64,000 nt of DNA, from IMG/VR virus record IMGVR_UViG_3300032046_000010, positions 29,063 through 93,062 of that record; one strand, written 5' to 3'. Numbering within the stretch: position 1 is the first letter of the stretch; each line of letters begins with the position of its first letter. The notes under the pieces were generated by a model. It saw only the letters and a program-made list of their open reading frames with translations. It was not told the DNA's origin and made no database searches. This document shows positions 1-64,000 of this stretch, piece by piece. The position numbers and the translations under genes are program-made. This DNA comes from a virus.

Positions 1-198
1 GCCGGTCTTTGGGCCTTTCTGCTGTGAAGGCTCCGGCTTGGACTCCGGTACAGGCACCAACCACTCAACAGCATCCTGCGTGGAAGCATCCACTTCCTGC
101 GTGGGCTTCGGCTCCGGGTCAGGCCGCGCTTCCGGCTCCGGCTCCGCCTTGGGAGCCTGACCGCTGTAGCGCTGCCGTACCTCATCAAGCGTCGGCAT
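1..198 (-). CDS. Partial hypothetical protein, Glu/Pro-rich, cut by the window edge
   Basis: The first 66 codons are visible and the frame is still open at base 1. The start ATG (198-196) shares one base with the TGA of the kinase gene upstream (TGATG), which fixes the start. The protein begins MPTLDEVRQRYSG and continues into a Glu/Pro/Lys-rich stretch that looks disordered. The N-terminus resembles that of the protein at 8087-8725 (MPTLDDLRKRFTVG), so both may carry the same short docking or targeting motif. Function is unknown. Confidence 0.75.
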   Translation of the reverse strand, partial: MPTLDEVRQRYSGQAPKAEPEPEARPDPEPKPTQEVDASTQDAVEWLVPVPESKPEPSQQKGPKTG

Positions 199-818
199 CA
201 GCCCACCGCCAGCAGTTCCTTGGCTCGTTGAAGGGTCGCAGACCGATCCAGGCCTGTCGTGTCCAGTCTGTAGACCTCCAAGCCCTCGACCCACGATACA
301 GCCTCACAACACTTGGAGATCAGCTCAGCCTCCCTCGACATCCACCCCTTCAAGCTCAACCCCATCTCTTCAGCACGCCCCAAGATGCGCGCTGGGAAGA
401 TCCTGTCGCCCGTCCGCTCCATCCTCTTGTTGAGGTCACAGACCAGTTCCAGAACAACTCCATGCGCATCCCGCAACATCCGACCCCAGACGGCTGCGAC
501 CTCCCCGCCTTGCCCCTCCGGCAAACAAGTGAACACATGATCCAGATCCATCGCATTGTAGGCAAGCGCTGAAGGCATCCCACGGTCACAGATCACGTCC
601 GGCCGGAGCGCCCGAAACACGTCCATCTGGAACATGTCCTCGACCCACGTGTTGACCGGGAACACGGAGTGGATGCTGACCGGAAGGATGGAGCCGGGGG
701 TGTGGTCGTCGCCGTCGCGTCTGAAGCTGCGGTACAACGGGCGGTTGATGTCCTTGGACAGCGCTTTCCCCAGCGTGGTCTTGCCGGTCCCGATGCCGCC
801 TTCCAACACGATGATCAT
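198..818 (-). CDS. P-loop nucleotide (or DNA-base) kinase
   Basis: This 206-residue protein opens with a beta strand and a Walker A loop, GGIGTGKTT at residues 7-15. It has a thymidylate-kinase-like DRG after a hydrophobic strand (VICDRG, near residue 93) and an Arg-containing lid-like segment (RTGDR) near residue 145. Fold and length fit deoxynucleoside or dNMP kinases. In phages that hypermodify thymidine, P-loop kinases of this size phosphorylate 5-hydroxymethyl-dU within DNA. That role is inferred here only from the neighbouring ThyX-like, PLP and FAD enzymes. The ATG at 818 overlaps the aminotransferase stop (ATGA) and follows CGGAGG, so it is preferred over an upstream TTG. Confidence 0.85.
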   Translation of the reverse strand: MIIVLEGGIGTGKTTLGKALSKDINRPLYRSFRRDGDDHTPGSILPVSIHSVFPVNTWVEDMFQMDVFRALRPDVICDRGMPSALAYNAMDLDHVFTCLPEGQGGEVAAVWGRMLRDAHGVVLELVCDLNKRMERTGDRIFPARILGRAEEMGLSLKGWMSREAELISKCCEAVSWVEGLEVYRLDTTGLDRSATLQRAKELLAVG

Positions 819-2083
819 GGCTGGCCTCCGAAACAACGCGATGCCGCCCGGTCCAGTCTGGCCAAGGCTTGCTCCATCAACTCCGGCGGTGAGTTGAGTG
901 GTGGACAGATGCGGAGCGGCCGGTGAGGCAGATGCGCCATCAACAGCAGTCCTTCCTCCATCGCCCGATCACGGAAGGCAAAGGCATCGCTGTCTCCCCA
1001 CTTCGGCGTCAGCGACCAGACCAACCCGGTCCCTTCCGCCTTGTCCACCCAACGGCGACAAGCGAAGCCGTTGCGCAGAATGGTCTCACAGTTGCGCACG
1101 TTCTCCAACACTCCGCGTTCCAAGCCGTCGATCAGCCAGTTGATGAGGTAGCCCGCCAACAGGTTCCCGCCGAACGTGCTGAAGTGGGTCCCGGGCTCAA
1201 AGCCCTTGGATGCTTCCTCCGTCGCCAAGCAAGCTCCGGCCGGGATGCCCATCGCCAACCCCTTGGCCAACGTGAGGATGTCCGGCTTGAACCGCTCGCC
1301 GCTCACGTCGGTGACAGCCGGGTTCATCCAAGCACACGGATAGCCGGTGCGCCCCATCCCCGACTGAACTTCATCGAAGATCACCAGGAACCCGTGCTTG
1401 GCCCGAAGCTCCGACAACCTGGACCAAAACACGGGGCCGTAGAAGCGCATCTGGTTGTGCGTCAGAACCGGAGACATGATGAGCGCCGCAATATCGGGCC
1501 AGTTGATGAGGAATCTCGCATCCGAAGGAACCTCAGACGGTGTGGTGTGTAGATGGTATGTTTCCAAGTCCTGTTCGGCCATGTAGAATCCAGACGCAAA
1601 CGGACCAAATCCCTGCTTGTAGTACGGCGTGGCGTTGGTCTGTGTGGCAGCGAGACTGAACCCTGTGCGACCGTGAAGTTGATCTGGCAATGACAAAATC
1701 ACCTTGCGCCCTGGCTCCCCCTTGATATGGTGATAGCGCCTCGCCAGCTTGATGGCGGCTTCATTGGCCTCCGTCCCGCTGTTCGCAAAGAACACACGGT
1801 CCATGCCGCAGAACGCCGTCAGCCGGTCGGCCGTCGCCGTCCGTTCCGGCACGTTGTACCCGTTGGACACATGGACAGCCTGGGTGCTGTTGACCATGAA
1901 ACACTCGATGGCACGCCTGAGATCCGTGTGCCCCAGCGAGGCCACTCCGCCATCACACCACAGGTCGAAGTATTGCCGGCCGTCCCGGTCGATCAGGAAC
2001 CCATCAGCCGCGCCTTCGATGGTGGGCTCCAACGGCGGGAGCGAAGTGCGGATCAACGACCTGGGGTCAGCCTTCCCGCCCAT
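815..2083 (-). CDS. PLP-dependent class III aminotransferase
   Basis: The 422-residue protein has the hallmarks of fold-type I, class III aminotransferases (acetylornithine, GABA and glutamate-1-semialdehyde families). The phosphate-binding NSGTEANEA is at residues 101-109, the PLP-ring aspartate is in FDEVQSG (Asp237), and the Schiff-base lysine is Lys274 in LAKGLAMG. Length is normal and no key residue is missing. Such enzymes are unusual in phages. The cassette suggests the substrate is a modified pyrimidine or a small amino donor rather than an amino-acid pathway intermediate; this is inference. The start at 2083 follows GGGAG and lies four bases after the ThyX-like stop. Confidence 0.92.
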   Translation of the reverse strand: MGGKADPRSLIRTSLPPLEPTIEGAADGFLIDRDGRQYFDLWCDGGVASLGHTDLRRAIECFMVNSTQAVHVSNGYNVPERTATADRLTAFCGMDRVFFANSGTEANEAAIKLARRYHHIKGEPGRKVILSLPDQLHGRTGFSLAATQTNATPYYKQGFGPFASGFYMAEQDLETYHLHTTPSEVPSDARFLINWPDIAALIMSPVLTHNQMRFYGPVFWSRLSELRAKHGFLVIFDEVQSGMGRTGYPCAWMNPAVTDVSGERFKPDILTLAKGLAMGIPAGACLATEEASKGFEPGTHFSTFGGNLLAGYLINWLIDGLERGVLENVRNCETILRNGFACRRWVDKAEGTGLVWSLTPKWGDSDAFAFRDRAMEEGLLLMAHLPHRPLRICPPLNSPPELMEQALARLDRAASRCFGGQP

Positions 2084-2087
2084 GACA

Positions 2088-3053
2088 TCATTCTCCCTTC
2101 GGCTTGGACCAACGGAACGGGTCGTGCCCCCACAGTTCCGCGTAGCCTGCGATGCGATCAACCGTGTCCTGATCCCCAGTCACTTCCCCGATCAGGTCGC
2201 CGTCCGGCTGGCGTCCGTGGTTCTCACAGTCGGCCACGAGGTACAGCGGGCAGGGCGCATGAGCATCCGACCCGTCGATGCGTCGCTGGTTCTCCAGGCG
2301 GTAGACGCAAGCGTTGAAGGTGTCGGTCAGCTTGTCCACGCACGGTGGTGCGATGACCCGCCGGAACAGTGGGTCCACCTTGCGCTCCAGCTCAGCAACG
2401 ATACCACGGATGATGGGTCCCCACAGACCGTATTGCAGGATCCAGCAGGACCGCTCCCCGATGATGTGGAGCAGAGCCGCCAGGTTGAGCGACCATGAGA
2501 TGCGGTGCGTGGCCCCCAACGGGATCACGTCCCTGGCATCCTCCATCGGCACGCCCGCCTCGACCAGTGCGTTGTAGGACCGCTCCGCCGATGCCATCGC
2601 CTGTTCGAACAGCGCAGCCGCCTTCGGTCGTTGGAACACAGCATCGGCCGTCCTGTACTGCCCCTTCCTGGCGAACTCACCCATGCTCTGGATACGCATC
2701 GACTGCGACCAGAACCCGCTCTTGGCTAGGTCGGGCACGATGTCAAGTCCCATCCGCTCCGGCGAGGCGCAGACGCCGATGCGGTGACGCACCATCTGCT
2801 CACGGAAGGACACCGACACGTCCTCCAGCATGAACACGAACCCCACGTGCTCAGCGATGGGGATGCGCTGCTCCAGGATCTGGAGGAACAGAGCATCGAC
2901 CTCCCGCTTGAAGTCGGGGTCTTGGTTGCGCTTCAGTGCCAGCGCATCAGGCAGCATCAGCTGTTCCTCGCCCTTGCTGGCCTGCCAGACCGTGTAGATG
3001 GTCTCGACCGGGTTGCGGGTGCACGACAACAACGTCGCCTTGGGGTCGCTCAT
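2088..3053 (-). CDS. Divergent ThyX-like flavin-dependent pyrimidine methylase or hydroxymethylase
   Basis: The 321-residue protein aligns by eye with ThyX along its length. The segment around residues 68-92 (EHVGFVF, then REQMVRHRI) matches the FAD/dUMP motif region. Residues 158-210 match the C-terminal helices (a GVP-x-E-x-AR-x-V-x-P signature, then an Asn-Leu helix). The canonical RHRxxSxNExSxRY motif is only half kept: RHRI is present but the following Ser/Asn/Glu/Ser/Arg/Tyr pattern is replaced by VCASPERMG. It could make 5-hydroxymethyl-dUMP or another C5 adduct instead of dTMP. It overlaps the preceding gene by four bases (ATGA). Confidence 0.8.
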   Translation of the reverse strand: MSDPKATLLSCTRNPVETIYTVWQASKGEEQLMLPDALALKRNQDPDFKREVDALFLQILEQRIPIAEHVGFVFMLEDVSVSFREQMVRHRIGVCASPERMGLDIVPDLAKSGFWSQSMRIQSMGEFARKGQYRTADAVFQRPKAAALFEQAMASAERSYNALVEAGVPMEDARDVIPLGATHRISWSLNLAALLHIIGERSCWILQYGLWGPIIRGIVAELERKVDPLFRRVIAPPCVDKLTDTFNACVYRLENQRRIDGSDAHAPCPLYLVADCENHGRQPDGDLIGEVTGDQDTVDRIAGYAELWGHDPFRWSKPKGE

Positions 3054-4021
3054 CCTTCCACCTTCCTGTACTTGTCCTTGATGGCCTGCTCTGCCCTTCT
3101 GGCGACGATGCGCAGGACATCAACCCAGTCCCTCGCCCGCTCGATGTTCGAGCCGTCCGCCAGCCCTTGGTTGTTGGGCTGGTCGAACATGATGGTGTGG
3201 ACACCGTGTCTGGACAGTTCCCAGACCTCACGAGGCATGTCGTCCACGGCCGCGATCACCGTCGCCGGAGCTATGCGTCTGGTGATGGCGTCCCACTTGT
3301 CGTGATCGAACAGCAGCAAGTCCCGCTGGAACCCGTGCTCATCCAACCAGTCCGTCGTGTCGAGGTACAAGCGGGGGTACTCACGCACCGGCCGCGCCGT
3401 CAACACCACGACCTTGACACCCAGTTCACGTATCAATGCGATGGCATCCGCCGCTCCAGGGATAGGCTTGAGCTTCCGCAACGCTCCGGTCTGGTACAAC
3501 TCACGCCTGTGATCCAAGTAGGCTTGCGCCTTCGCAGAATCGCCCTCCGGCACCGGGCCGATCATGCCTTGTGTCGCCGGGTCGCCCAGGAAGTCGGCCA
3601 ACACACCATCCAAGTCGGTGACGAACACCAGCGTGCCCTCGCGCAGCTTGACCTGCTCTGCCTCCCACCGTTGGGCAACCGTCCGCGTCTTGGCGTGGAA
3701 GCCCTCACACCATTCACAACCCTGGATGCCGCAGGTCAGCAACACAGCGATGATGTACTTGAACGTGTCCACTGCTTCCTCAATCACCCGCTCCCGGTCA
3801 GCCGGTCGGGCAGAGGCCAACAAATGGTAGCGTGATCGGTCGGTGGCCTTCTGAAGCTCCGCCAGTTCCTCGTGCGCTCCCAACAGCAAATCCTTGATCA
3901 GCAATGCCCGCTGGTCCGGGTCCAGCTGTGCCGCATCGTGCCACAGACGCTGTTGTTCTGCTTGCGCTGCCCATAGCTTCAGGATGGGGCAATCGTCGCC
4001 TACCTTCAAGTCACAGGCCAT
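3050..4021 (-). CDS. All-alpha NTP pyrophosphatase (dUTPase/MazG-like) fused to HAD phosphatase
   Basis: Two domains are visible in 323 residues. Residues 1-125 form an all-alpha pyrophosphohydrolase with the metal signature EELAE (51-55) and EEAVD (81-85), typical of dimeric dUTPase/dCTPase and MazG relatives. Residues 130-323 form a HAD phosphatase with motif I DLDGVLADF (136-144), motif II LTAR near 215 and motif IV AVDDMP near 262. The fusion could take a dNTP to dNMP and then remove the last phosphate, or purge unmodified pyrimidine nucleotides. Which nucleotide it acts on cannot be read from the sequence. It overlaps the FAD-enzyme gene by 11 bases and the ThyX-like gene by four. Confidence 0.85.
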   Translation of the reverse strand: MACDLKVGDDCPILKLWAAQAEQQRLWHDAAQLDPDQRALLIKDLLLGAHEELAELQKATDRSRYHLLASARPADRERVIEEAVDTFKYIIAVLLTCGIQGCEWCEGFHAKTRTVAQRWEAEQVKLREGTLVFVTDLDGVLADFLGDPATQGMIGPVPEGDSAKAQAYLDHRRELYQTGALRKLKPIPGAADAIALIRELGVKVVVLTARPVREYPRLYLDTTDWLDEHGFQRDLLLFDHDKWDAITRRIAPATVIAAVDDMPREVWELSRHGVHTIMFDQPNNQGLADGSNIERARDWVDVLRIVARRAEQAIKDKYRKVEG

Positions 4022-4988
4022 TCGCCGCCCTCCACCGCTCCGCCCGCTCCAACGCCTTGTCCATCGTCATCCGGGGGTCCCATTGAGCGAACCGGCCCAA
4101 CACCAACACGTTGGACGGATGCTGGAACACCGGAACCTCCCCGAACACATGAGCGGTGCGGATGTATCGCGGCTTGCCGACAATGCTGGCGTCGGAGCCG
4201 AACACAGAGTTCACGTCCAACATCAGCGCCCGCTCCGACACACCTTCAGCGTTGTAGGCTCCGTCTGGCAGCGGTGACAAGCGATACAGGGAGTTGCCCG
4301 GCGTGTACGGCGTGTACACGAAGTCCCAGTCCACGAAGTCCCGACAGGATGGCGCTTCAACCCTCGCCATGTAGGCGTCTGAAGCATGGAGCGGAACCGG
4401 CGAACGGATGCCCAGCATCGACAACGTCAGTGGTAGCGGCAGCGTCCAGACCAGATGGCTGTACTCCAAGTGTTCCTGGTCGTCGCCGCTCAGGGCCGAC
4501 CGGCGAACGTCCAGTGTGTTCGCTCCTGGGTACCAAGCCACAACTCCCTTGCGCAACACCTTGACTCGGTCCTCCACAGCCCGCCCCAACGCTCCCACGG
4601 ACACCATGTACCGCTGCGGGCCTGCTTGCCCGCCCTCGTTCATCGCTGTGTCGTGGAACCCATAGGTGGTCCGGCGAGTCTTGGTGTAGTGGTGAAGCAC
4701 AAACTGGCGCAACGGTTCCTTCCCGAAGTGGTCGGCCGCAGCCTTGAATGAGTACACACGCCCCTTCAGATACAGGCCAGAACGCACAGCCCGCTGCTCA
4801 CATCGGATACCCCAGACCTTGAAAGTGCTGTCGAACAGTTCTGACTGATGGATGTAGAACAGCCCGCCTCCGCCGGGGTTGCCCCCGGTTCCAAGCGGGT
4901 CGATGACAGTGACCTCGTGGTGTTTGGCCAGCACCAGAGCCGCTGCGACTCCGGCCGGGCCTCCGCCCACGATGATGATCGGCTTCAT
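4011..4988 (-). CDS. FAD-dependent oxidoreductase or lyase
   Basis: The 325-residue protein begins with a Rossmann dinucleotide-binding motif, GGGPAG at residues 8-13, followed by an acidic-ended second strand and a Gly-rich loop (GNPGGGG). A C-terminal strand VLVLGRFAQWDP resembles the second FAD contact of NAD(P)-binding_8 or UDP-galactopyranose-mutase-like enzymes. In thymidine-hypermodifying phages an FAD enzyme acts on amino-acid-conjugated thymidine; a similar role is possible here but unproven. ATG 4988 overlaps the previous stop (ATGA). Confidence 0.85.
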   Translation of the reverse strand: MKPIIIVGGGPAGVAAALVLAKHHEVTVIDPLGTGGNPGGGGLFYIHQSELFDSTFKVWGIRCEQRAVRSGLYLKGRVYSFKAAADHFGKEPLRQFVLHHYTKTRRTTYGFHDTAMNEGGQAGPQRYMVSVGALGRAVEDRVKVLRKGVVAWYPGANTLDVRRSALSGDDQEHLEYSHLVWTLPLPLTLSMLGIRSPVPLHASDAYMARVEAPSCRDFVDWDFVYTPYTPGNSLYRLSPLPDGAYNAEGVSERALMLDVNSVFGSDASIVGKPRYIRTAHVFGEVPVFQHPSNVLVLGRFAQWDPRMTMDKALERAERWRAANGL

Positions 4989-6097
4989 GGCGGGGCCTCC
5001 AACGGTGGCGGCTGGTTGCGTGGCGGGGGCATCTCCAGGATGCCTTCACGCATCATCCGCCCGATCAGCTTGGCAGCCGCTCGGGCAAGGTCGGGAGTCC
5101 GCACGCCTCGCCAAGCAACCGGCATCGCCGGGTCCGTCAACTGCTTCAGCTTGGCTCCCGGTAGCGCCAAAGCCTTGTCCCAAGTGGTGCTGAACGCGAT
5201 GTCCAACCGCTTGGCCAGAGGCTTCAGCTTGATCACGCAGACCTTGGCATAATGGCCGCTCGTGGCGATGTACACAGTGATGTAGTTTGACTTGTCAGTC
5301 ACACGGTTGACGAACACGTCGCCCGGGAGCGCCCCGCTGCGCTTGGCCTTCCAATCGTACCCCAACCTGAACAGAGACAACTGGAGCCGCTTCAGGAAAG
5401 CATCGACCAGCGGTTCAAGGTCGCTGAACCGCCCTGGATCGGTCGGCCGCTTCCGCTTCTCACGCTTCACCAACTTGGCCACCAGCGTGCCCTTGGCCTT
5501 CCCGGTCGCCTTCGGAACCACGATGGCAGGTGGCGTGATCTTGTTGATGTACTTCCGCTCGATGTCGGCCAGTTCCACGTTGAGCGCATGAGGGTCCGTC
5601 CGCTCATCCATGAACCGCTCCGCCGTCAAGGAGTGTTCCATCAGGTACAGCTTCAGCGAGTAGCAGCGCGCACGCCAAGTACAAGCCGACTCGACATGCC
5701 CAGACGCCTTGTTGTAGCCTCCGTCGCAGGTCGAACAGTGGTCATGGTAGCCCAGGCACTCAGGTACGGTCACCGTCATCCGCGCCTCCTGCTGCGGGAA
5801 GCCTACGTCATCAATCCACGGGATGGGAATCGAATCTTCAATGCCGTCATTGCCCCTTACCCTGAACTCATCCCAGCACACCTGGCCGACCATCACCAAC
5901 GTTGAAGCCCACCCGGCATCCCCGTCGCTCACGAACGCCACTTGGCCCCAACAGTAGCGTTCTGTGTTGATCGTCCGCTTCCCATCCTTCCATGAGGCCC
6001 ATCCGCCGGGCATCGGCTTCGGGCCTAGACTGTGACGCCGGATGATGCGGGACACGAACCTGAAGTCCAGAGGCTTGATGGACTCGTGGATTGCCAT
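4985..6097 (-). CDS. Unknown Cys/His-rich protein of the nucleotide-chemistry cassette
   Basis: I do not recognise this 370-residue protein. A cluster of Cys and His (C114, H118, H120, C121, C124, H134, C139, C145) could bind zinc or an iron-sulfur centre. A Lys/Arg-rich stretch follows near residue 220, and the tail is Pro-rich. It sits between the sigma factor and the FAD gene with a one-base gap and an ATGA overlap, so it is co-translated with the cassette. ATG 6097 is preceded by CGGGAGG inside the end of the sigma gene. The frame runs on upstream, but that part is a shadow of the sigma gene. Confidence 0.85.
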   Translation of the reverse strand: MAIHESIKPLDFRFVSRIIRRHSLGPKPMPGGWASWKDGKRTINTERYCWGQVAFVSDGDAGWASTLVMVGQVCWDEFRVRGNDGIEDSIPIPWIDDVGFPQQEARMTVTVPECLGYHDHCSTCDGGYNKASGHVESACTWRARCYSLKLYLMEHSLTAERFMDERTDPHALNVELADIERKYINKITPPAIVVPKATGKAKGTLVAKLVKREKRKRPTDPGRFSDLEPLVDAFLKRLQLSLFRLGYDWKAKRSGALPGDVFVNRVTDKSNYITVYIATSGHYAKVCVIKLKPLAKRLDIAFSTTWDKALALPGAKLKQLTDPAMPVAWRGVRTPDLARAAAKLIGRMMREGILEMPPPRNQPPPLEAPP

Positions 6098-6098
6098 C

Positions 6099-6743
6099 TC
6101 AAGCCTCCCGCAAAACCTGACGAGCACGTGCCAGAGCGGACTTGACCCTGGCGGCCGGGATGCCCAGATGTTCCGCCAACATGTTCTCGGTGATGATCGG
6201 CTTCCCGGGTCGAACGTTGCGAGCCATGATCTCCAGTTCAGGTGGAGGACACAACCGTGCAGACAACACCAGCCGGTCCACCTCATCCAACCGCTGGATG
6301 ATGCGCTCGGTGACCCAGGCCTGCTGCTCATGTTCCTGGGTAGCTTCCAAACAGGCTGGGTCCGTCACGTCAGCATCGTTTTCCGCTGTGGAGCCGAACC
6401 CGGCCAAGCGCTGGTGCTTGGGAGACACACCATCGCCTTCATCGATGCGTGGTGCTCGTTTCAGCGCCAGTTCGTAGTTGACGATGGCCAACAGCGCGTT
6501 GCGCACAACCAGGTCAACCCAAGTGCGGAGTGCCCGGCCGCGCTCCGGCTTGTGCGTGGCCACGGCATAGATGGCGGCGATGCGAGCCTCTTGAAGCAGT
6601 TCAAAATGGTTCAAACCTGGGATGCGCTTGAACGGACGCGCCTTGGCATGGATCACGTCCTCCAGTTGAGGCAACAGCTTCGCCAGCGTCGGCTTCAACT
6701 CGTCAGGGCATGTCCAGCCTGTAGGAACGATATGCGGTGCCAC
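6099..6743 (-). CDS. Phage-encoded sigma-70 family factor
   Basis: The 214-residue protein has a region-2-like segment: a helix with LLQEARIAAIYAVATHKPERG, then ALRTWVDLVVRNAL, matching the pattern that contacts core polymerase and the -10 element. Its C-terminus is a region-4-like helix-turn-helix (LAEHLGIPAARVKSALARAR). Regions 1 and 3 are absent, as in minimal or ECF-like factors. I chose the GTG at 6743 because AGGAGGG lies just upstream; an in-frame TTG at 6767 overlaps that site. It probably redirects host RNA polymerase to phage promoters; the repeated motif near 8748, 11001 and 12299 is one candidate target. Confidence 0.8.
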   Translation of the reverse strand: MAPHIVPTGWTCPDELKPTLAKLLPQLEDVIHAKARPFKRIPGLNHFELLQEARIAAIYAVATHKPERGRALRTWVDLVVRNALLAIVNYELALKRAPRIDEGDGVSPKHQRLAGFGSTAENDADVTDPACLEATQEHEQQAWVTERIIQRLDEVDRLVLSARLCPPPELEIMARNVRPGKPIITENMLAEHLGIPAARVKSALARARQVLREA

Positions 6744-6824
6744 CCATCCCTCCTGTCCCCATCCCAACGCCCGCCTGCTCCCTCTGAAGCAACCGGGCGC
6801 TGAGTCGGAACGGGAAGCCGGTGG

Positions 6825-8048
6825 CTACCAGTCCTTGACGCCCAGCTTGAGCATCCCCATGGTGATCCACTTGGTCACCAGGGCGCGCAGGCGCGGTTCG
6901 ATGGCCTCGACCACCTTGACGCGGATGGCTTCCTTGTTGCCCTGGACCTCCACCAGCGGCTTCTTGCCGCCGACCGGCTCCAGCTTGACGCTGGCTCCGG
7001 CCTTGATGGGCCGGACGGTGAGCAGGTGCGGCTTGCCGCCCATGTTCATCGTCGTGGTGTAGACGTTGCCCTTCACCACGCCGCCCTTCTCCGGCTTCGG
7101 CTCCGTGCTGCGGGGCCGTCCCGGGCCGCGCTTGGCGGGCTGCGCCGCCGGGGCGGGGGTTGCCGCCTTGGCCGCCGGGGTCGGCTTCGCGGCCGGGGTC
7201 GGCTTGGCCGCCGCCGGGGCGGGGGTCGGCTTCGCCGGGGTCGGCTTCGCCGGGGTCGGCTTCGCCGGGGTCGGCTTCGCCGCCACCTTGCTCTTGGTGT
7301 CCTGCTTGCCCTTCGTTCCCATGTTGTCCTCCTGGCCGTCATCGGCCGTGGTTGCGCCGTCGGCATCGCTGCCTTCGGCATCCTCCCCGTTCCCGTCGCC
7401 GTCGCCGGCATCATCGTCGGCATCGGCATCGGCATCGTCGTCGGCATCGTCGGGGTCGGGGTCCGGGTCCGGCTCCACGACCTTGGCCGGAGGCTTGCCG
7501 GTGCCCTTGGCCTTGGCCTTGGGCTGCTCCGGCTCCGGCTCGCCCGCGCCCGCGTCCGGCTCCGCCGTCGTGGCCTCCGGTTCCGCATCCGGCTCCGTGG
7601 CCTCCGGCTCCGTGGCCTCCGGCTCCGCCGTCGTGGTCGTCGCCTTGGCACCCTTCTTCACGATGATCTTCTTGCCCATGACGCCTTCCTCCTGTTGACG
7701 GGGTCCACCCGCCAGCTTCGTGGTCACCGGGATGTCCAACGCCTCCCGTGTGAACCGTTTGCCCACTTCGTGGAACCGGAAGATGAACAACCCGTCCATC
7801 CCCAGACCCACGCGCTTGATGATCTCCATCAGCTGGTCGTCGGTCGGCTCCGACTCCCGGCTGTCCAACACCACCACCGACTCCCGCTGCGTCTTGCTGT
7901 AGTAGCCCGCCGCGCAGAAGCTCCCTTCCAGCAACCCAGTGGTCTTGCCGTTCTGGAACACGCCAGTCACCAGCGACACCAACCACACGTCCGGTGCGAC
8001 GGGCTCAACCACCAGTTCCTTGCCGACATTGGGTTCGTATCCGATCAT
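6825..8048 (-). CDS. Acidic/basic bipolar protein with AT-hook and nested starts
   Basis: The 407-residue reading frame has four zones: a folded N-terminal domain (about 1-120), a Glu/Pro/Asp-rich acidic zone (about 135-240), a basic Pro-Thr-Pro-Ala-Lys repeat zone (about 255-305) with an AT-hook core (KRGPGRPRS), and a folded C-terminal domain. The basic part resembles histone H1-like tails and suggests DNA binding. Two internal ATGs each have a strong ribosome site: 7679 behind AGGAGGAAGG and 7322 behind CAGGAGG. Three in-frame products are therefore likely. No catalytic motif was seen. Confidence 0.8.
   Translation of the reverse strand: MIGYEPNVGKELVVEPVAPDVWLVSLVTGVFQNGKTTGLLEGSFCAAGYYSKTQRESVVVLDSRESEPTDDQLMEIIKRVGLGMDGLFIFRFHEVGKRFTREALDIPVTTKLAGGPRQQEEGVMGKKIIVKKGAKATTTTAEPEATEPEATEPDAEPEATTAEPDAGAGEPEPEQPKAKAKGTGKPPAKVVEPDPDPDPDDADDDADADADDDAGDGDGNGEDAEGSDADGATTADDGQEDNMGTKGKQDTKSKVAAKPTPAKPTPAKPTPAKPTPAPAAAKPTPAAKPTPAAKAATPAPAAQPAKRGPGRPRSTEPKPEKGGVVKGNVYTTTMNMGGKPHLLTVRPIKAGASVKLEPVGGKKPLVEVQGNKEAIRVKVVEAIEPRLRALVTKWITMGMLKLGVKDW
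7222..7281 (-). repeat. Four perfect tandem 15-base repeats (PTPAK codons)
   Basis: Four identical copies of ggggtcggcttcgcc (plus strand) encode consecutive Pro-Thr-Pro-Ala-Lys units of the basic tail. Identity at the DNA level points to recent slippage or unequal recombination, so copy number may vary between isolates. Confidence 0.9.
7679..7693 (-). promoter_or_regulatory. Internal ribosome binding site and start within the AT-hook gene
   Basis: The minus strand reads AGGAGGAAGG about five bases before ATG 7679, in frame with the long gene. The product would begin MGKKIIVKK and keep the acidic and basic zones without the N-terminal domain. The second nested start, ATG 7322 behind CAGGAGG, would give a purely basic AT-hook protein. 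Confidence 0.6.
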
Positions 8049-8086
8049 CCCGCACCGCCTAATCTAGTGACCCACCTTGGCTTCCA

Positions 8087-8725
8087 CTAGTACACCTTGT
8101 TGATCGCCATCCGCTGGAGCCAGTCGATCAGCTGTGGAGCGCCGTCGCCGCGCTTCGGGTCCGACATGAACTGGACCGTCTTGGATGCCCACGGCTTCAA
8201 CTGGCAGATCATGAACTTGCGGTTCCAGACCCGGCACACCAGCGTAGCTCCGCCCTGCCGACCGTTGGGCGACCCAAGCTTGATCTCGCCCTTGCTGTAG
8301 ATGCCGCCCTTGCTGTCGGTGAACGACTCCATCGGGCCGTCCCACGGGCACGGACCACGGTGACCGGCGAGGGCATCCACGCCGCTCTTGACCGCCATCA
8401 GCACGTTGGACTGCTTGGCGATGCGGTCCCGCTTCTCAGGGGTCAAGGTCGCCGGATCAACACGCCGCTGAGCCTCGCTGGGCGGAGTGGCCTTGCCGTC
8501 CGTCGTCGTCGGGACATCGACCGGCTTGGCCTGCTGCTTGGCAGGCACCACCGGCTGCGGCTTCGGCTGTTCCACCCTGGACTCCGGCTTGGAGGTCGGG
8601 GTCTGGGACTCTGCGATGGCATCCTCACGGGCCTCCCGGGCACGCAGCTCAGCCTCAGCATCCGGCTCCGGCTGGAGTGCGACTCCAACTGTGAACCGCT
8701 TTCTCAAGTCATCCAACGTCGGCAT
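8087..8725 (-). CDS. Hypothetical protein with disordered N-terminus and small C-terminal domain
   Basis: The 212-residue protein begins MPTLDDLRKRFTVG, followed by about 90 residues rich in Glu, Pro, Lys and Gln, then a compact region with CPWDG and a CRVWNRKF strand. No family is recognised. ATG 8725 follows GGAGGATACG. It lies downstream of the VWA gene and just below one copy of the conserved intergenic repeat, so it may have its own promoter. The N-terminal motif recurs in the partial gene at 1-198. Confidence 0.8.
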   Translation of the reverse strand: MPTLDDLRKRFTVGVALQPEPDAEAELRAREAREDAIAESQTPTSKPESRVEQPKPQPVVPAKQQAKPVDVPTTTDGKATPPSEAQRRVDPATLTPEKRDRIAKQSNVLMAVKSGVDALAGHRGPCPWDGPMESFTDSKGGIYSKGEIKLGSPNGRQGGATLVCRVWNRKFMICQLKPWASKTVQFMSDPKRGDGAPQLIDWLQRMAINKVY

Positions 8726-8747
8726 CGTATCCTCCTGCCCCTACCCA

Positions 8748-8768
8748 GTAAGCGAAAACCAGGCCGTT
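8748..8768 (-). promoter_or_regulatory. Conserved intergenic motif, copy 1
   Basis: On the minus strand this reads GGCCTGGTTTTCGCTTACT, 23 bases upstream of ATG 8725. Near-identical copies lie upstream of the VWA gene (11001) and the AAA+ gene (12299), always between genes. A promoter for the phage sigma factor or an operator is the simplest reading; no sigma-70 -35/-10 pair is evident. Confidence 0.5.
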
Positions 8769-8780
8769 CATCGCCCGCCC

Positions 8781-10979
8781 CTACTGCGCCACCCGACGCA
8801 CCCGGCCGTTCATCAGCTTCGCCGCCACGGCCTTGAACAGCGCCTTGGGGAGCGCCGCCAGATCCCAAACAACCTCCGCATTGCGATAGAAGCTCGTCAC
8901 CGCATCGCTCTGGATTCCGATTCCCACGACCTCGATGCCGCGCTTTTCAGTCGCCCGCACCACGTCCTTCAGGTGCCGCCCCTCGATGCTACGCTCACGC
9001 TCATTGCGCCGGGTGTAGTTGCCGCTCACGTTGGCGCGCTTGGGGTCGTAGGTTCCGCCGGTCACGGTCGAAGTCCCGGCCGCAGGTTGACCATCCGACA
9101 GGACGATCAGCACCTTCCGCTCCTGGGGCTGCTGCGCCAGCAGGTCAGCGACCATCTGGAGCGCATCGCCGTCAGCGTTGTTCGCCCGGCCGTTGATCTT
9201 CACCAGGCGGGAGCGCACACGCCGGAACTGCTCGCTGAAGCTCTTGTACTGGTACAGGTGGATCGACTCATTGCGGCCGTTCCACCAGCTTCCAGCGTCC
9301 AGCGTGTCGTCATCAGTCGTCACCATCCCGCTGGTGAACCCGTAGATTGCGAAGGGCACGTTGAGGGCCGTCAGCGTCTCACCCAGGGCAACCGCCGCCA
9401 GCTGGGCCGTCGCCGCCTTGACTCCGCCCATCGAGCCGGACTCATCAACCAGCACCGCAACCGCCGGGACCTCATCCAGCGTCGTGATCTTGCGGGAGAA
9501 CACGCGCCGCTCGCCGGTCACCGCCCGGTACAGAGCCGCGCTGTCCAGCTTCCCTTCCTCCTGGTCGGGGTCGTTCTGGACGTCAGCCTTGCCCTTGAGG
9601 ACCATCATCAACTTGGAGCGGAGGCCGCCAACGACTCCCGCGACCATCTGCTTCAGCTGGGCGTAGTGCGCATCGCTGCTCAACTCTTGGACGATGATCT
9701 TGTCAGCCGCCTTGGCGCTTGGCCGGGCCACGTAGCGGCCATCGCTCTGCGCCGCGCTGGAGGCGTCCTTGCTCAGCTGGTCGCGCACCGCGTCCATCAT
9801 GTCCTTCGCAGCGTCATCGAACAGGTCATCAACCGGCTTGGAGTCGGTCGGGTCATCATTGATCTTGGTGTTGTCGCTGGCGCCCACGTTGCCGCCCGCC
9901 TCGCCGGTCTCAGCCTCGCCACCCTCCTGGTCACCCTGATCCTCGCCAGTCCCTTCCTGCTCGCCCTTCCCGGCCGACCCTTCCTGGTTGCCTTCCTCGC
10001 CGTCCTCACCCTCAACAGCGCCGTCGTCGCCTTCCTCGCCCTCGTCACCGCCGTCCTCATCCTCGCCCTCGCCCGCACCACCCTCACCGTCGTCGCCCTC
10101 GTCGCCCTCGTCGCCCTCGTCATCCGACTCGCCCTTGGACTCGCCCTTGGTGTCCTGCTCGCCGTCCTCAGCACCGTCGTCGCCCGCACCGTCGTCGCCC
10201 TCGTCAGCCTCGCCCTCATCACCCTCATCGGCCTTGCCCTGCTCGCCCTTGCTCTGGGGCTTGGACTCGGGCTTGGACTCGGGCTTGGACTCGGGCTTGG
10301 ACTCGCCCTGCTCGCCGTCCTGCGACTCCGGCTGGGTCGGCTGGGTCATCGCGTCCCGCAGCGTCTGCTCAACCAGGTGCATCATCGACTCAACCTTGTC
10401 GTACCCAGCGCCGCGAAGCTCCGCCATCCTGGGGAGCAGCTTGGCAACCGCGCCTTCCAGCCGGGGGTCCAAGGTCACGGCCGACTCACCGAACGACCGG
10501 AGATACAGTTCAGAACCGAACCCGTGAAGCCCACTGGTGTAACCCGGGGTCGCCGCGTTGCGCTTGATCAGCTTGACGCCGTAGCGCCGGAGCGCCGACA
10601 GGTTCCGCTCAACGCCCTCAAACGGGTTGCCCATCTCATCGTGGATGTCGGCCACGATGTTCAGGATGCTGTGGCGGGTCTTGGAGACCTTCATCGCCTC
10701 GGTGATCAGCTCACTCGGCAGCTTCACGGTGGCGCCAGCCGCCCGCGCCGCAACCGCCGCTTGCTCTTCACGAGCGTGGCAAGTCTCATGGTCCAGCATC
10801 CCCTCGACCACCGCCACAACGTCCTCACCCATCTCATCGACGTTCTCAGGCAGCTGGATCAGCTTCTGGTCGAACAGGAACCGACAGGCGGTCCCGGCCT
10901 GGACTACCTTCAACCCGGTGTCGGCGCTGAAGGTCCTGGCCACCTTCCCCATCGTTCCTTCCTGCGTCCGGTTCTTCAT
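8781..10979 (-). CDS. CobT-like VWA-domain protein with HExxH motif
   Basis: The 732-residue protein partners in sequence logic with the AAA+ ATPase upstream. An N-terminal helical domain carries HETCH in LDHETCHAREE, an HExxH metal-binding pattern. A long acidic Asp/Glu/Gly linker follows. The C-terminal von Willebrand A domain has a full MIDAS start (VDESGSMGG) and a later VLSDGQP strand. MoxR/CobS-type ATPases with VWA partners act as chaperone-like remodelling machines or metal chelatases in bacteria; the phage role is unknown. ATG 10979 follows TGGAGGCGAAG; an in-frame ATG at 10952 behind GGAAGG is an alternative. Confidence 0.88.
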   Translation of the reverse strand: MKNRTQEGTMGKVARTFSADTGLKVVQAGTACRFLFDQKLIQLPENVDEMGEDVVAVVEGMLDHETCHAREEQAAVAARAAGATVKLPSELITEAMKVSKTRHSILNIVADIHDEMGNPFEGVERNLSALRRYGVKLIKRNAATPGYTSGLHGFGSELYLRSFGESAVTLDPRLEGAVAKLLPRMAELRGAGYDKVESMMHLVEQTLRDAMTQPTQPESQDGEQGESKPESKPESKPESKPQSKGEQGKADEGDEGEADEGDDGAGDDGAEDGEQDTKGESKGESDDEGDEGDEGDDGEGGAGEGEDEDGGDEGEEGDDGAVEGEDGEEGNQEGSAGKGEQEGTGEDQGDQEGGEAETGEAGGNVGASDNTKINDDPTDSKPVDDLFDDAAKDMMDAVRDQLSKDASSAAQSDGRYVARPSAKAADKIIVQELSSDAHYAQLKQMVAGVVGGLRSKLMMVLKGKADVQNDPDQEEGKLDSAALYRAVTGERRVFSRKITTLDEVPAVAVLVDESGSMGGVKAATAQLAAVALGETLTALNVPFAIYGFTSGMVTTDDDTLDAGSWWNGRNESIHLYQYKSFSEQFRRVRSRLVKINGRANNADGDALQMVADLLAQQPQERKVLIVLSDGQPAAGTSTVTGGTYDPKRANVSGNYTRRNERERSIEGRHLKDVVRATEKRGIEVVGIGIQSDAVTSFYRNAEVVWDLAALPKALFKAVAAKLMNGRVRRVAQ
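10257..10304 (-). repeat. Four tandem 12-base repeats in the acidic linker of the VWA gene
   Basis: Four adjacent copies of gggcttggactc (plus strand) encode Glu-Ser-Lys-Pro units. The wider region (10080-10240) also repeats Gly-Asp-Glu codons. These are slippage-prone coding repeats in a disordered linker. Confidence 0.85.
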
Positions 10980-11000
10980 CTTCGCCTCCACGCTCCTACC

Positions 11001-11021
11001 AGTAAGCGAAAACCGGGCCGT
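11001..11021 (-). promoter_or_regulatory. Conserved intergenic motif, copy 2
   Basis: The minus strand reads GGCCCGGTTTTCGCTTACT, 22 bases upstream of ATG 10979, with the same spacing as copy 1. It overlaps the T-run that follows the hairpin at 11015-11034, so this copy could be both a terminator tail and a promoter. Confidence 0.5.
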
Positions 11022-11034
11022 TTGTGAACGGCCC
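11007..11034 (-). terminator. Hairpin plus T-run after the AAA+ ATPase gene
   Basis: A perfect 8-base stem (gggccgtt/aacggccc) with a TGTG/CACA loop lies a few bases after the AAA+ stop. On the minus strand it is followed by GGTTTT, a short U-run set two bases off the stem. It could partly terminate transcription before the VWA gene. Confidence 0.5.
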
Positions 11035-11046
11035 TGGTTCCCAGTC

Positions 11047-12252
11047 CTAGTAGAACACGCGGTCAACGATGGCCTTCACGTAGGCGCGGTCATCCTTGCC
11101 CAGCCGGTTCAGGATGGCGACCGCAGCCGCCTTCCGCGCGTTGCCCCACTTCACGGTCAGCTTGGCCCAGGTGAGCAGCCGCCGGGTGCTCATCGTACAG
11201 AAGCACTCTTCACGGATCAGGCCGTCGCGGACCTTGCGAGCGATGTCCACCATCTTGCCAGCCACGTCCTTGGTGACGCCGGTCTTGGTCACGAGCACGC
11301 TGATCTCCTGGGGTCCCTGGAGATAGGAGACTTCCATCACCACGCCGAACCGATCCAGAGTGGCCTCGTTCAGCACGTTGGTCCCGGTGTACATCCCGCT
11401 ATCGTCGCCGCGCCCCAGGGTGTTCGCCGTAGCGATGATGCGGAAGTTGGAGTGGACCTTCACGACCTCGCCGTTGTTCTCTGCCAGGACCAGCGGGTGA
11501 CCGGGCTCAAGCACCGACTGAAGCCGCATCATGATCCGCGCGGGAGCCGCGTCCAGCTCATCGATGATCAGCCAGAAGCCCTTGCGCGCGCACTCCGTCA
11601 GGATGCCATCCTTCCAAAGCACGACCGTCGCACCAGATTCCGACTCCGCCAGCACCTTCTCACCCACGAAGTCCGCCACCCTGAACTCGCCGTTCATGTT
11701 GACGCGCTTGGTGGGCTGGTTCATCAGGGACGCCAGCTCAAACGCCAGGCTGGTCTTGCCACAGCCCGCCGGGCCGACCATCAGCACGTTGGTGTCCATC
11801 TCAACGCCAACCGCCATCTGCTCCAGGGTCTCATCATCGAAGTCGAACATTTCATCGTGCTTCGGAACGTACAGTGCGTCATCCTCGCACACGTCGTCAC
11901 GGACCTTCAAGACCGCCTTGCCGATGGAGAGGCAACCGGGCGGGAGCGCCGGAGCGGCCGGGGTCGGCTTCGCGGCCGGGGCAACCGGGGCGGGAGCGGC
12001 CGGGGCGGGGGTCGGCGTGGACGACGGAACGGTCCAGCCGGTGCCGCGCGCACCCTTGGTGTGGCCCTTGCTCAGCTGACGCCGTCCGTAGGTGCTGATC
12101 GTCTTGGAACCGGGGTACTGGCGGCGGTATTCCATCGTGCTCATCCCGTGGGCCGACTTGAGGTGGACGGCCAGCGTGTGGTAGTACTGCCCACAACGTT
12201 CGCACTTCACCATCGCGTTTCCGTCGCGGTCGGCCGGGTTGAAGTTTGCCAT
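11047..12252 (-). CDS. CobS/MoxR-like AAA+ ATPase with MucR/Ros-like zinc finger
   Basis: The 401-residue protein starts with a zinc-finger-like unit: C17 and C20 in CERCG, H30 and H35, then AHGMSTMEYRRQYPG, the signature of MucR/Ros-type fingers. An Ala/Pro linker leads to an AAA+ domain with Walker A GPAGCGKT (160-167), Walker B WLIIDELDA (Asp231-Glu232) and sensor-like ATANTLGRGD. It would power the VWA protein encoded next. The start at 12252 uses GGAGGATGAGGAAC; an upstream in-frame ATG (12261) touches its own Shine-Dalgarno and is less likely. Confidence 0.9.
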   Translation of the reverse strand: MANFNPADRDGNAMVKCERCGQYYHTLAVHLKSAHGMSTMEYRRQYPGSKTISTYGRRQLSKGHTKGARGTGWTVPSSTPTPAPAAPAPVAPAAKPTPAAPALPPGCLSIGKAVLKVRDDVCEDDALYVPKHDEMFDFDDETLEQMAVGVEMDTNVLMVGPAGCGKTSLAFELASLMNQPTKRVNMNGEFRVADFVGEKVLAESESGATVVLWKDGILTECARKGFWLIIDELDAAPARIMMRLQSVLEPGHPLVLAENNGEVVKVHSNFRIIATANTLGRGDDSGMYTGTNVLNEATLDRFGVVMEVSYLQGPQEISVLVTKTGVTKDVAGKMVDIARKVRDGLIREECFCTMSTRRLLTWAKLTVKWGNARKAAAVAILNRLGKDDRAYVKAIVDRVFY

Positions 12253-12269
12253 GTTCCTCATCCTCCATC

Positions 12270-12286
12270 GGCGCGTCCCTCGCGCC
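12270..12286 (-). other. Leader hairpin in the AAA+ mRNA
   Basis: ggcgcg and cgcgcc form a perfect 6-base stem with a 5-base loop just above the ribosome site of the AAA+ gene. It could modulate translation or stabilise the 5' end. Confidence 0.35.
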
Positions 12287-12298
12287 TCTCACCCGACC

Positions 12299-12320
12299 AA
12301 GTAAGCGAAAACCGGGCCGA
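12299..12320 (-). promoter_or_regulatory. Conserved intergenic motif, copy 3
   Basis: The minus strand reads CGGCCCGGTTTTCGCTTACT, 47 bases upstream of ATG 12252. It is the first copy met when reading out of the non-coding region, so it may be the main promoter of the 12-0 kb operon. Confidence 0.5.
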
Positions 12321-12493
12321 CCAGCAACCCAAAATGTTCAGGCTGGGTAACTACTTGGAAACGCCCGATTCCAGCATTTTCTATGGGCATCGAGCCGATC
12401 CTAGCTGTTGAACTGATCTTCCCTTCCTTCCTTCTAGGGCCACCGCTTGGTGGCGGTTGTGGGTCGGAGCCAGCCCAGCAAAAAGTGTGTACG

Positions 12494-12540
12494 CGACTTT
12501 TGGATCCGGTTTGGCAGTTCACTATGAACCAACTAGAAAC
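12494..12540. repeat. 47-base repeat, copy R1
   Basis: R1 shares about 40 of 47 positions with R2 (12597-12642), both beginning CGACTTT and ending CCAACTAGAAAC. Inside is the perfect dyad GTTCA-CTA-TGAAC (12517-12529), a good shape for a dimeric repressor or initiator site. Confidence 0.75.
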
Positions 12541-12560
12541 TATGTAAGAATCGCCAACAG

Positions 12561-12597
12561 CTTTTGGCCATTTTCCAAAAGTGTCATCACTCGACAC
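12561..12597. other. Two adjacent inverted repeats
   Basis: CTTTTGG/CCAAAAG (7-base stem, 7-base loop) is directly followed by GTGTC/GACAC (5-base stem, 7-base loop), sharing the G at 12581. Neither is followed by a T-run on either strand, so they look more like protein-binding or origin structures than terminators. Confidence 0.5.
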
Positions 12598-12642
12598 GAC
12601 TTTGAGATCCGATTTGGCACTCACCATGAACCAACTAGAAAC
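12597..12642. repeat. 47-base repeat, copy R2
   Basis: R2 begins 103 bases after R1 in the same orientation. The central dyad is weakened (TCA-CCA-TGA), while the ATGAACCAACTAGAAAC core is exact. Confidence 0.75.
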
Positions 12643-12697
12643 CTTGGATCTTTTGTTGTGTGTTTGAGTCGGCCGCTCGACATGTGAAAGCCAAACC

Positions 12698-12711
12698 GGA
12701 TCGCGCGATCC
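12698..12711. other. Perfect 14-base palindrome
   Basis: GGATCGCGCGATCC reads the same on both strands. It is a possible operator or nuclease/methylase site in the non-coding control region. Confidence 0.6.
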
Positions 12712-12833
12712 TGGGGCCAAGGAAGCCCTGCCTTTTCCAATAGTTTGGATGTGTTGTGTGTGGTACATTCTAACCGCTTGATTCGTTTACTGTTTTGGGT
12801 GTGTACCAGCTAAAGTGTGGACCATACCCCATT

Positions 12834-12856
12834 TTCACTATGAACCAATTAGAAAC
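12834..12856. repeat. Shorter repeat copy R3
   Basis: R3 keeps TTCACTATGAACCAA-TTAGAAAC, one base different from R1 over 23 positions. Similarity to R1 continues patchily downstream (ACTATG-GAAGAA, then TTTTTGGCC). Confidence 0.7.
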
Positions 12857-13043
12857 TATGGAAGAAACCCAGAATCGTTTGTTGAGTTTTTGGCCTGATG
12901 CGCTCGGCATCCAATGCTCCGCGACCATCGCCGGATGGTACAGTTTCCATTTTCGTCCCACTTTTAGTGGGCCAATCGAGTTTTCCACCATGTTGGTAAG
13001 GCTGGAAAACGGTGTCGGCAGAAAGTGGGTGATCCACTTCCCA

Positions 13044-14060
13044 CTATGTGAAACGTGGCAAATCCGAAACGCGCCGCTTCAACAACATTACCCTCGCTTG
13101 GCTCGCCGGCACCGCCTTGGAAACCAGTTCCGCGATGTACGTAGTGGGCGATTCAGCCGGATCGGACTGGTTGGCGTTAGGGTACAGCGCGATCTTGACG
13201 TTGTCTAGTTTCTCCGATTCCGCCACTACGTAGCTGGCCGCGTCTGGATCCAGTAGCATCACCTTCGGCCCGTCTAACATGAGAAGCATCGCCAATTGGG
13301 AGCCACGTATGGACTTGCCCATCAGGCCTAACGTCCCGAAACCAGCACGGAATCCAGCCAACGTATCTAATGGCCCTTCGACGATTAGCCACGGTGGTCC
13401 GAAGGGTAGTGCAACCTCCCATCCGAACAGTAGGTGCCCCACTCCGTCGCCTCCCAGGTAGCGCGGCATCATCCCCGGGAGGGTCGCCCGGGTCGTGAAG
13501 GAACGTCCCAAGGGGCAGGAAACCGGGAACACTACACGGGAAGCGTAGCGCCCGCTGAGGCAATAACCCAGGCCGTATGCCTTGATCTCTGCGTCCTGTA
13601 CGCCCCTCTGCCTCAGGTAGCGCGGCACCACTAGGCGTCCGTCCTGCTCGCAAGGCGTGTACTCTGCCGGGAGCGGTGTGTCCACGACCTCCTGCTTGCG
13701 CTCCCGCCGGAGCGCCTCCAAACGCTCCGTCAGCTCACCCTTGATGTGCGGGATGTAGGGCATCGACTCCGATGCGATGATGCGCCGTGCCTCGCCGGGT
13801 CCGACTCCAAGCACACCTTGGACCAACTGGACGGGACCTCCGGCGATGGAGCAGCACTTGCAGTCCCAAGCGCCGGTCTTGGTGTTCACGTACAAGTGTG
13901 CTGGTTTGCCGCAACTGAAGCAGTCCATGACCACGTGGTCGCGGCCGGACGGCCGGAGCCGACCCACCGACCTGCTGAGCAGTTCCTTGATGTCGAAGCG
14001 CAGCGGGTCGCGCCTCGACCCGTCCCGCCGCTCGATGTGTGCGCCGGGATCAAAGCTCAT
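13044..14060 (-). CDS. DnaG-type primase with zinc-binding and TOPRIM domains
   Basis: The 338-residue protein has a CHC2-type zinc domain (C47, C50, H55, then C67, C69, C70) and a TOPRIM domain with the catalytic glutamate in IVEGPLD and the metal-binding LLDPDA motif about 45 residues later. It is shorter than bacterial DnaG and lacks a clear helicase-interaction domain, as in many phage primases. The start overlaps the helicase stop by 11 bases and follows CGGAGGA. It should make RNA primers for lagging-strand synthesis. Confidence 0.9.
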   Translation of the reverse strand: MSFDPGAHIERRDGSRRDPLRFDIKELLSRSVGRLRPSGRDHVVMDCFSCGKPAHLYVNTKTGAWDCKCCSIAGGPVQLVQGVLGVGPGEARRIIASESMPYIPHIKGELTERLEALRRERKQEVVDTPLPAEYTPCEQDGRLVVPRYLRQRGVQDAEIKAYGLGYCLSGRYASRVVFPVSCPLGRSFTTRATLPGMMPRYLGGDGVGHLLFGWEVALPFGPPWLIVEGPLDTLAGFRAGFGTLGLMGKSIRGSQLAMLLMLDGPKVMLLDPDAASYVVAESEKLDNVKIALYPNANQSDPAESPTTYIAELVSKAVPASQARVMLLKRRVSDLPRFT

Positions 14061-15348
14061 CGTGGGTTTCCTCCGGTGCCGTGTCCATCCTCATCCGCTC
14101 CAACTCTGCGACCAAGGGCACCAACACGTTGCGCTTCCCTGAGCGCCTCTTGCCCAAGTACATCAGGAGCCGTTCCTCACCCTTGTCACCCTGGAGTGCG
14201 TTGATCGAGATGTACCAGTCCGCGATCCTCACCTTCTCATAGTTGTCGGCCACCGCCTCCTTGGTAGCGATCTTGTTGACCCAGGACTTGTGAACCTGTG
14301 TTGTGGCCACGACAACGCAATGCTCTTCTTCAGCCAAGCCCTTCAGGTCATAGTAGACCTCGGTGGACTCAAACCTCTTGTCGTTGTACTTGCGAGCGGA
14401 GCGGAGGTGGTCAGGCGAGTCCACCAACACGAGGGTCGGCCGGCAACCAGCATTTGACCTCTCACGGATCACGGCGCGGATGTCGGACACGGTGCCGATG
14501 TTGACACCCAGCCGCTCCATCCGCAACAGCTTGTTCATCCGGTCCCAGTTCGCCTCCATCCAACGTGATAGCAGCCGGTGCTCTGCCTTCATCAGATGTC
14601 GCTCACGGATGTTTTCTTCCAACACGCCGGTGAACCGCGACATGTAGCGCCCGGCCCTCGACTCGTTGTCCATCTCCGTCCCGACATCAAGCGTGAAGAT
14701 GCTGCGGCTCACGGCCTTGGCACCGATGTTCATCGCTGTGATGGACTTGCCGACGTTGCTGATGCCTGCGATGAGGACCAGTTCGCCCACCTTGAACCCG
14801 CGCCATCGCTTGTCGAGGTAGCTGAAGCCGGTCGGCACGAAGTCCCGCGTGTCCTCTGCTAGCTTGGGTGAGATGAGCTTCTTGACTACATCCAGGATGC
14901 CGGTGTCTCCGTCGCGGGTCGCCCTGGCCTGGACTCGCGCCTGACCATCTGCCATCGCCGTCTGAAGTGCGTCCGCATCCTCCGCCTCGATGGCCTTGAC
15001 CAGCTGTTGAGCCACAGCCGTTCCCTGCTGTAGCTTGAGCCTCCGGTTCATCTCTACCAGGGAGGCTCCTGGCGAAGCATCCTCCAGCTTCATCGCCTTG
15101 ATCTGGCGGATGACACGGATGACCGCCAGCAGTTCGCCATCGTCCTTGAACTGGGCCTGCGCCCGCTCCATCAAGAACCGGAACCCGGGAGCCTCCGCGT
15201 GTTCCAGACAACACTGGCGTGCGATGTCCCAGACCCAGTTGAGCTGCGGTGAGCTGTACTGGTACCCGTTCAACTGGTTGACCGCCCTGGTCAGGAAACC
15301 GATGTCTTGTACGCAGCGCCGGAGGACACCAAGCTCAAGGTCGCTCAT
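14050..15348 (-). CDS. DnaB-like replicative helicase
   Basis: The 432-residue protein has a helical N-terminal part and a RecA-like core. Walker A is GISNVGKS (195-202), Walker B is LVLVDSPDHL near 300, and VVVATTQVHKS matches the sensor strand of DnaB/gp41-type helicases. It would unwind DNA with the adjacent primase. It shares an ATGA overlap with the gene upstream. Confidence 0.9.
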   Translation of the reverse strand: MSDLELGVLRRCVQDIGFLTRAVNQLNGYQYSSPQLNWVWDIARQCCLEHAEAPGFRFLMERAQAQFKDDGELLAVIRVIRQIKAMKLEDASPGASLVEMNRRLKLQQGTAVAQQLVKAIEAEDADALQTAMADGQARVQARATRDGDTGILDVVKKLISPKLAEDTRDFVPTGFSYLDKRWRGFKVGELVLIAGISNVGKSITAMNIGAKAVSRSIFTLDVGTEMDNESRAGRYMSRFTGVLEENIRERHLMKAEHRLLSRWMEANWDRMNKLLRMERLGVNIGTVSDIRAVIRERSNAGCRPTLVLVDSPDHLRSARKYNDKRFESTEVYYDLKGLAEEEHCVVVATTQVHKSWVNKIATKEAVADNYEKVRIADWYISINALQGDKGEERLLMYLGKRRSGKRNVLVPLVAELERMRMDTAPEETHDEL

Positions 15349-16010
15349 GAGGGGTCCTCCAGGTCCACCGCGCCCGGTCCCGCCTTCTCACGGGTCACGT
15401 ACAACCCCGTGTCGGGGTCGAACACCAGCCCAGGTTCCCAAATCCAACTTGATGAGGTGGTGTGCACCATCTTCCTCGCCGCCCCTGGTCCCAGATACGC
15501 TCTGTCAAGTGGGATGGGGATCTCACATCCCTGGATCGTGGGGTCGCCGGTAGCGTCCCGGTCGCCCCAGCTTCCCGACAGGAGTGCGCTCAACACGTAG
15601 TTGCCAAAGGCCTGAGCAGGCCTTGGGAACGAAGTCTTGTACATCTGCCCGTTGCGACACAACCACACGGCGCAATCCAACATCTCCCGGGGCATGTGTC
15701 CGTGTTCATAGGCGTCCCACGCCAGCTTGAACTGGTCCCGGTACGCTCCCTTGCGGAGATGCCACCAGTCCAAGTCGGTCGGCTTCCCGCGCCGCTTCTG
15801 TTCCTCGTTGAAGGCAGCGCTGTACAACTTGGCCGCGTGTTTCGCCACAGCCTCCCTGAACGCCTTCACCAATGCTGGGTCGCCGGAGGCTCCGGCCGCT
15901 TGTCTGTCCGTCAGCGGCACTCTGGACAGCATCAACGGGATGGTGTTGGGCAGCACCTTCATGCCTGAGGGCAACAGCCAGCCAGCATCCAGCTTCGTGA
16001 CTTCGCTCAT
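15345..16010 (-). CDS. Hypothetical protein upstream of the replicative helicase
   Basis: This 221-residue protein is not recognised. It has a helical middle with WWHLRKGAYRDQFKLAWDAY and a C-terminal region rich in Gly, Ser and Trp. The ATG at 16010 follows GGAGGCG and overlaps the previous stop (ATGA); its own stop overlaps the helicase start the same way. Placement suggests a replication accessory such as a helicase loader, but no loader motif is visible. Confidence 0.8.
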   Translation of the reverse strand: MSEVTKLDAGWLLPSGMKVLPNTIPLMLSRVPLTDRQAAGASGDPALVKAFREAVAKHAAKLYSAAFNEEQKRRGKPTDLDWWHLRKGAYRDQFKLAWDAYEHGHMPREMLDCAVWLCRNGQMYKTSFPRPAQAFGNYVLSALLSGSWGDRDATGDPTIQGCEIPIPLDRAYLGPGAARKMVHTTSSSWIWEPGLVFDPDTGLYVTREKAGPGAVDLEDPS

Positions 16011-16372
16011 GGTGTCGCCTCCCGCGCTCGCGCGTTGATTGCGAGCGAAGCGAAGCACTTCACGAGCGAAGCGAGTGAAGGGATAGCAGAGGGGTTGAGG
16101 GAGGGGTTCAAGGGGAGGGAGCAGGGGAGTGCCGACACACTCACGAAGTTTGGGCAATCCCAGCACTTGTCTTGGCTCACCATCTCATCGCCTTTGTGTT
16201 GCCAGAGCGTCAGGCCGTCGCACCCGGTCGGCTGACTTGGTGAGGCTGGGTGGACCCCAGGGGAAGGCTGCCCCATCGCGTCAGTTTGGCCCGCTCCGGC
16301 GTTGAACCGGGCCGATGCGCAACGATAGCCTAGCGGGCAGCTTGTATCCGCCAGTCGTTCCAGCGCTTTCAT
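16007..16372 (-). CDS. Small Cys-containing hypothetical protein
   Basis: The 121-residue protein has C12, C18, C51, C70 and C73, including a CWDC pair, and could bind zinc. Both ends are set by 4-base ATGA overlaps with neighbouring genes, the main evidence that it is translated. Its C-terminal DNA contains repeated TCGCTTCGCTC-type words. Function unknown. Confidence 0.65.
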   Translation of the reverse strand: MKALERLADTSCPLGYRCASARFNAGAGQTDAMGQPSPGVHPASPSQPTGCDGLTLWQHKGDEMVSQDKCWDCPNFVSVSALPCSLPLNPSLNPSAIPSLASLVKCFASLAINARAREATP

Positions 16373-17790
16373 ACCCCACAGGCCTTGATGCTGAAACACT
16401 TCTCAGCCTTGTAAGCCTTGATCCGTTCCAGCGAGTGTTCTGCCAGGTATGGGTTGGTGAGGTCCACGAAGTCGATGATGGTTGCTCCTGTCTTGCCCTC
16501 GCTTGGCGTCATATTGCGAAGCCGCTGGATGGTACTCTTGCGAGCCGCCCCGCCCTCCGCGTTGATCACCACTTCCAACTCAGGGATGTCAACGCCCTCG
16601 CCCAACAGTGTGCTCACGATCACGTCCAGCCGTCCGGCTCGGAGCCGTGCCACTGTTTCAGTCCGTTCCTCAGATGTGGACTTGTTGATGAGCAGCTCTG
16701 CCCTGAGCCCTTCCGACCTCAGCATCTCCAACAGGTTCTCGCCGTGCTGGATCCTGCCGATGTCCACGAGGGTCCGCAGCCCTTCCGCGCTGGCCTCGAC
16801 CGCGCACTGGACGATGCGATGATTGCGGGGTCTGTTGTGCGTGATCAACCTGTCGTAGATTCCACTGCTCCAGTCGCTGTCATCGCTGGGGGACTTGATG
16901 GTGTACAGCCGGACCTCTGTGGGGACCAGCCATCCCTTCCGCACGAGGTAGGCCATGTCCACTTCGTACACGACCGGCCCACAGATTGCTTTGAGCCAGA
17001 GCGCCGCTCGCTCGTTGGGCTTCCGCCGTGAGATGTACGCCGTTGCGCTCAGACCCACACGCGCTGCGGCCGGGCACTCCATGAGTGGACGCCGCCATTC
17101 CTCAGCTTCCAAGTGATGGCACTCATCAACGATCAGCAACCCGGCCCGGTTCAGGACTTCCCTGACATCCTTGGAGCCGGAGCCACTCATCAGCGACTGG
17201 AACGTGGCGACTGTGATGTCGCCCGCCGTCCGCTCACCATCTCCTATCTCCCCCACGGCCAGCCCGCTGAAGACGGAACGGAACACCGTCGCAGCCTGCT
17301 CCAGCAACATGATGGATGGGACCACGAACAGCGTACGCAGGTTCAGCTTGTGGATCAGCAACGATGCCGTGAGCGTCTTGCCAGACCTGATCGGCATCTT
17401 GAGGATGCCCAGCTGCTTGACATCGGCCCGGCCGACCTCGATGGACTCCACTGCCTGGTCCTGGTACGGCCGGAGCCGCTTGCCGGGGTCGTACAGATGC
17501 TCTGGGAGTGGTTCGCCCGGCCCGCGCCGATCCTGGACTCTGAAGACAACCCCCATGTTGCTCAAGGCTGTCTTCACATCTGGCAACAACCCGATGGGGA
17601 ATGTGTAACCACCGCTGCGTCGCTTCACACGAATGAAATGGACCTTGCCATCCCATCTTTTCATTCTGTAAGCCTTGGAAAACCAAGCACCTTCGACCGG
17701 GTATGAAAGCAGTTCATCGAGTTGGCGTGCCACTTCAAGCGGAGCCTCGGAAACGGTGACTTTTGAGCCTTCAAGCTCGATGACGATCAT
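16369..17790 (-). CDS. SF2 DNA helicase, UvsW-like
   Basis: The 473-residue protein has an N-terminal accessory domain resembling that of phage UvsW, then two helicase lobes: Walker A PIRSGKTL (133-140), DEAH-class box VDECHH (221-226), motif III GLSATA, and a C-terminal lobe with LLGEGVDIP. The last motif reads QRLRNMTPSEGK, lacking the usual second arginine of QxxGRxxR. It probably remodels replication or recombination intermediates. The start ATG 17790 follows TAGGATAGGG. Confidence 0.88.
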   Translation of the reverse strand: MIVIELEGSKVTVSEAPLEVARQLDELLSYPVEGAWFSKAYRMKRWDGKVHFIRVKRRSGGYTFPIGLLPDVKTALSNMGVVFRVQDRRGPGEPLPEHLYDPGKRLRPYQDQAVESIEVGRADVKQLGILKMPIRSGKTLTASLLIHKLNLRTLFVVPSIMLLEQAATVFRSVFSGLAVGEIGDGERTAGDITVATFQSLMSGSGSKDVREVLNRAGLLIVDECHHLEAEEWRRPLMECPAAARVGLSATAYISRRKPNERAALWLKAICGPVVYEVDMAYLVRKGWLVPTEVRLYTIKSPSDDSDWSSGIYDRLITHNRPRNHRIVQCAVEASAEGLRTLVDIGRIQHGENLLEMLRSEGLRAELLINKSTSEERTETVARLRAGRLDVIVSTLLGEGVDIPELEVVINAEGGAARKSTIQRLRNMTPSEGKTGATIIDFVDLTNPYLAEHSLERIKAYKAEKCFSIKACGV

Positions 17791-17825
17791 GCCCTATCCT
17801 ACGTGTACAGCTACAGCGTCAACGA

Positions 17826-18014
17826 TCAGTGCTGGCTCGGTCCATCCTCCGGCGGAGGCTCATCCGATGGTCGTTCGCTCGGATGCTCAGATGCCCCGTT
17901 GCTCCGCCGGTTGCGCAGCTTCCGCCGCGCCTCCCGCAGTTCCTGCATGGTGGTGTCGAGCCGCTGACCGCTCTCCAGCGTGTCCTGTTCCAGTTTCTCC
18001 AACTGTGGCGTCAT
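17826..18014 (-). CDS. Small coiled-coil protein
   Basis: The 62-residue protein is mostly one charged helix (LEKLEQDTLESGQRLDTTMQ, then an Arg-rich segment) with a Pro/Glu-rich tail. I start at 18014, preceded by GGAGGCTGAC, rather than at in-frame 18029. It ends the row of small membrane genes and may associate with one of them. Confidence 0.7.
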   Translation of the reverse strand: MTPQLEKLEQDTLESGQRLDTTMQELREARRKLRNRRSNGASEHPSERPSDEPPPEDGPSQH

Positions 18015-18015
18015 G

Positions 18016-18276
18016 TCAGCCTCCGCCATCCCCCAGCCCCTCTGTGAACTTCTTGTAGGGGCAATCCTCGCATGACTCGTTCAGGTCAGTGATGGCACCC
18101 GTGACCTCCGTCGCCAACTGGGCGTTCCGGGTAGCGTCTGCTACCAGCTGCTCTGTGTAGCGCCGGTACAGGTCCCACATCTGCCGGTCCCGCTTCCAAA
18201 GTGCCAGGAGTGCCAGGAGGCACACCAGCCCCAGAACACCTCGCTCAAGGAAAGCTGCGATGATCTGCTCGGTCAT
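18016..18276 (-). CDS. Small membrane protein with one N-terminal helix
   Basis: The 86-residue protein has one transmembrane helix (about residues 13-27) followed by a charged helix and a CEDC motif near residue 69. Size and topology fit a holin or inner-membrane spanin, but neither is proven. It belongs to the 18-20.6 kb membrane-protein cluster. Confidence 0.75.
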   Translation of the reverse strand: MTEQIIAAFLERGVLGLVCLLALLALWKRDRQMWDLYRRYTEQLVADATRNAQLATEVTGAITDLNESCEDCPYKKFTEGLGDGGG

Positions 18277-18279
18277 GGC

Positions 18280-18747
18280 TCACATGCACTCCAACAGCGC
18301 TACTCCCCCGAACACCAGCCCGATTCCACCAACCAACCCGATGATGATCCCGATGGTCAGCGCGTAGCGGTCCCACCAGGACTCCTCACTGATGGTGGCC
18401 ACTTGTCGCATCGCGCCTTCGTAGATGGTCTGTTGCTCTTCCAGCAAAGATGCTCGGATGCCGGCCAGCCCTTGGGCTTCCTGTAGGTCCAGATCCAGCT
18501 TGAGGTAGCCCACGAACGTTGCCTCAGGCACCAGTAGCCCGTTCCACGGGGCCGACTCGCCCTGTAACAACGGAACGACCGGCGGCACATCCGGCTCCGC
18601 GTCCGGCTCCGTTGCTCCCGCGTCCGGCTCCGCCTCAGCTTCAATGGTGGCAGTTCCACCGTCAGTGCTGTCCGCAAACGCCAGCTGGGGCAGGAGTAGC
18701 GGCGGGATCAAGATGGGCAGCAGGAACACGTATTGCGCTGGTATCAT
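18280..18747 (-). CDS. Exported and membrane-anchored protein of the putative lysis block
   Basis: The 155-residue protein has an N-terminal signal peptide ending near FADS, an acidic Ala/Glu/Pro region, a conserved-looking core (ESAPWNGLLVPEATFVGYLK), a helix, and a C-terminal membrane helix (IIIGLVGGIGLVFGGVALL). It resembles phage proteins found beside holins and spanins. The start overlaps the previous stop (ATGA). Confidence 0.8.
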   Translation of the reverse strand: MIPAQYVFLLPILIPPLLLPQLAFADSTDGGTATIEAEAEPDAGATEPDAEPDVPPVVPLLQGESAPWNGLLVPEATFVGYLKLDLDLQEAQGLAGIRASLLEEQQTIYEGAMRQVATISEESWWDRYALTIGIIIGLVGGIGLVFGGVALLECM

Positions 18748-19025
18748 CGTCGCTTCATCCTGTTGGCGAAGTCCGCCAAAGCCATCAGCCTGTACTTGTC
18801 GTTCTTGATTGCGCTGATGGTGGTCAGTTCCTTCTTGGCCTGCTCGACTTGCGCTGTGAGCAGACGCTCCTGAGCTTCCGCTCGCCGCTTGGCCAAGTTG
18901 GCGTCATCGATGGCCTTGAGCAGCTTGGCGTCCGTGGGAGTGGACTTCCACTTGACCAGGACGATGATCAGCGCCGCGATGGCGATGATCGCAATGACCA
19001 GGAACACCCAACCCGCCGTTCCCAT
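18744..19025 (-). CDS. Membrane-anchored coiled-coil protein
   Basis: The 93-residue protein has an N-terminal membrane helix (WVFLVIAIIAIAALIIVLV) and then a long charged helix. This is the layout of an inner-membrane spanin, though no outer-membrane partner is embedded in another frame. The ATG at 19025 follows GAGGGAGCG and is preferred over 19052, which overlaps the upstream gene. Confidence 0.75.
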   Translation of the reverse strand: MGTAGWVFLVIAIIAIAALIIVLVKWKSTPTDAKLLKAIDDANLAKRRAEAQERLLTAQVEQAKKELTTISAIKNDKYRLMALADFANRMKRR

Positions 19026-19036
19026 CGCTCCCTCCC

Positions 19037-19510
19037 TCACCACCACGGCCAACGGTCGTTCCCGGCCTCTGGGCCTAGACCGCCGATGGCCTCCCCCGCT
19101 TGACGCCTTGCGTCCAGTTCAAACGGGTTGGCGGAGTAGCTGTGGAGGCTCCGGCATGCGAGCCAGATCACCACGCTCATCTGGGCGTAGAACACCCAGT
19201 GGATCAGGCCCAGGATCAGCTGCTGCTTCAGGTGTACCCGCTCATGTAGCCGGGTCCGCTGGTCCTTGTAGCTGTTCTCACTCGTGTAGACCACGAACCA
19301 GCCCAGGGAGAATGCGGACCAGTTGGACTTGCTCATCCGCGAACCCGGCTCCACCGTCAGGTCCCAAGCTCCCTCGCGCCATCCCCGCCATGTCAGTTGA
19401 CGGAAGGCAAGCAGCGGTCCCAGGTAGAACAGGAACCCCAGCACCATCGTGGGAAGGGACCAGATGCCCACGAGGATGCGGACCGCCCAGTTGCGAGGCC
19501 AGTGAGACAT
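19037..19510 (-). CDS. Membrane protein with HExxH motif
   Basis: The 157-residue protein has an N-terminal membrane helix, then LHERVHLKQQ (an HExxH pattern), a second hydrophobic segment and ANPFELDARR. HExxH followed by a downstream NPFE motif is seen in small membrane proteins suspected to be metallopeptidases. Whether it cuts a host, lysis or virion protein is unknown. Confidence 0.75.
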   Translation of the reverse strand: MSHWPRNWAVRILVGIWSLPTMVLGFLFYLGPLLAFRQLTWRGWREGAWDLTVEPGSRMSKSNWSAFSLGWFVVYTSENSYKDQRTRLHERVHLKQQLILGLIHWVFYAQMSVVIWLACRSLHSYSANPFELDARRQAGEAIGGLGPEAGNDRWPWW

Positions 19511-19520
19511 CGCCGCCCCG

Positions 19521-20123
19521 CTAGCCAGTCCCGGTGCGCTTGGCGCGGCCGGTCGGAGTGACCGTGTTCATCAGCTCGTTGAAGCCGGATGACCCCAGTG
19601 CCGCTCCGATGCCGCCTAGGAGTGCGCTCCACCAGACGACACCGCCGTTCATCGCTGCGAACACGGAACCCGCTAGGCCCAGCACCAGTGCAATGAGGGG
19701 TCTGAGCCATTTGCGGACTCCCAGCAGCGTCTTGATGAAGCCCAGCTTGGTGATCTGGATCAGCAAGTAGATGAGCGCCGTCAGGCCTGCGATCCATCCT
19801 TGCGTCTTCCAGATGTCGAAGGTGTCGCCTGCGCCCTTGACGATGTCGCCCACGGTCGGCTCCGGTTCCGTTCCGCCGTCGCCTTCTGCGTCACCCACCT
19901 GCGTGGCTCCTGCGTCGCCGGTGCTGGTGTTGGTGGTGCCTTCGGGCGGAGGTACATCCACCGCAACTGCGGCATCTGCGGTGGATTCCGCAACGGGTGC
20001 CGCCGGAGCCGCATCCGTGACAGCCGTGGCCTCCGTGTGGAGCGCCGCAACCGCTCCCGCGCCCTGTGCGGACGCGGAAGCCGCGAACACGAACATCAGG
20101 AACGTGACCAGGATTGCTTTCAT
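19521..20123 (-). CDS. Signal-peptide protein with C-terminal membrane helices, holin-like
   Basis: The 200-residue protein starts with a clear signal peptide (MKAILVTFLMFVFAASASA), has about 80 disordered Ala/Pro/Glu residues, then two or three membrane helices (GWIAGLTALIYLLIQITKL and PLIALVLGLAGSVFAAMNGG) and a basic tail. A cleaved export signal on a multi-helix protein recalls some pinholins and holins. It overlaps the previous gene by ATGA. Confidence 0.75.
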   Translation of the reverse strand: MKAILVTFLMFVFAASASAQGAGAVAALHTEATAVTDAAPAAPVAESTADAAVAVDVPPPEGTTNTSTGDAGATQVGDAEGDGGTEPEPTVGDIVKGAGDTFDIWKTQGWIAGLTALIYLLIQITKLGFIKTLLGVRKWLRPLIALVLGLAGSVFAAMNGGVVWWSALLGGIGAALGSSGFNELMNTVTPTGRAKRTGTG

Positions 20124-20578
20124 GACAGACCTTCCTTCCCCTTGCCCCCAGCTTCATCGCTGTCGGGCGGTGTCGGCGGTAGCAACGGACCACCCGCCGC
20201 TCCCCGCATGCGTCCGGCGAGGGCAAGCGCCTCAGCGCGCTTCGCCTCCGCCTTGGCCTTGATGTCAACCAGTTCCGGCGGCAGTGTGCGAGGCTCGCTG
20301 GGGTCCAGCTTCCCGGTCGGCTCGCCGCCGGTCGCCGCCGGGGCGTCAAACTCCAGCAGCATCGCCTCGATGGACTCCTGCGCGCCGATGGCCTTGAGGT
20401 GTTGCGATTCTGCTTCCTCCAAGTCATGTCGCAGCTTGGTCACGATGGATTCCATCCGCTGTCGCAACCCGTTGGTCTTGTGCCACTTGTCAATCAAGTA
20501 GCCCGTGGTGCCCTTGCGAGCCTCCTGCGGGGTCTGAAGGATGGCGGCCAACTTCTGTTTCGCATCGTTCAAGTTCAT
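20120..20578 (-). CDS. Hypothetical helical protein
   Basis: The 152-residue protein is helical in its first half (a heptad-like region around residues 30-70) and Pro/Gly-rich at the C-terminus. ATG 20578 follows GGAGGTGCTTAG, which lies inside the last codons of the endonuclease gene. Function unknown. Confidence 0.75.
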   Translation of the reverse strand: MNLNDAKQKLAAILQTPQEARKGTTGYLIDKWHKTNGLRQRMESIVTKLRHDLEEAESQHLKAIGAQESIEAMLLEFDAPAATGGEPTGKLDPSEPRTLPPELVDIKAKAEAKRAEALALAGRMRGAAGGPLLPPTPPDSDEAGGKGKEGLS

Positions 20579-21076
20579 CTAAGCACCTCCTGCGCCGAAG
20601 TCTAGCGGTTTGAGTTTGCGACGTTCGCTCTGCTTGCGTCGTTCAGCAGGGTCCGACCAGCGACGGAAAGCTGCGCATCGTAGTTTCTCAATGTGTCGAG
20701 CAGTCGGAGAAACTCCTGTTTTGGCAGCGCTGATTCTGTGTCGAATCTCAGATGTCATTGTGACACCGTCGCCGCCGTCCGTGCTATTGGTCAGACGCGC
20801 TCCCCACCCACGTAAAGTTTTGATCCAGAACCGTTCAGCGCTGTCCAGCATTGACAGCGGAACCTCGGTCAACCTGACTATGGATGGACGCAAACCGTTG
20901 GTCACCAATGCTCTGATCCAACGAACACGGTGGAACTGGTATCTCTGGCATCCGGCATCTCGCATATGGGATGCCAAACGTGAACTGAGCGCAACACTTG
21001 TTTGTCCCACGTATCGGATCTGTCCGTCGCGGGGGTCGGTGAGTGCGTAGATGTATCCGACCTGTACCATTTTCAT
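20579..21076 (-). CDS. GIY-YIG homing-type endonuclease
   Basis: The 165-residue protein opens with GYIYAL (7-12) and RYVGQT about ten residues later, the GIY-YIG pair, followed by the expected Arg and Glu helices. A C-terminal SEIRHRISAAKTG matches NUMOD3-type DNA-binding repeats of homing endonucleases. The start has no good ribosome site, unlike its neighbours, and its base composition looks less GC-rich, both consistent with a mobile free-standing gene inserted after the tailspike. Confidence 0.88.
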   Translation of the reverse strand: MKMVQVGYIYALTDPRDGQIRYVGQTSVALSSRLASHMRDAGCQRYQFHRVRWIRALVTNGLRPSIVRLTEVPLSMLDSAERFWIKTLRGWGARLTNSTDGGDGVTMTSEIRHRISAAKTGVSPTARHIEKLRCAAFRRWSDPAERRKQSERRKLKPLDFGAGGA

Positions 21077-21083
21077 CACAAGA

Positions 21084-24000
21084 TCACAGGTTGTTGTTCA
21101 CCGCGTTAGCTCCGATCATGTTCGCTGCCGCAAGGTCCCGCACGTTGCCTCCGGGGCAAACACAGCGGTTCAGCTGCCCGATGTTGTTCGAACTTCCAAC
21201 TGCGAACGTCACACCCCAAGCACCAGCCGTCAACGTGGACGTTACGTTGGAGCTGACCACGTTGCCGTTGCTGCTGACGTAGATGATGTCCAGCTGGATC
21301 GTCCCTGACAGCGGGTTCACGATGCCGGCCTGTCCGATACCGTTCATGACGTTGCCAGTGATCGAACAAGCTCCGCTGGTTCCGGCCGGAGACCAGATGG
21401 CATGACCCAGGATGTTGCGGAAGTAGTTGCCGGTGATGGCAGTGTAGGTTGCGCTGGCGTAGATGCCAATGCCACCGTTGACGTTGTTCCCGATGCGCCC
21501 CAGGTAGTTGCCGACCACCACGTGTCCCCAGCCACTGAGTCCGATTCCTACCGCACTGGTCGCAGCATCGCTGTTCCAGATTTCAACATGGTTGCCGATG
21601 ACAACGCAATCGTATGTAGACTGGAGTCTGATGCCCCAGGTCCCGCCTCCCGCTCCCATCATCTTGCCTTCAACGTGATTGCCGGTGATGATGTGGCCGG
21701 TCCCCAACGCTCTGATCCCTGCCGCACCGACTCCGCCACCTTGGGCTCCGTGACCCCAAACTAGGTTGTTTGAGATCACGTCGTATCCGCCCTCCACCAA
21801 GATGCCTTCGCGGTAGAACATCTCAACGCAGATGTTCCCATCAATCACGCATCGCTGCGGGGAACCTCCGCCCACCCAGATGCCGCCGTCGCCGTAGTAA
21901 CTGATGTTGTTGGTGACGGCGCATTCCCATCCGTTCACTGTGATGTCGAATGCTGTGGTGTAGCCACCACCATTGTAGTAGCAGATGTTGCCATCGTAGA
22001 CCGACTGCCATGCCGCGCTGTAGATGGCTCCGGCTGAGTTGGTTTGCCCGGTGTCCATGACCAAGTTGTCGTTGACCTGGAACATCGCAGCGCTGGGAGA
22101 CCAACAGAGGAAACCGAAGTCATGCATGACGGAGATGGTGTTGGACAGGAACTTGAGCGCCTGGTTGTTCAGGAAGTTGAACGGGACCACCAGCGCGTCC
22201 CGCGCAAGCGTGAAGTAGTTGTCCTCCACGGTCACGCGCGTGAACCCACCACGCAGATTGATGATGTCGCAATTGGTGGAGTACCCGCCGTTGAACAAGT
22301 TGTTCTGGATGTAGATGTCTTCGACAACATCGAAGTCGAACACGTATTCATTGGGGCTTCCGCTAGCGCCGGAGCGCCAGATGTAGTTGCCTTCCCAACG
22401 GCTGTTCGAAACAGGCATCCCCAACCCGCCGGTGGTGAACACATAGTCCAGGAATCCGGCCTGAACCTCGTTGCCCTGGAACTTGAACCGCTTGATGCCG
22501 GAACCCACATCAACCAGGGCGCAGAACGTGCCGCCCGCGCCTCCGCCGTACGCAAAGAGTGTATCACGCATCGTCACGTCGCTGCACTGGATGTAGAACA
22601 GCGGAGCGCCGGTGAACGACCACGACACCATCGAGTTGGATTGCTTCAGATTGGACCGAATGGTCACAGGTGTGTTGATGCTGATCGTCTGCGTCTCCAC
22701 CAACGGCCCACTGATAACGATCTCCACAGGCGCGTAGCGATGCGGGACCACGCCCCACACGTTGGTGGCCAAGTTGACCCAATCCACCGCCGCCTTCAAG
22801 CTCTGGAAGTTGTAGATGCGCGGGTTGCCGGGTCCGGCGAAGCCGACCGGCCCCACGGTCACCGACACGTTCCGGTCACTCTGACTGGTGAAGAACCGGA
22901 GATCAGACAGTCCGCTCAGGTTGGCTCCATCGCTGTACACGGAACAGATCTGAACGTATCCGTCCGTGAAAGCCGTTGTGTAGGTCAGGGTGGATACAAG
23001 TGCCCCGGTGTCGTCCACATACACGTAGTAGGTTCCAGGCACAGGGAAAGCGAAGCTGATTGGGGAAAGCAGTGCTTCACGAATACACCTGAGACCGCTT
23101 CCGTTGTCTTTGGCAATCAGCACGCTTCCGGCTGTGAAGCCCAGTGATGTACCAATCCCAATAGAAGGCTCGATGCCGTAGTTGACACCACATGCGAAGT
23201 GGTTGGACTCGATGTCTTGTGCCTCGTTGAGCGACTCCACGATGGACGGATGCGTGAAGTGGCTCATCTGTCCCCACGTAGGCAGCATCACATCGAATCC
23301 AGACAGGTTGACCCCGCCCGCTCCGAACGTGTATGGATCCCTGAAGTTGAGATCCGCTCCGCCGTATGTGATGGAGTCGATGATGGCGGTGGCACCAGCA
23401 AGGTACAGGGTGCCGTCCAAGTACACGGAGTGCGTGAAGCCGGTCCCGGCTCCCCAAAAGAACGACATGGGAGCGCCGGCAGGCCACGGGCCAGCGCCGG
23501 TGACCTCAAAGAACATGTAGCCAGCGCCCTCATAGATGCTGTAGTCATCAAACTGGAACTCTGAGGACGAAGACATGACCAAGTTGCCGATGAGGTCCAC
23601 GTCGCCGCCGATGTAGGTGTCGCCATCCTCATCGACTCCGAACACCCTGGCAGCCAGCGCGTCCAAGACTGTGATCTGATCCTCGTTGACATCGAGCACA
23701 TCGGCCGTGACCTGGACCTTGGTGTCACCATGGATGTCGATGCGCGTGATCTCGGACCACGCACTTGCGGTCCACGCGATGACGTGCTGGTCCACCGTGC
23801 TGATCTGGCCTGGCAGAACCGGAGTGCCCGGCCCGCCTCCGGTGATGGCGGCGAGGAACAGCACGCCCGGGGTGGTCCGCAAGTCACCGCTGGTCTGGCG
23901 CTGGAAAGTCACGCCCAGCTCCTGGACCTTGTAGTCGGCCGGGGTCGTGCTGACGCTTCCGGCCATCTGCCCCAGGAGCCCACCGGTGTCGATGAAGTTG

Positions 24001-24578
24001 TTGAAGCCATTCCACTGAACGGCGCAGGTCTCAAAGGCTGCAGCTGGGATGTCGATCAGCGGGTTGGTCAACCAGATCTTGACGTTGCGTCCCACGTGGC
24101 TGACACCAGGCTCGGTGACACTATTCACGATGACACGAACAAACGCGCCCATGTCGGTCACCAGGTTGGGAGTCCCCAGGTTGCCGATGCTCTCCTTGTA
24201 CTGGGTGTAGTGCTTCCAACCCGTCCGGGGGTTGACCTCAACGCCGTCCTCCACGATGACGTGACGCAACCCCAGATGGTACACCACGCCCAGGCTGTTC
24301 TCGAACAGGATGTTGCTCAACAGCGGGTCGGCCGCGCCGAACTCGATGGTGTATCCATCTCCGCTCGCTCCGGCAAACGCAGCCGTGATCCTCACACCGT
24401 CCACGAATGCCGTGGGGATGACCGGCGTGAGCACATCGAAGCTGCCATCGTCGTTGAACACCCGGCTGTGGATGTCGATCTCCCTGTCGCGCAGGTAGTC
24501 CAGAAAGCCGGTGCGCAGCTGATCGTAGGGCAGCAGCTTCTTGGAGTACAGGTTCGTGAAAACAGCGCCGGTTCCCAT
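21084..24578 (-). CDS. Large tailspike/tail fibre with right-handed beta-helix
   Basis: The 1164-residue protein has an N-terminal adaptor, a middle region of beta-rich repeats, and from about residue 640 onward many repeats rich in Asn, Gly and Val (ITGNHVEGKM, VVIGNHVEIW, AITGNYFRN), the pattern of parallel beta-helix folds. Such proteins bind or cleave host surface polysaccharide. Catalytic residues cannot be assigned by eye. It follows tail protein I, the usual position for the receptor-binding protein. Confidence 0.88.
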   Translation of the reverse strand: MGTGAVFTNLYSKKLLPYDQLRTGFLDYLRDREIDIHSRVFNDDGSFDVLTPVIPTAFVDGVRITAAFAGASGDGYTIEFGAADPLLSNILFENSLGVVYHLGLRHVIVEDGVEVNPRTGWKHYTQYKESIGNLGTPNLVTDMGAFVRVIVNSVTEPGVSHVGRNVKIWLTNPLIDIPAAAFETCAVQWNGFNNFIDTGGLLGQMAGSVSTTPADYKVQELGVTFQRQTSGDLRTTPGVLFLAAITGGGPGTPVLPGQISTVDQHVIAWTASAWSEITRIDIHGDTKVQVTADVLDVNEDQITVLDALAARVFGVDEDGDTYIGGDVDLIGNLVMSSSSEFQFDDYSIYEGAGYMFFEVTGAGPWPAGAPMSFFWGAGTGFTHSVYLDGTLYLAGATAIIDSITYGGADLNFRDPYTFGAGGVNLSGFDVMLPTWGQMSHFTHPSIVESLNEAQDIESNHFACGVNYGIEPSIGIGTSLGFTAGSVLIAKDNGSGLRCIREALLSPISFAFPVPGTYYVYVDDTGALVSTLTYTTAFTDGYVQICSVYSDGANLSGLSDLRFFTSQSDRNVSVTVGPVGFAGPGNPRIYNFQSLKAAVDWVNLATNVWGVVPHRYAPVEIVISGPLVETQTISINTPVTIRSNLKQSNSMVSWSFTGAPLFYIQCSDVTMRDTLFAYGGGAGGTFCALVDVGSGIKRFKFQGNEVQAGFLDYVFTTGGLGMPVSNSRWEGNYIWRSGASGSPNEYVFDFDVVEDIYIQNNLFNGGYSTNCDIINLRGGFTRVTVEDNYFTLARDALVVPFNFLNNQALKFLSNTISVMHDFGFLCWSPSAAMFQVNDNLVMDTGQTNSAGAIYSAAWQSVYDGNICYYNGGGYTTAFDITVNGWECAVTNNISYYGDGGIWVGGGSPQRCVIDGNICVEMFYREGILVEGGYDVISNNLVWGHGAQGGGVGAAGIRALGTGHIITGNHVEGKMMGAGGGTWGIRLQSTYDCVVIGNHVEIWNSDAATSAVGIGLSGWGHVVVGNYLGRIGNNVNGGIGIYASATYTAITGNYFRNILGHAIWSPAGTSGACSITGNVMNGIGQAGIVNPLSGTIQLDIIYVSSNGNVVSSNVTSTLTAGAWGVTFAVGSSNNIGQLNRCVCPGGNVRDLAAANMIGANAVNNNL

Positions 24579-24590
24579 CTCAGACCTCCA

Positions 24591-25763
24591 TCACAGGACC
24601 CAGTTGTAGCTCTCTGTGGTCCCGCTCGGCTCGATGATCGCCCAACGGAGCGGTTCACGGAACAGCTCCACGTTATCCACTTCCACGTCGTTGACCAGGG
24701 CCACATGAGCCATCTTGCCGTAGGCTGGCACAGGCCCAACGCCTCCCGCCGCGATGACCTGCGTGCTGTCGATGAACACCAAGGCCCCCAACCCTGCGAG
24801 CGCCCTGATGCGCAGCTTGTACCAGGCGTCCACAGCGATGGGGAATGAGGCGGATACCAACATGACGTTCAACCCGCCGACCACCCGCCAAAGCTCCACG
24901 TTGTTGAGAACGCCGGGGTACACGTTCACGTAGAAGTAGTCATTGATTGACTGCGTGAAGAACCAGAACTGGTGCCCAACGCCTGGTCCCGCCGGTCCAG
25001 TGATCTTGAACTTGTGCATCGTGATGATGTTGGTGAACGCCGTGGCTCCCTGGATGGGGATGGACGGGACCTCGATTGACCCGGCCGGGATTCTGAACGT
25101 CAGAGCCGTCGTGATCGTCGCCGGAGCGCCGGACAGCGTGGTCCACTTGCCTCGCCCCTCGTTGAACTGGTCCATGAAGTCCACCAGCGAGACTTCAAAC
25201 CGCTCCGACAGCGGGCGCATGATCTCCAGGACTCGCAGCAGCAGTTCTTCATCCAGGTTGCCATCGTCCATCACACGAATCTGTGAGGTGTACTCATCAA
25301 ACCGGGTGATGGCATCCCCGATGATCCAGAAGTCGAAGCCGATCTGCTCTTCGCCCAGGATGGTCTCACCGACGATGACACGAAAGTCGAACCAGTTGCG
25401 GATGTAGGGTGTCTTGCCCGTCAACAGCCGGATGGCGACCTCCGCCCCCAGCTCAGTGTACAACCGCTTCCAGAGCGCCGCTGCCGCTAGGATGAGCTTG
25501 CGTTTGGTGGAGGGTGACAACCTGTCGAGGATGGCGCTGTAGCGGCTGGTGAAGCCGACGATGGCGGCCAGGTAGTCCAGCAGGTCATCCGGGCACAGTT
25601 CCGGGTTGATGAGATTGGGGAGTGCCTGGATGCGCGCTTCAACCCAATCGCGCCAGTACTGTGGCCGCTCCAAGTATCGCTTCAGGAACAGACCGCCCGC
25701 ATCCCGGTCCTGATCACGGATGGGCCGGATGAGCCCTTTGTACAGGTCGAAGGTCGTCATCAT
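24591..25763 (-). CDS. Tail protein I-like baseplate component with C-terminal sugar-binding-like domain
   Basis: The first 200 of 390 residues resemble P2 gpI-type baseplate proteins (an LPNLINPELCPDDLLDYLA segment, then a helical domain and a MRPLSERFEVS helix). Residues 205-390 look like a beta-sandwich, perhaps concanavalin/LamG-like. It probably links baseplate protein J to the tailspike. Two adjacent ATGs (25763, 25760) sit behind GGAGCGG. Confidence 0.82.
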   Translation of the reverse strand: MMTTFDLYKGLIRPIRDQDRDAGGLFLKRYLERPQYWRDWVEARIQALPNLINPELCPDDLLDYLAAIVGFTSRYSAILDRLSPSTKRKLILAAAALWKRLYTELGAEVAIRLLTGKTPYIRNWFDFRVIVGETILGEEQIGFDFWIIGDAITRFDEYTSQIRVMDDGNLDEELLLRVLEIMRPLSERFEVSLVDFMDQFNEGRGKWTTLSGAPATITTALTFRIPAGSIEVPSIPIQGATAFTNIITMHKFKITGPAGPGVGHQFWFFTQSINDYFYVNVYPGVLNNVELWRVVGGLNVMLVSASFPIAVDAWYKLRIRALAGLGALVFIDSTQVIAAGGVGPVPAYGKMAHVALVNDVEVDNVELFREPLRWAIIEPSGTTESYNWVL

Positions 25764-25769
25764 CCGCTC

Positions 25770-27950
25770 CTACGGCACCAGCGTGATCGTGACGGTCCCG
25801 ATGATGGGCAACTCCTGAGCCGTCAGGATGGTGTCTGTCGCAGGAGTCACCACGATCACGTTGCGCGGCCGGGGGTCCGATTCCATGATGGCCGTCACGA
25901 TCTTGGAAACCGGGATCAGCTCACCGAACTCCCACTCCCATTCCGTGCTTTCTGTCCCGTCGCTGTTCTTCAGCTTCGCTTCTGGATTGAGCAGGGCTGT
26001 CACAGCCGCAACTGCTGACGTGAGGTTCCCGCCATAGACTGTGGCCACGACGTTGATGACCCTGGGTGTGTAGTTGACGGCCACGACCTGCTGGTTCATC
26101 ACGATGATGCCCCTGATCTTGCGGGCTGTGTCACCGTTGAAGTAGGTTTCCAGGTCGTCCAGCTCATCCGAAGTCGCCAACAGCCCGCCGTTCTTGACCA
26201 GCACCACCTCGACCGTCTTGGGGCCAAACCCTCCCTCAATTGCCAAGGCTCTGCTGAACAGGTCGGAGCCATCCGTGGTCTTGTACGACTCCACCAGATC
26301 TACCACATCCGGCACTGATGTCGCCTTCCCGAAGTTGCGTAGTGAAGCTGGACCCAGGATCTTGGCCCGCTCCAATCCTTGCGGCGTGCTACCTTCCTTC
26401 GGCGCGTAGCCCTCTGCGACACGTGGGTTGCTGACGTCTGCGATGTAGGCCACGCCGCTCCGGTTCACGACGATGGTGTTGGAACCGACGTTGCCATCCT
26501 GGTCCTCCATCGTGCGGTAGGTCGCCCTGATGTTGTCGATGCCTGCCGCCGGGACCTTCCCGTTCACACCGTCACCGAACGCGATAGTGGCTCGCCCGTC
26601 GCTGTCGAACGTGACCCTGTAGTGCTTGTCGCTGCCGTTGGAGGTGAGGAACGTCGCAACACGGGTCCAGACTTCCTCAATCGCCCCTTCGGTCACGTAG
26701 ACCATGATGCCGCTGTCCAGGACCGGGAACCGCGCCAGCGTGCACTCCTGGTCCGGCAACCCGGTGGATGAGGCCAGCGGAGCATCCTCCCGGCTCCGAC
26801 CTTGGACTACATCCGTGAAGGCATATTGTTTGCCGTACTGGATGAGGATCTTGGTCAACGTAGGAGCCACGGGCGCGAACACACTGATGATGCGGAACCT
26901 GATCCAGTACGCAGTGATGCCGTTGATCTCGGTCTTGGTCCACCACTTCGTTGCGCTCTTGGGGACCGTGTAGTCCACGTCCCTCAAACCTGGAGCGGCC
27001 GTGAAGCTGACGCTCGCGTCAACAGAGTCGTCCATCTCATCCCAATCGCGTCCCACGGTGTAGTCACGCAAGTCCAGCGACGGGACGGTCTGTCCAAGGA
27101 ATCCGACCGTGTCCACGCGGTTCACGCCGCCGACGTAGGCGCTGGCGATGTCCTGGTACGCTCCAGTCTGGTTACACCTGACGCGGATGGTGGTCCCGGT
27201 ACGGCTGGCCGTTCCCATCAGTCCGTTCAGTTCCAGCCGGAGGCCCGTGCCGATGTTGGTCACGTTGTCAGGCTTGCCATCGTCCCAATCGCCGTCATAG
27301 AACTCCCAGACACCGACAATGCCGGTGGCGGAGCCGATGATGGTGTTGCGCACCTTGTTCCACCCGATGGAAGTGTGCCCGAAGTACAAGATGTCACCAG
27401 GTGTGGCTCCGGCTCCCCAAGTCGGAGACCACGGCCCGGCTCCGTTGGCGTTGGCTGTTTCGTCCGTGTAGGCGAGCAGCACACCATCGTAGGCGAAACA
27501 AGCGACCAACTGATCCGTCCGCAAGGTTGAGAACAGTTCTGACACCTCATACTCGATGGGTGGCTCCGTCGCCGTCGCCCGCGTGGCGAACACAGCGCCC
27601 TTCGGGATGAGGTTGACAGTCGATGTGAAGGCCTGCGATAGCCTGTGGACCAACACAGCATCGGCCGGACTGGTCTGCGCCAGCTGATAGTCGATCAGCG
27701 CCAAGAGCGCCACCACGCTGTCACGGAGCCGTGCCGTGGGCAGGAACATCTCGTTGGCCGTGATGTCGAGCAGCACGTTGTTGAGGTGGGTGCTGGCGCA
27801 AATCACGGACGCCAGTTGCATGAACGGTTCCTCTGGCGACTCGTCCAGCGACAGCCCCTGGTCCCTGAAGTACTGGATCACGTCTTCAAGAAGCTCTCCA
27901 TAGTAGAACCCTGACCATTCAAAGGTCGGAACGCTCACTGTGGCCGTCAT
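25770..27950 (-). CDS. Baseplate J-like protein
   Basis: The 726-residue protein has an N-terminal wedge domain and central beta strands typical of baseplate_J family proteins of P2/Mu-type myoviruses; it is larger than the usual 300-400 residues, with an inserted middle domain. The ATG at 27950 follows GGAGGGCTGAG. Its neighbours (gp25-like wedge upstream, tail protein I downstream) match the canonical baseplate order. Confidence 0.88.
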   Translation of the reverse strand: MTATVSVPTFEWSGFYYGELLEDVIQYFRDQGLSLDESPEEPFMQLASVICASTHLNNVLLDITANEMFLPTARLRDSVVALLALIDYQLAQTSPADAVLVHRLSQAFTSTVNLIPKGAVFATRATATEPPIEYEVSELFSTLRTDQLVACFAYDGVLLAYTDETANANGAGPWSPTWGAGATPGDILYFGHTSIGWNKVRNTIIGSATGIVGVWEFYDGDWDDGKPDNVTNIGTGLRLELNGLMGTASRTGTTIRVRCNQTGAYQDIASAYVGGVNRVDTVGFLGQTVPSLDLRDYTVGRDWDEMDDSVDASVSFTAAPGLRDVDYTVPKSATKWWTKTEINGITAYWIRFRIISVFAPVAPTLTKILIQYGKQYAFTDVVQGRSREDAPLASSTGLPDQECTLARFPVLDSGIMVYVTEGAIEEVWTRVATFLTSNGSDKHYRVTFDSDGRATIAFGDGVNGKVPAAGIDNIRATYRTMEDQDGNVGSNTIVVNRSGVAYIADVSNPRVAEGYAPKEGSTPQGLERAKILGPASLRNFGKATSVPDVVDLVESYKTTDGSDLFSRALAIEGGFGPKTVEVVLVKNGGLLATSDELDDLETYFNGDTARKIRGIIVMNQQVVAVNYTPRVINVVATVYGGNLTSAVAAVTALLNPEAKLKNSDGTESTEWEWEFGELIPVSKIVTAIMESDPRPRNVIVVTPATDTILTAQELPIIGTVTITLVP

Positions 27951-27951
27951 C

Positions 27952-28350
27952 TCAGCCCTCCAGAACCCGGGCGGTGCCGAACCGCCCCACCCCAAGCCGC
28001 AGGTCCTTGGGTGTCCGTGTCTTGAGGTCGATGTACTGGATCTCGATCATCGCCTCACCGCTGTCGTTGCGTCCCAGGTTGGTGACGATGCGCTTCAGCT
28101 TCGCCCGCCCCTCCCGTTGGAACCTGGCAAAGCGCCGCTCGATGTACTCATGGATACGCCCGCGCACGGCTCCGTCGTTGATGTCGAACACGTTGTCTTC
28201 ACTGATGCCGACGTTCGTGAACGGGTTGTCGCACTCGCAATCGCTCAAGGACAGCGCGATGATCTTGGCCAGCTGCTCGCTCTCATCCTCAATCATCCGT
28301 GCCTTCCCGCCGGGACCAGGCAACACGGGAATCTGTAGACCTCGCAGCAT
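27952..28350 (-). CDS. gp25/gpW-like baseplate wedge protein
   Basis: The 132-residue protein matches the small lysozyme-like gp25 wedge family: an acidic start, DNPFTNVGIS, a helix with IHEYIERRFARFQRE and a final basic strand pair. It should join the baseplate wedge to the tail sheath. Length is typical. Confidence 0.88.
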   Translation of the reverse strand: MLRGLQIPVLPGPGGKARMIEDESEQLAKIIALSLSDCECDNPFTNVGISEDNVFDINDGAVRGRIHEYIERRFARFQREGRAKLKRIVTNLGRNDSGEAMIEIQYIDLKTRTPKDLRLGVGRFGTARVLEG

Positions 28351-28354
28351 CGCC

Positions 28355-28501
28355 TCACTCCTTGAAAGAGGATACCGCGCCCGGGTCGCCGGACGGAACC
28401 CACACCAACTTCCTGCGTGCTTCCTGGGCCCCTTCCCTTGCTACATAGGGCGACCCAGGTGTTGACCTGAGAGGCTGCAGCGCAATGGAATAGCCTGGCA
28501 T
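28355..28501 (-). CDS. 48-residue hypothetical protein between spike and wedge genes
   Basis: This small frame starts at ATG 28501, five bases after the spike gene stop, behind GGTGGAG, and ends at a TGA five bases before the gp25-like ATG. It fills an otherwise unexplained 150-base gap. The product begins MPGYSIALQPLRSTPGSPY. It may be a small baseplate or spike-associated protein. Confidence 0.65.
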   Translation of the reverse strand: MPGYSIALQPLRSTPGSPYVAREGAQEARRKLVWVPSGDPGAVSSFKE

Positions 28502-28506
28502 CAAGG

Positions 28507-29229
28507 TCACTCCACCAGGTGTTTCGTGGAAAGGACTGAAGTTGGCGGTGGCGTAAGTGGCGGCGGTGATGGCGGGCTTGGCGGACCAGGAGCCGCTGTC
28601 GGGTGAACATGCCCGCTGAAAATGGGGATCAGAGTGCTGGTGATCCAGTTGACCAGGGTCTCACCCTTGACCAGGTGCTCCGTCGCTCCGGCTCCGACCT
28701 TGATGCCTGCCGCCTCCATCTCGATGCCGCTGGCCTTCCACTCGATGTAGTGCCCATCCTTGGAGAGCACCTTCACACCATTGGTGCTGAGCAACAAGCT
28801 GTTGCCGCTCTTGTCCTGTAGCAGCGCCTGTTCCTGCCCCTCCGTGTCATCAAACAGCAGGATGTTGCCGGCCGGGGTACGGATGCCGCGCCGCTTCGGG
28901 TAGTTGGTCTTGAAGTCATCCGGCAGCTGCTGTGCTTCGTTGTACAGCGCGGCCCGGTAGCGTGCGTTGGGTGCTACCAGTGACGACTCGCCAGGCATCT
29001 CATCAGACTTCATGCTGTCGGTCACTTCCAGCTCAACCTGGTCGCCCTCGTCAGGTGGAAAGAACCAGCCAGCCAACTTGCTCGACACGTAGGGGAAGCA
29101 CGGTTCAATCCAGTAGGGCAACTCACGGTCGGTGCGGACCAGCCCGGGGCATCGAGCCTTGATGCGCCCTCGCTGCTCCGGGTCCTCCACGTTGGTCACA
29201 ACCCCAATCTGGATCGTCACGTTCCTCAT
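28507..29229 (-). CDS. Baseplate spike, gpV/gp45-like with OB fold
   Basis: The 240-residue protein has an N-terminal OB-like domain (VVTNVEDPEQRGRIKARCPG) and a beta-repeat stalk. A tip region contains SGHVHPTAAPGPP, whose HxH resembles the metal-binding tip of membrane-piercing spikes. It overlaps the hub gene by four bases. It would puncture the outer membrane when the tail contracts. Confidence 0.88.
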   Translation of the reverse strand: MRNVTIQIGVVTNVEDPEQRGRIKARCPGLVRTDRELPYWIEPCFPYVSSKLAGWFFPPDEGDQVELEVTDSMKSDEMPGESSLVAPNARYRAALYNEAQQLPDDFKTNYPKRRGIRTPAGNILLFDDTEGQEQALLQDKSGNSLLLSTNGVKVLSKDGHYIEWKASGIEMEAAGIKVGAGATEHLVKGETLVNWITSTLIPIFSGHVHPTAAPGPPSPPSPPPLTPPPTSVLSTKHLVE

Positions 29230-30689
29230 GACTCCAGCACCTTGTTCGCCTTGAACTCCGTCTTGAAGCCCTGGTCTGGAACAAACTTGTGACGGACCAT
29301 CGTCAGTTCCCAGTTGCCGTCAAGCCGCGCTCCCAGCCCCACCAGACGATGAACTTGACGTGCCTTCAGGGTCTCAATCCCGATCAACTCGCCGGTCCCG
29401 GTCACGAAGCTGTTGCGCCGCGCTCTCATCCACCTGCGCGCAAAGTCCAGCGCGTCTGCTGCGCTCGTGAACGGCCTGTCCGATACCACATCGATGGCGT
29501 GCCCAGCCGCAGCGATTCGCAGCGAGGTGGCTGATGTGATCTCTTCTTCAACGTGTTGTGTCTCGGTCCCGGCTCGCATCCGGCCGTCCGGCCGTCGTGT
29601 TGCCGTGTGGCGGGAGGCCCGGCCCGCGCCGCTCTGGTAACGGGGGTTTGAGCCTGCTTCGGTCGCGCCTTCCTCCGTGATGTACTGCCAGTCGCCGGTC
29701 ACCCGGTCCCAGTACATCACCTTGACCTCTGCCACGCCGTCGTCCAGGCTGTATTCCGGGTCAAAGCTCAGTAGCGTTGATTGACTCCCGGCCCGGTATC
29801 GGAAAGTGTAGATGGGGTCCTGGTTCTCAGGGAACGACCGCCAGTGTAGCACCCACACCTTCCGGCCGCTGTAGTCATAGTCCACCCAGAAGTCACGGCT
29901 GTTGACGTTGGCCAGTCCCTGGACCAGTGCATAGTCGCTCATGTCGCGCTTCTGAACCACATCGTCAACCCGGTCGGTGTCGTCCACTTCAGCCAGGAAC
30001 CCGTATTTGTCCGCGATGTTCCTGATGACCTCGCTGTGAGTCATCTGCGGGAACACCGCGCCCTCTTCATCGTCCTGCGCGCCCCTCCGCTCCGTCCGGC
30101 CGTTGCCCACCACCTTGATCTCGCTCCGCTCCCCCATCATCAGCTTGGAGGCATCGAAGCCGGTGATCTCCAACCCAGACATCCCCTCCTGCGGGAACCT
30201 GGGCGCATGACGCCACAGCTTAGCACGTCCCAGATGAACAGACCGACTGTATGGGCCGTAGCCTCCCAGGATGTCTACCTCGTTGCCGGGCAGGAACACC
30301 TTGTGGGATGTGAAGTCGGGCATCATCTGGTTCTCAGGGTCTGAAGCCTCGCCCAGCACATCGAACTGGTGAGACGGATTCAGGATGTGAATCTTGAGCT
30401 TGTCGCACATCCCGACAGCCGTCTCATACTCAACCAGTTGGATGAACCTGGTGATGTCCTGCCAGATCCACTCGCCCTCGACCTCGACCGCATAGAACGG
30501 TCCCAGGTCATCCCCGAACATCCGGCCTCCCGGCCCGCTGAACGACATCGCCGCAGCTGGATCAGGGGTCACGAACGGGTTGTTGGGCGACAACGCAATC
30601 GTGCGCGGGGTACGGAACCCGGGAACCCGCCCGCGTGGCGGTCCATAGAATGGGTTGACGCTGGACAGGGTCGGCGGCATCAGCTCCAT
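29226..30689 (-). CDS. Baseplate hub, gpD/gp27-like
   Basis: The 487-residue protein shows the late-control gpD/T4 gp27 pattern: an early DITRFIQLVEYE segment, a central GLEITGFDASKLMMGE strand-helix and a RWMRARRNSFVTGTGELIGI section near the end. It forms the ring from tube to spike. ATG 30689 touches AGGAG directly, so the in-frame ATG at 30680 (TGATG overlap, GGAG three bases away) may be the real start. Confidence 0.85.
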   Translation of the reverse strand: MELMPPTLSSVNPFYGPPRGRVPGFRTPRTIALSPNNPFVTPDPAAAMSFSGPGGRMFGDDLGPFYAVEVEGEWIWQDITRFIQLVEYETAVGMCDKLKIHILNPSHQFDVLGEASDPENQMMPDFTSHKVFLPGNEVDILGGYGPYSRSVHLGRAKLWRHAPRFPQEGMSGLEITGFDASKLMMGERSEIKVVGNGRTERRGAQDDEEGAVFPQMTHSEVIRNIADKYGFLAEVDDTDRVDDVVQKRDMSDYALVQGLANVNSRDFWVDYDYSGRKVWVLHWRSFPENQDPIYTFRYRAGSQSTLLSFDPEYSLDDGVAEVKVMYWDRVTGDWQYITEEGATEAGSNPRYQSGAGRASRHTATRRPDGRMRAGTETQHVEEEITSATSLRIAAAGHAIDVVSDRPFTSAADALDFARRWMRARRNSFVTGTGELIGIETLKARQVHRLVGLGARLDGNWELTMVRHKFVPDQGFKTEFKANKVLES

Positions 30690-31441
30690 CTCCTGATGCT
30701 GTGGCTGATGTAGTCTCGGTTCAGCCGGTTGAAGGCTTGCTGCCGGAGTGTGACGAACGCCTCTGTGCGGACCAGCGGGATGGAGTACGGTTCCACCCTG
30801 TCATAGCGGAGGTCACGAGGGTCGGGGCAGATGACCAGTTCGCCTTCGGTCAGGATGGCCTGGTAGGGATGCCGCCTCCGCAACAGGTCGCCCAAGTGCG
30901 GGTTCAGGTAGATGGAGCTGGACACGTGTTCGTAGGTTTCGCCGCTCGCCGCTCTGTAGTAGCGCGTCCCAACCGGAGGCGCATTGGGGTCCGACAACTC
31001 GATGTCAAATGACGTGTAGCGGCGCATGGTGATGGACAGGACCGCTCCGCGCAGCGAGCCATCATTGCGCAAACTGTCGTACTTGATGCCGCCGATGCCC
31101 TCGACCACCACGCGCTCGTTGACGACCGTTCCCCAGACAAACCGGAAGATGTGCGGCCGTCCCAGGTCTGCGTCCGGCTTGATCAGGTCCTTGAGTTGCT
31201 TCAGCCGGTCATCGATGTTGTCCTGGCTGTGCTTGGCGAACAGCCGGACCTCGATGCGCACCTGCCGACTCTGTCCGTGGGTCCACTGCGTGATCGGGTC
31301 CTCACGGCTCAGCGCGAACACTTCACTGAACGATGTGGAGACTTCCTCACCCACGCTGATGGCGGGGTACTCACCCTCAAACTCATCGCCACCGTCCAGG
31401 TCGATGAGCTTCCAATGCTGCTGGTTTCCCGGCTTGCTCAT
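30680..31441 (-). CDS. LysM-containing tail/hub protein, gp53-like
   Basis: The 253-residue protein has an N-terminal beta-rich domain and a C-terminal LysM-like module (SGETYEHVSSSIYLNPHLGD, then GELVICPDP). This arrangement occurs in contractile-tail tube-end or wedge proteins (T4 gp53 type) encoded between tape measure and hub. ATG 31441 follows TAGGAGCGCGAG. Confidence 0.85.
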   Translation of the reverse strand: MSKPGNQQHWKLIDLDGGDEFEGEYPAISVGEEVSTSFSEVFALSREDPITQWTHGQSRQVRIEVRLFAKHSQDNIDDRLKQLKDLIKPDADLGRPHIFRFVWGTVVNERVVVEGIGGIKYDSLRNDGSLRGAVLSITMRRYTSFDIELSDPNAPPVGTRYYRAASGETYEHVSSSIYLNPHLGDLLRRRHPYQAILTEGELVICPDPRDLRYDRVEPYSIPLVRTEAFVTLRQQAFNRLNRDYISHSIRRWS

Positions 31442-31450
31442 CTCGCGCTC

Positions 31451-34400
31451 CTACGCCGGTGCCGGCAGGTCGGTTGCCCGAACCACCGCCGCTCTGCGTT
31501 GCCACGGTGTCGTCTCAAACCCGGCCCGCTCCCGCGTCTCACGGGTATGCCTGGAGCTAGCAGAGGACACGCAGCGTCCGTCAATGTTGGTCTGCGCCGT
31601 GATGTCGAAGTTGGCGTCAACCGTTGGTGCTCCGCCCGGGGTATCCTCCGGCCTTGGCGGAGTAGTCTGCGCCGCCCGCTCTGCCCCGATGGCTCCTGCT
31701 GCTGCTGGGAGCCGCGATGGGATCACCATCATCGTCGCCGGTCCTGCCGCCTCGACATATGACTTGGGAGCGGCTGCCTTGTCTAGCGCAGCTTGCCCCT
31801 CTTTGATCCTTCTGACTTGATCAATGATTCCTTGGGCTTGTGAAATGCCTCCCAGAATCCCGCTAACCTTGTCCCAGACCCATTGCAGTCCCTGTACGAT
31901 TCCGGTGATGACCGCTCCGACTGCTTTGAACGCAAGCGTCAGTGCCCCGCCGACCGTGTCCACCAACGGCTTGATGATGTTGTTGTAGACCCAGCCCAGC
32001 ACATCGAAGATGCCCATCACCACGACCTTGATGGCCTCAAACGCAGGCTTGAGATTCTCCCACAACCACTTGCCGATGGCAGAGATGACGCTGAAGATGG
32101 GCTGGAGAATGGACCAGATTGCTTGGAGCACCCCGTACACGAATCCCATCAGGACTCGACCGATCTCCCAGACGGCCGCAAGGATGGGTCGCAACACTGT
32201 CATGATGGTGTTGAAGGCGAATGAGAGGACATCGGCCAACCAACTGAACTCGTTGATCAGCCATGCCACCTTCTCACCAACCCAACCAACGATGGTTCCC
32301 ACGAACGCAAACACTTCACCAAGGAAGCTGAAGGCGTCCGACAGGATGCCCATCAGGGATGCCAACCCTTCCCTGATTCCGTTTACGAACCTCATCGTGA
32401 AGCCCCAAACAGCGTTCAGGATGGCGAACACACCGCTGAAGATGCTGGCGAGTCCGTTGGCCAGCCCGTAGATAGCCGCCCGAATCGAAGCGCTGAGGAT
32501 GTTCCACTGCTCGGCTAGACCGACCGTTAGCATGTTGAGAACGCTGCCAAGGTTCTGGACCACGGTCATGATGAAGCCGAACGTCTGCTGGATGGCCGGG
32601 ATGAGCGCTTGCGTGAACAGGAAGGTCACGCCGTCTGCGATGTCGAGCAGGATGCCACTCACCAGACTTGCGAAGCTACGCCACCAAGCCAGGATAGACT
32701 CGCCGCTGGTGGTGAAGACAGACACGATGTTGCTCCACACCGCCGACAGCATGTCCGCAAAGCTGATCACGGCAGGCATCAGGACCTCGCCCAGCTGCCG
32801 ACCGAACTCAATGACCGGCTTCAGGATGGCTTCAAAGACAGCCAACGCCCTCCGGCCAAACTCCACGGTCATGTCCTTCATCCGCAGCAGGGTGTCGGTG
32901 ACTGAGTCCCCATCTTCCCTGGCGGCGAGGAAGAACACACCAAGCGCCGCTCCTACGATTGCGAGGACAGGCAGGAGTGCGGTCATAGCCATCAGCAAGC
33001 CTCCCGCTCCGCTGATGATATTGACCAGACCGCCTGCGATCATCCCCACCCACTTCAAACCCATCATCAAAGGCATCAACGCCGCTGCGGCCATCGTGAT
33101 GACTGTGACCCACTTCATGATCTGCGCCGTATCGGTTTCCCCAAACACGCCGCCGATCTTATCAGCCATCTCGCTGAATGCCGACTTCACGGACGCCCAA
33201 GCGGAGCGGAGCGTGTTGAACCCGTACAACACGCCCAAAGCCATCTGAACGGTCGTGCGTCCAAACTCTTGCTCAAGCGCTGTGACGTCGATGATGCCGG
33301 ATGAGGTATCCTTGAGCCTGTTCAGCGTGTACAGGAACTTGTTCAGCGCCCCTACAGCATTCAGGACGGCCCCAGCCATCGGCTTGAGGAAGCTGACGAA
33401 CATCGTGATGCCCAATCCCTGGAAGCTGGACCTGAGCAGTTTGATGGCACCTTCCAAGTTGTCCAAGCGCCTCGCCGCCATTGCTGAAGCCGCACCGACC
33501 TTTCGGCCGTACTGGTCTGTCATGTCTCCCGCGTCTTGTAGCTCCGTCGTCAGCGCCCTCAGCGCGTCCGTTCCCTGCGCTTCCAATGCTCTGAAAGCGC
33601 GTGTGCCCGTATCCCTGAACAGCGTGAACAACAGCTGGTCACGCTTGATTGGATCTTCGATGTTGGTTAGCGCCGCTGATACGTTGTCCACGATGTCAGC
33701 AATGGGTCTGAGGCTCCCGTCCGCGTTGCGGAACGATAGGCCAAGCTGTGTCGCAGCCTTGGCGGCACGGGGCGTCATGGTCAACAGCCCCTTCAGCATC
33801 GCCTCCATCGCCGTTCCCGATTGACTCGACTGAAGGCCAGCGTTTGACATCATGCCCATCGCTGCGGTAGCTTCCTCAAACGACACACCGGATGAGGCTG
33901 CCATCATTGCGACGTATTTGAATCCCTCGCCCAGCCCTGAGATGGAAGTGTTCGTGCGAGCCGAAGCCAAGGCCAGCACGTCAGCGACTCGCTGAGAATC
34001 TGACATCTCCAAGCTCATGCCGCGCAACACGGTAGTGATGATGCTGGCGGCTTGCTCAAGCCCCATCCCTTCGGCCGCTGCCGCTCCCAACACGCCGCCG
34101 ATGGCGTCGATGGATGCCTGCGTGTCGAAACCAGCGCGTGCAAGAATCTCCAAACCTTGCGCAGCTTCCGTCGCTGTGAAGACAGTTGAGATCCCCAGTT
34201 CCATCGCCGTGTCGGCTAGCCGCTTCATGTCGGATTCCGATGCTTGCGACACCGCCGATACAGCGCCCATCTGTGCTTCAAACTTGTACGCCGAACGGGC
34301 CAAGTATCCTAGCCCGATTCCGACCGGCAGAAGCGCCATCCCCAGGCTGGAGAAACCAGAAGACATCGTTGCGATGGAAGCCTTGGCCCGCATCGCGCTG

Positions 34401-34504
34401 GCCTGAAGTCCCTTGAACCCCAGATTCGCCTTGTTCATCCCCGACAGCGCTTGTGTGCTGTCGAAGGTTAGGACTCCGCCCAGTCCGATGGTCTCATACG
34501 CCAT
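31451..34504 (-). CDS. Tail tape measure protein
   Basis: The 1017-residue protein has the TP901-type tape-measure core near residues 75-330 (Ala-rich helices with MSNAGLQSSQSGTAMEAMLK), membrane-spanning hydrophobic segments near 480-540 and a second hydrophobic series at 640-850, then a Pro-rich end. It sets tail length and may help DNA cross the inner membrane. Its start overlaps the chaperone reading frame by 11 bases. Confidence 0.92.
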   Translation of the reverse strand: MAYETIGLGGVLTFDSTQALSGMNKANLGFKGLQASAMRAKASIATMSSGFSSLGMALLPVGIGLGYLARSAYKFEAQMGAVSAVSQASESDMKRLADTAMELGISTVFTATEAAQGLEILARAGFDTQASIDAIGGVLGAAAAEGMGLEQAASIITTVLRGMSLEMSDSQRVADVLALASARTNTSISGLGEGFKYVAMMAASSGVSFEEATAAMGMMSNAGLQSSQSGTAMEAMLKGLLTMTPRAAKAATQLGLSFRNADGSLRPIADIVDNVSAALTNIEDPIKRDQLLFTLFRDTGTRAFRALEAQGTDALRALTTELQDAGDMTDQYGRKVGAASAMAARRLDNLEGAIKLLRSSFQGLGITMFVSFLKPMAGAVLNAVGALNKFLYTLNRLKDTSSGIIDVTALEQEFGRTTVQMALGVLYGFNTLRSAWASVKSAFSEMADKIGGVFGETDTAQIMKWVTVITMAAAALMPLMMGLKWVGMIAGGLVNIISGAGGLLMAMTALLPVLAIVGAALGVFFLAAREDGDSVTDTLLRMKDMTVEFGRRALAVFEAILKPVIEFGRQLGEVLMPAVISFADMLSAVWSNIVSVFTTSGESILAWWRSFASLVSGILLDIADGVTFLFTQALIPAIQQTFGFIMTVVQNLGSVLNMLTVGLAEQWNILSASIRAAIYGLANGLASIFSGVFAILNAVWGFTMRFVNGIREGLASLMGILSDAFSFLGEVFAFVGTIVGWVGEKVAWLINEFSWLADVLSFAFNTIMTVLRPILAAVWEIGRVLMGFVYGVLQAIWSILQPIFSVISAIGKWLWENLKPAFEAIKVVVMGIFDVLGWVYNNIIKPLVDTVGGALTLAFKAVGAVITGIVQGLQWVWDKVSGILGGISQAQGIIDQVRRIKEGQAALDKAAAPKSYVEAAGPATMMVIPSRLPAAAGAIGAERAAQTTPPRPEDTPGGAPTVDANFDITAQTNIDGRCVSSASSRHTRETRERAGFETTPWQRRAAVVRATDLPAPA

Positions 34505-34679
34505 GACCGCCTCGCCGCTTCGCCAAGCTGTCTTGCCGTGATCGTTCTGCGCTCTTGACCTCCCGCTTCCGCTGATCGATCAGCCTCTGGAGCAGCCCAT
34601 GACGCCAGGCAGGCGTCATTGACTCGATGTCCCCCAGCGTGACGCTCGTGTTGTACGTCAGCTGGAAGACTTCATCCAT
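34494..34679 (-). CDS. C-terminal part of tail assembly chaperone, reached by -1 frameshift
   Basis: The 61-codon frame begins at an ATG overlapping the upstream stop (TGATG) and lies in the -1 frame relative to the gene upstream. From the slippery site at 34715-34724 this frame is open without a stop into MDEVFQLTYN, so a frameshift would fuse it to the upstream protein. Fusions of this kind just before the tape measure gene (the lambda G/GT arrangement) chaperone the tape measure. It may also be made alone from its own ATG. Confidence 0.8.
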   Translation of the reverse strand: MDEVFQLTYNTSVTLGDIESMTPAWRHGLLQRLIDQRKREVKSAERSRQDSLAKRRGGHGV

Positions 34680-35506
34680 CAGCTCTTCCTCAGTGGAGAC
34701 TGGGAGGGCATGGAGAAAAAACCCTCACTGGCCCACTCCAGCAAGCCGAACATCTCGCTGGAGCACCGCTCGCAGCGCGACTCGATGAGCATCCGGGGTC
34801 CGGGGCTGTTGTCCTCGATGGACTTGGAGATCAGCTCCACGTCCCACTTGGACATCTCGTCCACATCCGCATCGAACAGTACCGGAGGCCCGTCCAGTCC
34901 CTCCGCCGTGACCAGAGCCGCCTTCAGCATCATGATCTGCCGCAAGCCCTCGTCATCGAAGCGGGAGACATCAAGCTGGCCCCAGACGGGAGGCTGGAGT
35001 GTCAACGACCGCCGGACCTGTCCTCCAATCTTCACGCCGTCCCGTAACTCCAGCGGCCAGGTCAACTGCTTCGTGTCGGTTGCGACCTCGACCTCCAGCG
35101 TGTCCAGGTCCCCAACGACCTGTTGTGCGTTCCGGCAGGCCGGACACCGCATCAACAGCGGGAACTGCGGACCCAGCGCCGCATACCTGATGTACAGGTA
35201 GGCGTACAGGATGTCTGCGAGGTACGCTTGCGAGAACACCAGCTTGCGCGTTCCCTTGTCCTCCATCGAAGCTACGTTGTGCGGCCCGAACTGCTTGACC
35301 AGCAGCGACATGGCAGCTTCCACGTAGGCTCCGACGCCGGAACCAGGACGGCGCATCTTGGCAAGCTCCCGCTCCTGCTTCATCTGGTACGGGATGAGGT
35401 CCAGAGCCTTGTCCAGAGTGCCCGCCGAAACCACCCCCACGGGTAGCTGGGAGCCCAACTGAGCCAACGTCTGGATCTTGTAGCGGGTCGGCTTCGTGTT
35501 CTTCAT
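34679..35506 (-). CDS. Tail assembly chaperone / T4 gp26-like protein
   Basis: The 275-residue protein has two Cys pairs (CPAC near residue 120 and CERC near 247) that could bind zinc, and a helical middle. Position between tail tube and tape measure fits a tail chaperone, and the two Cys pairs recall T4 gp26-like baseplate proteins. Near its end lies a double slippery run (zero frame GAG GGT TTT TTC). ATG 35506 follows GGAGGCTGACC. Confidence 0.8.
   Translation of the reverse strand: MKNTKPTRYKIQTLAQLGSQLPVGVVSAGTLDKALDLIPYQMKQERELAKMRRPGSGVGAYVEAAMSLLVKQFGPHNVASMEDKGTRKLVFSQAYLADILYAYLYIRYAALGPQFPLLMRCPACRNAQQVVGDLDTLEVEVATDTKQLTWPLELRDGVKIGGQVRRSLTLQPPVWGQLDVSRFDDEGLRQIMMLKAALVTAEGLDGPPVLFDADVDEMSKWDVELISKSIEDNSPGPRMLIESRCERCSSEMFGLLEWASEGFFSMPSQSPLRKS
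34715..34724 (-). promoter_or_regulatory. Programmed -1 ribosomal frameshift site
   Basis: The minus strand reads GGGTTTTTTC. In the zero frame both G GGT TTT and T TTT TTC fit the X XXY YYZ rule for -1 slippage. Shifting gives an open frame of 12 codons that runs into the downstream chaperone frame. The site is about 35 bases before the zero-frame stop. Confidence 0.8.
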
Positions 35507-35521
35507 GGTCAGCCTCCAAAT

Positions 35522-35539
35522 GCCCGGTCAACGCCGGGC
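35522..35539 (-). other. Hairpin after the tail tube gene
   Basis: gcccgg and ccgggc form a 6-base GC stem with a 6-base loop between the tube stop and the chaperone start. No U-run follows; it may be a leaky terminator or an RNA-stability element. Confidence 0.45.
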
Positions 35540-35564
35540 TTGTGAGACGGGACCGTCACCCGGT

Positions 35565-36005
35565 CTAGCTCGCCGGGATGACCTGGTCGGCCTTGAACGT
35601 CAGCTCCAGTTCCTGCATCTCCCCCTCGTTGGCCATCTCCGCACCCGGAATCTTGCGCTTGGAGATGTACAGGCCCATGAGGGTGTAGCTGCGGGGAACG
35701 CCGAAGCCCACGCGCTCGTACACGAGGGTGCCGACCTTCTTGTACAGCGGGTGCACGGGGTCCTGGCCCTGGACGTACCAGGCTTCCACCGCCGCCACTT
35801 CCACGTCGTGGTGCATCGGGAGGGTCGCCGTGAACTCCAGTGCCTTGCGCTGGCCACCGCTCGCCGTGGTCTTGTCCGGCAGGTCCACGGTCTCCAGTTC
35901 CTCATCGATGTCCCCGATGGTGGTCAGGGTCAACGGCGGGAGTCCCGCCACGATGAGCTTCCCCTTGTTCTTGGGGATGTGATTCGGTCGGATTGCGCCC
36001 TTCAT
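35565..36005 (-). CDS. Tail tube protein
   Basis: The 146-residue protein is beta-rich and has the length of contractile-tail tube subunits (T4 gp19 group), with a central VEAWYVQGQDPVHPLYKK and a final ELTFKADQV strand. It polymerises inside the sheath. The leader AAAGGAAGTGACAAG is a good ribosome site. Confidence 0.85.
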   Translation of the reverse strand: MKGAIRPNHIPKNKGKLIVAGLPPLTLTTIGDIDEELETVDLPDKTTASGGQRKALEFTATLPMHHDVEVAAVEAWYVQGQDPVHPLYKKVGTLVYERVGFGVPRSYTLMGLYISKRKIPGAEMANEGEMQELELTFKADQVIPAS

Positions 36006-36050
36006 CTTGTCACTTCCTTTCCCATCTCATCCGACTCGCTTGAGCATCCC

Positions 36051-36758
36051 CTACGGGATGCCGCCCGGGGCCAGCAGGCCGGACACGGCCAACGCGATGC
36101 GGTTGATCGCATCGCTCGCCGTCAGCGGAACCGCCGCCGCCCAGACCACGCCCAGACCGCCGGTCAGCGTGACCGGGAGGCCCGTGAGGTTCACCTGGTC
36201 GCCACCGGCCGGATTCTGGTGCGAAGCCGCGTGCGCCGTGGGGGTCCGCGCATTCGACAGGCGCGCATCATCGCCCGCGCAAGCATCCGTCGCGCCCGCT
36301 CCCAGAGTGCGCAGCGACGGGGTTGCCGCGATGGCGCCGCTGGTCACCCAGGAGTCCAGCTTGTCGGTCGCTCCCGTCTTGGGGATGACGTTCACCGCCG
36401 GGGTTGCCGTCGCCACCTGGTCCGCTCCGCCGTGCTTGTGCGTCGAAGCGTGGGTGCCCGGGAGGCCCGTGCTGGTGACGTTCTTCCAGGTGCTGGAGTC
36501 GCCATCGTACAGCATGAGGCTCGGCACGGAACCCGGCCCGGCCGATTCCTTCACGACGTACAGATCGCCATCCTCCATCCCCGTGGTGGGCAAGTCGCCC
36601 GGGACGGAGACCACACCCCTGATCTTGATCCAGGCCGCCAGCACGTCGAGCAGGCTGGCCAGATCCTTGCCTTCCGCACTGCCTCCCTGGGTCAGCCCTC
36701 CGCCGCCCTCGAACTGCTTGGCGTCCAGCGGAAACCCTGTCGCATTCCCTCGTGCCAT
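36051..36758 (-). CDS. Virion fibre or decoration protein, paralogue of 42412-43941
   Basis: The 235-residue protein shares its first about 170 residues in pattern with the larger protein at 42412-43941: an N-terminal TGFPL, a GGV/LTRGG-type turn, a DLP segment, WKN and STGLP motifs, and ASTH. It then has a GDDARLSNARTPTAH repeat typical of phage fibre proteins. The strong leader AGGAGGAAAGGAAC matches that of the sheath gene, suggesting high output. Confidence 0.75.
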   Translation of the reverse strand: MARGNATGFPLDAKQFEGGGGLTQGGSAEGKDLASLLDVLAAWIKIRGVVSVPGDLPTTGMEDGDLYVVKESAGPGSVPSLMLYDGDSSTWKNVTSTGLPGTHASTHKHGGADQVATATPAVNVIPKTGATDKLDSWVTSGAIAATPSLRTLGAGATDACAGDDARLSNARTPTAHAASHQNPAGGDQVNLTGLPVTLTGGLGVVWAAAVPLTASDAINRIALAVSGLLAPGGIP

Positions 36759-36792
36759 GTTCCTTTCCTCCTGCCAGCGCTCCCGCGCCGCC

Positions 36793-37008
36793 TCATTCCT
36801 TCGTGACCCGTTGCGTCACGGTCGTTGCCGAACTGGGAACGGTCCCGGCGTTGTGGTCGGCCAACAGCTGGTTGAACTGGGCCGTCAGGTCGTTGACCTG
36901 GTCGATGAGCGCCCCCAGGACCTCGTACAGCGGGTCAGGCTGGCCATGGCTCTGATCAAGTCCGGCTCCGCCGTCGCCCAAGTACCTCTTCAGCTGTTTC
37001 GCCGCCAT
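36793..37008 (-). CDS. Small helical virion-region protein
   Basis: The 71-residue protein has a central amphipathic helix (VLGALIDQVNDLTAQFNQLL) and a Thr/Val-rich tail. It lies between sheath and fibre genes and has a GAGAGGTTGAG ribosome site. It could be a trimerising or attachment peptide. Function unknown. Confidence 0.75.
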   Translation of the reverse strand: MAAKQLKRYLGDGGAGLDQSHGQPDPLYEVLGALIDQVNDLTAQFNQLLADHNAGTVPSSATTVTQRVTKE

Positions 37009-37024
37009 CTCAACCTCTCACTTC

Positions 37025-37080
37025 GGGGCGTGGCAGGTCGTGCGTCTGCCACTCAACTGCCACGTCATCCACCACGCCCC
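37025..37080 (-). other. Nested hairpin after the tail sheath gene
   Basis: Outer arms ggggcgtgg/ccacgcccc (9 bases) enclose inner arms gtggcag/ctgccac (7 bases). It sits directly after the sheath stop and has no U-run. Alternative pairings are possible, as in attenuator-like structures. Confidence 0.5.
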
Positions 37081-37095
37081 ATCCTCCCGTACAGG

Positions 37096-39378
37096 CTAGC
37101 CGCTGAACACGGCTTCGAACACGCCCGCCTTGCCGATGCGGAGCACCAGCCGCTCGGTGACGTTGGCCAGCCGCAGCTTCATCTCCGCGATCTTGTCGCC
37201 CGCCGCCCTGCTGATCGGGGTGTTCACGCCGCCGTCCATCTTGATGATGCACGACTCCTTGAAGGGGAAGTCGTTGTCCAGCGCCCGCTTCTGGTACTCA
37301 CCCCAGAAGTAGGCGTACAGGGCCGTCAGCACCGGCTGATCGCTGATGCGGTCGTTGATGTCGAAGATGGTCCAGTCGAAGTTTTCCCGCAGCGTATTGA
37401 TGTAGTGGGACATCTGCTCCCGCTGGTGCTTCCACTTCCACGACCCGTCCAGGGACAGGGTCCGGTCGCCCCAGACCACATAGTCGGCGCGCACCTTCTT
37501 GATGACGCCGATGCCGGCCGGGTTGAGCCGCTCCTCATCCAGCCGGTCGGCCGTCGTGAGCTTCTTGATCCGGGGCAGGGTCACGGTGGTCCCGGCCTCC
37601 GCCTTGTGATAGCCCTGGTACGCACCGGCCACCTTGGCTTCCCGGCCCATCACCATCCCGACCGTGGGGATGAGCTTCAGGATGTCGGGAGCATCCGGGT
37701 CCACCACGTACCCGTAGCTGGGGAAGGTGACCACGCTGAAGTCGTTGCGCCCCAGCGTGTTGTTGACGTGGTCCATCGCGTTCTGCTCGGTGACGACCGT
37801 GTACGGGATCTCCTGGCGCCATTCGTAGCTCTGCGCCTCCGCATAGGCCATCCCCTGCTTTTGGACCGCCGTGCTGGTCTTGCCGGGAGCCGCCAGCTTG
37901 ACCAGCCCCTTGTTCTGCCCGCGCAGGTCGTTGAAGTACGACGTGTTGGGGTCCAGTGCCGGGAAGTAGTGGGTGTCGGTGATCCCCGCGATGCCGTCGT
38001 ACCCGCCCATCAGTTCCTGCGGGGCCAGGATCTGCGAGATGTCGCCCGCGATGGCCGCGCCGGTCATGTCCCCGATCACCGTGATGGTATTGACCGTGTT
38101 GTCAATGATCGGGAACACCTTGGTCAGCACCGACAGCTTGGGGAACACCTTGCCGTTCTTCAGAGCGCCGGGCTGAAGCGGGGCGTAGTTGATCGTCACC
38201 ACGTCGCCCGGTGCCAGGACCGTCGTGCCGTTGGTGATGGTGAACGGCGGTAGGAACGGCGTGTTGGGCGTGAAGGCTGCGCCGATGGCACCGGCCGGTC
38301 CCAGCGATCCGAACCTGGCGCTGACGGCGGTGAACGCCGGGAGCACGCCCACCGTACAGGTGATCGTGTCTTCCCACTTCATCGTGGAAGTCAGCGCCCC
38401 CAGCGCCACGACCGGGTTGGGGTTGAGCGGCCCGGTCGCCGCCCACCAGAACGGGTTGATGGTCAGCAGGGTCGCCGTGATCGCGTTGACGAAGTGGCAG
38501 AAGCCGGGACGGATGTCGGAGGACACGCCGCCGGTCCAGATGTTGGTGATCTCGACCTCCCAGTTGTCGGTGTCGTCGGTGATGACGTTCTTGTAGTAGC
38601 GCGGGTCCACCGGGCTCATGGACAGCTTGTCGTAGACCTTCACGGCCGCGCCGTCCACGTAGATCTTGATCCAGAAGCGGTCCAGCGGCTCCGCTTCATC
38701 GTTGCCCAGCTCGATGCTGATGGCCTTGCCGTCGTTCTCCCGGTACAGGTTCCAGCCCAGGTCGGCCGGGGGAGGCGTGCCCAGGTCGGTCAGCATGTTC
38801 TGGTCTGACTCGATGGTGACCACGCCCGCCGACGTGTTGCCCAGGATCTTGTAGACCTTGGTCGCCACGGCGTCCAGCTTGATGTAGCCGCCCTTCCATT
38901 CGTCCGTCAGCATCGTCGTGCCGGTCGTGAGCGTCGTGGCGGTGTAGTCACCGATGACCACACCGACGTTCTTGCCCAGAATCTTCCCCCAGCCACCGTG
39001 CTTGCCGCCGCTGTACGCCTTCAGGGTGGCGACCGGAACCCGGGCGAGTCCCGCCGTCATCCGGCGAGCGTACAGCGTCAGCATCGCCTTGACTTCCGAC
39101 CCGTCCGTGATGCGGATGAGGTGAAGCTCGCCCGCTCCCTCACCGTGGTCCCAGAAGTCCTGGCAACAGTCCGGCACGGCAGACTCGGGAATCCGCCCGC
39201 CGCACTTGCGGGTGAAGTCCCGCTTGCCGAAGGTGGAGATGAGCTTGTTGGTCGGCCCGCGCTCCAGGACACCGGTGAAGCCGGTGACACCCAGGGCAGC
39301 CTCCTGGATGGAACGCTCCGCGTCCATCTCTTCCACTCGAACACCGGCTCCACGGATCGGACCATACACCCTTGTCAT
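37096..39378 (-). CDS. Contractile tail sheath protein
   Basis: The 760-residue protein carries the phage tail sheath pattern: an N-terminal VYGPIRGAGVRVEEMD and VTGFTGVLERGP, and a C-terminal domain with WKWKHQREQMSHYINTLRE and ALYAYFWGEYQKRALDNDFPF. Length is at the upper end because of an inserted domain. It contracts to drive the tube through the host envelope. ATG 39378 has an AGGAGGAAAGGGAC leader. Confidence 0.93.
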   Translation of the reverse strand: MTRVYGPIRGAGVRVEEMDAERSIQEAALGVTGFTGVLERGPTNKLISTFGKRDFTRKCGGRIPESAVPDCCQDFWDHGEGAGELHLIRITDGSEVKAMLTLYARRMTAGLARVPVATLKAYSGGKHGGWGKILGKNVGVVIGDYTATTLTTGTTMLTDEWKGGYIKLDAVATKVYKILGNTSAGVVTIESDQNMLTDLGTPPPADLGWNLYRENDGKAISIELGNDEAEPLDRFWIKIYVDGAAVKVYDKLSMSPVDPRYYKNVITDDTDNWEVEITNIWTGGVSSDIRPGFCHFVNAITATLLTINPFWWAATGPLNPNPVVALGALTSTMKWEDTITCTVGVLPAFTAVSARFGSLGPAGAIGAAFTPNTPFLPPFTITNGTTVLAPGDVVTINYAPLQPGALKNGKVFPKLSVLTKVFPIIDNTVNTITVIGDMTGAAIAGDISQILAPQELMGGYDGIAGITDTHYFPALDPNTSYFNDLRGQNKGLVKLAAPGKTSTAVQKQGMAYAEAQSYEWRQEIPYTVVTEQNAMDHVNNTLGRNDFSVVTFPSYGYVVDPDAPDILKLIPTVGMVMGREAKVAGAYQGYHKAEAGTTVTLPRIKKLTTADRLDEERLNPAGIGVIKKVRADYVVWGDRTLSLDGSWKWKHQREQMSHYINTLRENFDWTIFDINDRISDQPVLTALYAYFWGEYQKRALDNDFPFKESCIIKMDGGVNTPISRAAGDKIAEMKLRLANVTERLVLRIGKAGVFEAVFSG

Positions 39379-39396
39379 GTCCCTTTCCTCCTGCCG

Positions 39397-40662
39397 CTAC
39401 GGGGTGACTGGGATGTCTGTCTCCAGATCACCAACCAAGCGAATCCTTCGCACCGGCGACATGCCTGACGCCTCTGTTTCGGCCGGTCGCAGGTAGCTGA
39501 GCACGCCCTTGATCTCTGCCGTGACCTTCGATGTACGAACGCCGCTGAGGCTGGGGTCCGACGTGTCCTCAAACTCTGACAGGATCTGAACCCGGTACTG
39601 CTCATCCAGCCCTTGGGAGACCAGCATCGGATTGTTCTCAAAGTAGCTCAACACGTCCTCATTCATCCGCAGCGCGTCCACCCCTGTGGGCGACAACCCG
39701 ATTATAGCGAATCTGAGGTCTGTGTAGTACGGAGGGTGAAACAGGACAGTCCGTCCTGTCGCCCGGTCGAACACCCCATCGGTGAACGCCAAGCCTCGTG
39801 AGCCGACCTCGTGGAAGTCCTCAAGCACGATGGTCGGGACCGCCGCCAGGTTCTTGTAGTCTTGCCCCTGGATGACCACGACCTTCGGCTTGTACAGGAA
39901 CCGGACCCACGCCCGGTTCCCGGCCGCGATGGAGCCTGAGAGCGTGATCACCTTGGTCCCGGGGTTGTAGCTGACCTTGAGGTCGTTGAGGTGGTCTGGA
40001 TCCAGCGTGTTGTTGAAGACGCTGTCCACGTCCGTGATGTCGAAGCCGCTGTCCAACGGGAAGCTGTTCAGGTTGATGGTCGATGCAGTGGCCGGCATAT
40101 CGATGGGGAAGTCCGCCAAGGACCGGATCGCCGCCTTCATCGAGCGGACCAGCGACCTGTAGATGATGTCCTCCCAGAAGTAGATCACTCCGTTCCAGGC
40201 AAGCTTGACCCAGTGTAGCTGCGGGGTGTAGCGCCGGTCGGTCGTGCTCAAGTTCACCACCACCCGCAACGTCCTGGATGGGAACGTGGCGATGTGGGCG
40301 TTGATGTCGGCCTCCGTGTTCCAGTCGGTCGCCCCTGCCGTCACCCACGCGGTCCCGCTCCAAAACTTGTGGTTGGTACCGTCGTGAAGCCGAACACGAT
40401 GGGACGTGACCGCCGCCTCCGCAACGTACTTGTGAAGCACCCCCACGAGCAACATGTACCAGGACTTCCAAGCGCCGGGAGCCGTGGCCTTCGACATCAC
40501 GTACAAGCCGGTGTCGAGGGGGTATCGGCCGGAGTCGTCAGGGACCAGACTCACGACGTTGAGGACGCTGTCCAGTTGAATCTTGGTAGGGTCCGACAGT
40601 GTGATCCAGCCCCTGTCTTCCTCTGCGAACGTAAACACCTTGGGTAGCAGTTGCGTTCGCAT
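39397..40662 (-). CDS. Virion structural protein upstream of the sheath
   Basis: The 421-residue protein is beta-rich with no catalytic motif. Features include WKSWYMLLVGVLHKY, a VRFLYKPKVVVIQGQDY strand set and a C-terminal SYLRPAE region. Between the neck protein and the sheath, candidates are a tail-sheath initiator or collar protein. The ATG overlaps the previous TAA (TAATG). Confidence 0.7.
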   Translation of the reverse strand: MRTQLLPKVFTFAEEDRGWITLSDPTKIQLDSVLNVVSLVPDDSGRYPLDTGLYVMSKATAPGAWKSWYMLLVGVLHKYVAEAAVTSHRVRLHDGTNHKFWSGTAWVTAGATDWNTEADINAHIATFPSRTLRVVVNLSTTDRRYTPQLHWVKLAWNGVIYFWEDIIYRSLVRSMKAAIRSLADFPIDMPATASTINLNSFPLDSGFDITDVDSVFNNTLDPDHLNDLKVSYNPGTKVITLSGSIAAGNRAWVRFLYKPKVVVIQGQDYKNLAAVPTIVLEDFHEVGSRGLAFTDGVFDRATGRTVLFHPPYYTDLRFAIIGLSPTGVDALRMNEDVLSYFENNPMLVSQGLDEQYRVQILSEFEDTSDPSLSGVRTSKVTAEIKGVLSYLRPAETEASGMSPVRRIRLVGDLETDIPVTP

Positions 40663-41273
40663 TACATACCACCCATCGCGTTGGCGATGCCTCTGTTCCA
40701 GTTGTTACGCAACACAGCGAGTAACGCCGCATCACGGAACCTGTCGTGAATGAACGGCCGCGACGGGATGCGGATGACGGAGCCTGGAACCATATCGATG
40801 AACTGGGTGGCTCCGTTCCTCGACATCCTCCGGTACAACTCAATGGCCCGTGGGCTCACGAGTCCGGCCGGGTCAAACTTGCCCAGGAGTGCCAAACCAA
40901 TGAACTTGAACATCTCCGACATCGCCCGGCTGACCGTGATCGTTGCGCCGTCGTGGACCGTCTTCACCGTGTTGTAGGCTCCGCTGGTACGCAGCACTCC
41001 CACAAAGTAGGTCGATGGAGCGAGCCTTCGGTGCGTGATGGACTGGAACAGCTGGCCTCTGTCAACCAAGGGCTTCGATGAGCCCTTGATCATCTCCGTC
41101 AGGCCTGCGTTCTTGGCATAGGCTCCCCGGGAGATGCCGGCCCGAATCTCACGCGCCATGATCAGCGCGTTGATCTTGGTCAGCCGGTCGGATGCCGCCT
41201 TGAGCTTCGCCTGGGATGCTGGCGACAGCTTGCGCAAGTAGCGCGACCAGCCTCCCGTGAGGATCAGTTGCAT
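40662..41273 (-). CDS. Tail completion/neck protein, Mu gpG or HK97 gp10-like
   Basis: The 203-residue protein has an N-terminal helix set, a VDRGQLFQSITHRRL segment, a GVLRTSGAY strand and an IPSRPFIHDR loop, the pattern of gp10/gpG tail completion proteins. It would join head and tail at the neck. It begins at a TGATG overlap. Confidence 0.8.
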   Translation of the reverse strand: MQLILTGGWSRYLRKLSPASQAKLKAASDRLTKINALIMAREIRAGISRGAYAKNAGLTEMIKGSSKPLVDRGQLFQSITHRRLAPSTYFVGVLRTSGAYNTVKTVHDGATITVSRAMSEMFKFIGLALLGKFDPAGLVSPRAIELYRRMSRNGATQFIDMVPGSVIRIPSRPFIHDRFRDAALLAVLRNNWNRGIANAMGGM

Positions 41274-41680
41274 CAGCCGTTCTCCACGACTGGCGCACGA
41301 TCACGGAAGTCGCACTGCCATAGTGAGTGACCGCCCTGGTCGGGGTAGTGCCCTCTTGGCTTGACGCCGACGATGTACAGCTTCATCGAGGTCAGCGTGC
41401 CGATCCTGGTGATCCGGTCCCGCCTCGTGGGAGTGTAGCCCGCCGCGTCGCAGTCCACCTTCCTGAACAGCAGGTAGCCACTCTCAACGTCCTGGAGTCC
41501 GGCCTGAGTGGGCGTGTCGCCGTCGTGCGTCGTCCACTTCACCTGCGCTTGGAGGTTGTAGGACACGGCCCGGTTGGCTTGCCGCACCGGCTCACTCGCA
41601 TCATCATCGTACACGGTCGCAGCAGTGTTCAACCGCTCGACCGTGACCGGGATGGGGTGGATGAGGCGCGGCATCACCAT
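41273..41680 (-). CDS. Head-tail stopper-like protein
   Basis: The 135-residue protein is beta-rich and begins MVMPRLIHPIPVTVERL; a paired-strand region carries RRDRITRIGTLT. Size and position between adaptor and completion protein fit a head closure or stopper protein. The frame is open further upstream, but that part lies inside the adaptor gene. Confidence 0.7.
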   Translation of the reverse strand: MVMPRLIHPIPVTVERLNTAATVYDDDASEPVRQANRAVSYNLQAQVKWTTHDGDTPTQAGLQDVESGYLLFRKVDCDAAGYTPTRRDRITRIGTLTSMKLYIVGVKPRGHYPDQGGHSLWQCDFRDRAPVVENG

Positions 41681-41681
41681 G

Positions 41682-42392
41682 CTACACAGCCCACTCGTAA
41701 CTCTCAGGAACCGCCATTGCCAACGGCGCACGGTACATCGTGATGATCTGGGCGACCTCCGGGTCACCGACGATGCCCAGCATTCCTCCGGCCGCTCCGC
41801 TGGCGATGGCGTATTCGATGGAGTGCCCGTCCGTGGTCTCCTTGGCGACCGGCCCGCCGGGAACCGGAGGCGCAGGGAAGCCGGAGTACATCGGCATCAG
41901 AGACTTGGAGATGAGCTTCATCACGGCCCGTTTGATCATCAGTGGCGTGGACCCATCCGGCTCCAAGTAGCCGAACGTGCCGATGAGCTTCTGGTTCCGC
42001 TGTCCCTTGGAAAACAGCGGATAATCCTCCCAGTACGTGCCCGCAAAGATGTCGCGTTTCTCATGCTTCATCTTCAGCCTGGGATTGGGCCTGTCGTCCG
42101 GCAGCGCCCGGCCGTTGTACACTTCGTAGTACATAGGGTCCAGCACCGTCGTGAAGTCTCCGTTGATGTACAGGCCGGTGATGGTCAAGATGGGGATCGG
42201 GAGGAACAGGATGTCTGAGCTGTTCCCATCAACCAGAAGCGTCAACGACCTCGACTCAAACCATTGACGGCAAGCCTTGTCGATGAACTGGCTCCAGGTG
42301 TTGATGGCTGCCTGAAGCTGAACATCGCTGGGGCCTGCAGGCGGGACTGGGATGCCCTCCGCCCGCGCCTCTGCCACCGTGATGTAGCCCAT
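41682..42392 (-). CDS. Head-tail adaptor/connector protein
   Basis: The 236-residue protein starts with a helix (ITVAEARAEGIPVPP), then a helical IDKACRQWFESR, resembling gp6/gp15-type connectors that cap the portal. The C-terminus has an Ala/Gly-rich helix. ATG 42392 follows CAGGAGAGTTGATCG. It would form the ring below the portal. Confidence 0.78.
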   Translation of the reverse strand: MGYITVAEARAEGIPVPPAGPSDVQLQAAINTWSQFIDKACRQWFESRSLTLLVDGNSSDILFLPIPILTITGLYINGDFTTVLDPMYYEVYNGRALPDDRPNPRLKMKHEKRDIFAGTYWEDYPLFSKGQRNQKLIGTFGYLEPDGSTPLMIKRAVMKLISKSLMPMYSGFPAPPVPGGPVAKETTDGHSIEYAIASGAAGGMLGIVGDPEVAQIITMYRAPLAMAVPESYEWAV

Positions 42393-42411
42393 CGATCAAC
42401 TCTCCTGTCAA

Positions 42412-43941
42412 CTACGGGATGGGAGCGCCCGTATGCGCCACGATTGCCGCTGCCATCCTGTCGAGCGCCGCCTTCACATCAATCGGATCGGGATCCACCC
42501 AGTTCGCCCCGACCAAAGGCGTGTACTTGAGGTGTTCAGCCTTCTGGTACACGCTGATCGTACCACCGCCACTCAGCGTTCCACTGACCCAGGAGTTGTA
42601 GAGGTCCAGTTTGCCCCCGACATCCACCACGTAGCTCCCGATGAGCGCTGAGTAGTACGCGATGATCTGGGCATTCGCCGGAATGGTGAAGCCTGACGAA
42701 CCGCCACGGACAGCACGGAGTTGAAGCGCGGTCCCGTTCATCGTGACGATGTTCAGGAGACTCCATGTGAAGTCCGGCGTCCGTGTCGCAGTGCAAAGCA
42801 CCGACGTTCCCTTCAGCGTTCCAAAACCGTAGGGCATGTTGGCCGCTTCGTTGGTCTCGATGATGTTGAACGCCGCGCCTGTCTTGAAGCCGCCGATGTC
42901 GTTGATCGAAAACTGCGTGATGTTGCTGATCGTGAGACCACCACCGAACTTTGTCCAGTCACCGTTGAACGACGGGTAGGTCATGTTGCGGAACAACGCA
43001 CTTGCCGTCGTCGCCCAATAGCAGTTGTCGAAGAAGAAGTTGAACCCGAAGTAGTTGCCGTTGGCAGCCCCCACCATCTCCGTTGGCTTGGTGAACTGGA
43101 TGTTCTCCATGTGAAGATCATAGAAGTTGGCGTTGTTGGCGTTACACCGGAGTGCCAGACCTGCCGCCGGATTGATCTGCGTTTGGAGGCGCGAACCCTC
43201 CCCGATCATGATCAGGCTGACCAGGTGCGAGTCCTCCAACACAAGGTTCTCGGGATACACACCTGGTGCGATGCGAATCGTGTAGGGGTTCGATTGCGAA
43301 CTGTCACCCCTGGCGATGACAGCGTTGATTGCCGCCTGGATGGTCTTGAACGGACGGTTCTGGGAGCCGGTCTGGGTGTACGTTTCCGTCCGTCCCATGT
43401 CCACGTAGAACGTCTTGGAACTGGAGGGGTCGATCAGAAGTCGGACATCATCGCCCGCGCAGGCATCCGTGGCTCCGGTCCCCAATCGTCGCCTTGATGG
43501 CGTTCCCGCCACTGCGTCTGCCGTGACCCAATCATCAATCACCGGAGCCGCCGGAGCGGAAGGGGTCTGTGGGATCGCATCGTTCGCCGGAACTGTGGCC
43601 CCCACTTTGTCAACCCCTGTGATGTGCGTACTTGCGTGGTTGGCCGGGAGGCCCGTGCTGAGCAAGTTCATCCACACTGACGTGTCGCCGTTGAAGATGT
43701 ACGCACCCGGCGGTGTTCCCGGGCCAGTCGTTTCACGGACAGCCATGATCCAGCCGTCCTCAGCATCGCTGGGCAAGTCAGCCGGGGTGTTCACAACACC
43801 ACGGATCATCACCCAGCGTTCCAGGTTGTTGAGCAACTCCTCCAGACTGAAATCGTCATCCGGCGAGCCTCCCCGCGTTAGACGGGAACCGCCCGCGAAT
43901 GCGTTGAACGGCAGCGGAAACCCTGTTGGATTGGTGCTCAT
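42412..43941 (-). CDS. Beta-helix head or neck fibre with shared N-terminal anchor
   Basis: In this 509-residue protein, residues 1-170 mirror the protein at 36051-36758 and are a likely virion anchor. From residue 175 (TFYVDMGRTETYTQTGSQNR, then FKTIQAAINAVIARGDSS) it has the entry motif of pectate-lyase-like beta-helices, with ITISNITQ-type repeats. It is encoded in the neck region, so it may be a whisker or head fibre that binds polysaccharide. Confidence 0.8.
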   Translation of the reverse strand: MSTNPTGFPLPFNAFAGGSRLTRGGSPDDDFSLEELLNNLERWVMIRGVVNTPADLPSDAEDGWIMAVRETTGPGTPPGAYIFNGDTSVWMNLLSTGLPANHASTHITGVDKVGATVPANDAIPQTPSAPAAPVIDDWVTADAVAGTPSRRRLGTGATDACAGDDVRLLIDPSSSKTFYVDMGRTETYTQTGSQNRPFKTIQAAINAVIARGDSSQSNPYTIRIAPGVYPENLVLEDSHLVSLIMIGEGSRLQTQINPAAGLALRCNANNANFYDLHMENIQFTKPTEMVGAANGNYFGFNFFFDNCYWATTASALFRNMTYPSFNGDWTKFGGGLTISNITQFSINDIGGFKTGAAFNIIETNEAANMPYGFGTLKGTSVLCTATRTPDFTWSLLNIVTMNGTALQLRAVRGGSSGFTIPANAQIIAYYSALIGSYVVDVGGKLDLYNSWVSGTLSGGGTISVYQKAEHLKYTPLVGANWVDPDPIDVKAALDRMAAAIVAHTGAPIP

Positions 43942-43982
43942 CGTTCTCTCCTGCGGGGCCGTAGCCCCTGAACCCAGCTATT

Positions 43983-44354
43983 CTACCGCCGCACCAGGCT
44001 CCGCGTTTGCCTGTCAAAACGCCGCCAACCCAACTTGTCGAGATTCACACGGACCATAGGGACGCTGTTGCCACGGTAGATCAAGAGCGACAACAAGACA
44101 TCGTCGGCTTGACAGTCCAACCGCTCCCCAACGATGTGTTCCCCATCCTTCACCAGCTCAGCCCGATAGACCAAGCGATGGAAGTGGCGCGGCAGAGACA
44201 GCGTGTGAACCACACCATGGTCGATGAACCCGATTCCGGTGATGGCTGACTGAAAGGCAGGATCGGCTTCAGCGTCGTGCCACTGGCCTGCTTGGACGCT
44301 GTCCTCCAGGTCGAAGTGAAGGGTGCGTCCGTCGTTGACGTTGACCCTCAACAC
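43983..44354 (-). CDS. Hypothetical protein of the head-neck region
   Basis: The 123-residue protein starts at GTG 44354 seven bases after the previous stop, with only a weak ribosome site. It is beta-rich at first, with a charged C-terminus (WRRFDRQTRSLVRR). No family recognised; the tight spacing and location suggest a virion or assembly role. Confidence 0.7.
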   Translation of the reverse strand: MLRVNVNDGRTLHFDLEDSVQAGQWHDAEADPAFQSAITGIGFIDHGVVHTLSLPRHFHRLVYRAELVKDGEHIVGERLDCQADDVLLSLLIYRGNSVPMVRVNLDKLGWRRFDRQTRSLVRR

Positions 44355-44361
44355 CGGAGGC

Positions 44362-44658
44362 TCAGCGCCTGGACCGCTTGTCCGTGCCGTCCCGGTGTTC
44401 CGGCTCCGGGGTCGGTTCCGGCTTGGGCTCCACCTTCGGCTCCGCCTTGGGCTTGGGCTCCACCGCCCGGGGCACCGCCTGCTTCACCGGCTCCGGCACC
44501 AGGATGATGTCGCTGGCCTTGGTCTTCAGCTGGACCAGTTCCGCCTGCTCCGGCGACAGGTCGTACAGACAGTGGGGAATCAGGGTGAAGCTCAGGCGCT
44601 TTCCCTTCGACTCGCCCTCCACGTCCAGGTTGGTCGGCCCCATGTAGCGGATGCGCAT
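44362..44658 (-). CDS. Small protein with Pro/Glu/Lys-rich tail
   Basis: The 98-residue protein has a beta-rich first half (MRIRYMGPTNLDVEG, then LIPHCLYDLSPEQ) and a disordered second half of Pro-Lys/Glu repeats ending in RSRR. The fold of the first half recalls small proteins encoded next to capsid genes. Function unknown. Confidence 0.72.
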   Translation of the reverse strand: MRIRYMGPTNLDVEGESKGKRLSFTLIPHCLYDLSPEQAELVQLKTKASDIILVPEPVKQAVPRAVEPKPKAEPKVEPKPEPTPEPEHRDGTDKRSRR

Positions 44659-44661
44659 GGC

Positions 44662-45018
44662 TCACCGTCCCTTCTTGGCAACGGGCTTCTTGCCGCCCGC
44701 CGCAGGCTTGTTCACAGGGGTGACCACAGGCATCTCCTTGGTCACCGGGGGTTCCTTGGCCGCAGGCGCTGTGGGCTGCGGCTCCTGGTGTACGGGGATG
44801 GGGATGGGAGCCGGATGCGCATCCTGAGTGGCCTGCGCAACGCTCGGTTGGACTCCCGGCTCCGGCGTAGCTTCGGACTGGAACCAGGGGTTGTCCTTGA
44901 CGCGCTTCCACACCTCCGCATCGAACACGCCGACCGGCGTGTCCAACGGGAACATCTGGCCGTTCACCACGTAGGTGCGGCCCATGATCAACTTCGCGGT
45001 CCCGAACATGCGCTTCAT
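44662..45018 (-). CDS. Small head-region protein with disordered tail
   Basis: The 118-residue protein has a compact N-terminal 50 residues (LIMGRTYVVNGQMFPLDTPV) and a Pro/Ala/Lys-rich tail ending KKPVAKKGR. It follows AGGAGGACAAG. Together with the preceding small genes it may form linkers between capsid and neck. Not recognised. Confidence 0.72.
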   Translation of the reverse strand: MKRMFGTAKLIMGRTYVVNGQMFPLDTPVGVFDAEVWKRVKDNPWFQSEATPEPGVQPSVAQATQDAHPAPIPIPVHQEPQPTAPAAKEPPVTKEMPVVTPVNKPAAGGKKPVAKKGR

Positions 45019-45027
45019 CTTGTCCTC

Positions 45028-45273
45028 CTATCCTTCGATCATCCCGCCGCCGCCAGCTGACACGTACAGCCCGCGAAACTCCGAAGCCCGCACCATGGCT
45101 GCGATCTGCGACGGCTCCGGCGGGTCACTCCAATCGTTGGGCACGTTCAGCACGAGGATGCGGTCCACTCCCCAGTCGTTGTCCTCGTCTGAGGCCGACT
45201 GGAACAGTGTGACCATGTAGGCGTACACGACCAGTGCGCGACGGGTTGTGATGATCGTGATCAATTGCGGCAT
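45028..45273 (-). CDS. Small protein, tandem paralogue A
   Basis: The 81-residue protein shares TTRRxL near its start and NDWGVDRILxLN in its middle with the next gene upstream, so the two arose by tandem duplication. ATG 45273 follows GGGAGGTTCGCC. They may be capsid-associated proteins. Function unknown. Confidence 0.75.
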   Translation of the reverse strand: MPQLITIITTRRALVVYAYMVTLFQSASDEDNDWGVDRILVLNVPNDWSDPPEPSQIAAMVRASEFRGLYVSAGGGGMIEG

Positions 45274-45284
45274 GGCGAACCTCC

Positions 45285-45533
45285 CTACATCGTCCGCTGA
45301 TGCATACCGGCAACCACGTGGATGCCGATCAGCTCATCGAGGCGCACCATGGTGACGACCTCGGAGACAGCAGGCGGAATGGCCGGTGTCTCCGTGTTCA
45401 GCAACAGGATGCGGTCCACGCCCCAGTCGTTGTTCGGGTTGGATGCGGCCTGTTTGATCGTCTTCATCACGCCGGTTGTGTTGAGCGTCCGGCGAGTCGT
45501 GACGACCGTCAGTGGAGATGGCATCATGGCCAT
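45285..45533 (-). CDS. Small protein, tandem paralogue B
   Basis: The 82-residue protein is the partner of paralogue A: VVTTRRTLN and NNDWGVDRILLLN match it. It is the first gene after the capsid gene and its hairpin, with GGAGGCCGCAGCT as ribosome site. Function unknown. Confidence 0.75.
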   Translation of the reverse strand: MAMMPSPLTVVTTRRTLNTTGVMKTIKQAASNPNNDWGVDRILLLNTETPAIPPAVSEVVTMVRLDELIGIHVVAGMHQRTM

Positions 45534-45570
45534 AGCTGCGGCCTCCTGTTCGATTGTCTTGTTTGGGGGA

Positions 45571-45628
45571 GCGGAGCGAACGACCGGCTTGGTTGAGGGG
45601 GTAGTCTCCAGCCGGTCATTCGCTCCGC
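45571..45628 (-). terminator. Long hairpin after the major capsid gene
   Basis: Two 19-base arms, gcggagcgaacgaccggct and its near-complement at 45610-45628 (one mismatch), enclose a 20-base loop. It lies about 30 bases after the capsid stop. No U-run follows, so classic rho-independent termination is doubtful; partial termination or mRNA stabilisation is likely. Confidence 0.6.
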
Positions 45629-45657
45629 CATGAGGTAAGCATCAGGGGTCGCCGGAG

Positions 45658-46887
45658 CTAGACGCCGGTGCCGACGTTGACGCCCTTCACCAGCGCGTCC
45701 GTTTCCTCGAACTTCACGTCCACCTTCATGGTGATGACGTACTGGTTGACGCGCTTGTAGATGTCGCGGTCCCGCTCCATGCGGATGTCGCGGCCGATGG
45801 CGACGATGAAGTTGTTGGGATGCGTGAGCATCAGCTGCGGCTGCGCGGAGTAGGTCACCTTGACGTTCGCTCCGGCCGCCAGCGCACCGCCCGCCTTGGC
45901 GTTGATGGTGCCGTTGGCGTAGTCCACCTCATAGTCCGTGTTGAGGATGTACTTGGTCGTGGGCGTGCCGGCCAGCGTCTGGAGCGTCACGACCTCGGAG
46001 CCGGACACGATGGGCTTGTAGCGGAGCGCCACCGGGACCGCCGGGGGTGCCGCGCCCAGGGTCTTGTGCTCCACGATCTTGGGCTGGAACGGGAACAGCG
46101 GGGCCACGACCATCGGCACGCCGAACGGCGTCAGGATGCTCTCCGTCTGGAGGGCCGTGTCGCCCGCGCCGGTCGCCCGGGTGCTGACCTTCTCGCGGTA
46201 CAGCTGCTCCAGGTCGGGCGAGATGTAGAACCGCAGATCCGCCCGGTTCCGCCGGAACTTGGTCGGCATCTGGTTCAGCATCCGGCTGAACACGGTGGAG
46301 CCCACGTTCGCCCCGGCAGCATCGTAGATGTGGCCGGTGTCGGAGCCGCGCAGCCAGCCGTCGAACAGCGCCATGTAGGCGTCCTTCACGTACTGGACCG
46401 CGCTCCCGCCCTCGATGTAGTCGCCCTCCAGGATGGCCGCGCCCAGCAGGTCGCCGTTGATGTACAGGTCCTCCAGATCGTTGGCCACCTGCTTCGCCAT
46501 CATCTGGATGATGTGGGTCTCCAGCGCCGGACCTTCCAGGTTGATCTCCAGCACGCTGTCGCTGATCTCGAAAGGCACGATGATCTCGCGCGGCTGGAGC
46601 ACGATCTTGCTGGTGGTGATCCCGCGCCGGTTCGCCGGGTCACGCGCCTCCGACGCCGGCATCGCCACGCGCTTGGCGAGGCCCAGCTTGTGGATCTCCA
46701 GCTGCTCCGCGCGGAACCGGACCACCCGCGCGTTGTTCTTGAGCATCGACTGATCCACGATGTAGTCGATGAACTTGTCGGTCTGGTCCGGGTTCAGCTT
46801 CCCGGCCGACGCCAGCGCGTCCGTGGCGATCAACGCCTTCTTCACGCGCTCCGACTCGATCAGCTCCTGGTTCGTCGTTCCGCTCAT
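45658..46887 (-). CDS. Major capsid protein, HK97 fold
   Basis: The 409-residue protein fits the HK97-type major capsid pattern: an acidic N-terminal helix, an E-loop-like basic RVAMPASEARDPANRRG segment, a spine helix (ALETHIIQMMAKQVANDLEDLYINGD) and an A-domain with NNFIVAIGRDIRMERDRD. No long cleavable delta domain is obvious, matching a separate scaffold gene upstream. The leader GGAAGGGAGTCAGGAAC is shared with the protein at 54654-54950. Confidence 0.92.
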   Translation of the reverse strand: MSGTTNQELIESERVKKALIATDALASAGKLNPDQTDKFIDYIVDQSMLKNNARVVRFRAEQLEIHKLGLAKRVAMPASEARDPANRRGITTSKIVLQPREIIVPFEISDSVLEINLEGPALETHIIQMMAKQVANDLEDLYINGDLLGAAILEGDYIEGGSAVQYVKDAYMALFDGWLRGSDTGHIYDAAGANVGSTVFSRMLNQMPTKFRRNRADLRFYISPDLEQLYREKVSTRATGAGDTALQTESILTPFGVPMVVAPLFPFQPKIVEHKTLGAAPPAVPVALRYKPIVSGSEVVTLQTLAGTPTTKYILNTDYEVDYANGTINAKAGGALAAGANVKVTYSAQPQLMLTHPNNFIVAIGRDIRMERDRDIYKRVNQYVITMKVDVKFEETDALVKGVNVGTGV

Positions 46888-46912
46888 GTTCCTGACTCCC
46901 TTCCTTCATCTC

Positions 46913-46970
46913 CCAGGGTTGGCTTCCCGCCACCCATCACTCCACGGCGTGCTCTGGTCGCCAACCCTGG
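46913..46970 (-). other. Inverted repeat between scaffold and capsid genes
   Basis: Perfect 11-base arms ccagggttggc and gccaaccctgg enclose a 36-base loop. The structure starts right at the scaffold stop and ends just above the capsid ribosome site. It could raise capsid expression relative to scaffold by mRNA processing or stability. Confidence 0.6.
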
Positions 46971-48005
46971 CTACCCGAACAGAACGTCGTGGAACATCCC
47001 GTCCCTGCCCCCGTCCGTGCTCTTCTGGACGGCGGTGCCGTCCGTGGGAGCCGCGTTGCCGGGCAACCGCGCCTTCTCCAGCGTGTCGAGCCGCTTGGTC
47101 AGCTCCACCAGCTGGCCTTCCAGTTCCTTGTTCTTGGACAGGGCCGACTCCCAGGACGCCTTCATCTGGCCCTGTTCCTCCGGGGTCATCCCCTTCACCG
47201 GCTCCTGCCCGGCCTGGGGGCTGGGGAGCGCCGGTTCACCGCCCACCACGCTCTTGTTCTCCTGGGAACCGGCCGCGCCGCAGGCCTTGGCCAGTTCGTC
47301 CGCCATCGCCGGATCCAGCTCCTTGATGAGCTTGAGCAAGGCCATCAGCCCTTCCTTGAACGCGCCCTTCCGCGCATCCGTGAACTGCTTGCCCTTGAGT
47401 ACAGTCTCGGCGCTGTCGAGCACTTCCAACCCGCCGTCGTCGTGGAACTCGACCGTGATGGACTTCTTGGCCGGGACCGTCGCGCCCGCCTTGGCGGCCA
47501 GATCGTCCGCGCTCTTGCGCAAGCCCTCGACCAGCTTGGCGCCATCGTCCTTGCCGACCTCCGCGTTGGGGATGATGGTGTTGAGGCCCTTGGCCAGCGC
47601 GTTGATCACGGTCAGGGGCTTGCGGACGCCCCATGAGAGCTGCTGGAGCGCCTCCAGCTTCTCTTCCAGCATGTCCGGCTCCATCGTCATCGCCCCACTG
47701 GAGACATCGCCCGCCAGCTTGGCGATGGCGGCCAGCTTCTCGGCCAGGATGGCCTCATGCGTCGGGGCTTGCTTGGTGACGGGCTGCGTCGTCGGCGGGT
47801 CACCCCCTGGCGGGATCACTCCGGCCTGCGGCGTCTGCTTCACTTCATCCTTCTTGTCGCTCATGGCTTCCTTTCCTCCACCGTCCCTCTTGATGACCAG
47901 GAACTGTTCCTCATTGGCCGGACGATCCACCAGTGAGACTTCTTGGACGTCAATCTCCAAAAGCCTCTGTCTTGCTTCGTTCATGTTGACTTCCTGGGTC
48001 GGCAT
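46971..48005 (-). CDS. Scaffold protein with nested internal start
   Basis: The 344-residue protein has an N-terminal VQEVSLVDRPANEEQF motif seen in XkdF-protease-linked phages, a helical middle and a C-terminal coiled coil (NKELEGQLVELTKRLDTLEK), as in scaffolds. ATG 47864 lies in frame behind GGAGGAAAGGAAGCC and would give a shorter scaffold beginning MSDKKDEVK. The main start may be 48005 or the better-spaced 47984 (AGGAAG). Confidence 0.8.
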   Translation of the reverse strand: MPTQEVNMNEARQRLLEIDVQEVSLVDRPANEEQFLVIKRDGGGKEAMSDKKDEVKQTPQAGVIPPGGDPPTTQPVTKQAPTHEAILAEKLAAIAKLAGDVSSGAMTMEPDMLEEKLEALQQLSWGVRKPLTVINALAKGLNTIIPNAEVGKDDGAKLVEGLRKSADDLAAKAGATVPAKKSITVEFHDDGGLEVLDSAETVLKGKQFTDARKGAFKEGLMALLKLIKELDPAMADELAKACGAAGSQENKSVVGGEPALPSPQAGQEPVKGMTPEEQGQMKASWESALSKNKELEGQLVELTKRLDTLEKARLPGNAAPTDGTAVQKSTDGGRDGMFHDVLFG

Positions 48006-48032
48006 CGTCCAGCGCTCCAAGCTCGCTGGTAG

Positions 48033-48038
48033 AGTATA
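48033..48038 (-). promoter_or_regulatory. Possible -10 element upstream of scaffold and capsid
   Basis: The minus strand reads TATACT in the short gap before the scaffold gene, five of six bases of a sigma-70 -10 box. The region 17-18 bases upstream (TTCCGT) is a poor -35. Start of transcription would fall about 20 bases before the ATG. Confidence 0.3.
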
Positions 48039-48082
48039 ACCCGGTTGTGACTTGGAACGGAAGATGTTGGAGTGTTCGGGTG

Positions 48083-48956
48083 CTAGACGCTAGCAGGCTT
48101 GGAGGCTCTGGCCACTCCGCCGATGCTGAACCCGGTGATCAAGCCCGCCTTGACCTCCGCCCAGATGGTATCGTCGTTGACCTTCACGGTCATCACCCAG
48201 GAACCCTCCGGCACGGTCTTGCCGACGATCATCATGGGCGCTGGAGCGATGTAGCTCTCAACCACGTCCATGTCCTTCCCGAAGTCGCGGTGCATGTAGC
48301 CCAGCTCGGATGTCTTGCGGTAGTTGGACATGAAACGGTGCGCCGTCCGCTCGATCACTTCCTTGGAGATGACGTCGCCCTGAGCATCGACTGTCTCTGG
48401 CTTCAGGACGATGGCCGTGACCTCCCGCCGCTCATCCACCATCTTGATGATGGGGCAATAGTAGCCCTTGGACAACACTTCGTCGGTCGCCGCATCATCG
48501 GCCTTGGTCACCGCTTCCTCAAATGAGATGGGCTTGAGGTCGTGATCCTTGAGCCACGTGCGAGCCTCCGCCGACGTGAACTTGTCCTTGTCGAAACGAT
48601 ACGCCTGTGTTTCCATCGGGCCATCCGCTGTGAGCTTGCCCATGATGATACGGATACCAGGCGCAATCTCCTTGGACCGGAACGTACTGGCGATGAAGTC
48701 GGCCGGGTCACGCATCCGCGCCGCGTGTTCGTTGGGGTACGGCTTTTGGACATCCTGCTCCTGGAACGCCTCGATGGCCTCCTGGACCTGCTTGCCGATG
48801 TGCTGGAGGATGAACACGGCCGCTTTGCGCGGCTGTTCCTTCATCGCCTCTTCACCCAGCAGTGACTTGATGCCACTCCCTTGAAGGATGGCCGGGGTCA
48901 GCTTCCCCTCCCCGATAGCCGCCGTGTCGATGGTTCCCTTCATCTTGTCTTCCATC
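48083..48956 (-). CDS. Prohead protease, XkdF-like
   Basis: The product (about 290 residues) has the XkdF signature: a strand with TAIVLKPETVDAQGDVIS, the core LGYMHRDFGKDMDVVESY and the final WVMTVKVNDDTIWAEVKAG, then ITGFSIGG. His in MHRD and Ser in FSIGG are candidate catalytic residues. It would trim scaffold and capsid during maturation. ATG 48956 follows GGGAGGTCGAG; ATG 48985, overlapping the previous stop, is an alternative. Confidence 0.85.
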
Positions 48957-48981
48957 TCGACCTCCCGCGCGTCAGGACGCC

Positions 48982-50136
48982 TCATGACTCTCCGCCGGTC
49001 ACACCCGGTTCACCAGCAAACTCGCTGTCAGGAGCAAGGTCCACTGTACAGCGACACTTGAAGTGAAACGGTGGGAATCCCAAGCCAGCCTTGATGAACT
49101 TCCCGCCGGAACCCGAACCCCACTTGCCGCTCACTCCCGCCCTCGACATCATCTGGCCCAATTTGAGCCAAGGATGTAGCTCGTTGCGAATCTGATCGGG
49201 AGTTGCCCCAACCATCCCCTGGAAATGGTCGTATGCGTCACCGACCGGCATCGATGAACCCGCCGATTCCGCCGCCATGTAGGAACATTCGGCACATGTT
49301 CTCTCATCCAGAGGGTTCACGATGATGTAGCTGGACGCCCCAACTCCACGCATCGCGCTGAGCTGGCCTCCTACACGCCCCATCGTGGCAGCATTCGCGG
49401 CCACACCTCCAAAGTAGTCACGTGTCGAACCACTCCAGCCAACTGGGATGTTGGCGTAGGCTCCTGTGTGCGGGTTCATCGGGTCGTAGCCGTACTCACG
49501 TGCCAGCACATCTTCCAACTCATCGGCGGCACGCCCGGGGTCGGCTCCGGTGTTGATGATGGACTGGTCTGCGATGCGCCGAACGCTCTCAGACAGGTTG
49601 GCATCGTAGTTGTCGCCCACCCAGAAAGCAAGATCATCACTCAGTGCCTCTGCCGCTTGCTGGTCAGCCAATGTGAAGCTGGCACGCAACTTCGGGTCCG
49701 GCGTTGCCTTCAGGACGCTGAGCGGCACGAAGTCGTATCGCAAGGTGCCCTTGTACTTGCCCTGGAACTTCTTGTTCATGGCGGAGATGCCCAGCTTCAT
49801 CGCATCCTCGACCGCCGCCTGGATGTGGGGCTTCATCTCGGCTTCCAGACTGTTGAACTCTCGTCGTGCCGCCTTCAGCGCCGCCTCGACCGCTGACGCC
49901 TTCACGGGATTGGATGAGCGACGGATCACAGCGGCTGCGGCCTTGGCTGCCAGTTTGGAACGCTTGTTCCAAGCATCCAGAAGCTGCTGCTTCAGCTGGT
50001 TCTCCAGCGTGATCATCTCCCGCCATTCGGGGAGTGTGGCCTTGAGGATGATGTTCTCGATGGCGTTGAGCCCGTCCAGGAGCTGAGCATCGCTCAGCTT
50101 GGCAAGGCTCGCAACAGGCTCACAGGACCTACACAT
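48982..50136 (-). CDS. MuF/SPP1 gp7-like minor head protein
   Basis: The 384-residue protein has a long helical N-terminal half and the C-terminal MuF motif set: NPLDERTCAECSYM, then a GAT segment and FPPFHFKCRCTVDL, with Cys residues arranged for metal binding. It is encoded directly after the portal, as usual, and is thought to enter the capsid with the portal. ATG 50136 (TGATG overlap, GGAGGAAGTG) is preferred to the GTG at 50139. Confidence 0.88.
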   Translation of the reverse strand: MCRSCEPVASLAKLSDAQLLDGLNAIENIILKATLPEWREMITLENQLKQQLLDAWNKRSKLAAKAAAAVIRRSSNPVKASAVEAALKAARREFNSLEAEMKPHIQAAVEDAMKLGISAMNKKFQGKYKGTLRYDFVPLSVLKATPDPKLRASFTLADQQAAEALSDDLAFWVGDNYDANLSESVRRIADQSIINTGADPGRAADELEDVLAREYGYDPMNPHTGAYANIPVGWSGSTRDYFGGVAANAATMGRVGGQLSAMRGVGASSYIIVNPLDERTCAECSYMAAESAGSSMPVGDAYDHFQGMVGATPDQIRNELHPWLKLGQMMSRAGVSGKWGSGSGGKFIKAGLGFPPFHFKCRCTVDLAPDSEFAGEPGVTGGES

Positions 50137-51866
50137 CACTTCCTCCCGGCCGACCGCTTCGTCACCTCAGCATCGAACGACTCCCGCAGTTCCAGCAACT
50201 GGGAAAGCAGAGCATCGGGGTCCTCCATGCTCTTCAGCGCTGTGACCTGCGAGCCTACCGTCACCGGGGCAAGGTTCTTGGCCGCCTCCGCCAGCTGGAG
50301 CGTCAGCGGGATGTCGGGGTCGATCTTCCAGTTCGCTGCGAACTGCCGACCCATGATGTCCTCGATGATCTCCCTGGCGATGCGCGGTGTCATCCCACCT
50401 GTCTTCTCAGCCGCCACCAAGACCTTGATCAAGTCCTCATCATCGGTGACGTTGGGGCCCATCGACATGAAGCTGTGGTTCACGACTCCCAGCTTGGGGA
50501 ACAGCTGGTTGTTGACCCAGAAGTCAAACTCCATCCGCTCCGGTGCGAACACCTGCTCATCGGCAAGCTTGCGGCTGGTCTCCGCCGTCGCCCGGTTGTA
50601 GGTTTCAGCCCGGCCCACGAAGATGGGCGGGAGCCGGAACGACTCGCGCACCTTGGATCGGTTGTTCTCCCCGAAGATCTGGAACAGCTGATCCTGGGTC
50701 TGGACGGAGGCCAACGGCTTGATGTCGATGCGCGGTGCTCCGCCCTCGCCCGCCTCCCCGGCATAGGGACTCTCTGCTTCCAGGATCAAAAACTTGCTGT
50801 AGTTGCGGGAACCCTGGATCTGGCTCTCCACGTATTCCTTGATCCTGTTGATGGAGGGGTCCGTCAGCATCCCGTTGGACACTGAAATGATCATCGAGGG
50901 TACGTTGTTGCACTTGAGGGTCGTGAAGTTGACGTTGTCCGCCTCCCGGTCACCGAACAGCGTGATGAGGTTGCCGATGTAGCGCGGGATGCCGTAGGGA
51001 CTCCGGGGGCAGTAAATCTTGAAGTGAACCATCGGCGTGGCCAGCATGAACTTGTTGGTTGCCACTTGTTCCTTCGTCAGCACGTCGCCGGTCTTGGCAT
51101 CGATGTCCCGGGGGTCATCCAGTTCCTTGAACCACACCGGCATGCCGATGATCTGCTGAACTGCGCTGTCACGCCCCAACCTGGCGAACTGGACATAGCG
51201 CCGGAACCGCTTGCTGTCCAGCACTGTCTCCACGGCAGCAATCCCATTTTCCTTGACCACGATGCGTTCCTGGTTGTACACCGTCCATTCCGCATCCTGG
51301 ATGGCGAGGCGCATCTGGTAGCTGGGAACATGGGTCAGCTTGTCGATGTTCCCGCCCCGGTTCCGCACCACCTCAAAGTAGGCGTTGCCAGTACACTCCA
51401 AATCGCGCCGGAGCCGTCGCCGGAACCCGGTGAACGAGATGTCGCCACAGAAGTGCCTGAACAGGTTCGTCAGTCTGGTGTGTTCGGAACGCGCCGCCGC
51501 CCGTTCCGGCTCCGTCACACCTTCCACCACCAACCCTATCCGTGGCACGAATCTGTGACCGAACCCGTCGATGTTCAACTCCATGGAGGCGATGCACTGC
51601 TCCAAGATGGTGCTGTTCTCCGGCAGCATTGCCAGGATGAGAGGGTCGAACGGAGGCACGATCACCCGGCCGGTTGCGATGAGCGTGGACAGTTCCGGGT
51701 CCTCAATCTGGACGTTGGAACGGCCGGTGTCGGTGTTCGTGGGACCTTCCTTGAGTTGGATGGCGATGGCCTTGATGACGGTCATCCTGGGTCGCTCAGC
51801 AGCAGGAGCCATCGCCTTGTCGAGCGGCACGACCTCTGCCTTGACTGTGTGATTGCCGTTGTCCAT
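50136..51866 (-). CDS. Portal protein
   Basis: The 576-residue protein has a portal-like clip and stem: a WFKEL strand, YGIPRYIGN before a helix, NNVPSMIISVSNGML, and a C-terminal SFRLPPIFVGRAETYNRATAE region typical of SPP1-like portals. ATG 51866 is seven bases after GGAGGA. It forms the dodecameric DNA gate and binds terminase. Confidence 0.92.
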   Translation of the reverse strand: MDNGNHTVKAEVVPLDKAMAPAAERPRMTVIKAIAIQLKEGPTNTDTGRSNVQIEDPELSTLIATGRVIVPPFDPLILAMLPENSTILEQCIASMELNIDGFGHRFVPRIGLVVEGVTEPERAAARSEHTRLTNLFRHFCGDISFTGFRRRLRRDLECTGNAYFEVVRNRGGNIDKLTHVPSYQMRLAIQDAEWTVYNQERIVVKENGIAAVETVLDSKRFRRYVQFARLGRDSAVQQIIGMPVWFKELDDPRDIDAKTGDVLTKEQVATNKFMLATPMVHFKIYCPRSPYGIPRYIGNLITLFGDREADNVNFTTLKCNNVPSMIISVSNGMLTDPSINRIKEYVESQIQGSRNYSKFLILEAESPYAGEAGEGGAPRIDIKPLASVQTQDQLFQIFGENNRSKVRESFRLPPIFVGRAETYNRATAETSRKLADEQVFAPERMEFDFWVNNQLFPKLGVVNHSFMSMGPNVTDDEDLIKVLVAAEKTGGMTPRIAREIIEDIMGRQFAANWKIDPDIPLTLQLAEAAKNLAPVTVGSQVTALKSMEDPDALLSQLLELRESFDAEVTKRSAGRK

Positions 51867-51868
51867 CG

Positions 51869-52687
51869 TCATTCCTCCATCGGTGGCGGGATGTTGGAAC
51901 ACCCTGCCCAGTGATCCTTGACCTTGGTTCCGTCCTCCAGAACGCCATCACAGGCCTGACGGTATCGTGAGCGCACGTTGCGGAAGTAGTTGATGAACCC
52001 TGCGTCGTGTTCGCAGTCGCCCTGGTTGTAGGCAGCAACGCCGGATAGTGGGTGATCGTCGTCGATCAAGTGGCAGAGTGCAATGTGCTCATCGACCTCC
52101 TGAACGCCGATGGCGATGTTACAGTTTTGCTGCTCACACTGGTCGCGCCGCTCCCGGTAGACGGCGCTGAGCGTCCCGCACTGTCCAGCGTCCCGGCCAG
52201 ACTCGCAGTTGGCAGGTAGTATCTGGAACAGGCCAATCTCCCGGGCACAGCAAGTATCAAATGTGATCCGGCCGTCGCGTTCCGAAACGATGTGCGCGTT
52301 GCGATACTGTGTCCGTGTCCCGCTGCTGTTCTGCCATCGCAACTTCACTTCGCAGAACGGGTCGCCGTCCCGTTCCGTCCGTTCAGTCACTCGGTCGGCA
52401 TTCATGGTATGGATACAAGTGTTGCCGATGTTCCCGCCGCCGGTGTCCCCCAAACTGAACTCCTTTTCAGCGACCGCCAACATCATCAGACAGTCGGAGG
52501 CTCCGAAGTGTTCACAGGACCAAGCTAGATCATCTGCAAATGTCTTCAGATACGCTTGGCCAGAGTCCCGTATGGTCTCGCAGTAGGCCACACGGGAGGC
52601 CCCAACGTGTTCGCAAGCGTTGTCCTGCCAATGGCTGTGAAACAGAAGTCCCGCCGCGTACAACAACGCCGCAAGTGTCGGCTCCAT
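51869..52687 (-). CDS. Cys-rich lysozyme/transglycosylase-like exported protein
   Basis: The 272-residue protein has a short hydrophobic N-terminus (LAALLYAAGLLFH) and about 16 cysteines, suggesting disulfides outside the cytoplasm. A lysozyme-superfamily pattern is visible: AVAEKEFSLGDTGGG with a candidate catalytic glutamate, then REIGLFQILPANC and later VAAYNQGDC. It could be the endolysin or a virion muralytic enzyme. A gene of this type between portal and terminase is unusual. Confidence 0.72.
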   Translation of the reverse strand: MEPTLAALLYAAGLLFHSHWQDNACEHVGASRVAYCETIRDSGQAYLKTFADDLAWSCEHFGASDCLMMLAVAEKEFSLGDTGGGNIGNTCIHTMNADRVTERTERDGDPFCEVKLRWQNSSGTRTQYRNAHIVSERDGRITFDTCCAREIGLFQILPANCESGRDAGQCGTLSAVYRERRDQCEQQNCNIAIGVQEVDEHIALCHLIDDDHPLSGVAAYNQGDCEHDAGFINYFRNVRSRYRQACDGVLEDGTKVKDHWAGCSNIPPPMEE

Positions 52688-52708
52688 CTTCCCTTCCTCC
52701 CTCCGCCC

Positions 52709-54193
52709 TCACAACACGCCCGGCTCTTCAGCCCGCCGCTTCCGCTCAAACCGCTTCCCCCTCAGGAAGCTCACAGCGATGTCCAGGGCATCAAACAGGT
52801 CCTTCCGGCCGTGCGGGAAGGACACCAAACAGTCTATCAGCCTATGGTGCGACGGCATGAAGTGAATCCGTCGCTGCTCGAACAACGGTGTCAGCTTCCA
52901 AGCCCTCGTCACCTTGTCCTTGGTCGTCACGACCGGCCTGATGACCCAGTCTGGGTGCTTCTCTTTCAGGTCGGTCGGCTGCGCCAACTGGTAAGCATTC
53001 GCCTCGATGGCTACTCCCTTCAGCCACTTCTGGTAACGCTTGTAGGCGTCCTCAATTGCTTCCTGCTGTTTGCTGAAGGTCAGCTTGCGCTCAAGGAAGT
53101 CCAAGACCCAAAGCTCATCGCGCGGGTCCTTGCCCAGGACCACATGCGCGTAGTTGTCGTGTTGTTCCTGCTGTCCGATTGCGAGGTCAACGCCGATGCC
53201 CACCGTGAGGCTGTCCATCATCGGGTAGGCGTCCGCTCGCACGATGTCACACTGGTCGTAGCTGAAGATCTCACCACGCATCGCTTCTGTGTCGCACTTG
53301 TACTGGGAGTTGAAGATGATGACGCCACCGTCCTCACGAAGCTCGTGGAGGTGCTTCGTTGAGAACCGCTCCGGCCAGATGGACTGGTCCCTTGCATCGA
53401 GCGCCGGGATCACCAGTGTTGCGTCCTTGTACTCGTGCGACTGGAAGTGGGCGTACAAGTCCTCATAGTGGTACCTGGTTCCCAGCACGTGGATCTCACC
53501 CTTGTGGTCCACCAACGGGTCCGGCGGATCAATACACGGCTTGAACACCTTGTAGTACCACGTCTTGATGCTTTGGCGCTGGTGCTCGGTCCTGCTGTTT
53601 TCCTCGTCCAGCAGGTCGTCACAGATGCCCACATCATAGTGCTTGGAGGCAACGGCCGTTCCGACTCCGACCGTCATGATGGTCGGTTCCTTGCTCCACT
53701 TGGTTCGCGGCCGGACCTCGATGGACCGCTCATCCCACTGCCGTTCGCCTACGAAGTTGCCGAAGATGTCGATCAGTTCCTCGTTGTTCTGGAAGTGCCC
53801 CTTGATCTCGCTCAGCATGTCGGCCGCATTCTCTGCGACCTTGGAACCTAGGATGATGCGGATGTTGGCGTTTTTCAGAATCATGTGGATACTCTTGGCG
53901 ATGGTACCCACAGTGGTCTTGCCCGCCGACCGGAACGCCAGGATCATCGACATCGGATTGCGCATCTGATGTTGGATGATCGGGAAGTGGATCTTGGGAT
54001 GGATGATGTACCCCAAGACAAGCTCTGCGAGGATGTCAAGCCTGTTCCGTTCCACCACAGCCCGGCGCACCCATTCCTTGTACGCTTCCCGGCTGTGGTG
54101 GAACAGATTGATCAGGCCGTCGCGGGTCTTGGCTGTCGTGACCGCCGTTGCGGCTGAGATCCTGTCTTCGACAACGGCAGATGAGGCGGACAT
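52709..54193 (-). CDS. Terminase large subunit
   Basis: The 494-residue protein has an ATPase with a Walker A-like loop FRSAGKTT, Walker B VGICDDLLDEE and coupling motif VLGTRYH, and a C-terminal RNase H-like nuclease with GIGVDLAIG, VAIEANAY and LFDALDIAV supplying the metal-binding acids. It packages and cuts concatemeric DNA. ATG 54193 follows CTAGGACCAG. Confidence 0.92.
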   Translation of the reverse strand: MSASSAVVEDRISAATAVTTAKTRDGLINLFHHSREAYKEWVRRAVVERNRLDILAELVLGYIIHPKIHFPIIQHQMRNPMSMILAFRSAGKTTVGTIAKSIHMILKNANIRIILGSKVAENAADMLSEIKGHFQNNEELIDIFGNFVGERQWDERSIEVRPRTKWSKEPTIMTVGVGTAVASKHYDVGICDDLLDEENSRTEHQRQSIKTWYYKVFKPCIDPPDPLVDHKGEIHVLGTRYHYEDLYAHFQSHEYKDATLVIPALDARDQSIWPERFSTKHLHELREDGGVIIFNSQYKCDTEAMRGEIFSYDQCDIVRADAYPMMDSLTVGIGVDLAIGQQEQHDNYAHVVLGKDPRDELWVLDFLERKLTFSKQQEAIEDAYKRYQKWLKGVAIEANAYQLAQPTDLKEKHPDWVIRPVVTTKDKVTRAWKLTPLFEQRRIHFMPSHHRLIDCLVSFPHGRKDLFDALDIAVSFLRGKRFERKRRAEEPGVL

Positions 54194-54199
54194 CTGGTC

Positions 54200-54586
54200 C
54201 TAGTCGCTGCGCAGGTCCAGCCAGAACCCGGCAACCTCGATGTTGACCTTGCGTCCCGCCGCGTTGGCAGACACAGCCAGCATGAACCGCCGACCGTAGC
54301 TGTTGAACACAACGGACACGCCAGTTCCACCGACCACAGTCCACGTCACGGGGGTAGAATCGGGCACGAACTTGCCCAGCAGCTTCGACCACCAGTACAG
54401 AGCGAGGGTGGCGTTGCCGCCCGCCTCGACTCCGATGTTGGCCACCACCGTGTCGTACTCTGCCGCGTTGACGCCGTCGTCGGGGTCCGTGAAGGGTCCG
54501 GCTCCGTCCACCTTGGTGTAGTCTTCACGGTATGGCCGGAAGTCCGGCGAGGTTCCGATGTTGGAGTGCTTTCCCTCTGCGGGCAT
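54200..54586 (-). CDS. Small beta-rich virion-associated protein
   Basis: The 128-residue protein begins with a polar segment and continues with beta strands (ATLALYWWSKLLGKF, VTWTVVGGTGVSVVF, RKVNIEVAGFWLDL). It could be a capsid decoration or head fibre protein, given its place near another small beta-rich gene. The leader follows the strong hairpin at 54604-54633. Confidence 0.75.
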   Translation of the reverse strand: MPAEGKHSNIGTSPDFRPYREDYTKVDGAGPFTDPDDGVNAAEYDTVVANIGVEAGGNATLALYWWSKLLGKFVPDSTPVTWTVVGGTGVSVVFNSYGRRFMLAVSANAAGRKVNIEVAGFWLDLRSD

Positions 54587-54603
54587 CTGTTCCTCCTGTC
54601 TGC

Positions 54604-54633
54604 GGTCCCTGGCCTGGGCGGAGGCCAGGGACC
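54604..54633 (-). terminator. Perfect 12-base hairpin between two small structural genes
   Basis: ggtccctggcct and aggccagggacc pair perfectly around a 6-base loop. It lies 20 bases after the stop of the 54654-54950 gene. No U-run follows. Like the hairpins after capsid, sheath and tube, it may protect or separate a highly used mRNA. Confidence 0.6.
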
Positions 54634-54653
54634 TTCAGTTCAGCCGTCCGCTG

Positions 54654-54950
54654 CTACTCGTAGCACTCGAAACGGACCAGCTCACCGGCCACGTTCATGT
54701 CCGCGTCCGTCCCCAGCCGGAACCCGTCGCTCAGCGGCGTGATGCCGCCGGAGCTGATGGCCGCGCCGGTGCCGGCGGCCACGCGCTTGAAGCCCGCGCC
54801 GTCCGCCATGTTCTCGTGCCACTCCAGCTGGTCGCCGGAGGTCATGTTGAACAGCTTCACCCGGCTGGGACGGTAGCCCACCTTGGTGATGTCCAGCTGC
54901 GCGCCGGTTCCCGTGAACGCTCCGTGAAAGACCTTCCAACCACTGCCCAT
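54654..54950 (-). CDS. Small beta-rich protein with capsid-like leader, possible decoration protein
   Basis: The 98-residue protein is compact and beta-rich (KVFHGAFTGTGAQLDITK, VKLFNMTSGDQLEWHENM, GELVRFECYE). Its leader matches that of the major capsid gene over 16 bases (AGGAAGGGAGTCAGGA) and its stop is followed by a strong hairpin. Both suggest a very abundant protein, such as a capsid decoration protein. Confidence 0.75.
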   Translation of the reverse strand: MGSGWKVFHGAFTGTGAQLDITKVGYRPSRVKLFNMTSGDQLEWHENMADGAGFKRVAAGTGAAISSGGITPLSDGFRLGTDADMNVAGELVRFECYE

Positions 54951-55133
54951 CGTCCTGACTCCCTTCCTGCCCCTTCAGGGCATCCTGGTGATGCGAGCGC
55001 CGCGCTTGACGGTCACGTCCGGTCGCATTCAGCTTCCGCCCTCGCCTCCAACCTCGCGTTCCCTGTGGTCTCTCAACCACTGGACGCAGCGCCTGGGACG
55101 GTCCCAGTACCCGCCCCGTTGACGTCTGAGATT
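54951..55133 (-). promoter_or_regulatory. 183-base leader region with palindromes
   Basis: No gene is evident. It holds the 15-base palindrome CTGGGAC-C-GTCCCAG (55093-55107), a GTGGT/ACCAC hairpin nearby and the capsid-like ribosome leader at its left end. It is long for this genome and probably carries a promoter or 5' UTR structure for the abundant small protein. Confidence 0.45.
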
Positions 55134-55835
55134 CTAGTCTGTTTCAGCGTTCAAGGGAAGATCAGGCAAATCCGGTGGAGGCTGCGTTGGTTTCTTTCGC
55201 ACTATCACTCGCCTGGTTGCGGCCGCGTGTCCGCCGGACGCCTTGCTCATCCCGCCCTTCGACCGTGAGAGGGCAGCAGCCTTCTGCGCCGGAGTCGGGG
55301 CCAGTTGGATTGGCTCGTGGGTACGCATTGGAGGCTTTGCTTCCAACATCGGGATCTCGCCGTAGCGCGACATCACAGACTGGACAGCCTCCAACTGGAC
55401 CGCAATCTTGGCTCTCAGTTCGCTGTCGTTCAACTCGCTGACAGCGACTCCAGCGATGACCAGATGGCGCTCCGCCGCCTTGTGGATGAGACCTAGCTCC
55501 TGCCCGGTCTTGAGGATGCGGTCGATGATCTCGGACTTGGCCCGCGCCGCTCCCACTACCGCCTGAGGTTGGTTCCCATTTGTCCACTTGTGGATCAGCC
55601 GGTCCAGGTCCTTGATGACGCCTTCCTGCCGCAAGCAGTAGTCTGTGAACATCTGCTCTGGCGGTTTGTCAATCCTGGACAGCCGGTCCTCTGCGTACAG
55701 CTTGGCCATCAGGTCGTTGAAGTCGGCCTCCGTCAACTCCATGTCTTCCATCAGGCGCTGAGGGGTGACTCCGGCCGCCAGCTGAGCACGGATGGCCGCT
55801 ACCAGGAACCGGGTGCCGGTACGGGGTGGGCTCAC
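55134..55835 (-). CDS. Probable terminase small subunit
   Basis: The product (233 residues) starts at GTG 55835, whose GTGA overlaps the previous stop. An N-terminal helix-turn-helix-like region (RAQLAAGVTPQRLMEDMELT) precedes a long helical middle (VIKDLDRLIHKW, SEIIDRILKTGQELGL) and a basic Pro-rich tail. Position before the large terminase and the helical DNA-binding layout support TerS; sequence alone is not decisive. Confidence 0.65.
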   Translation of the reverse strand: MSPPRTGTRFLVAAIRAQLAAGVTPQRLMEDMELTEADFNDLMAKLYAEDRLSRIDKPPEQMFTDYCLRQEGVIKDLDRLIHKWTNGNQPQAVVGAARAKSEIIDRILKTGQELGLIHKAAERHLVIAGVAVSELNDSELRAKIAVQLEAVQSVMSRYGEIPMLEAKPPMRTHEPIQLAPTPAQKAAALSRSKGGMSKASGGHAAATRRVIVRKKPTQPPPDLPDLPLNAETD

Positions 55836-56485
55836 AGGCTGCCAGCCGCCTTCACTGCCACGGTGTCGTAGCGCCAGCGCTTGGCGATGCGATAGAAGGC
55901 ATTGCCCTGCGGGTTGATACCAGGAGGCTGACGCCACATCAAGCCCTTGGCTCCGCCAAACGCAGTGCGACAGGCAAAGCCCACCTGGTCCGGGGTCAGG
56001 TTGCGCTGCCGGACGCCCAGGTGCTTGGCGTAGTAGAAGCAGGGGCTGTAGAAGTGAACCAGCCCCATCAGTTCCTCGTTGGGCGTCACCATCAACACCG
56101 GGCAAAGGATGTTGCGGACCAGCTGGACAAGTCCTGCCGGGAAGCTCTGGAGCGTCATCTTGACGATGGCCTCCCGCCGTAGCTCCCGCTCATCCACGTG
56201 CTTCGGGTCCTTGTCCTTGCTCCCGCCGTTGAGGAACTTCGGGTTGATGGGCTGGCTGTAGGCTCGGATGAACTGTGTGAAGCTCTTGTACAGCGGGAAC
56301 AGCATCGCGTAGCGGTTGATCATGGTCCACAGGACGGCCGCGCCTTCCCCGTCCAAGTGGCAGTCGCCGCCTGCCTCCCCGTACAGCATCCGTGCCGTCC
56401 ACTCGATGTCCGCCTTGTCGAGCTGGGTGAGGGACGTTCCCTTCAGGCAGATGACGCCCGGCTTCGGATCAGCGCTTCCCGCCAT
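55832..56485 (-). CDS. SleB-like cell-wall hydrolase
   Basis: The 217-residue protein has the hydrolase_2/SleB opening (WTARMLYGEAGG, then GEGAAVLWTMINRY) with the catalytic glutamate in YGEAGG. The remainder is variable with a QNLTPDQVGF-like helix. No signal peptide is present, so it would need a holin or act in the virion. It could be the main endolysin. Confidence 0.7.
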   Translation of the reverse strand: MAGSADPKPGVICLKGTSLTQLDKADIEWTARMLYGEAGGDCHLDGEGAAVLWTMINRYAMLFPLYKSFTQFIRAYSQPINPKFLNGGSKDKDPKHVDERELRREAIVKMTLQSFPAGLVQLVRNILCPVLMVTPNEELMGLVHFYSPCFYYAKHLGVRQRNLTPDQVGFACRTAFGGAKGLMWRQPPGINPQGNAFYRIAKRWRYDTVAVKAAGSL

Positions 56486-57113
56486 GCTTCACGCTCCTGT
56501 CCTGTTCCCGCTGCTCCCGCTTGTCATCACGGCGCAGCTGCTTCTTGAGTCCCGCGATCTCCGATTCCATCGTCTGGAACCGATCCACGTTCTTGTCCTG
56601 CTGTTCCTTGGCCTGCTGACGGCTGGGCAGCGCGTCCAGTTCCCGCTTCCACTTGGCGATCTGCTCGCCCGCCGTGTTGAGACAGGTGTTGATCTTGGTG
56701 TCGAGCCGCTTGATCTCGTCCACCTGCTTCTTGAGCCGCCCCTCCCACTCCCGCTCCTTGTCCTTGGTGTAGGAGTCGAGCACGCCCTTCAGCTTCGCCG
56801 CCTCCGCCGGGAGGGTCTTGCGGATGGCCTCCAAGGCTTCCTCAACCTTGTCGAAGCCTTCCTCCACATCTTCCACCTTGGCGAAGTCCGGCCGCTGCTC
56901 CGGCTGGGCTTCCGCTTCGGGGTTGATGAGAGGCTTTGTGGCCACTTCATCACGGACATGGCGCATCATCTCCAGCTGTTCTTCGGCCATGTCGCCTACG
57001 AACGGTGGATGGTGCTCCACGTGTTCCGCCGTCTGCTGGAACGCCTCCGCCATCTCCGGCGTCAAGGCCAACTGACCTTCTGCGACCTCCGGCTGCTGGG
57101 TCCCGTCGTTCAT
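56469..57113 (-). CDS. Coiled-coil hypothetical protein
   Basis: The 214-residue protein has a Glu-rich first half and a long coiled coil from about residue 85 to 200 (KVEEALEAIRKTL, KKQVDEIKRLDTKINTCLN). ATG 57113 follows GGAGGGTGAG. It overlaps the hydrolase gene by 17 bases. It may be a head-assembly or packaging accessory. Unrecognised. Confidence 0.75.
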   Translation of the reverse strand: MNDGTQQPEVAEGQLALTPEMAEAFQQTAEHVEHHPPFVGDMAEEQLEMMRHVRDEVATKPLINPEAEAQPEQRPDFAKVEDVEEGFDKVEEALEAIRKTLPAEAAKLKGVLDSYTKDKEREWEGRLKKQVDEIKRLDTKINTCLNTAGEQIAKWKRELDALPSRQQAKEQQDKNVDRFQTMESEIAGLKKQLRRDDKREQREQDRSVKHGGKR

Positions 57114-57124
57114 CTCACCCTCCA

Positions 57125-57601
57125 TCATCTTGGCCACGGTGTTGTTGGCTGTTCCTCGCCATTGACCCCGTGGTAGCAGAACCTTTCGCGCTCCGAACCA
57201 TAGCAGTCATCGCTGCGGCAGCACACCAACAGCTTGACCTCGACCTCGTCACATAGCTCCCAGGTGTAATGAGGCCGAACAGCTGGGAACAGTTTGGCCT
57301 GATAGCCAAGACGGCACGGGATCGGCCCGATGCTAGGTGACGGAATGTCCTGCCCTGGGCCCAAAACACGGTATCCCTGCGCCACAATCCACCCTTCGTG
57401 GGCGGGAGTACACCCCAGCAGGGGAATGACCACTAGCATCCACTTCCACATCAAGCGTTTCACGTACCTGACGCGCCTCAGCAAGTCGGATTCTGGATGG
57501 GACGGACGATTGGGGGCAGGGTGGAGAGTGTCGTGGAGTTGAGACAGGCCGGAACCAGCCATTCTGGAGTCGGTCTGCCGCGTTTTGGCTCGCTCTCTCA
57601 T
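57125..57601 (-). CDS. Putative lipoprotein with Cys-rich mature domain
   Basis: A lipobox (VVIPLLGC) follows a hydrophobic run beginning MWKWM. The mature part of about 95 residues has several Cys (CRLGY, LCDE, VCCRSDDC, FCYHG). The only strong ribosome site (GGGAGG) precedes ATG 57601, which would add about 49 residues before the signal; GTG 57463 would give a normal signal. Either the start is 57463 or two forms are made. It could serve as an outer-membrane spanin or host-surface factor. Confidence 0.6.
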   Translation of the reverse strand: MRERAKTRQTDSRMAGSGLSQLHDTLHPAPNRPSHPESDLLRRVRYVKRLMWKWMLVVIPLLGCTPAHEGWIVAQGYRVLGPGQDIPSPSIGPIPCRLGYQAKLFPAVRPHYTWELCDEVEVKLLVCCRSDDCYGSERERFCYHGVNGEEQPTTPWPR

Positions 57602-57639
57602 CGCCCGTCCCTCCCAGAACCCGACCTCATCGCCGGAGT

Positions 57640-57813
57640 CTAGCCGTTGCTACCAACACTGGGCCGGACGGATGCGCAGTGTGGACAACGCTCCGGCCGA
57701 ACTGGCTTGCCGCATTGCTTCTGGACCGAAACCTTGCCCCCACACCTCATACACTGGTACAAGTCATGGCCGTCGCCGCCTCCGACCCAAACCAAACGCC
57801 CCTTCTTGGCCAT
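57640..57813 (-). CDS. 57-residue zinc-ribbon-like protein
   Basis: The small frame from ATG 57813 (behind GGAGGCGTGAGAGG) to TAG 57640 gives a product starting MAKKGRLVWVGGGDG. It has CMRC and CPHC pairs about 20 residues apart, the spacing of a zinc ribbon. It starts four bases after the previous stop. Its stop codon lies in a CTAGACTCCGG motif. Confidence 0.72.
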   Translation of the reverse strand: MAKKGRLVWVGGGDGHDLYQCMRCGGKVSVQKQCGKPVRPERCPHCASVRPSVGSNG

Positions 57814-57817
57814 CCTC

Positions 57818-58027
57818 TCACGCCTCCTGGCTGGGATACAGCCGAAACGCTACGCGCCTCATGCCTTTCGCTGACTCGTTCATCCAGATGGACAGTCGGA
57901 ACCGGCCCGGCAGCAGGTCGGCCAGCACCGCGATGGCGTCGAACCACACAGCGATGAACCGAATCGCCACTGAAACCAGTCGCTTGAACGGATTCACTAC
58001 AACGTTCCAGCGCGTCTCAGGCTTCAC
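57818..58027 (-). CDS. Small basic hydrophobic protein
   Basis: The 69-residue product starts at GTG 58027, overlapping the previous stop as GTGA. A hydrophobic stretch (LVSVAIRFIAVWFDAIAVLADLL) could be amphipathic or membrane-associated, with basic flanks. Function unknown. Confidence 0.6.
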   Translation of the reverse strand: MKPETRWNVVVNPFKRLVSVAIRFIAVWFDAIAVLADLLPGRFRLSIWMNESAKGMRRVAFRLYPSQEA

Positions 58028-58314
58028 GACGGCTTCCCACCCAGATAGCGCTGTTGGACGATGCCAACGAGGGTCTTGATGTCATGAACGTCGTCCACCG
58101 GGAACACCCCCTGGAACGAATCGTGGAAGTACAACATCGCTCCGACCCTGGGTTCATCGTTCCCGCGTCCGATGAACGGCAAGACAGCGCGGATGGGACC
58201 GTGTTCGCGCACCGCCGCGTCCAGGGAAGCGTACAGTGGCGAGGGTTCGATGTCCGGGGTCTGTTCCATCGCCCGGGATTCTAGCCGATGATCCTGGTTC
58301 TGGGGTAGCCCCAT
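58024..58314 (-). CDS. Hypothetical protein
   Basis: The product is 96 residues from ATG 58314 (TGATG overlap) or 81 from ATG 58269 (MEQTPDIEPS), which looks more natural but has a weak ribosome site. The folded part contains AVLPFIGRGNDEPRVGAMLYF and ends with a helix. No family recognised. Confidence 0.65.
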   Translation of the reverse strand: MGLPQNQDHRLESRAMEQTPDIEPSPLYASLDAAVREHGPIRAVLPFIGRGNDEPRVGAMLYFHDSFQGVFPVDDVHDIKTLVGIVQQRYLGGKPS

Positions 58315-58523
58315 CACTTCTTGCTCGCTGGTTTGCCAGTTGGTGGAGCCGGGGGCAGCGCTTTCCGCTTCAACCCATGCTTCAGCTTGTCGTACCAGTA
58401 CACCGCCTCACGCGGAGGCATCGGCCCGTACTGCTTCTCAACACCCGTATCCAACCAGGTCACAACAACAAACCATTCCAGCCCTTCCCGCGCGATGACC
58501 CGGATGTACTTGCGACGCTTCAC
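58314..58523 (-). CDS. Small basic protein starting MKRR
   Basis: The 69-residue protein starts at GTG 58523 (GTGA overlap). It has a strand pair (YIRVIAREGLEWFVVVTW) and a helix (EAVYWYDKLKHGLKRK). Its start MKRR and layout resemble the protein at 58923-59102, a possible distant paralogue. Confidence 0.65.
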   Translation of the reverse strand: MKRRKYIRVIAREGLEWFVVVTWLDTGVEKQYGPMPPREAVYWYDKLKHGLKRKALPPAPPTGKPASKK

Positions 58524-58795
58524 GGTTCCAGCCCTTGGCAGGAATGAAGATGGATGCGCAGCCGGTCTGCGATGCCCAAGGTCCCGTTCCCATCATAGGT
58601 GTACCGGAGCGCCGTGGACGCCACGGTCAAAACCGTACAGTGACACAGCTTACAGCGAAACAGGATGACATCATGGTACGGGTCCGGCTCGATGTTGAAC
58701 AAGCCCAGCAGGTAGTTGGGAAGGTCATTGCGGAGCGGCCCAAGGCATTCGGGTAGCTCACGCCCTTCCGCGTCGTGGAGCCTGTATCCAATCAT
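58520..58795 (-). CDS. Small Cys/His protein, zinc-finger-like
   Basis: The 91-residue protein has CKLCHC near residue 48 and HLHSC near the C-terminus, a likely CxxC...HxxxC zinc site. It starts at an ATGA overlap with the preceding tiny gene. Probably nucleic-acid or protein binding; unrecognised. Confidence 0.68.
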   Translation of the reverse strand: MIGYRLHDAEGRELPECLGPLRNDLPNYLLGLFNIEPDPYHDVILFRCKLCHCTVLTVASTALRYTYDGNGTLGIADRLRIHLHSCQGLEP

Positions 58796-58926
58796 TCGTC
58801 ACTCTGCTGGTCTGTCCGCTGGCCCGCTTCCGGCTCGCACCCTCCATCGTCCCAGACGATGGCAAGGAACACCAATGTCGCAACCAGGACCACGAAGCAG
58901 ACGGCTGAGCGGTAGGCGACGGTCAC
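58792..58926 (-). CDS. 44-residue single-helix membrane protein
   Basis: The frame begins at GTG 58926 (GTGA overlap with the previous stop) and ends with a TGA inside the next gene's ATGA. One membrane helix (CFVVLVATLVFLAIVW) is followed by an acidic tail. Both junctions are coupled, which supports translation. Function unknown. Confidence 0.62.
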   Translation of the reverse strand: MTVAYRSAVCFVVLVATLVFLAIVWDDGGCEPEAGQRTDQQSDE

Positions 58927-59102
58927 AGCTTCGGCTCCGCCACGTCAACCACCACATACCGCACACGCTTGTCGCCCCAGAGTTTGGACACCCACTTCTG
59001 CGCTGCTCGCCGGGTGAAGTGCAACTTGTCGGTCAGGACCCACGGCCCGCTCGACACCATCTCGGGCAGGTACACGAACACCAACCAGATGCGACGCTTC
59101 AC
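58923..59102 (-). CDS. 59-residue protein
   Basis: The product runs from GTG 59102 (GTGA overlap) to TGA 58923. It begins MKRRIWLVFVYLPE and has WVLTDKLHFTRRAAQKWV, resembling a short strand-helix unit found in small phage proteins, and ends with a valine-rich strand. Function unknown. Confidence 0.62.
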   Translation of the reverse strand: MKRRIWLVFVYLPEMVSSGPWVLTDKLHFTRRAAQKWVSKLWGDKRVRYVVVDVAEPKL

Positions 59103-59362
59103 TGCTTCCCTCCAAACATCGCGTACAGCTTCCGCGCCTCCGACTCCGCCGCCTGCTTCGCCTCGACCTCCGTATCACATCGCACGGGGTCGCAGAGCCG
59201 GTGGTTGGTCAGTCGGGGTCCGTCGAACACGCACCCGTACCAGTACGGCATGATGCGCCAGATGCGGAGGTGGAAGATGGTCCGGCCGTCCGGTGCCGTC
59301 AACAGCGCCTTCCGGGTGCCGTTCCCGTTCTTGGGCTGCCAGTCGTCGCAGATCCAGCCCAT
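59099..59362 (-). CDS. Hypothetical protein
   Basis: The 87-residue protein has a beta-rich start (MGWICDDWQPKNGNG, then FHLRIWRIMPYWYGCVF) and a C-terminal helix (EAKQAAESEARKLYAMF). It overlaps its neighbours by single or few bases (TGATG, GTGA). Function unknown. Confidence 0.65.
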   Translation of the reverse strand: MGWICDDWQPKNGNGTRKALLTAPDGRTIFHLRIWRIMPYWYGCVFDGPRLTNHRLCDPVRCDTEVEAKQAAESEARKLYAMFGGKQ

Positions 59363-60060
59363 CACTTCACATCCAGAAGCTTGGCGAACACATGCTGATC
59401 CATCCCTCCTATGGAGATTCCCCAGTTGTTCGCCTCGCGCACCGCTTTCTGGTGCACGTCATAGGCGTTCTGGAACTGGATGATGAGCTGCTTGATGGCC
59501 ATGGAGTAGGCCACCTTGAGCACCATGTCGTTCGTGGTGGCCATCAACTCGTTGAATTTGGCCCACTGACTCTGGACGTAGGCGAGGTGGGCTTGCTGAA
59601 CCACCACACCCCGCATAGCAGTCAGGTAGCGCATCGCCCTCACAGGGTCGATGTGATTGGACAGCGCGATGCGCAGCATTTTCATCACTGCTTCGTCCCA
59701 CGGCACGCTGTAGGAACATCCGCGCGTTTTGCCAGCCTCCATCTTCAGTGTGCTCAGTTCCGCCAGCCGGTCCTCCACGACAGTGTGAAGGCGATCAACT
59801 GCTTCCTCCCGGGTCCGGCCGGACGGTCCCACCAAACGCTCACGGTTGGGCAACACGATGTATGCCTCCCACTTGGAGTTGTCGGGAGCCGGTTCCACCG
59901 CGCAGTTCATCAACGGCATGTTCTTGGTCTTCATGTTCCGCCTCGCCCGCTGTAGCTCGCTGATCACCCAGAAGTCGCAATCTGACGTAGGGTGTTTCAG
60001 CAGACACCCGCCCTTGTTGATGGGTGAGCGAGCGCAATCACGGCATCGCTTGGACTTCAT
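59362..60060 (-). CDS. Hypothetical protein with N-terminal Cys cluster
   Basis: The 232-residue protein starts MKSKRCRDC at ATG 60060 behind CAGGAGGTCGAAG. Two more Cys follow within 20 residues, a likely zinc site, and the rest is mostly helical (AVDRLHTVVEDRLAEL, AYSMAIKQLIIQFQNAYDV). No family recognised. Its leader contains CTAGACTCCGG. Confidence 0.75.
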   Translation of the reverse strand: MKSKRCRDCARSPINKGGCLLKHPTSDCDFWVISELQRARRNMKTKNMPLMNCAVEPAPDNSKWEAYIVLPNRERLVGPSGRTREEAVDRLHTVVEDRLAELSTLKMEAGKTRGCSYSVPWDEAVMKMLRIALSNHIDPVRAMRYLTAMRGVVVQQAHLAYVQSQWAKFNELMATTNDMVLKVAYSMAIKQLIIQFQNAYDVHQKAVREANNWGISIGGMDQHVFAKLLDVK

Positions 60061-60082
60061 CTTCGACCTCCTGCACCGGAGT

Positions 60083-60331
60083 CTAGTGTTCCGGCTCGCC
60101 GTCTGGCCGTTCCTCACCCGATGTGCCGATGGTGACCGGTGCCGGTAGCTTGTGTCCCTGGATGATTGCTAGGCCGATAGCTCCCGCAATCTTGGCCGCA
60201 TTCTCGCCGGTCCACTCGTACACCACACCATCTTCCCGTTCGACCCGAACCTTGACAGTGCGCGGTGGAGCCGTACCCAGGATCAAGTCCGCCAGCAGGA
60301 TGTTCAGGAGCCGGTGAGGATCAAGGGGCAT
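60083..60331 (-). CDS. Small hypothetical protein
   Basis: The 82-residue protein starts at ATG 60331 behind GGAGCGGACG and overlaps the previous gene by 11 bases. It has a strand pair (TVKVRVEREDGVVYEW) and an Ala-rich helix (AAKIAGAIGLAIIQG). Function unknown. Confidence 0.68.
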   Translation of the reverse strand: MPLDPHRLLNILLADLILGTAPPRTVKVRVEREDGVVYEWTGENAAKIAGAIGLAIIQGHKLPAPVTIGTSGEERPDGEPEH

Positions 60332-60731
60332 CGTCCGCTCCAGGCGGGATGCAAGCCATGTCCACGATCTCCAACGCAAAACAGGACTGGCTATCAGGCA
60401 TCGGCTCGTGGCAGTAGACATACCAGGTTTCCTGCGCCCTGGTGCTACAGTTGTCGCCGTCCGCTGCGTACACGGCATCCCGCTCGATCACCACGGTGTA
60501 AGACTGTGCTGGGCGTGTCCATGATGGGTCCGTCGCCACAGCGCCGTCGCCGTTGTGCTGGACGGCAACGATTCGCCTCCCGCTCTCAGCAGGGTCGCTT
60601 CCCGCCACCTCAACCATCATCGCATGAGACTCCATCAGAACATAGAGTCCAGCCAGCGCCCGCTCGTGCTGGAGGCTTCCGGGCAAGCCTCCCGTCGCCA
60701 ACATCGCAACCAACGATAACAACCATTCCAT
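60321..60731 (-). CDS. Exported hypothetical protein
   Basis: The 136-residue protein has a signal-like N-terminus (MEWLLSLVAMLATGG) and a mature part with pairs of Cys (DNCSTRAQ, VYCHE, SCFAL, MACIP). Disulfides in the periplasm are likely. ATG 60731 follows GAGGTGAAGCG. Function unknown. Confidence 0.68.
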   Translation of the reverse strand: MEWLLSLVAMLATGGLPGSLQHERALAGLYVLMESHAMMVEVAGSDPAESGRRIVAVQHNGDGAVATDPSWTRPAQSYTVVIERDAVYAADGDNCSTRAQETWYVYCHEPMPDSQSCFALEIVDMACIPPGADDAP

Positions 60732-60740
60732 CGCTTCACC

Positions 60741-61103
60741 TCACCACAACAGTTCAGGGTACGATTGAGTGAACGACTCGCCAACACACCAGCAGAACGC
60801 CGGAGCCGCTCCCTTTGCTGGGATGTAGATCGGGGTGTGTCCTCCCCAGTTGGGGCGTGTTTCGCAGAGCACGCTGCCGGAAGTCTCGCACCGTAGTTTC
60901 CACTGCTCCGCCTCCATCCGTCCGTGGGCCATACAGGAGTCCACGCACTGTGCCTGCGTCGCAGAGGTGCTGGGCGCGCAACTCCCCGCCATCTCCCTAG
61001 ACGCGCTCCAATGCCCCAGGGAGTGCCCGATGGTGGCGCCAACGACCAAGATGAACAGGAGCGCCAGCAACCCAGCGATCACGTTCTTGGTACGGTCTGT
61101 CAT
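60741..61103 (-). CDS. Membrane-anchored Cys-rich protein
   Basis: The 120-residue protein has one N-terminal membrane helix (VIAGLLALLFILVVGATIG) and a Cys-rich outer part (CAPS, QCVDSC, RCETSG, LCETR, FCWCV). The ATG at 61103 follows GAGGTGGGCA; an upstream in-frame TTG is less likely. It probably acts in the periplasm. Confidence 0.72.
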   Translation of the reverse strand: MTDRTKNVIAGLLALLFILVVGATIGHSLGHWSASREMAGSCAPSTSATQAQCVDSCMAHGRMEAEQWKLRCETSGSVLCETRPNWGGHTPIYIPAKGAAPAFCWCVGESFTQSYPELLW

Positions 61104-61111
61104 TGCCCACC

Positions 61112-61636
61112 TCAACCGTGCGGCGCGTCCGGCGCAACAACCCGCCAGAGCAGATCCATCGCCGCCTTCTGCTGTGCGAAGTTGTTCTGTGCCGCACCAA
61201 GGCGAAGCTTGTTGCCGGGCCAGCGCCTCGCCTCCCGAAGCTCCCGGCCCACCGCCTTCATCGCCTCCGTCATCTCGGACAGCAGCGCCTCCTGCTGGGC
61301 GACGGTCAGATGCTCGACCGTGGGGCGAAGCTCCGTGGCGCGGTTCGCCCGCGACAAGTCCCAGACCACGAGATCAGACGGCTGGATCAGGTCGCTCAGC
61401 CGGTTCATGCGCACCAGGTTGCCGATGGCGTCCTTGGGAAACAGCGCCGTGCTGATGGTGGCCAAGAAACGCCATGCCAGGTGTCGGGTGGTGATCAGGG
61501 TCTGGAGCAGTTCCGCCGGCAGGATCTCGGGAGCCTCGACCAGCGCGATGGGAGCGATGTACGGAGCCGTCCGGGTCGCCTCCTGCTCGTCATCCTCGGT
61601 GTTCGGTGCCGTGAACAGGTGAAGTGTCTGGGTCAT
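61112..61636 (-). CDS. Hypothetical helical protein
   Basis: The 174-residue protein has an acidic N-terminus and is mostly helical (ELLQTLITTRHLAWRFLATI, QQEALLSEMTEAMKAVGREL). ATG 61636 overlaps the previous stop (ATGA). Function unknown. Confidence 0.75.
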   Translation of the reverse strand: MTQTLHLFTAPNTEDDEQEATRTAPYIAPIALVEAPEILPAELLQTLITTRHLAWRFLATISTALFPKDAIGNLVRMNRLSDLIQPSDLVVWDLSRANRATELRPTVEHLTVAQQEALLSEMTEAMKAVGRELREARRWPGNKLRLGAAQNNFAQQKAAMDLLWRVVAPDAPHG

Positions 61637-62079
61637 ACCCCACGCTCCCTCGCAAAGTTGGTGAACGCCATTACCATCGAAGCCTTCAGGACCTCGTGGA
61701 ACGCAGGCAGGATGATCGCGGATTCCTGCGCGTGGGAGTAGGCCAAGGCCAGGAACAGCGCGACCACCGCCGTTTCATCCGATTGTCTGATGGTCTCTGC
61801 GATACGTGCGGCTGCCCCCTTCGGAGTCTCCCTCACGATGAGCAGCAGGATGCGTCGCGCGATGTCGGCCAGGCTCGACCTGAGCTGATAGTCCGACATG
61901 ATGTAGTCAGTCAGCACCAGCTTGTATGTCTGGATCTCCCGCTTGGCGCGGATGCCAGTGGCGCCCACGGCGAGCCACTTGGCCCAAGGCGCAGAAGGGA
62001 TCACGCCAGCATCCCCGGCAAGCGCCAAGAGGTGCGAGATCACCACGATGGGGTCGTTCTTTGACTTGTATCGGCTCAT
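61633..62079 (-). CDS. Hypothetical helical protein
   Basis: The 148-residue protein is helical throughout (LADIARRILLLIVRETPKG, VVALFLALAYSHAQE). It starts behind GGCAGGAGGCGACG, after a CTAGACTCCGG motif, and is co-translated with the next gene. Function unknown. Confidence 0.75.
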   Translation of the reverse strand: MSRYKSKNDPIVVISHLLALAGDAGVIPSAPWAKWLAVGATGIRAKREIQTYKLVLTDYIMSDYQLRSSLADIARRILLLIVRETPKGAAARIAETIRQSDETAVVALFLALAYSHAQESAIILPAFHEVLKASMVMAFTNFARERGV

Positions 62080-62105
62080 CGTCGCCTCCTGCCTCTGGCC
62101 GGAGT

Positions 62106-62375
62106 CTAGGGCATAGCGCCAAGGAACACTGTAGGAAACAAAACGGCCCTGGCTCCGTGTGGGGTGCCAGGGCCGATTCCCTTTGCCTGGGAGCTAGCTG
62201 ACCGTGCGCCATCTGCACGCGCCAACCCCTGGGCCGTGGATACGGCGCATCTGGGCGGCCCAGGCCCAGAGCGGAGTGACTCAACATGGCGCTCCCTCCG
62301 GCCCACACGCCGAAGCATCAGGACGGCCGCCAGTAGCAGCATTACCAGGAGGGCAATCTGTAGCAGGACGGCCAT
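62106..62375 (-). CDS. Small membrane protein, C-terminus overlaps a terminator
   Basis: The 89-residue frame starts with a strong membrane helix (LLQIALLVMLLLAAVLML) and a basic segment. The last 25 codons cross a clear rho-independent terminator, so the C-terminal part looks non-functional or the frame may be longer than the real gene. The start has only a weak ribosome site. Confidence 0.5.
   Translation of the reverse strand: MAVLLQIALLVMLLLAAVLMLRRVGRRERHVESLRSGPGPPRCAVSTAQGLARADGARSASSQAKGIGPGTPHGARAVLFPTVFLGAMP
62136..62175 (-). terminator. Rho-independent terminator
   Basis: Perfect 10-base arms cggccctggc (62144) and gccagggccg (62166) with a 12-base loop are followed on the minus strand by TTTTGTTT. 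It is the most canonical terminator in the window and would separate the 62.4-64 kb genes from the operon downstream. Confidence 0.8.
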
Positions 62376-62397
62376 CGCGCCGGGAGACTAGAGCAGG

Positions 62398-63492
62398 CTA
62401 CCAGGGCTCACCCAGGAAGCAGAACGACCGGAACGCCAGCGGGCCGTAGGTCACAAGCGGCCGGGCTGGAGGATGCGGAGCAGTTGAGCCGCACTCGGCC
62501 AGATAGCCAGGGACCACGGCCATCGCAAAGGTCGTGATGGCAGAGCAAGCAGCGGTTGTCGTGTGGACGGCCACGTGTCCATCGATGCGGAACTCGGACC
62601 AGCCCGCTCCGGTCGCCGGGTCGCACACCTGTTCCTCTTGGACCTCGATGGGATTGGACGGTGCCCACGATGCGGTGCGGTCCAGCGAGACAAAACGGGA
62701 GGTGGTTGGGCTGTACTCCACGATGAAGTCGCCCAACCCGGAGTGCCAGACGTGACGGAGACAGGATGACGAGGGCAGGGGAGACACGCCCGGTAACACC
62801 AGAGTGTACGTCGCAAGGACGCGCCGCCAGGAGCCGCCATCCACGTAGAACAGGGCAACACGGTCGGTGACCGTCACCCAGTTCACGTTGCGTTGCGGGT
62901 CGGTGGTTCCTACCCACAGGAAGTCGGCCGGGGTGAACGGTGCGATGGACGTTCCAGACGTGTCCCAGTCGGAGCAGATTGTTGTGGGGGCAGGCGTGTC
63001 GGGCAATGCGTCTGCTTCAGGCGGCACATCTGCTTCCGGTAGCTCGTCAAGAGCATCGGGAACATCGGGAACATCAGGTAGGTCGGCCTCCGCTTCAACC
63101 TCTACATCTGGCTCCGTGTCGAGGATGTCCGTGAGGTCTGGGGGCGCGTCCGGCTCGATGTCGGCATCGGGTCCGGCATCGTCGGGGTCTGCGTCTGGAG
63201 GGGATGTTTCATCCAGCGGGACATCCGCGTCTGCAAGGATGTCCGTGGTCTCGACATCTGGGAGGATGTCGGGTTGGGCTTCATCCGGCGGGGCATCGGC
63301 CGTGTAGTCAGGCTCCGTCGCATCCGGTTCCGGTTCCGGTTCCGCATCCGCCTCCGACTCGATGGTGTCGGCGTCTGCGGGGGTATCGTCGGAGGCATCA
63401 GAGGCATCCGGCGACAGGTCGATGAACGTGTTGGAACAGCCGCCAGTGAGGGCGAATGTGAGGACTGCGATGATGGCTGCGGTGCGATTCAT
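62398..63492 (-). CDS. Acidic lipoprotein
   Basis: The 364-residue protein has a signal peptide ending in a lipobox-like ALTGGC (Cys19), then about 150 residues of Asp/Pro/Ala/Glu repeats, then a beta-rich C-terminal domain of about 190 residues with paired Cys. The layout resembles lipoproteins of Myxococcota and relatives. In a phage it may alter the infected cell surface, for example to block superinfection, or act in lysis; this is inference. It has a good start and overlaps the previous gene by four bases. Confidence 0.8.
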   Translation of the reverse strand: MNRTAAIIAVLTFALTGGCSNTFIDLSPDASDASDDTPADADTIESEADAEPEPEPDATEPDYTADAPPDEAQPDILPDVETTDILADADVPLDETSPPDADPDDAGPDADIEPDAPPDLTDILDTEPDVEVEAEADLPDVPDVPDALDELPEADVPPEADALPDTPAPTTICSDWDTSGTSIAPFTPADFLWVGTTDPQRNVNWVTVTDRVALFYVDGGSWRRVLATYTLVLPGVSPLPSSSCLRHVWHSGLGDFIVEYSPTTSRFVSLDRTASWAPSNPIEVQEEQVCDPATGAGWSEFRIDGHVAVHTTTAACSAITTFAMAVVPGYLAECGSTAPHPPARPLVTYGPLAFRSFCFLGEPW

Positions 63493-63710
63493 GGATGTTT
63501 CCTTCCTTGGCGTTCTATGCGGTCAATCTCAACCGCGAGATAGGCCCACGTGCCGTCTGCTGGGGGCGGGGCAAAGTCGCGTTCTTGTTCAAGGTAGAGG
63601 GTTGCTGCCGCAAGGGGAACCCAGGTGGATTCGCGCTGAGACCAGTACAGAGTCGGAGATGCCTTGTATCGTACAACGAGCAACTGGTCTATCTTGAGGC
63701 GTGTCGGCAT
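63489..63710 (-). CDS. Small hypothetical protein
   Basis: The 73-residue protein starts at ATG 63710 behind ACAGGAGGTCGAG. It is beta-rich (LLVVRYKASPTLYW, STWVPLAAATLYLEQE) and ends with a basic tail. It is coupled to the lipoprotein gene by ATGA. Function unknown. Confidence 0.72.
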   Translation of the reverse strand: MPTRLKIDQLLVVRYKASPTLYWSQRESTWVPLAAATLYLEQERDFAPPPADGTWAYLAVEIDRIERQGRKHP

Positions 63711-63958
63711 CTCGACCTCCTGTCGGGAAGCCTAGATGGTGGACGGGGTTGGGGGAATATTGGTGCGTTGGCTATTGGTGGTTTTGGAGGGGGAGTGTGC
63801 GCGGGGGTTGCTGGCCAGACGAAGGTTTTGCGCCACCACACCCCACCGGGAGATGTGCCACTGGGGGCCAACTGGACGCATTGAATGCGCAACATCTGCC
63901 GGCCCTCCCCCTGAGGCCCACCGCCCCTTTGCTCGACCTCGACAACGGCTTGGTACAT
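63689..63958 (-). CDS. Doubtful small protein with Pro-rich C-terminus
   Basis: The 89-residue frame has GGAG seven bases before its ATG and a plausible first 45 residues (MYQAVVEVEQRGG, then MLRIQCVQLAPSG). Its second half is Pro/Arg-rich and overlaps the next gene by 22 bases. The DNA at 63730-63820 is G-rich and may instead be leader or promoter sequence. Confidence 0.4.
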   Translation of the reverse strand: MYQAVVEVEQRGGGPQGEGRQMLRIQCVQLAPSGTSPGGVWWRKTFVWPATPAHTPPPKPPIANAPIFPQPRPPSRLPDRRSRCRHASR

Positions 63959-64000
63959 CGTCAGGCTCCGCCCCTCCCCTGGGGCCTCCCCACCCCCGCC

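Follow-up and report, generated by a model that had tools for sequence, protein, structure and literature searches.

A predicted lipoprotein gene in phage DNA

The window analysed here is the whole 64,000-nucleotide stretch of DNA, positions 29063–93062 of a 93,062-base virus record. On its minus strand, at 62398–63492, lies an ATG-initiated open reading frame (ORF) with a good ribosome-binding site (AAGGAAGG 5′ of the ATG), which encodes an orphan predicted lipoprotein (P0001) of 364 aa, or 346 aa after cleavage. Codons 1–19 (MNRTAAIIAVLTFALTGGC; 63436–63492) were recognized, from the sequence and by lipobox scans with a PROSITE-like pattern, as a signal peptide ending in the putative lipid-attachment residue Cys19. 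The signal has the positive n-region, the hydrophobic h-region and the lipobox ending in Cys that are looked for in signal peptidase II substrates. The type-II motif reads L-T-G-G-C up to Cys19, with Ser at +2. Thr at −3 is unusual, Leu being the usual residue, but the pattern is still satisfied.

Residues 20–172 (62977–63435, minus strand) form, by composition, a 153-residue acidic stalk made up of 24.2% D, 18.3% P, 15.0% A and 11.1% E, with a net charge of −54. Of all 150-aa segments in any frame of the window, L002 and L003, the one richest in D+E+P (55%) belongs to this ORF, and the DNA of the stalk contains short tandem repeats with 6- and 9-bp units (63319–63356 and 63054–63075). The remaining 192 aa, residues 173–364 (62401–62976, minus strand), have six Cys, at positions 173, 244, 290, 316, 334 and 358. 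A single-sequence AlphaFold2 model of this C-terminal part had a mean pLDDT of 37 and was unusable. An earlier note on this DNA had described the ORF, its lipoprotein signal and its Asp/Pro-rich acidic tract, and all are present as it stated.

The length of the ORF alone is not significant, because 10 ATG-initiated ORFs of at least 364 aa were found across 30 Markov shuffles of this GC-rich window. Such chance ORFs, about one per three shuffled windows, would favour the view that 62398–63492 is a spurious open frame over repetitive, hexamer-like DNA, as would the lack of a relative on which to base a selection test. Against this view, the frame with the best codon score in both halves of the ORF is also the one that has the Shine–Dalgarno (SD) sequence, the signal peptide and the lipobox. 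An SD-preceded ORF with a lipoprotein signal reached at least 70 aa in one of 20 shuffles and at least 300 aa in none of 20, and 62398–63492 is the sole ORF of this kind in the real window; the combination of SD and lipoprotein signal exceeds chance. In codon scores computed against 11 confident phage genes, the annotated frame was the best of all six, both in the C-terminal part (0.076) and in the stalk (0.204). The whole-ORF score of 0.135 is the sixth lowest among 47 genes (median 0.381), in a ranking that takes in the 11 training genes. The ORF is coding, though atypical in codon use. We regard a spurious frame as highly improbable, and a real, envelope-targeted predicted lipoprotein as very probable.

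Phage genome and gene neighbourhood

The first and last 126 bases of the virus record are identical and diverge within the next 9 bases; the phage genome is therefore circular, and 62398–63492 lies inside phage DNA. A host flank or a prophage edge as the source of the gene was ruled out by these identical ends, as in an assembled circle. The protein had been described in the earlier note as phage-encoded, lipidated and acidic, and this is borne out by the circular phage DNA, the predicted signal with Cys19 and the charge of the stalk, lipidation being probable.

The phage encodes structural and packaging proteins (large terminase, portal, contractile tail sheath and tape measure) and a helicase, assigned with PHROGs, together with a baseplate OB protein and an XkdF-type protease, assigned with Pfam. 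Its replication and DNA-metabolism genes encode RecA, an HU-type protein, a DnaB-type helicase, a DnaE-like polymerase, an exonuclease, a RuvC-like resolvase and methyltransferases. From these we infer an uncultured, tailed, lytic-looking myovirus; ‘lytic’ is worded with caution because the absence of an integrase covers the proteins scanned, which represent part of the genes. The phage has no close named relative, every match being below 60% identity. Neither tRNA genes nor Rfam matches were found in the window, L002 or L003.

Elsewhere in the phage, a CobT_C/VWA-domain protein adjoins a CbbQ/NorQ-type AAA ATPase (8781–12261, minus strand), a MoxR–VWA-like pair, and a metabolic-looking gene run occupies 815–6331 on the same strand, including a class-III aminotransferase (815–2161) and an FAD/NAD-binding protein (4011–4988). 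Outside the window, across the circular junction, an iteron-like array of 11 copies of TATCCTACC/GGTAGGATA covers 374 bp (L002:455–828; G000:C1:455–828), within roughly 2.3 kb of DNA in which no gene is convincing. Seven copies are on one strand and four on the other, three sit in near-perfect 30-bp tandem units, and L003 and the window contain none. By its sequence the array looks like an iteron origin or a partition site.

The lipoprotein gene adjoins orphan genes and is located more than 8 kb upstream of the terminase gene, away from the tail genes. Directly upstream of it is a 73-aa ORF (63489–63710, minus strand; SD AGGAGGT), whose stop codon overlaps the lipoprotein ATG (ATGA), an arrangement like that of two genes coupled in translation. 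The coding status of the 73-aa ORF is uncertain, and its codon score of −0.275 is no better than that of the antisense frame. Relatives of the terminase were found at 26 IMG/VR loci. Among the 20 ORFs around the gene (54.2–63.7 kb), eight were matched in these loci, two of which (54682 and 55162) are probably shadows because of their wrong-frame base composition; none of the 11 most distal ORFs (58520 to 63710), which include 62398–63492, was matched. The missing matches for the distal block are suggestive only, because few relatives reach that far upstream: L009, L011, L023 and L025 hold 10 kb of upstream DNA and L007 holds 5.6 kb. The lipoprotein was likewise unmatched in the records of all four relatives searched (L005, L006, L007, with a 49.7-kb record, and L008), and neither a promoter-like site nor a convincing terminator could be assigned to the gene itself. 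The proposal that the gene is a moron is therefore compatible with its absence from these four records, its position in a block unmatched in relatives and its somewhat atypical codons. A classical independent unit is not what we see, given the same-strand gene run, the ATGA overlap and the want of a promoter-like site or convincing terminator.

A second, small, Cys-rich predicted lipoprotein is encoded at 57128–57469 (minus strand), its true start probably being internal to the ORF at 57125–57601. Its signal reads ...WMLVVIPLLGC..., and it is 43% identical to L007:2320–2655, with Cys positions in common; no other relative was found in searches that included Pfam and an IMG/VR scan. Its codon score is weak, yet the best of six frames. 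A model with pLDDT 62 gave 104 PDB matches at an E cut-off of 10; the best of them had E 2.0, and none reached E 0.001. On this sequence comparison it is a conserved predicted lipoprotein of the phage group, separate from the finding at 62398–63492, and it is nearer in size to known exclusion and spanin lipoproteins than is the larger protein. The gene adjoins a coiled-coil-looking gene (56469–57137) and a conserved gene (55832–56485, minus strand), whose product is 59% identical to L007:3262–3906. The motif ADIEWxARMLYGEAGGD in the latter presumably recalls SleB-like cell-wall hydrolases, and no Pfam family matched the protein even at E 10. This neighbourhood may comprise lysis genes, an idea for which Pfam gave no match. 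IMG/VR scans with the neighbouring genes and the iteron returned the L007 contig or nothing.

Searches for relatives and the question of the host

The protein encoded at 62398–63492 matched no family in Pfam, PHROGs or NCBIfam and no PDB sequence. A tblastn search of 50,697 phage records gave nothing at E 1 or better, and one of plasmids gave a single match at E 3, which is not credible. IMG/VR scans with the whole protein and, separately, with its C-terminal part yielded no credible relative, and one scan of GTDB genome contigs, seeded with near-exact 8-mers, yielded none. Three metagenome-assembled genomes (MAGs) and five genomes from the phylum of the Gemmatimonadota MAG were also without relatives. 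Among 299 genomes from the phylum of the Emcibacteraceae MAG, three gave matches at E 0.002–0.006 per genome, approximately the chance expectation. Distant cellular homologues may exist, because the IMG/VR and GTDB scans require near-exact 8-residue words.

The earlier note had looked to a homology search with the C-terminal domain to reveal which bacteria carry it; as no collection searched held a credible relative, no bacterial carrier can be named. It had also taken the style of the lipoprotein, which it likened to that of surface lipoproteins of Myxococcota-like bacteria, as a clue to the host. Stalked surface lipoproteins with Asp/Pro linkers occur in Myxococcota and other bacteria, and a MYXO-CTERM tag has a membrane helix after its Cys motif. 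The protein has no MYXO-CTERM-like end, its C-terminus (FRSFCFLGEPW) being without a membrane helix. The Cys motif of this sorting tag is described in PMC11980579, and literature related to Asp/Pro lipoproteins of Myxococcota was not found. The stalk style is uninformative on Myxococcota, because acidic Pro-rich linkers are carried by two other proteins of the same phage, the CobT-like VWA protein (8781–11066; Pfam CobT_C) and the 6825–8048 protein. Together with the lack of a credible C-terminal relative, this leaves the clue unsupported; by the 8-mer-seeded GTDB scan, a Myxococcota host appears unsupported rather than excluded. A host call is not possible, because the terminase relatives in MAGs (Gemmatimonadota, Emcibacteraceae and Rhodobacteraceae bins) are 28–36% identical and the polymerase and tape-measure matches are below 60% identity, with mixed hosts.

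Possible functions and known lipoproteins

The 62398–63492 product is most likely an accessory lipoprotein sent to the envelope of the infected host. The host Sec/Lgt/Lsp machinery would export and anchor it; should the E. coli +2 rule hold here, Ser after Cys19 would make the outer membrane the likelier destination. The stalk is probably an extended, disordered spacer that would keep the head off the membrane, either spanning the periplasm or projecting from the cell surface. At full stretch it would reach an estimated 50 nm or so at most, and the six-Cys head would contain disulphides. An envelope altered in this way would block sibling or rival phages, or spare progeny from being wasted on debris. 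Superinfection exclusion is our leading guess for the role of the protein, made with low confidence.

In another reading, which we consider somewhat unlikely, the gene is cargo that was taken from a bacterial host, and the surface lipoprotein it encodes would keep its donor role in adhesion, binding or nutrient capture and have no specific anti-phage role. A stalk with a Cys-rich head is the layout of bacterial surface proteins, the codon score lies in the low tail and the gene sits in the block unmatched in relatives, all of which would fit cargo. It is opposed by the lack of bacterial relatives in the GTDB scan, near-exact 8-mers only, and in the five genomes of the Gemmatimonadota MAG phylum, by nothing beyond chance in the 299 genomes of the Emcibacteraceae MAG phylum, and by the acidic Pro-rich linkers of other phage proteins. 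It is improbable that the product is a minor virion component or is associated with the tail, its hydrophobic N-terminus serving some other purpose: the gene shares its strand with the structural genes and is upstream of the terminase, but its product has typical n- and h-regions and a lipobox, and the tail block is distant (about 21–46 kb). The absence of any PHROG match, and hence of any match to a virion family, also speaks against this and agrees with the view in the earlier note that the protein is not a standard virion part. Rz1-type o-spanins are proline-rich lipoproteins, a likeness that would suit an outer-membrane, spanin-like lysis factor helping to disrupt the outer membrane. The protein is, however, far larger than Rz1, a partner with an N-terminal membrane helix was not identified beside its gene, and the conserved small lipoprotein at 57128–57469, 5 kb downstream, would be the better candidate; we consider this role very unlikely. 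Pfam and PHROGs assigned no lysis family among the neighbours tested.

With exclusion as the tentative preference, the gene is at present one more orphan accessory gene, whose main use is as a candidate for host-surface modification. It is unlikely that its product represents a family of large, stalked phage lipoproteins, of which it would be the first example, displaying a disulphide-bonded head at a distance from the membrane of the infected cell. If true, this would be a reshaping of the host surface unlike that by the tiny periplasmic exclusion lipoproteins of coliphages.

With stalked bacterial surface lipoproteins the protein has in common the layout of signal peptide, Cys anchor, acidic Pro-rich linker and Cys-containing head; a homologous head was not found, and the linker is of low complexity and not diagnostic. 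Ltp of the Streptococcus thermophilus phage TP-J34 is a phage lipoprotein exposed on the host surface for superinfection exclusion (PMC3952083). Ltp-type lipoproteins come from Gram-positive temperate phages, and the comparison with them rests on the phage tblastn search, which gave no match. According to PMC9586334 and PMC12685063, Llp of T5 and Rtp45 of Rtp block receptors from the periplasmic side, binding FhuA or LptD, and Llp/Cor and Rtp45 each have one intramolecular disulphide. Like Llp, Cor (T1, phi80) and Rtp45, the 62398–63492 protein is encoded by a phage and would be a disulphide-containing lipoprotein aimed at the envelope. Those proteins are tiny, Rtp45 being about 6 kDa (PMC12685063) and a comparison of Llp covering 61 atoms (PMC9586334), whereas the mature protein here is several times larger, with 346 aa and a 153-aa acidic stalk. 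Moreover, T5 llp adjoins the gene for the receptor-binding protein (PMC9586334), and orphan genes adjoin 62398–63492. Neither phage tblastn (50,697 records, E 1) nor PHROGs linked the protein by sequence to Llp, Cor or Rtp45. The exclusion guess is supported by the receptor blocking and intramolecular disulphides of Llp and Rtp45, and weakened by the far smaller size and different gene context of known exclusion lipoproteins, the lack of homology and the unusual Thr at −3. By this analogy the protein may, with low confidence, be Llp/Cor/Rtp45-like in effect, not in family. If exclusion or surface alteration is indeed its role, phage exclusion lipoproteins, so far of about 60 residues, would come to include a large, stalked form from an uncultured phage lineage without close named relatives.
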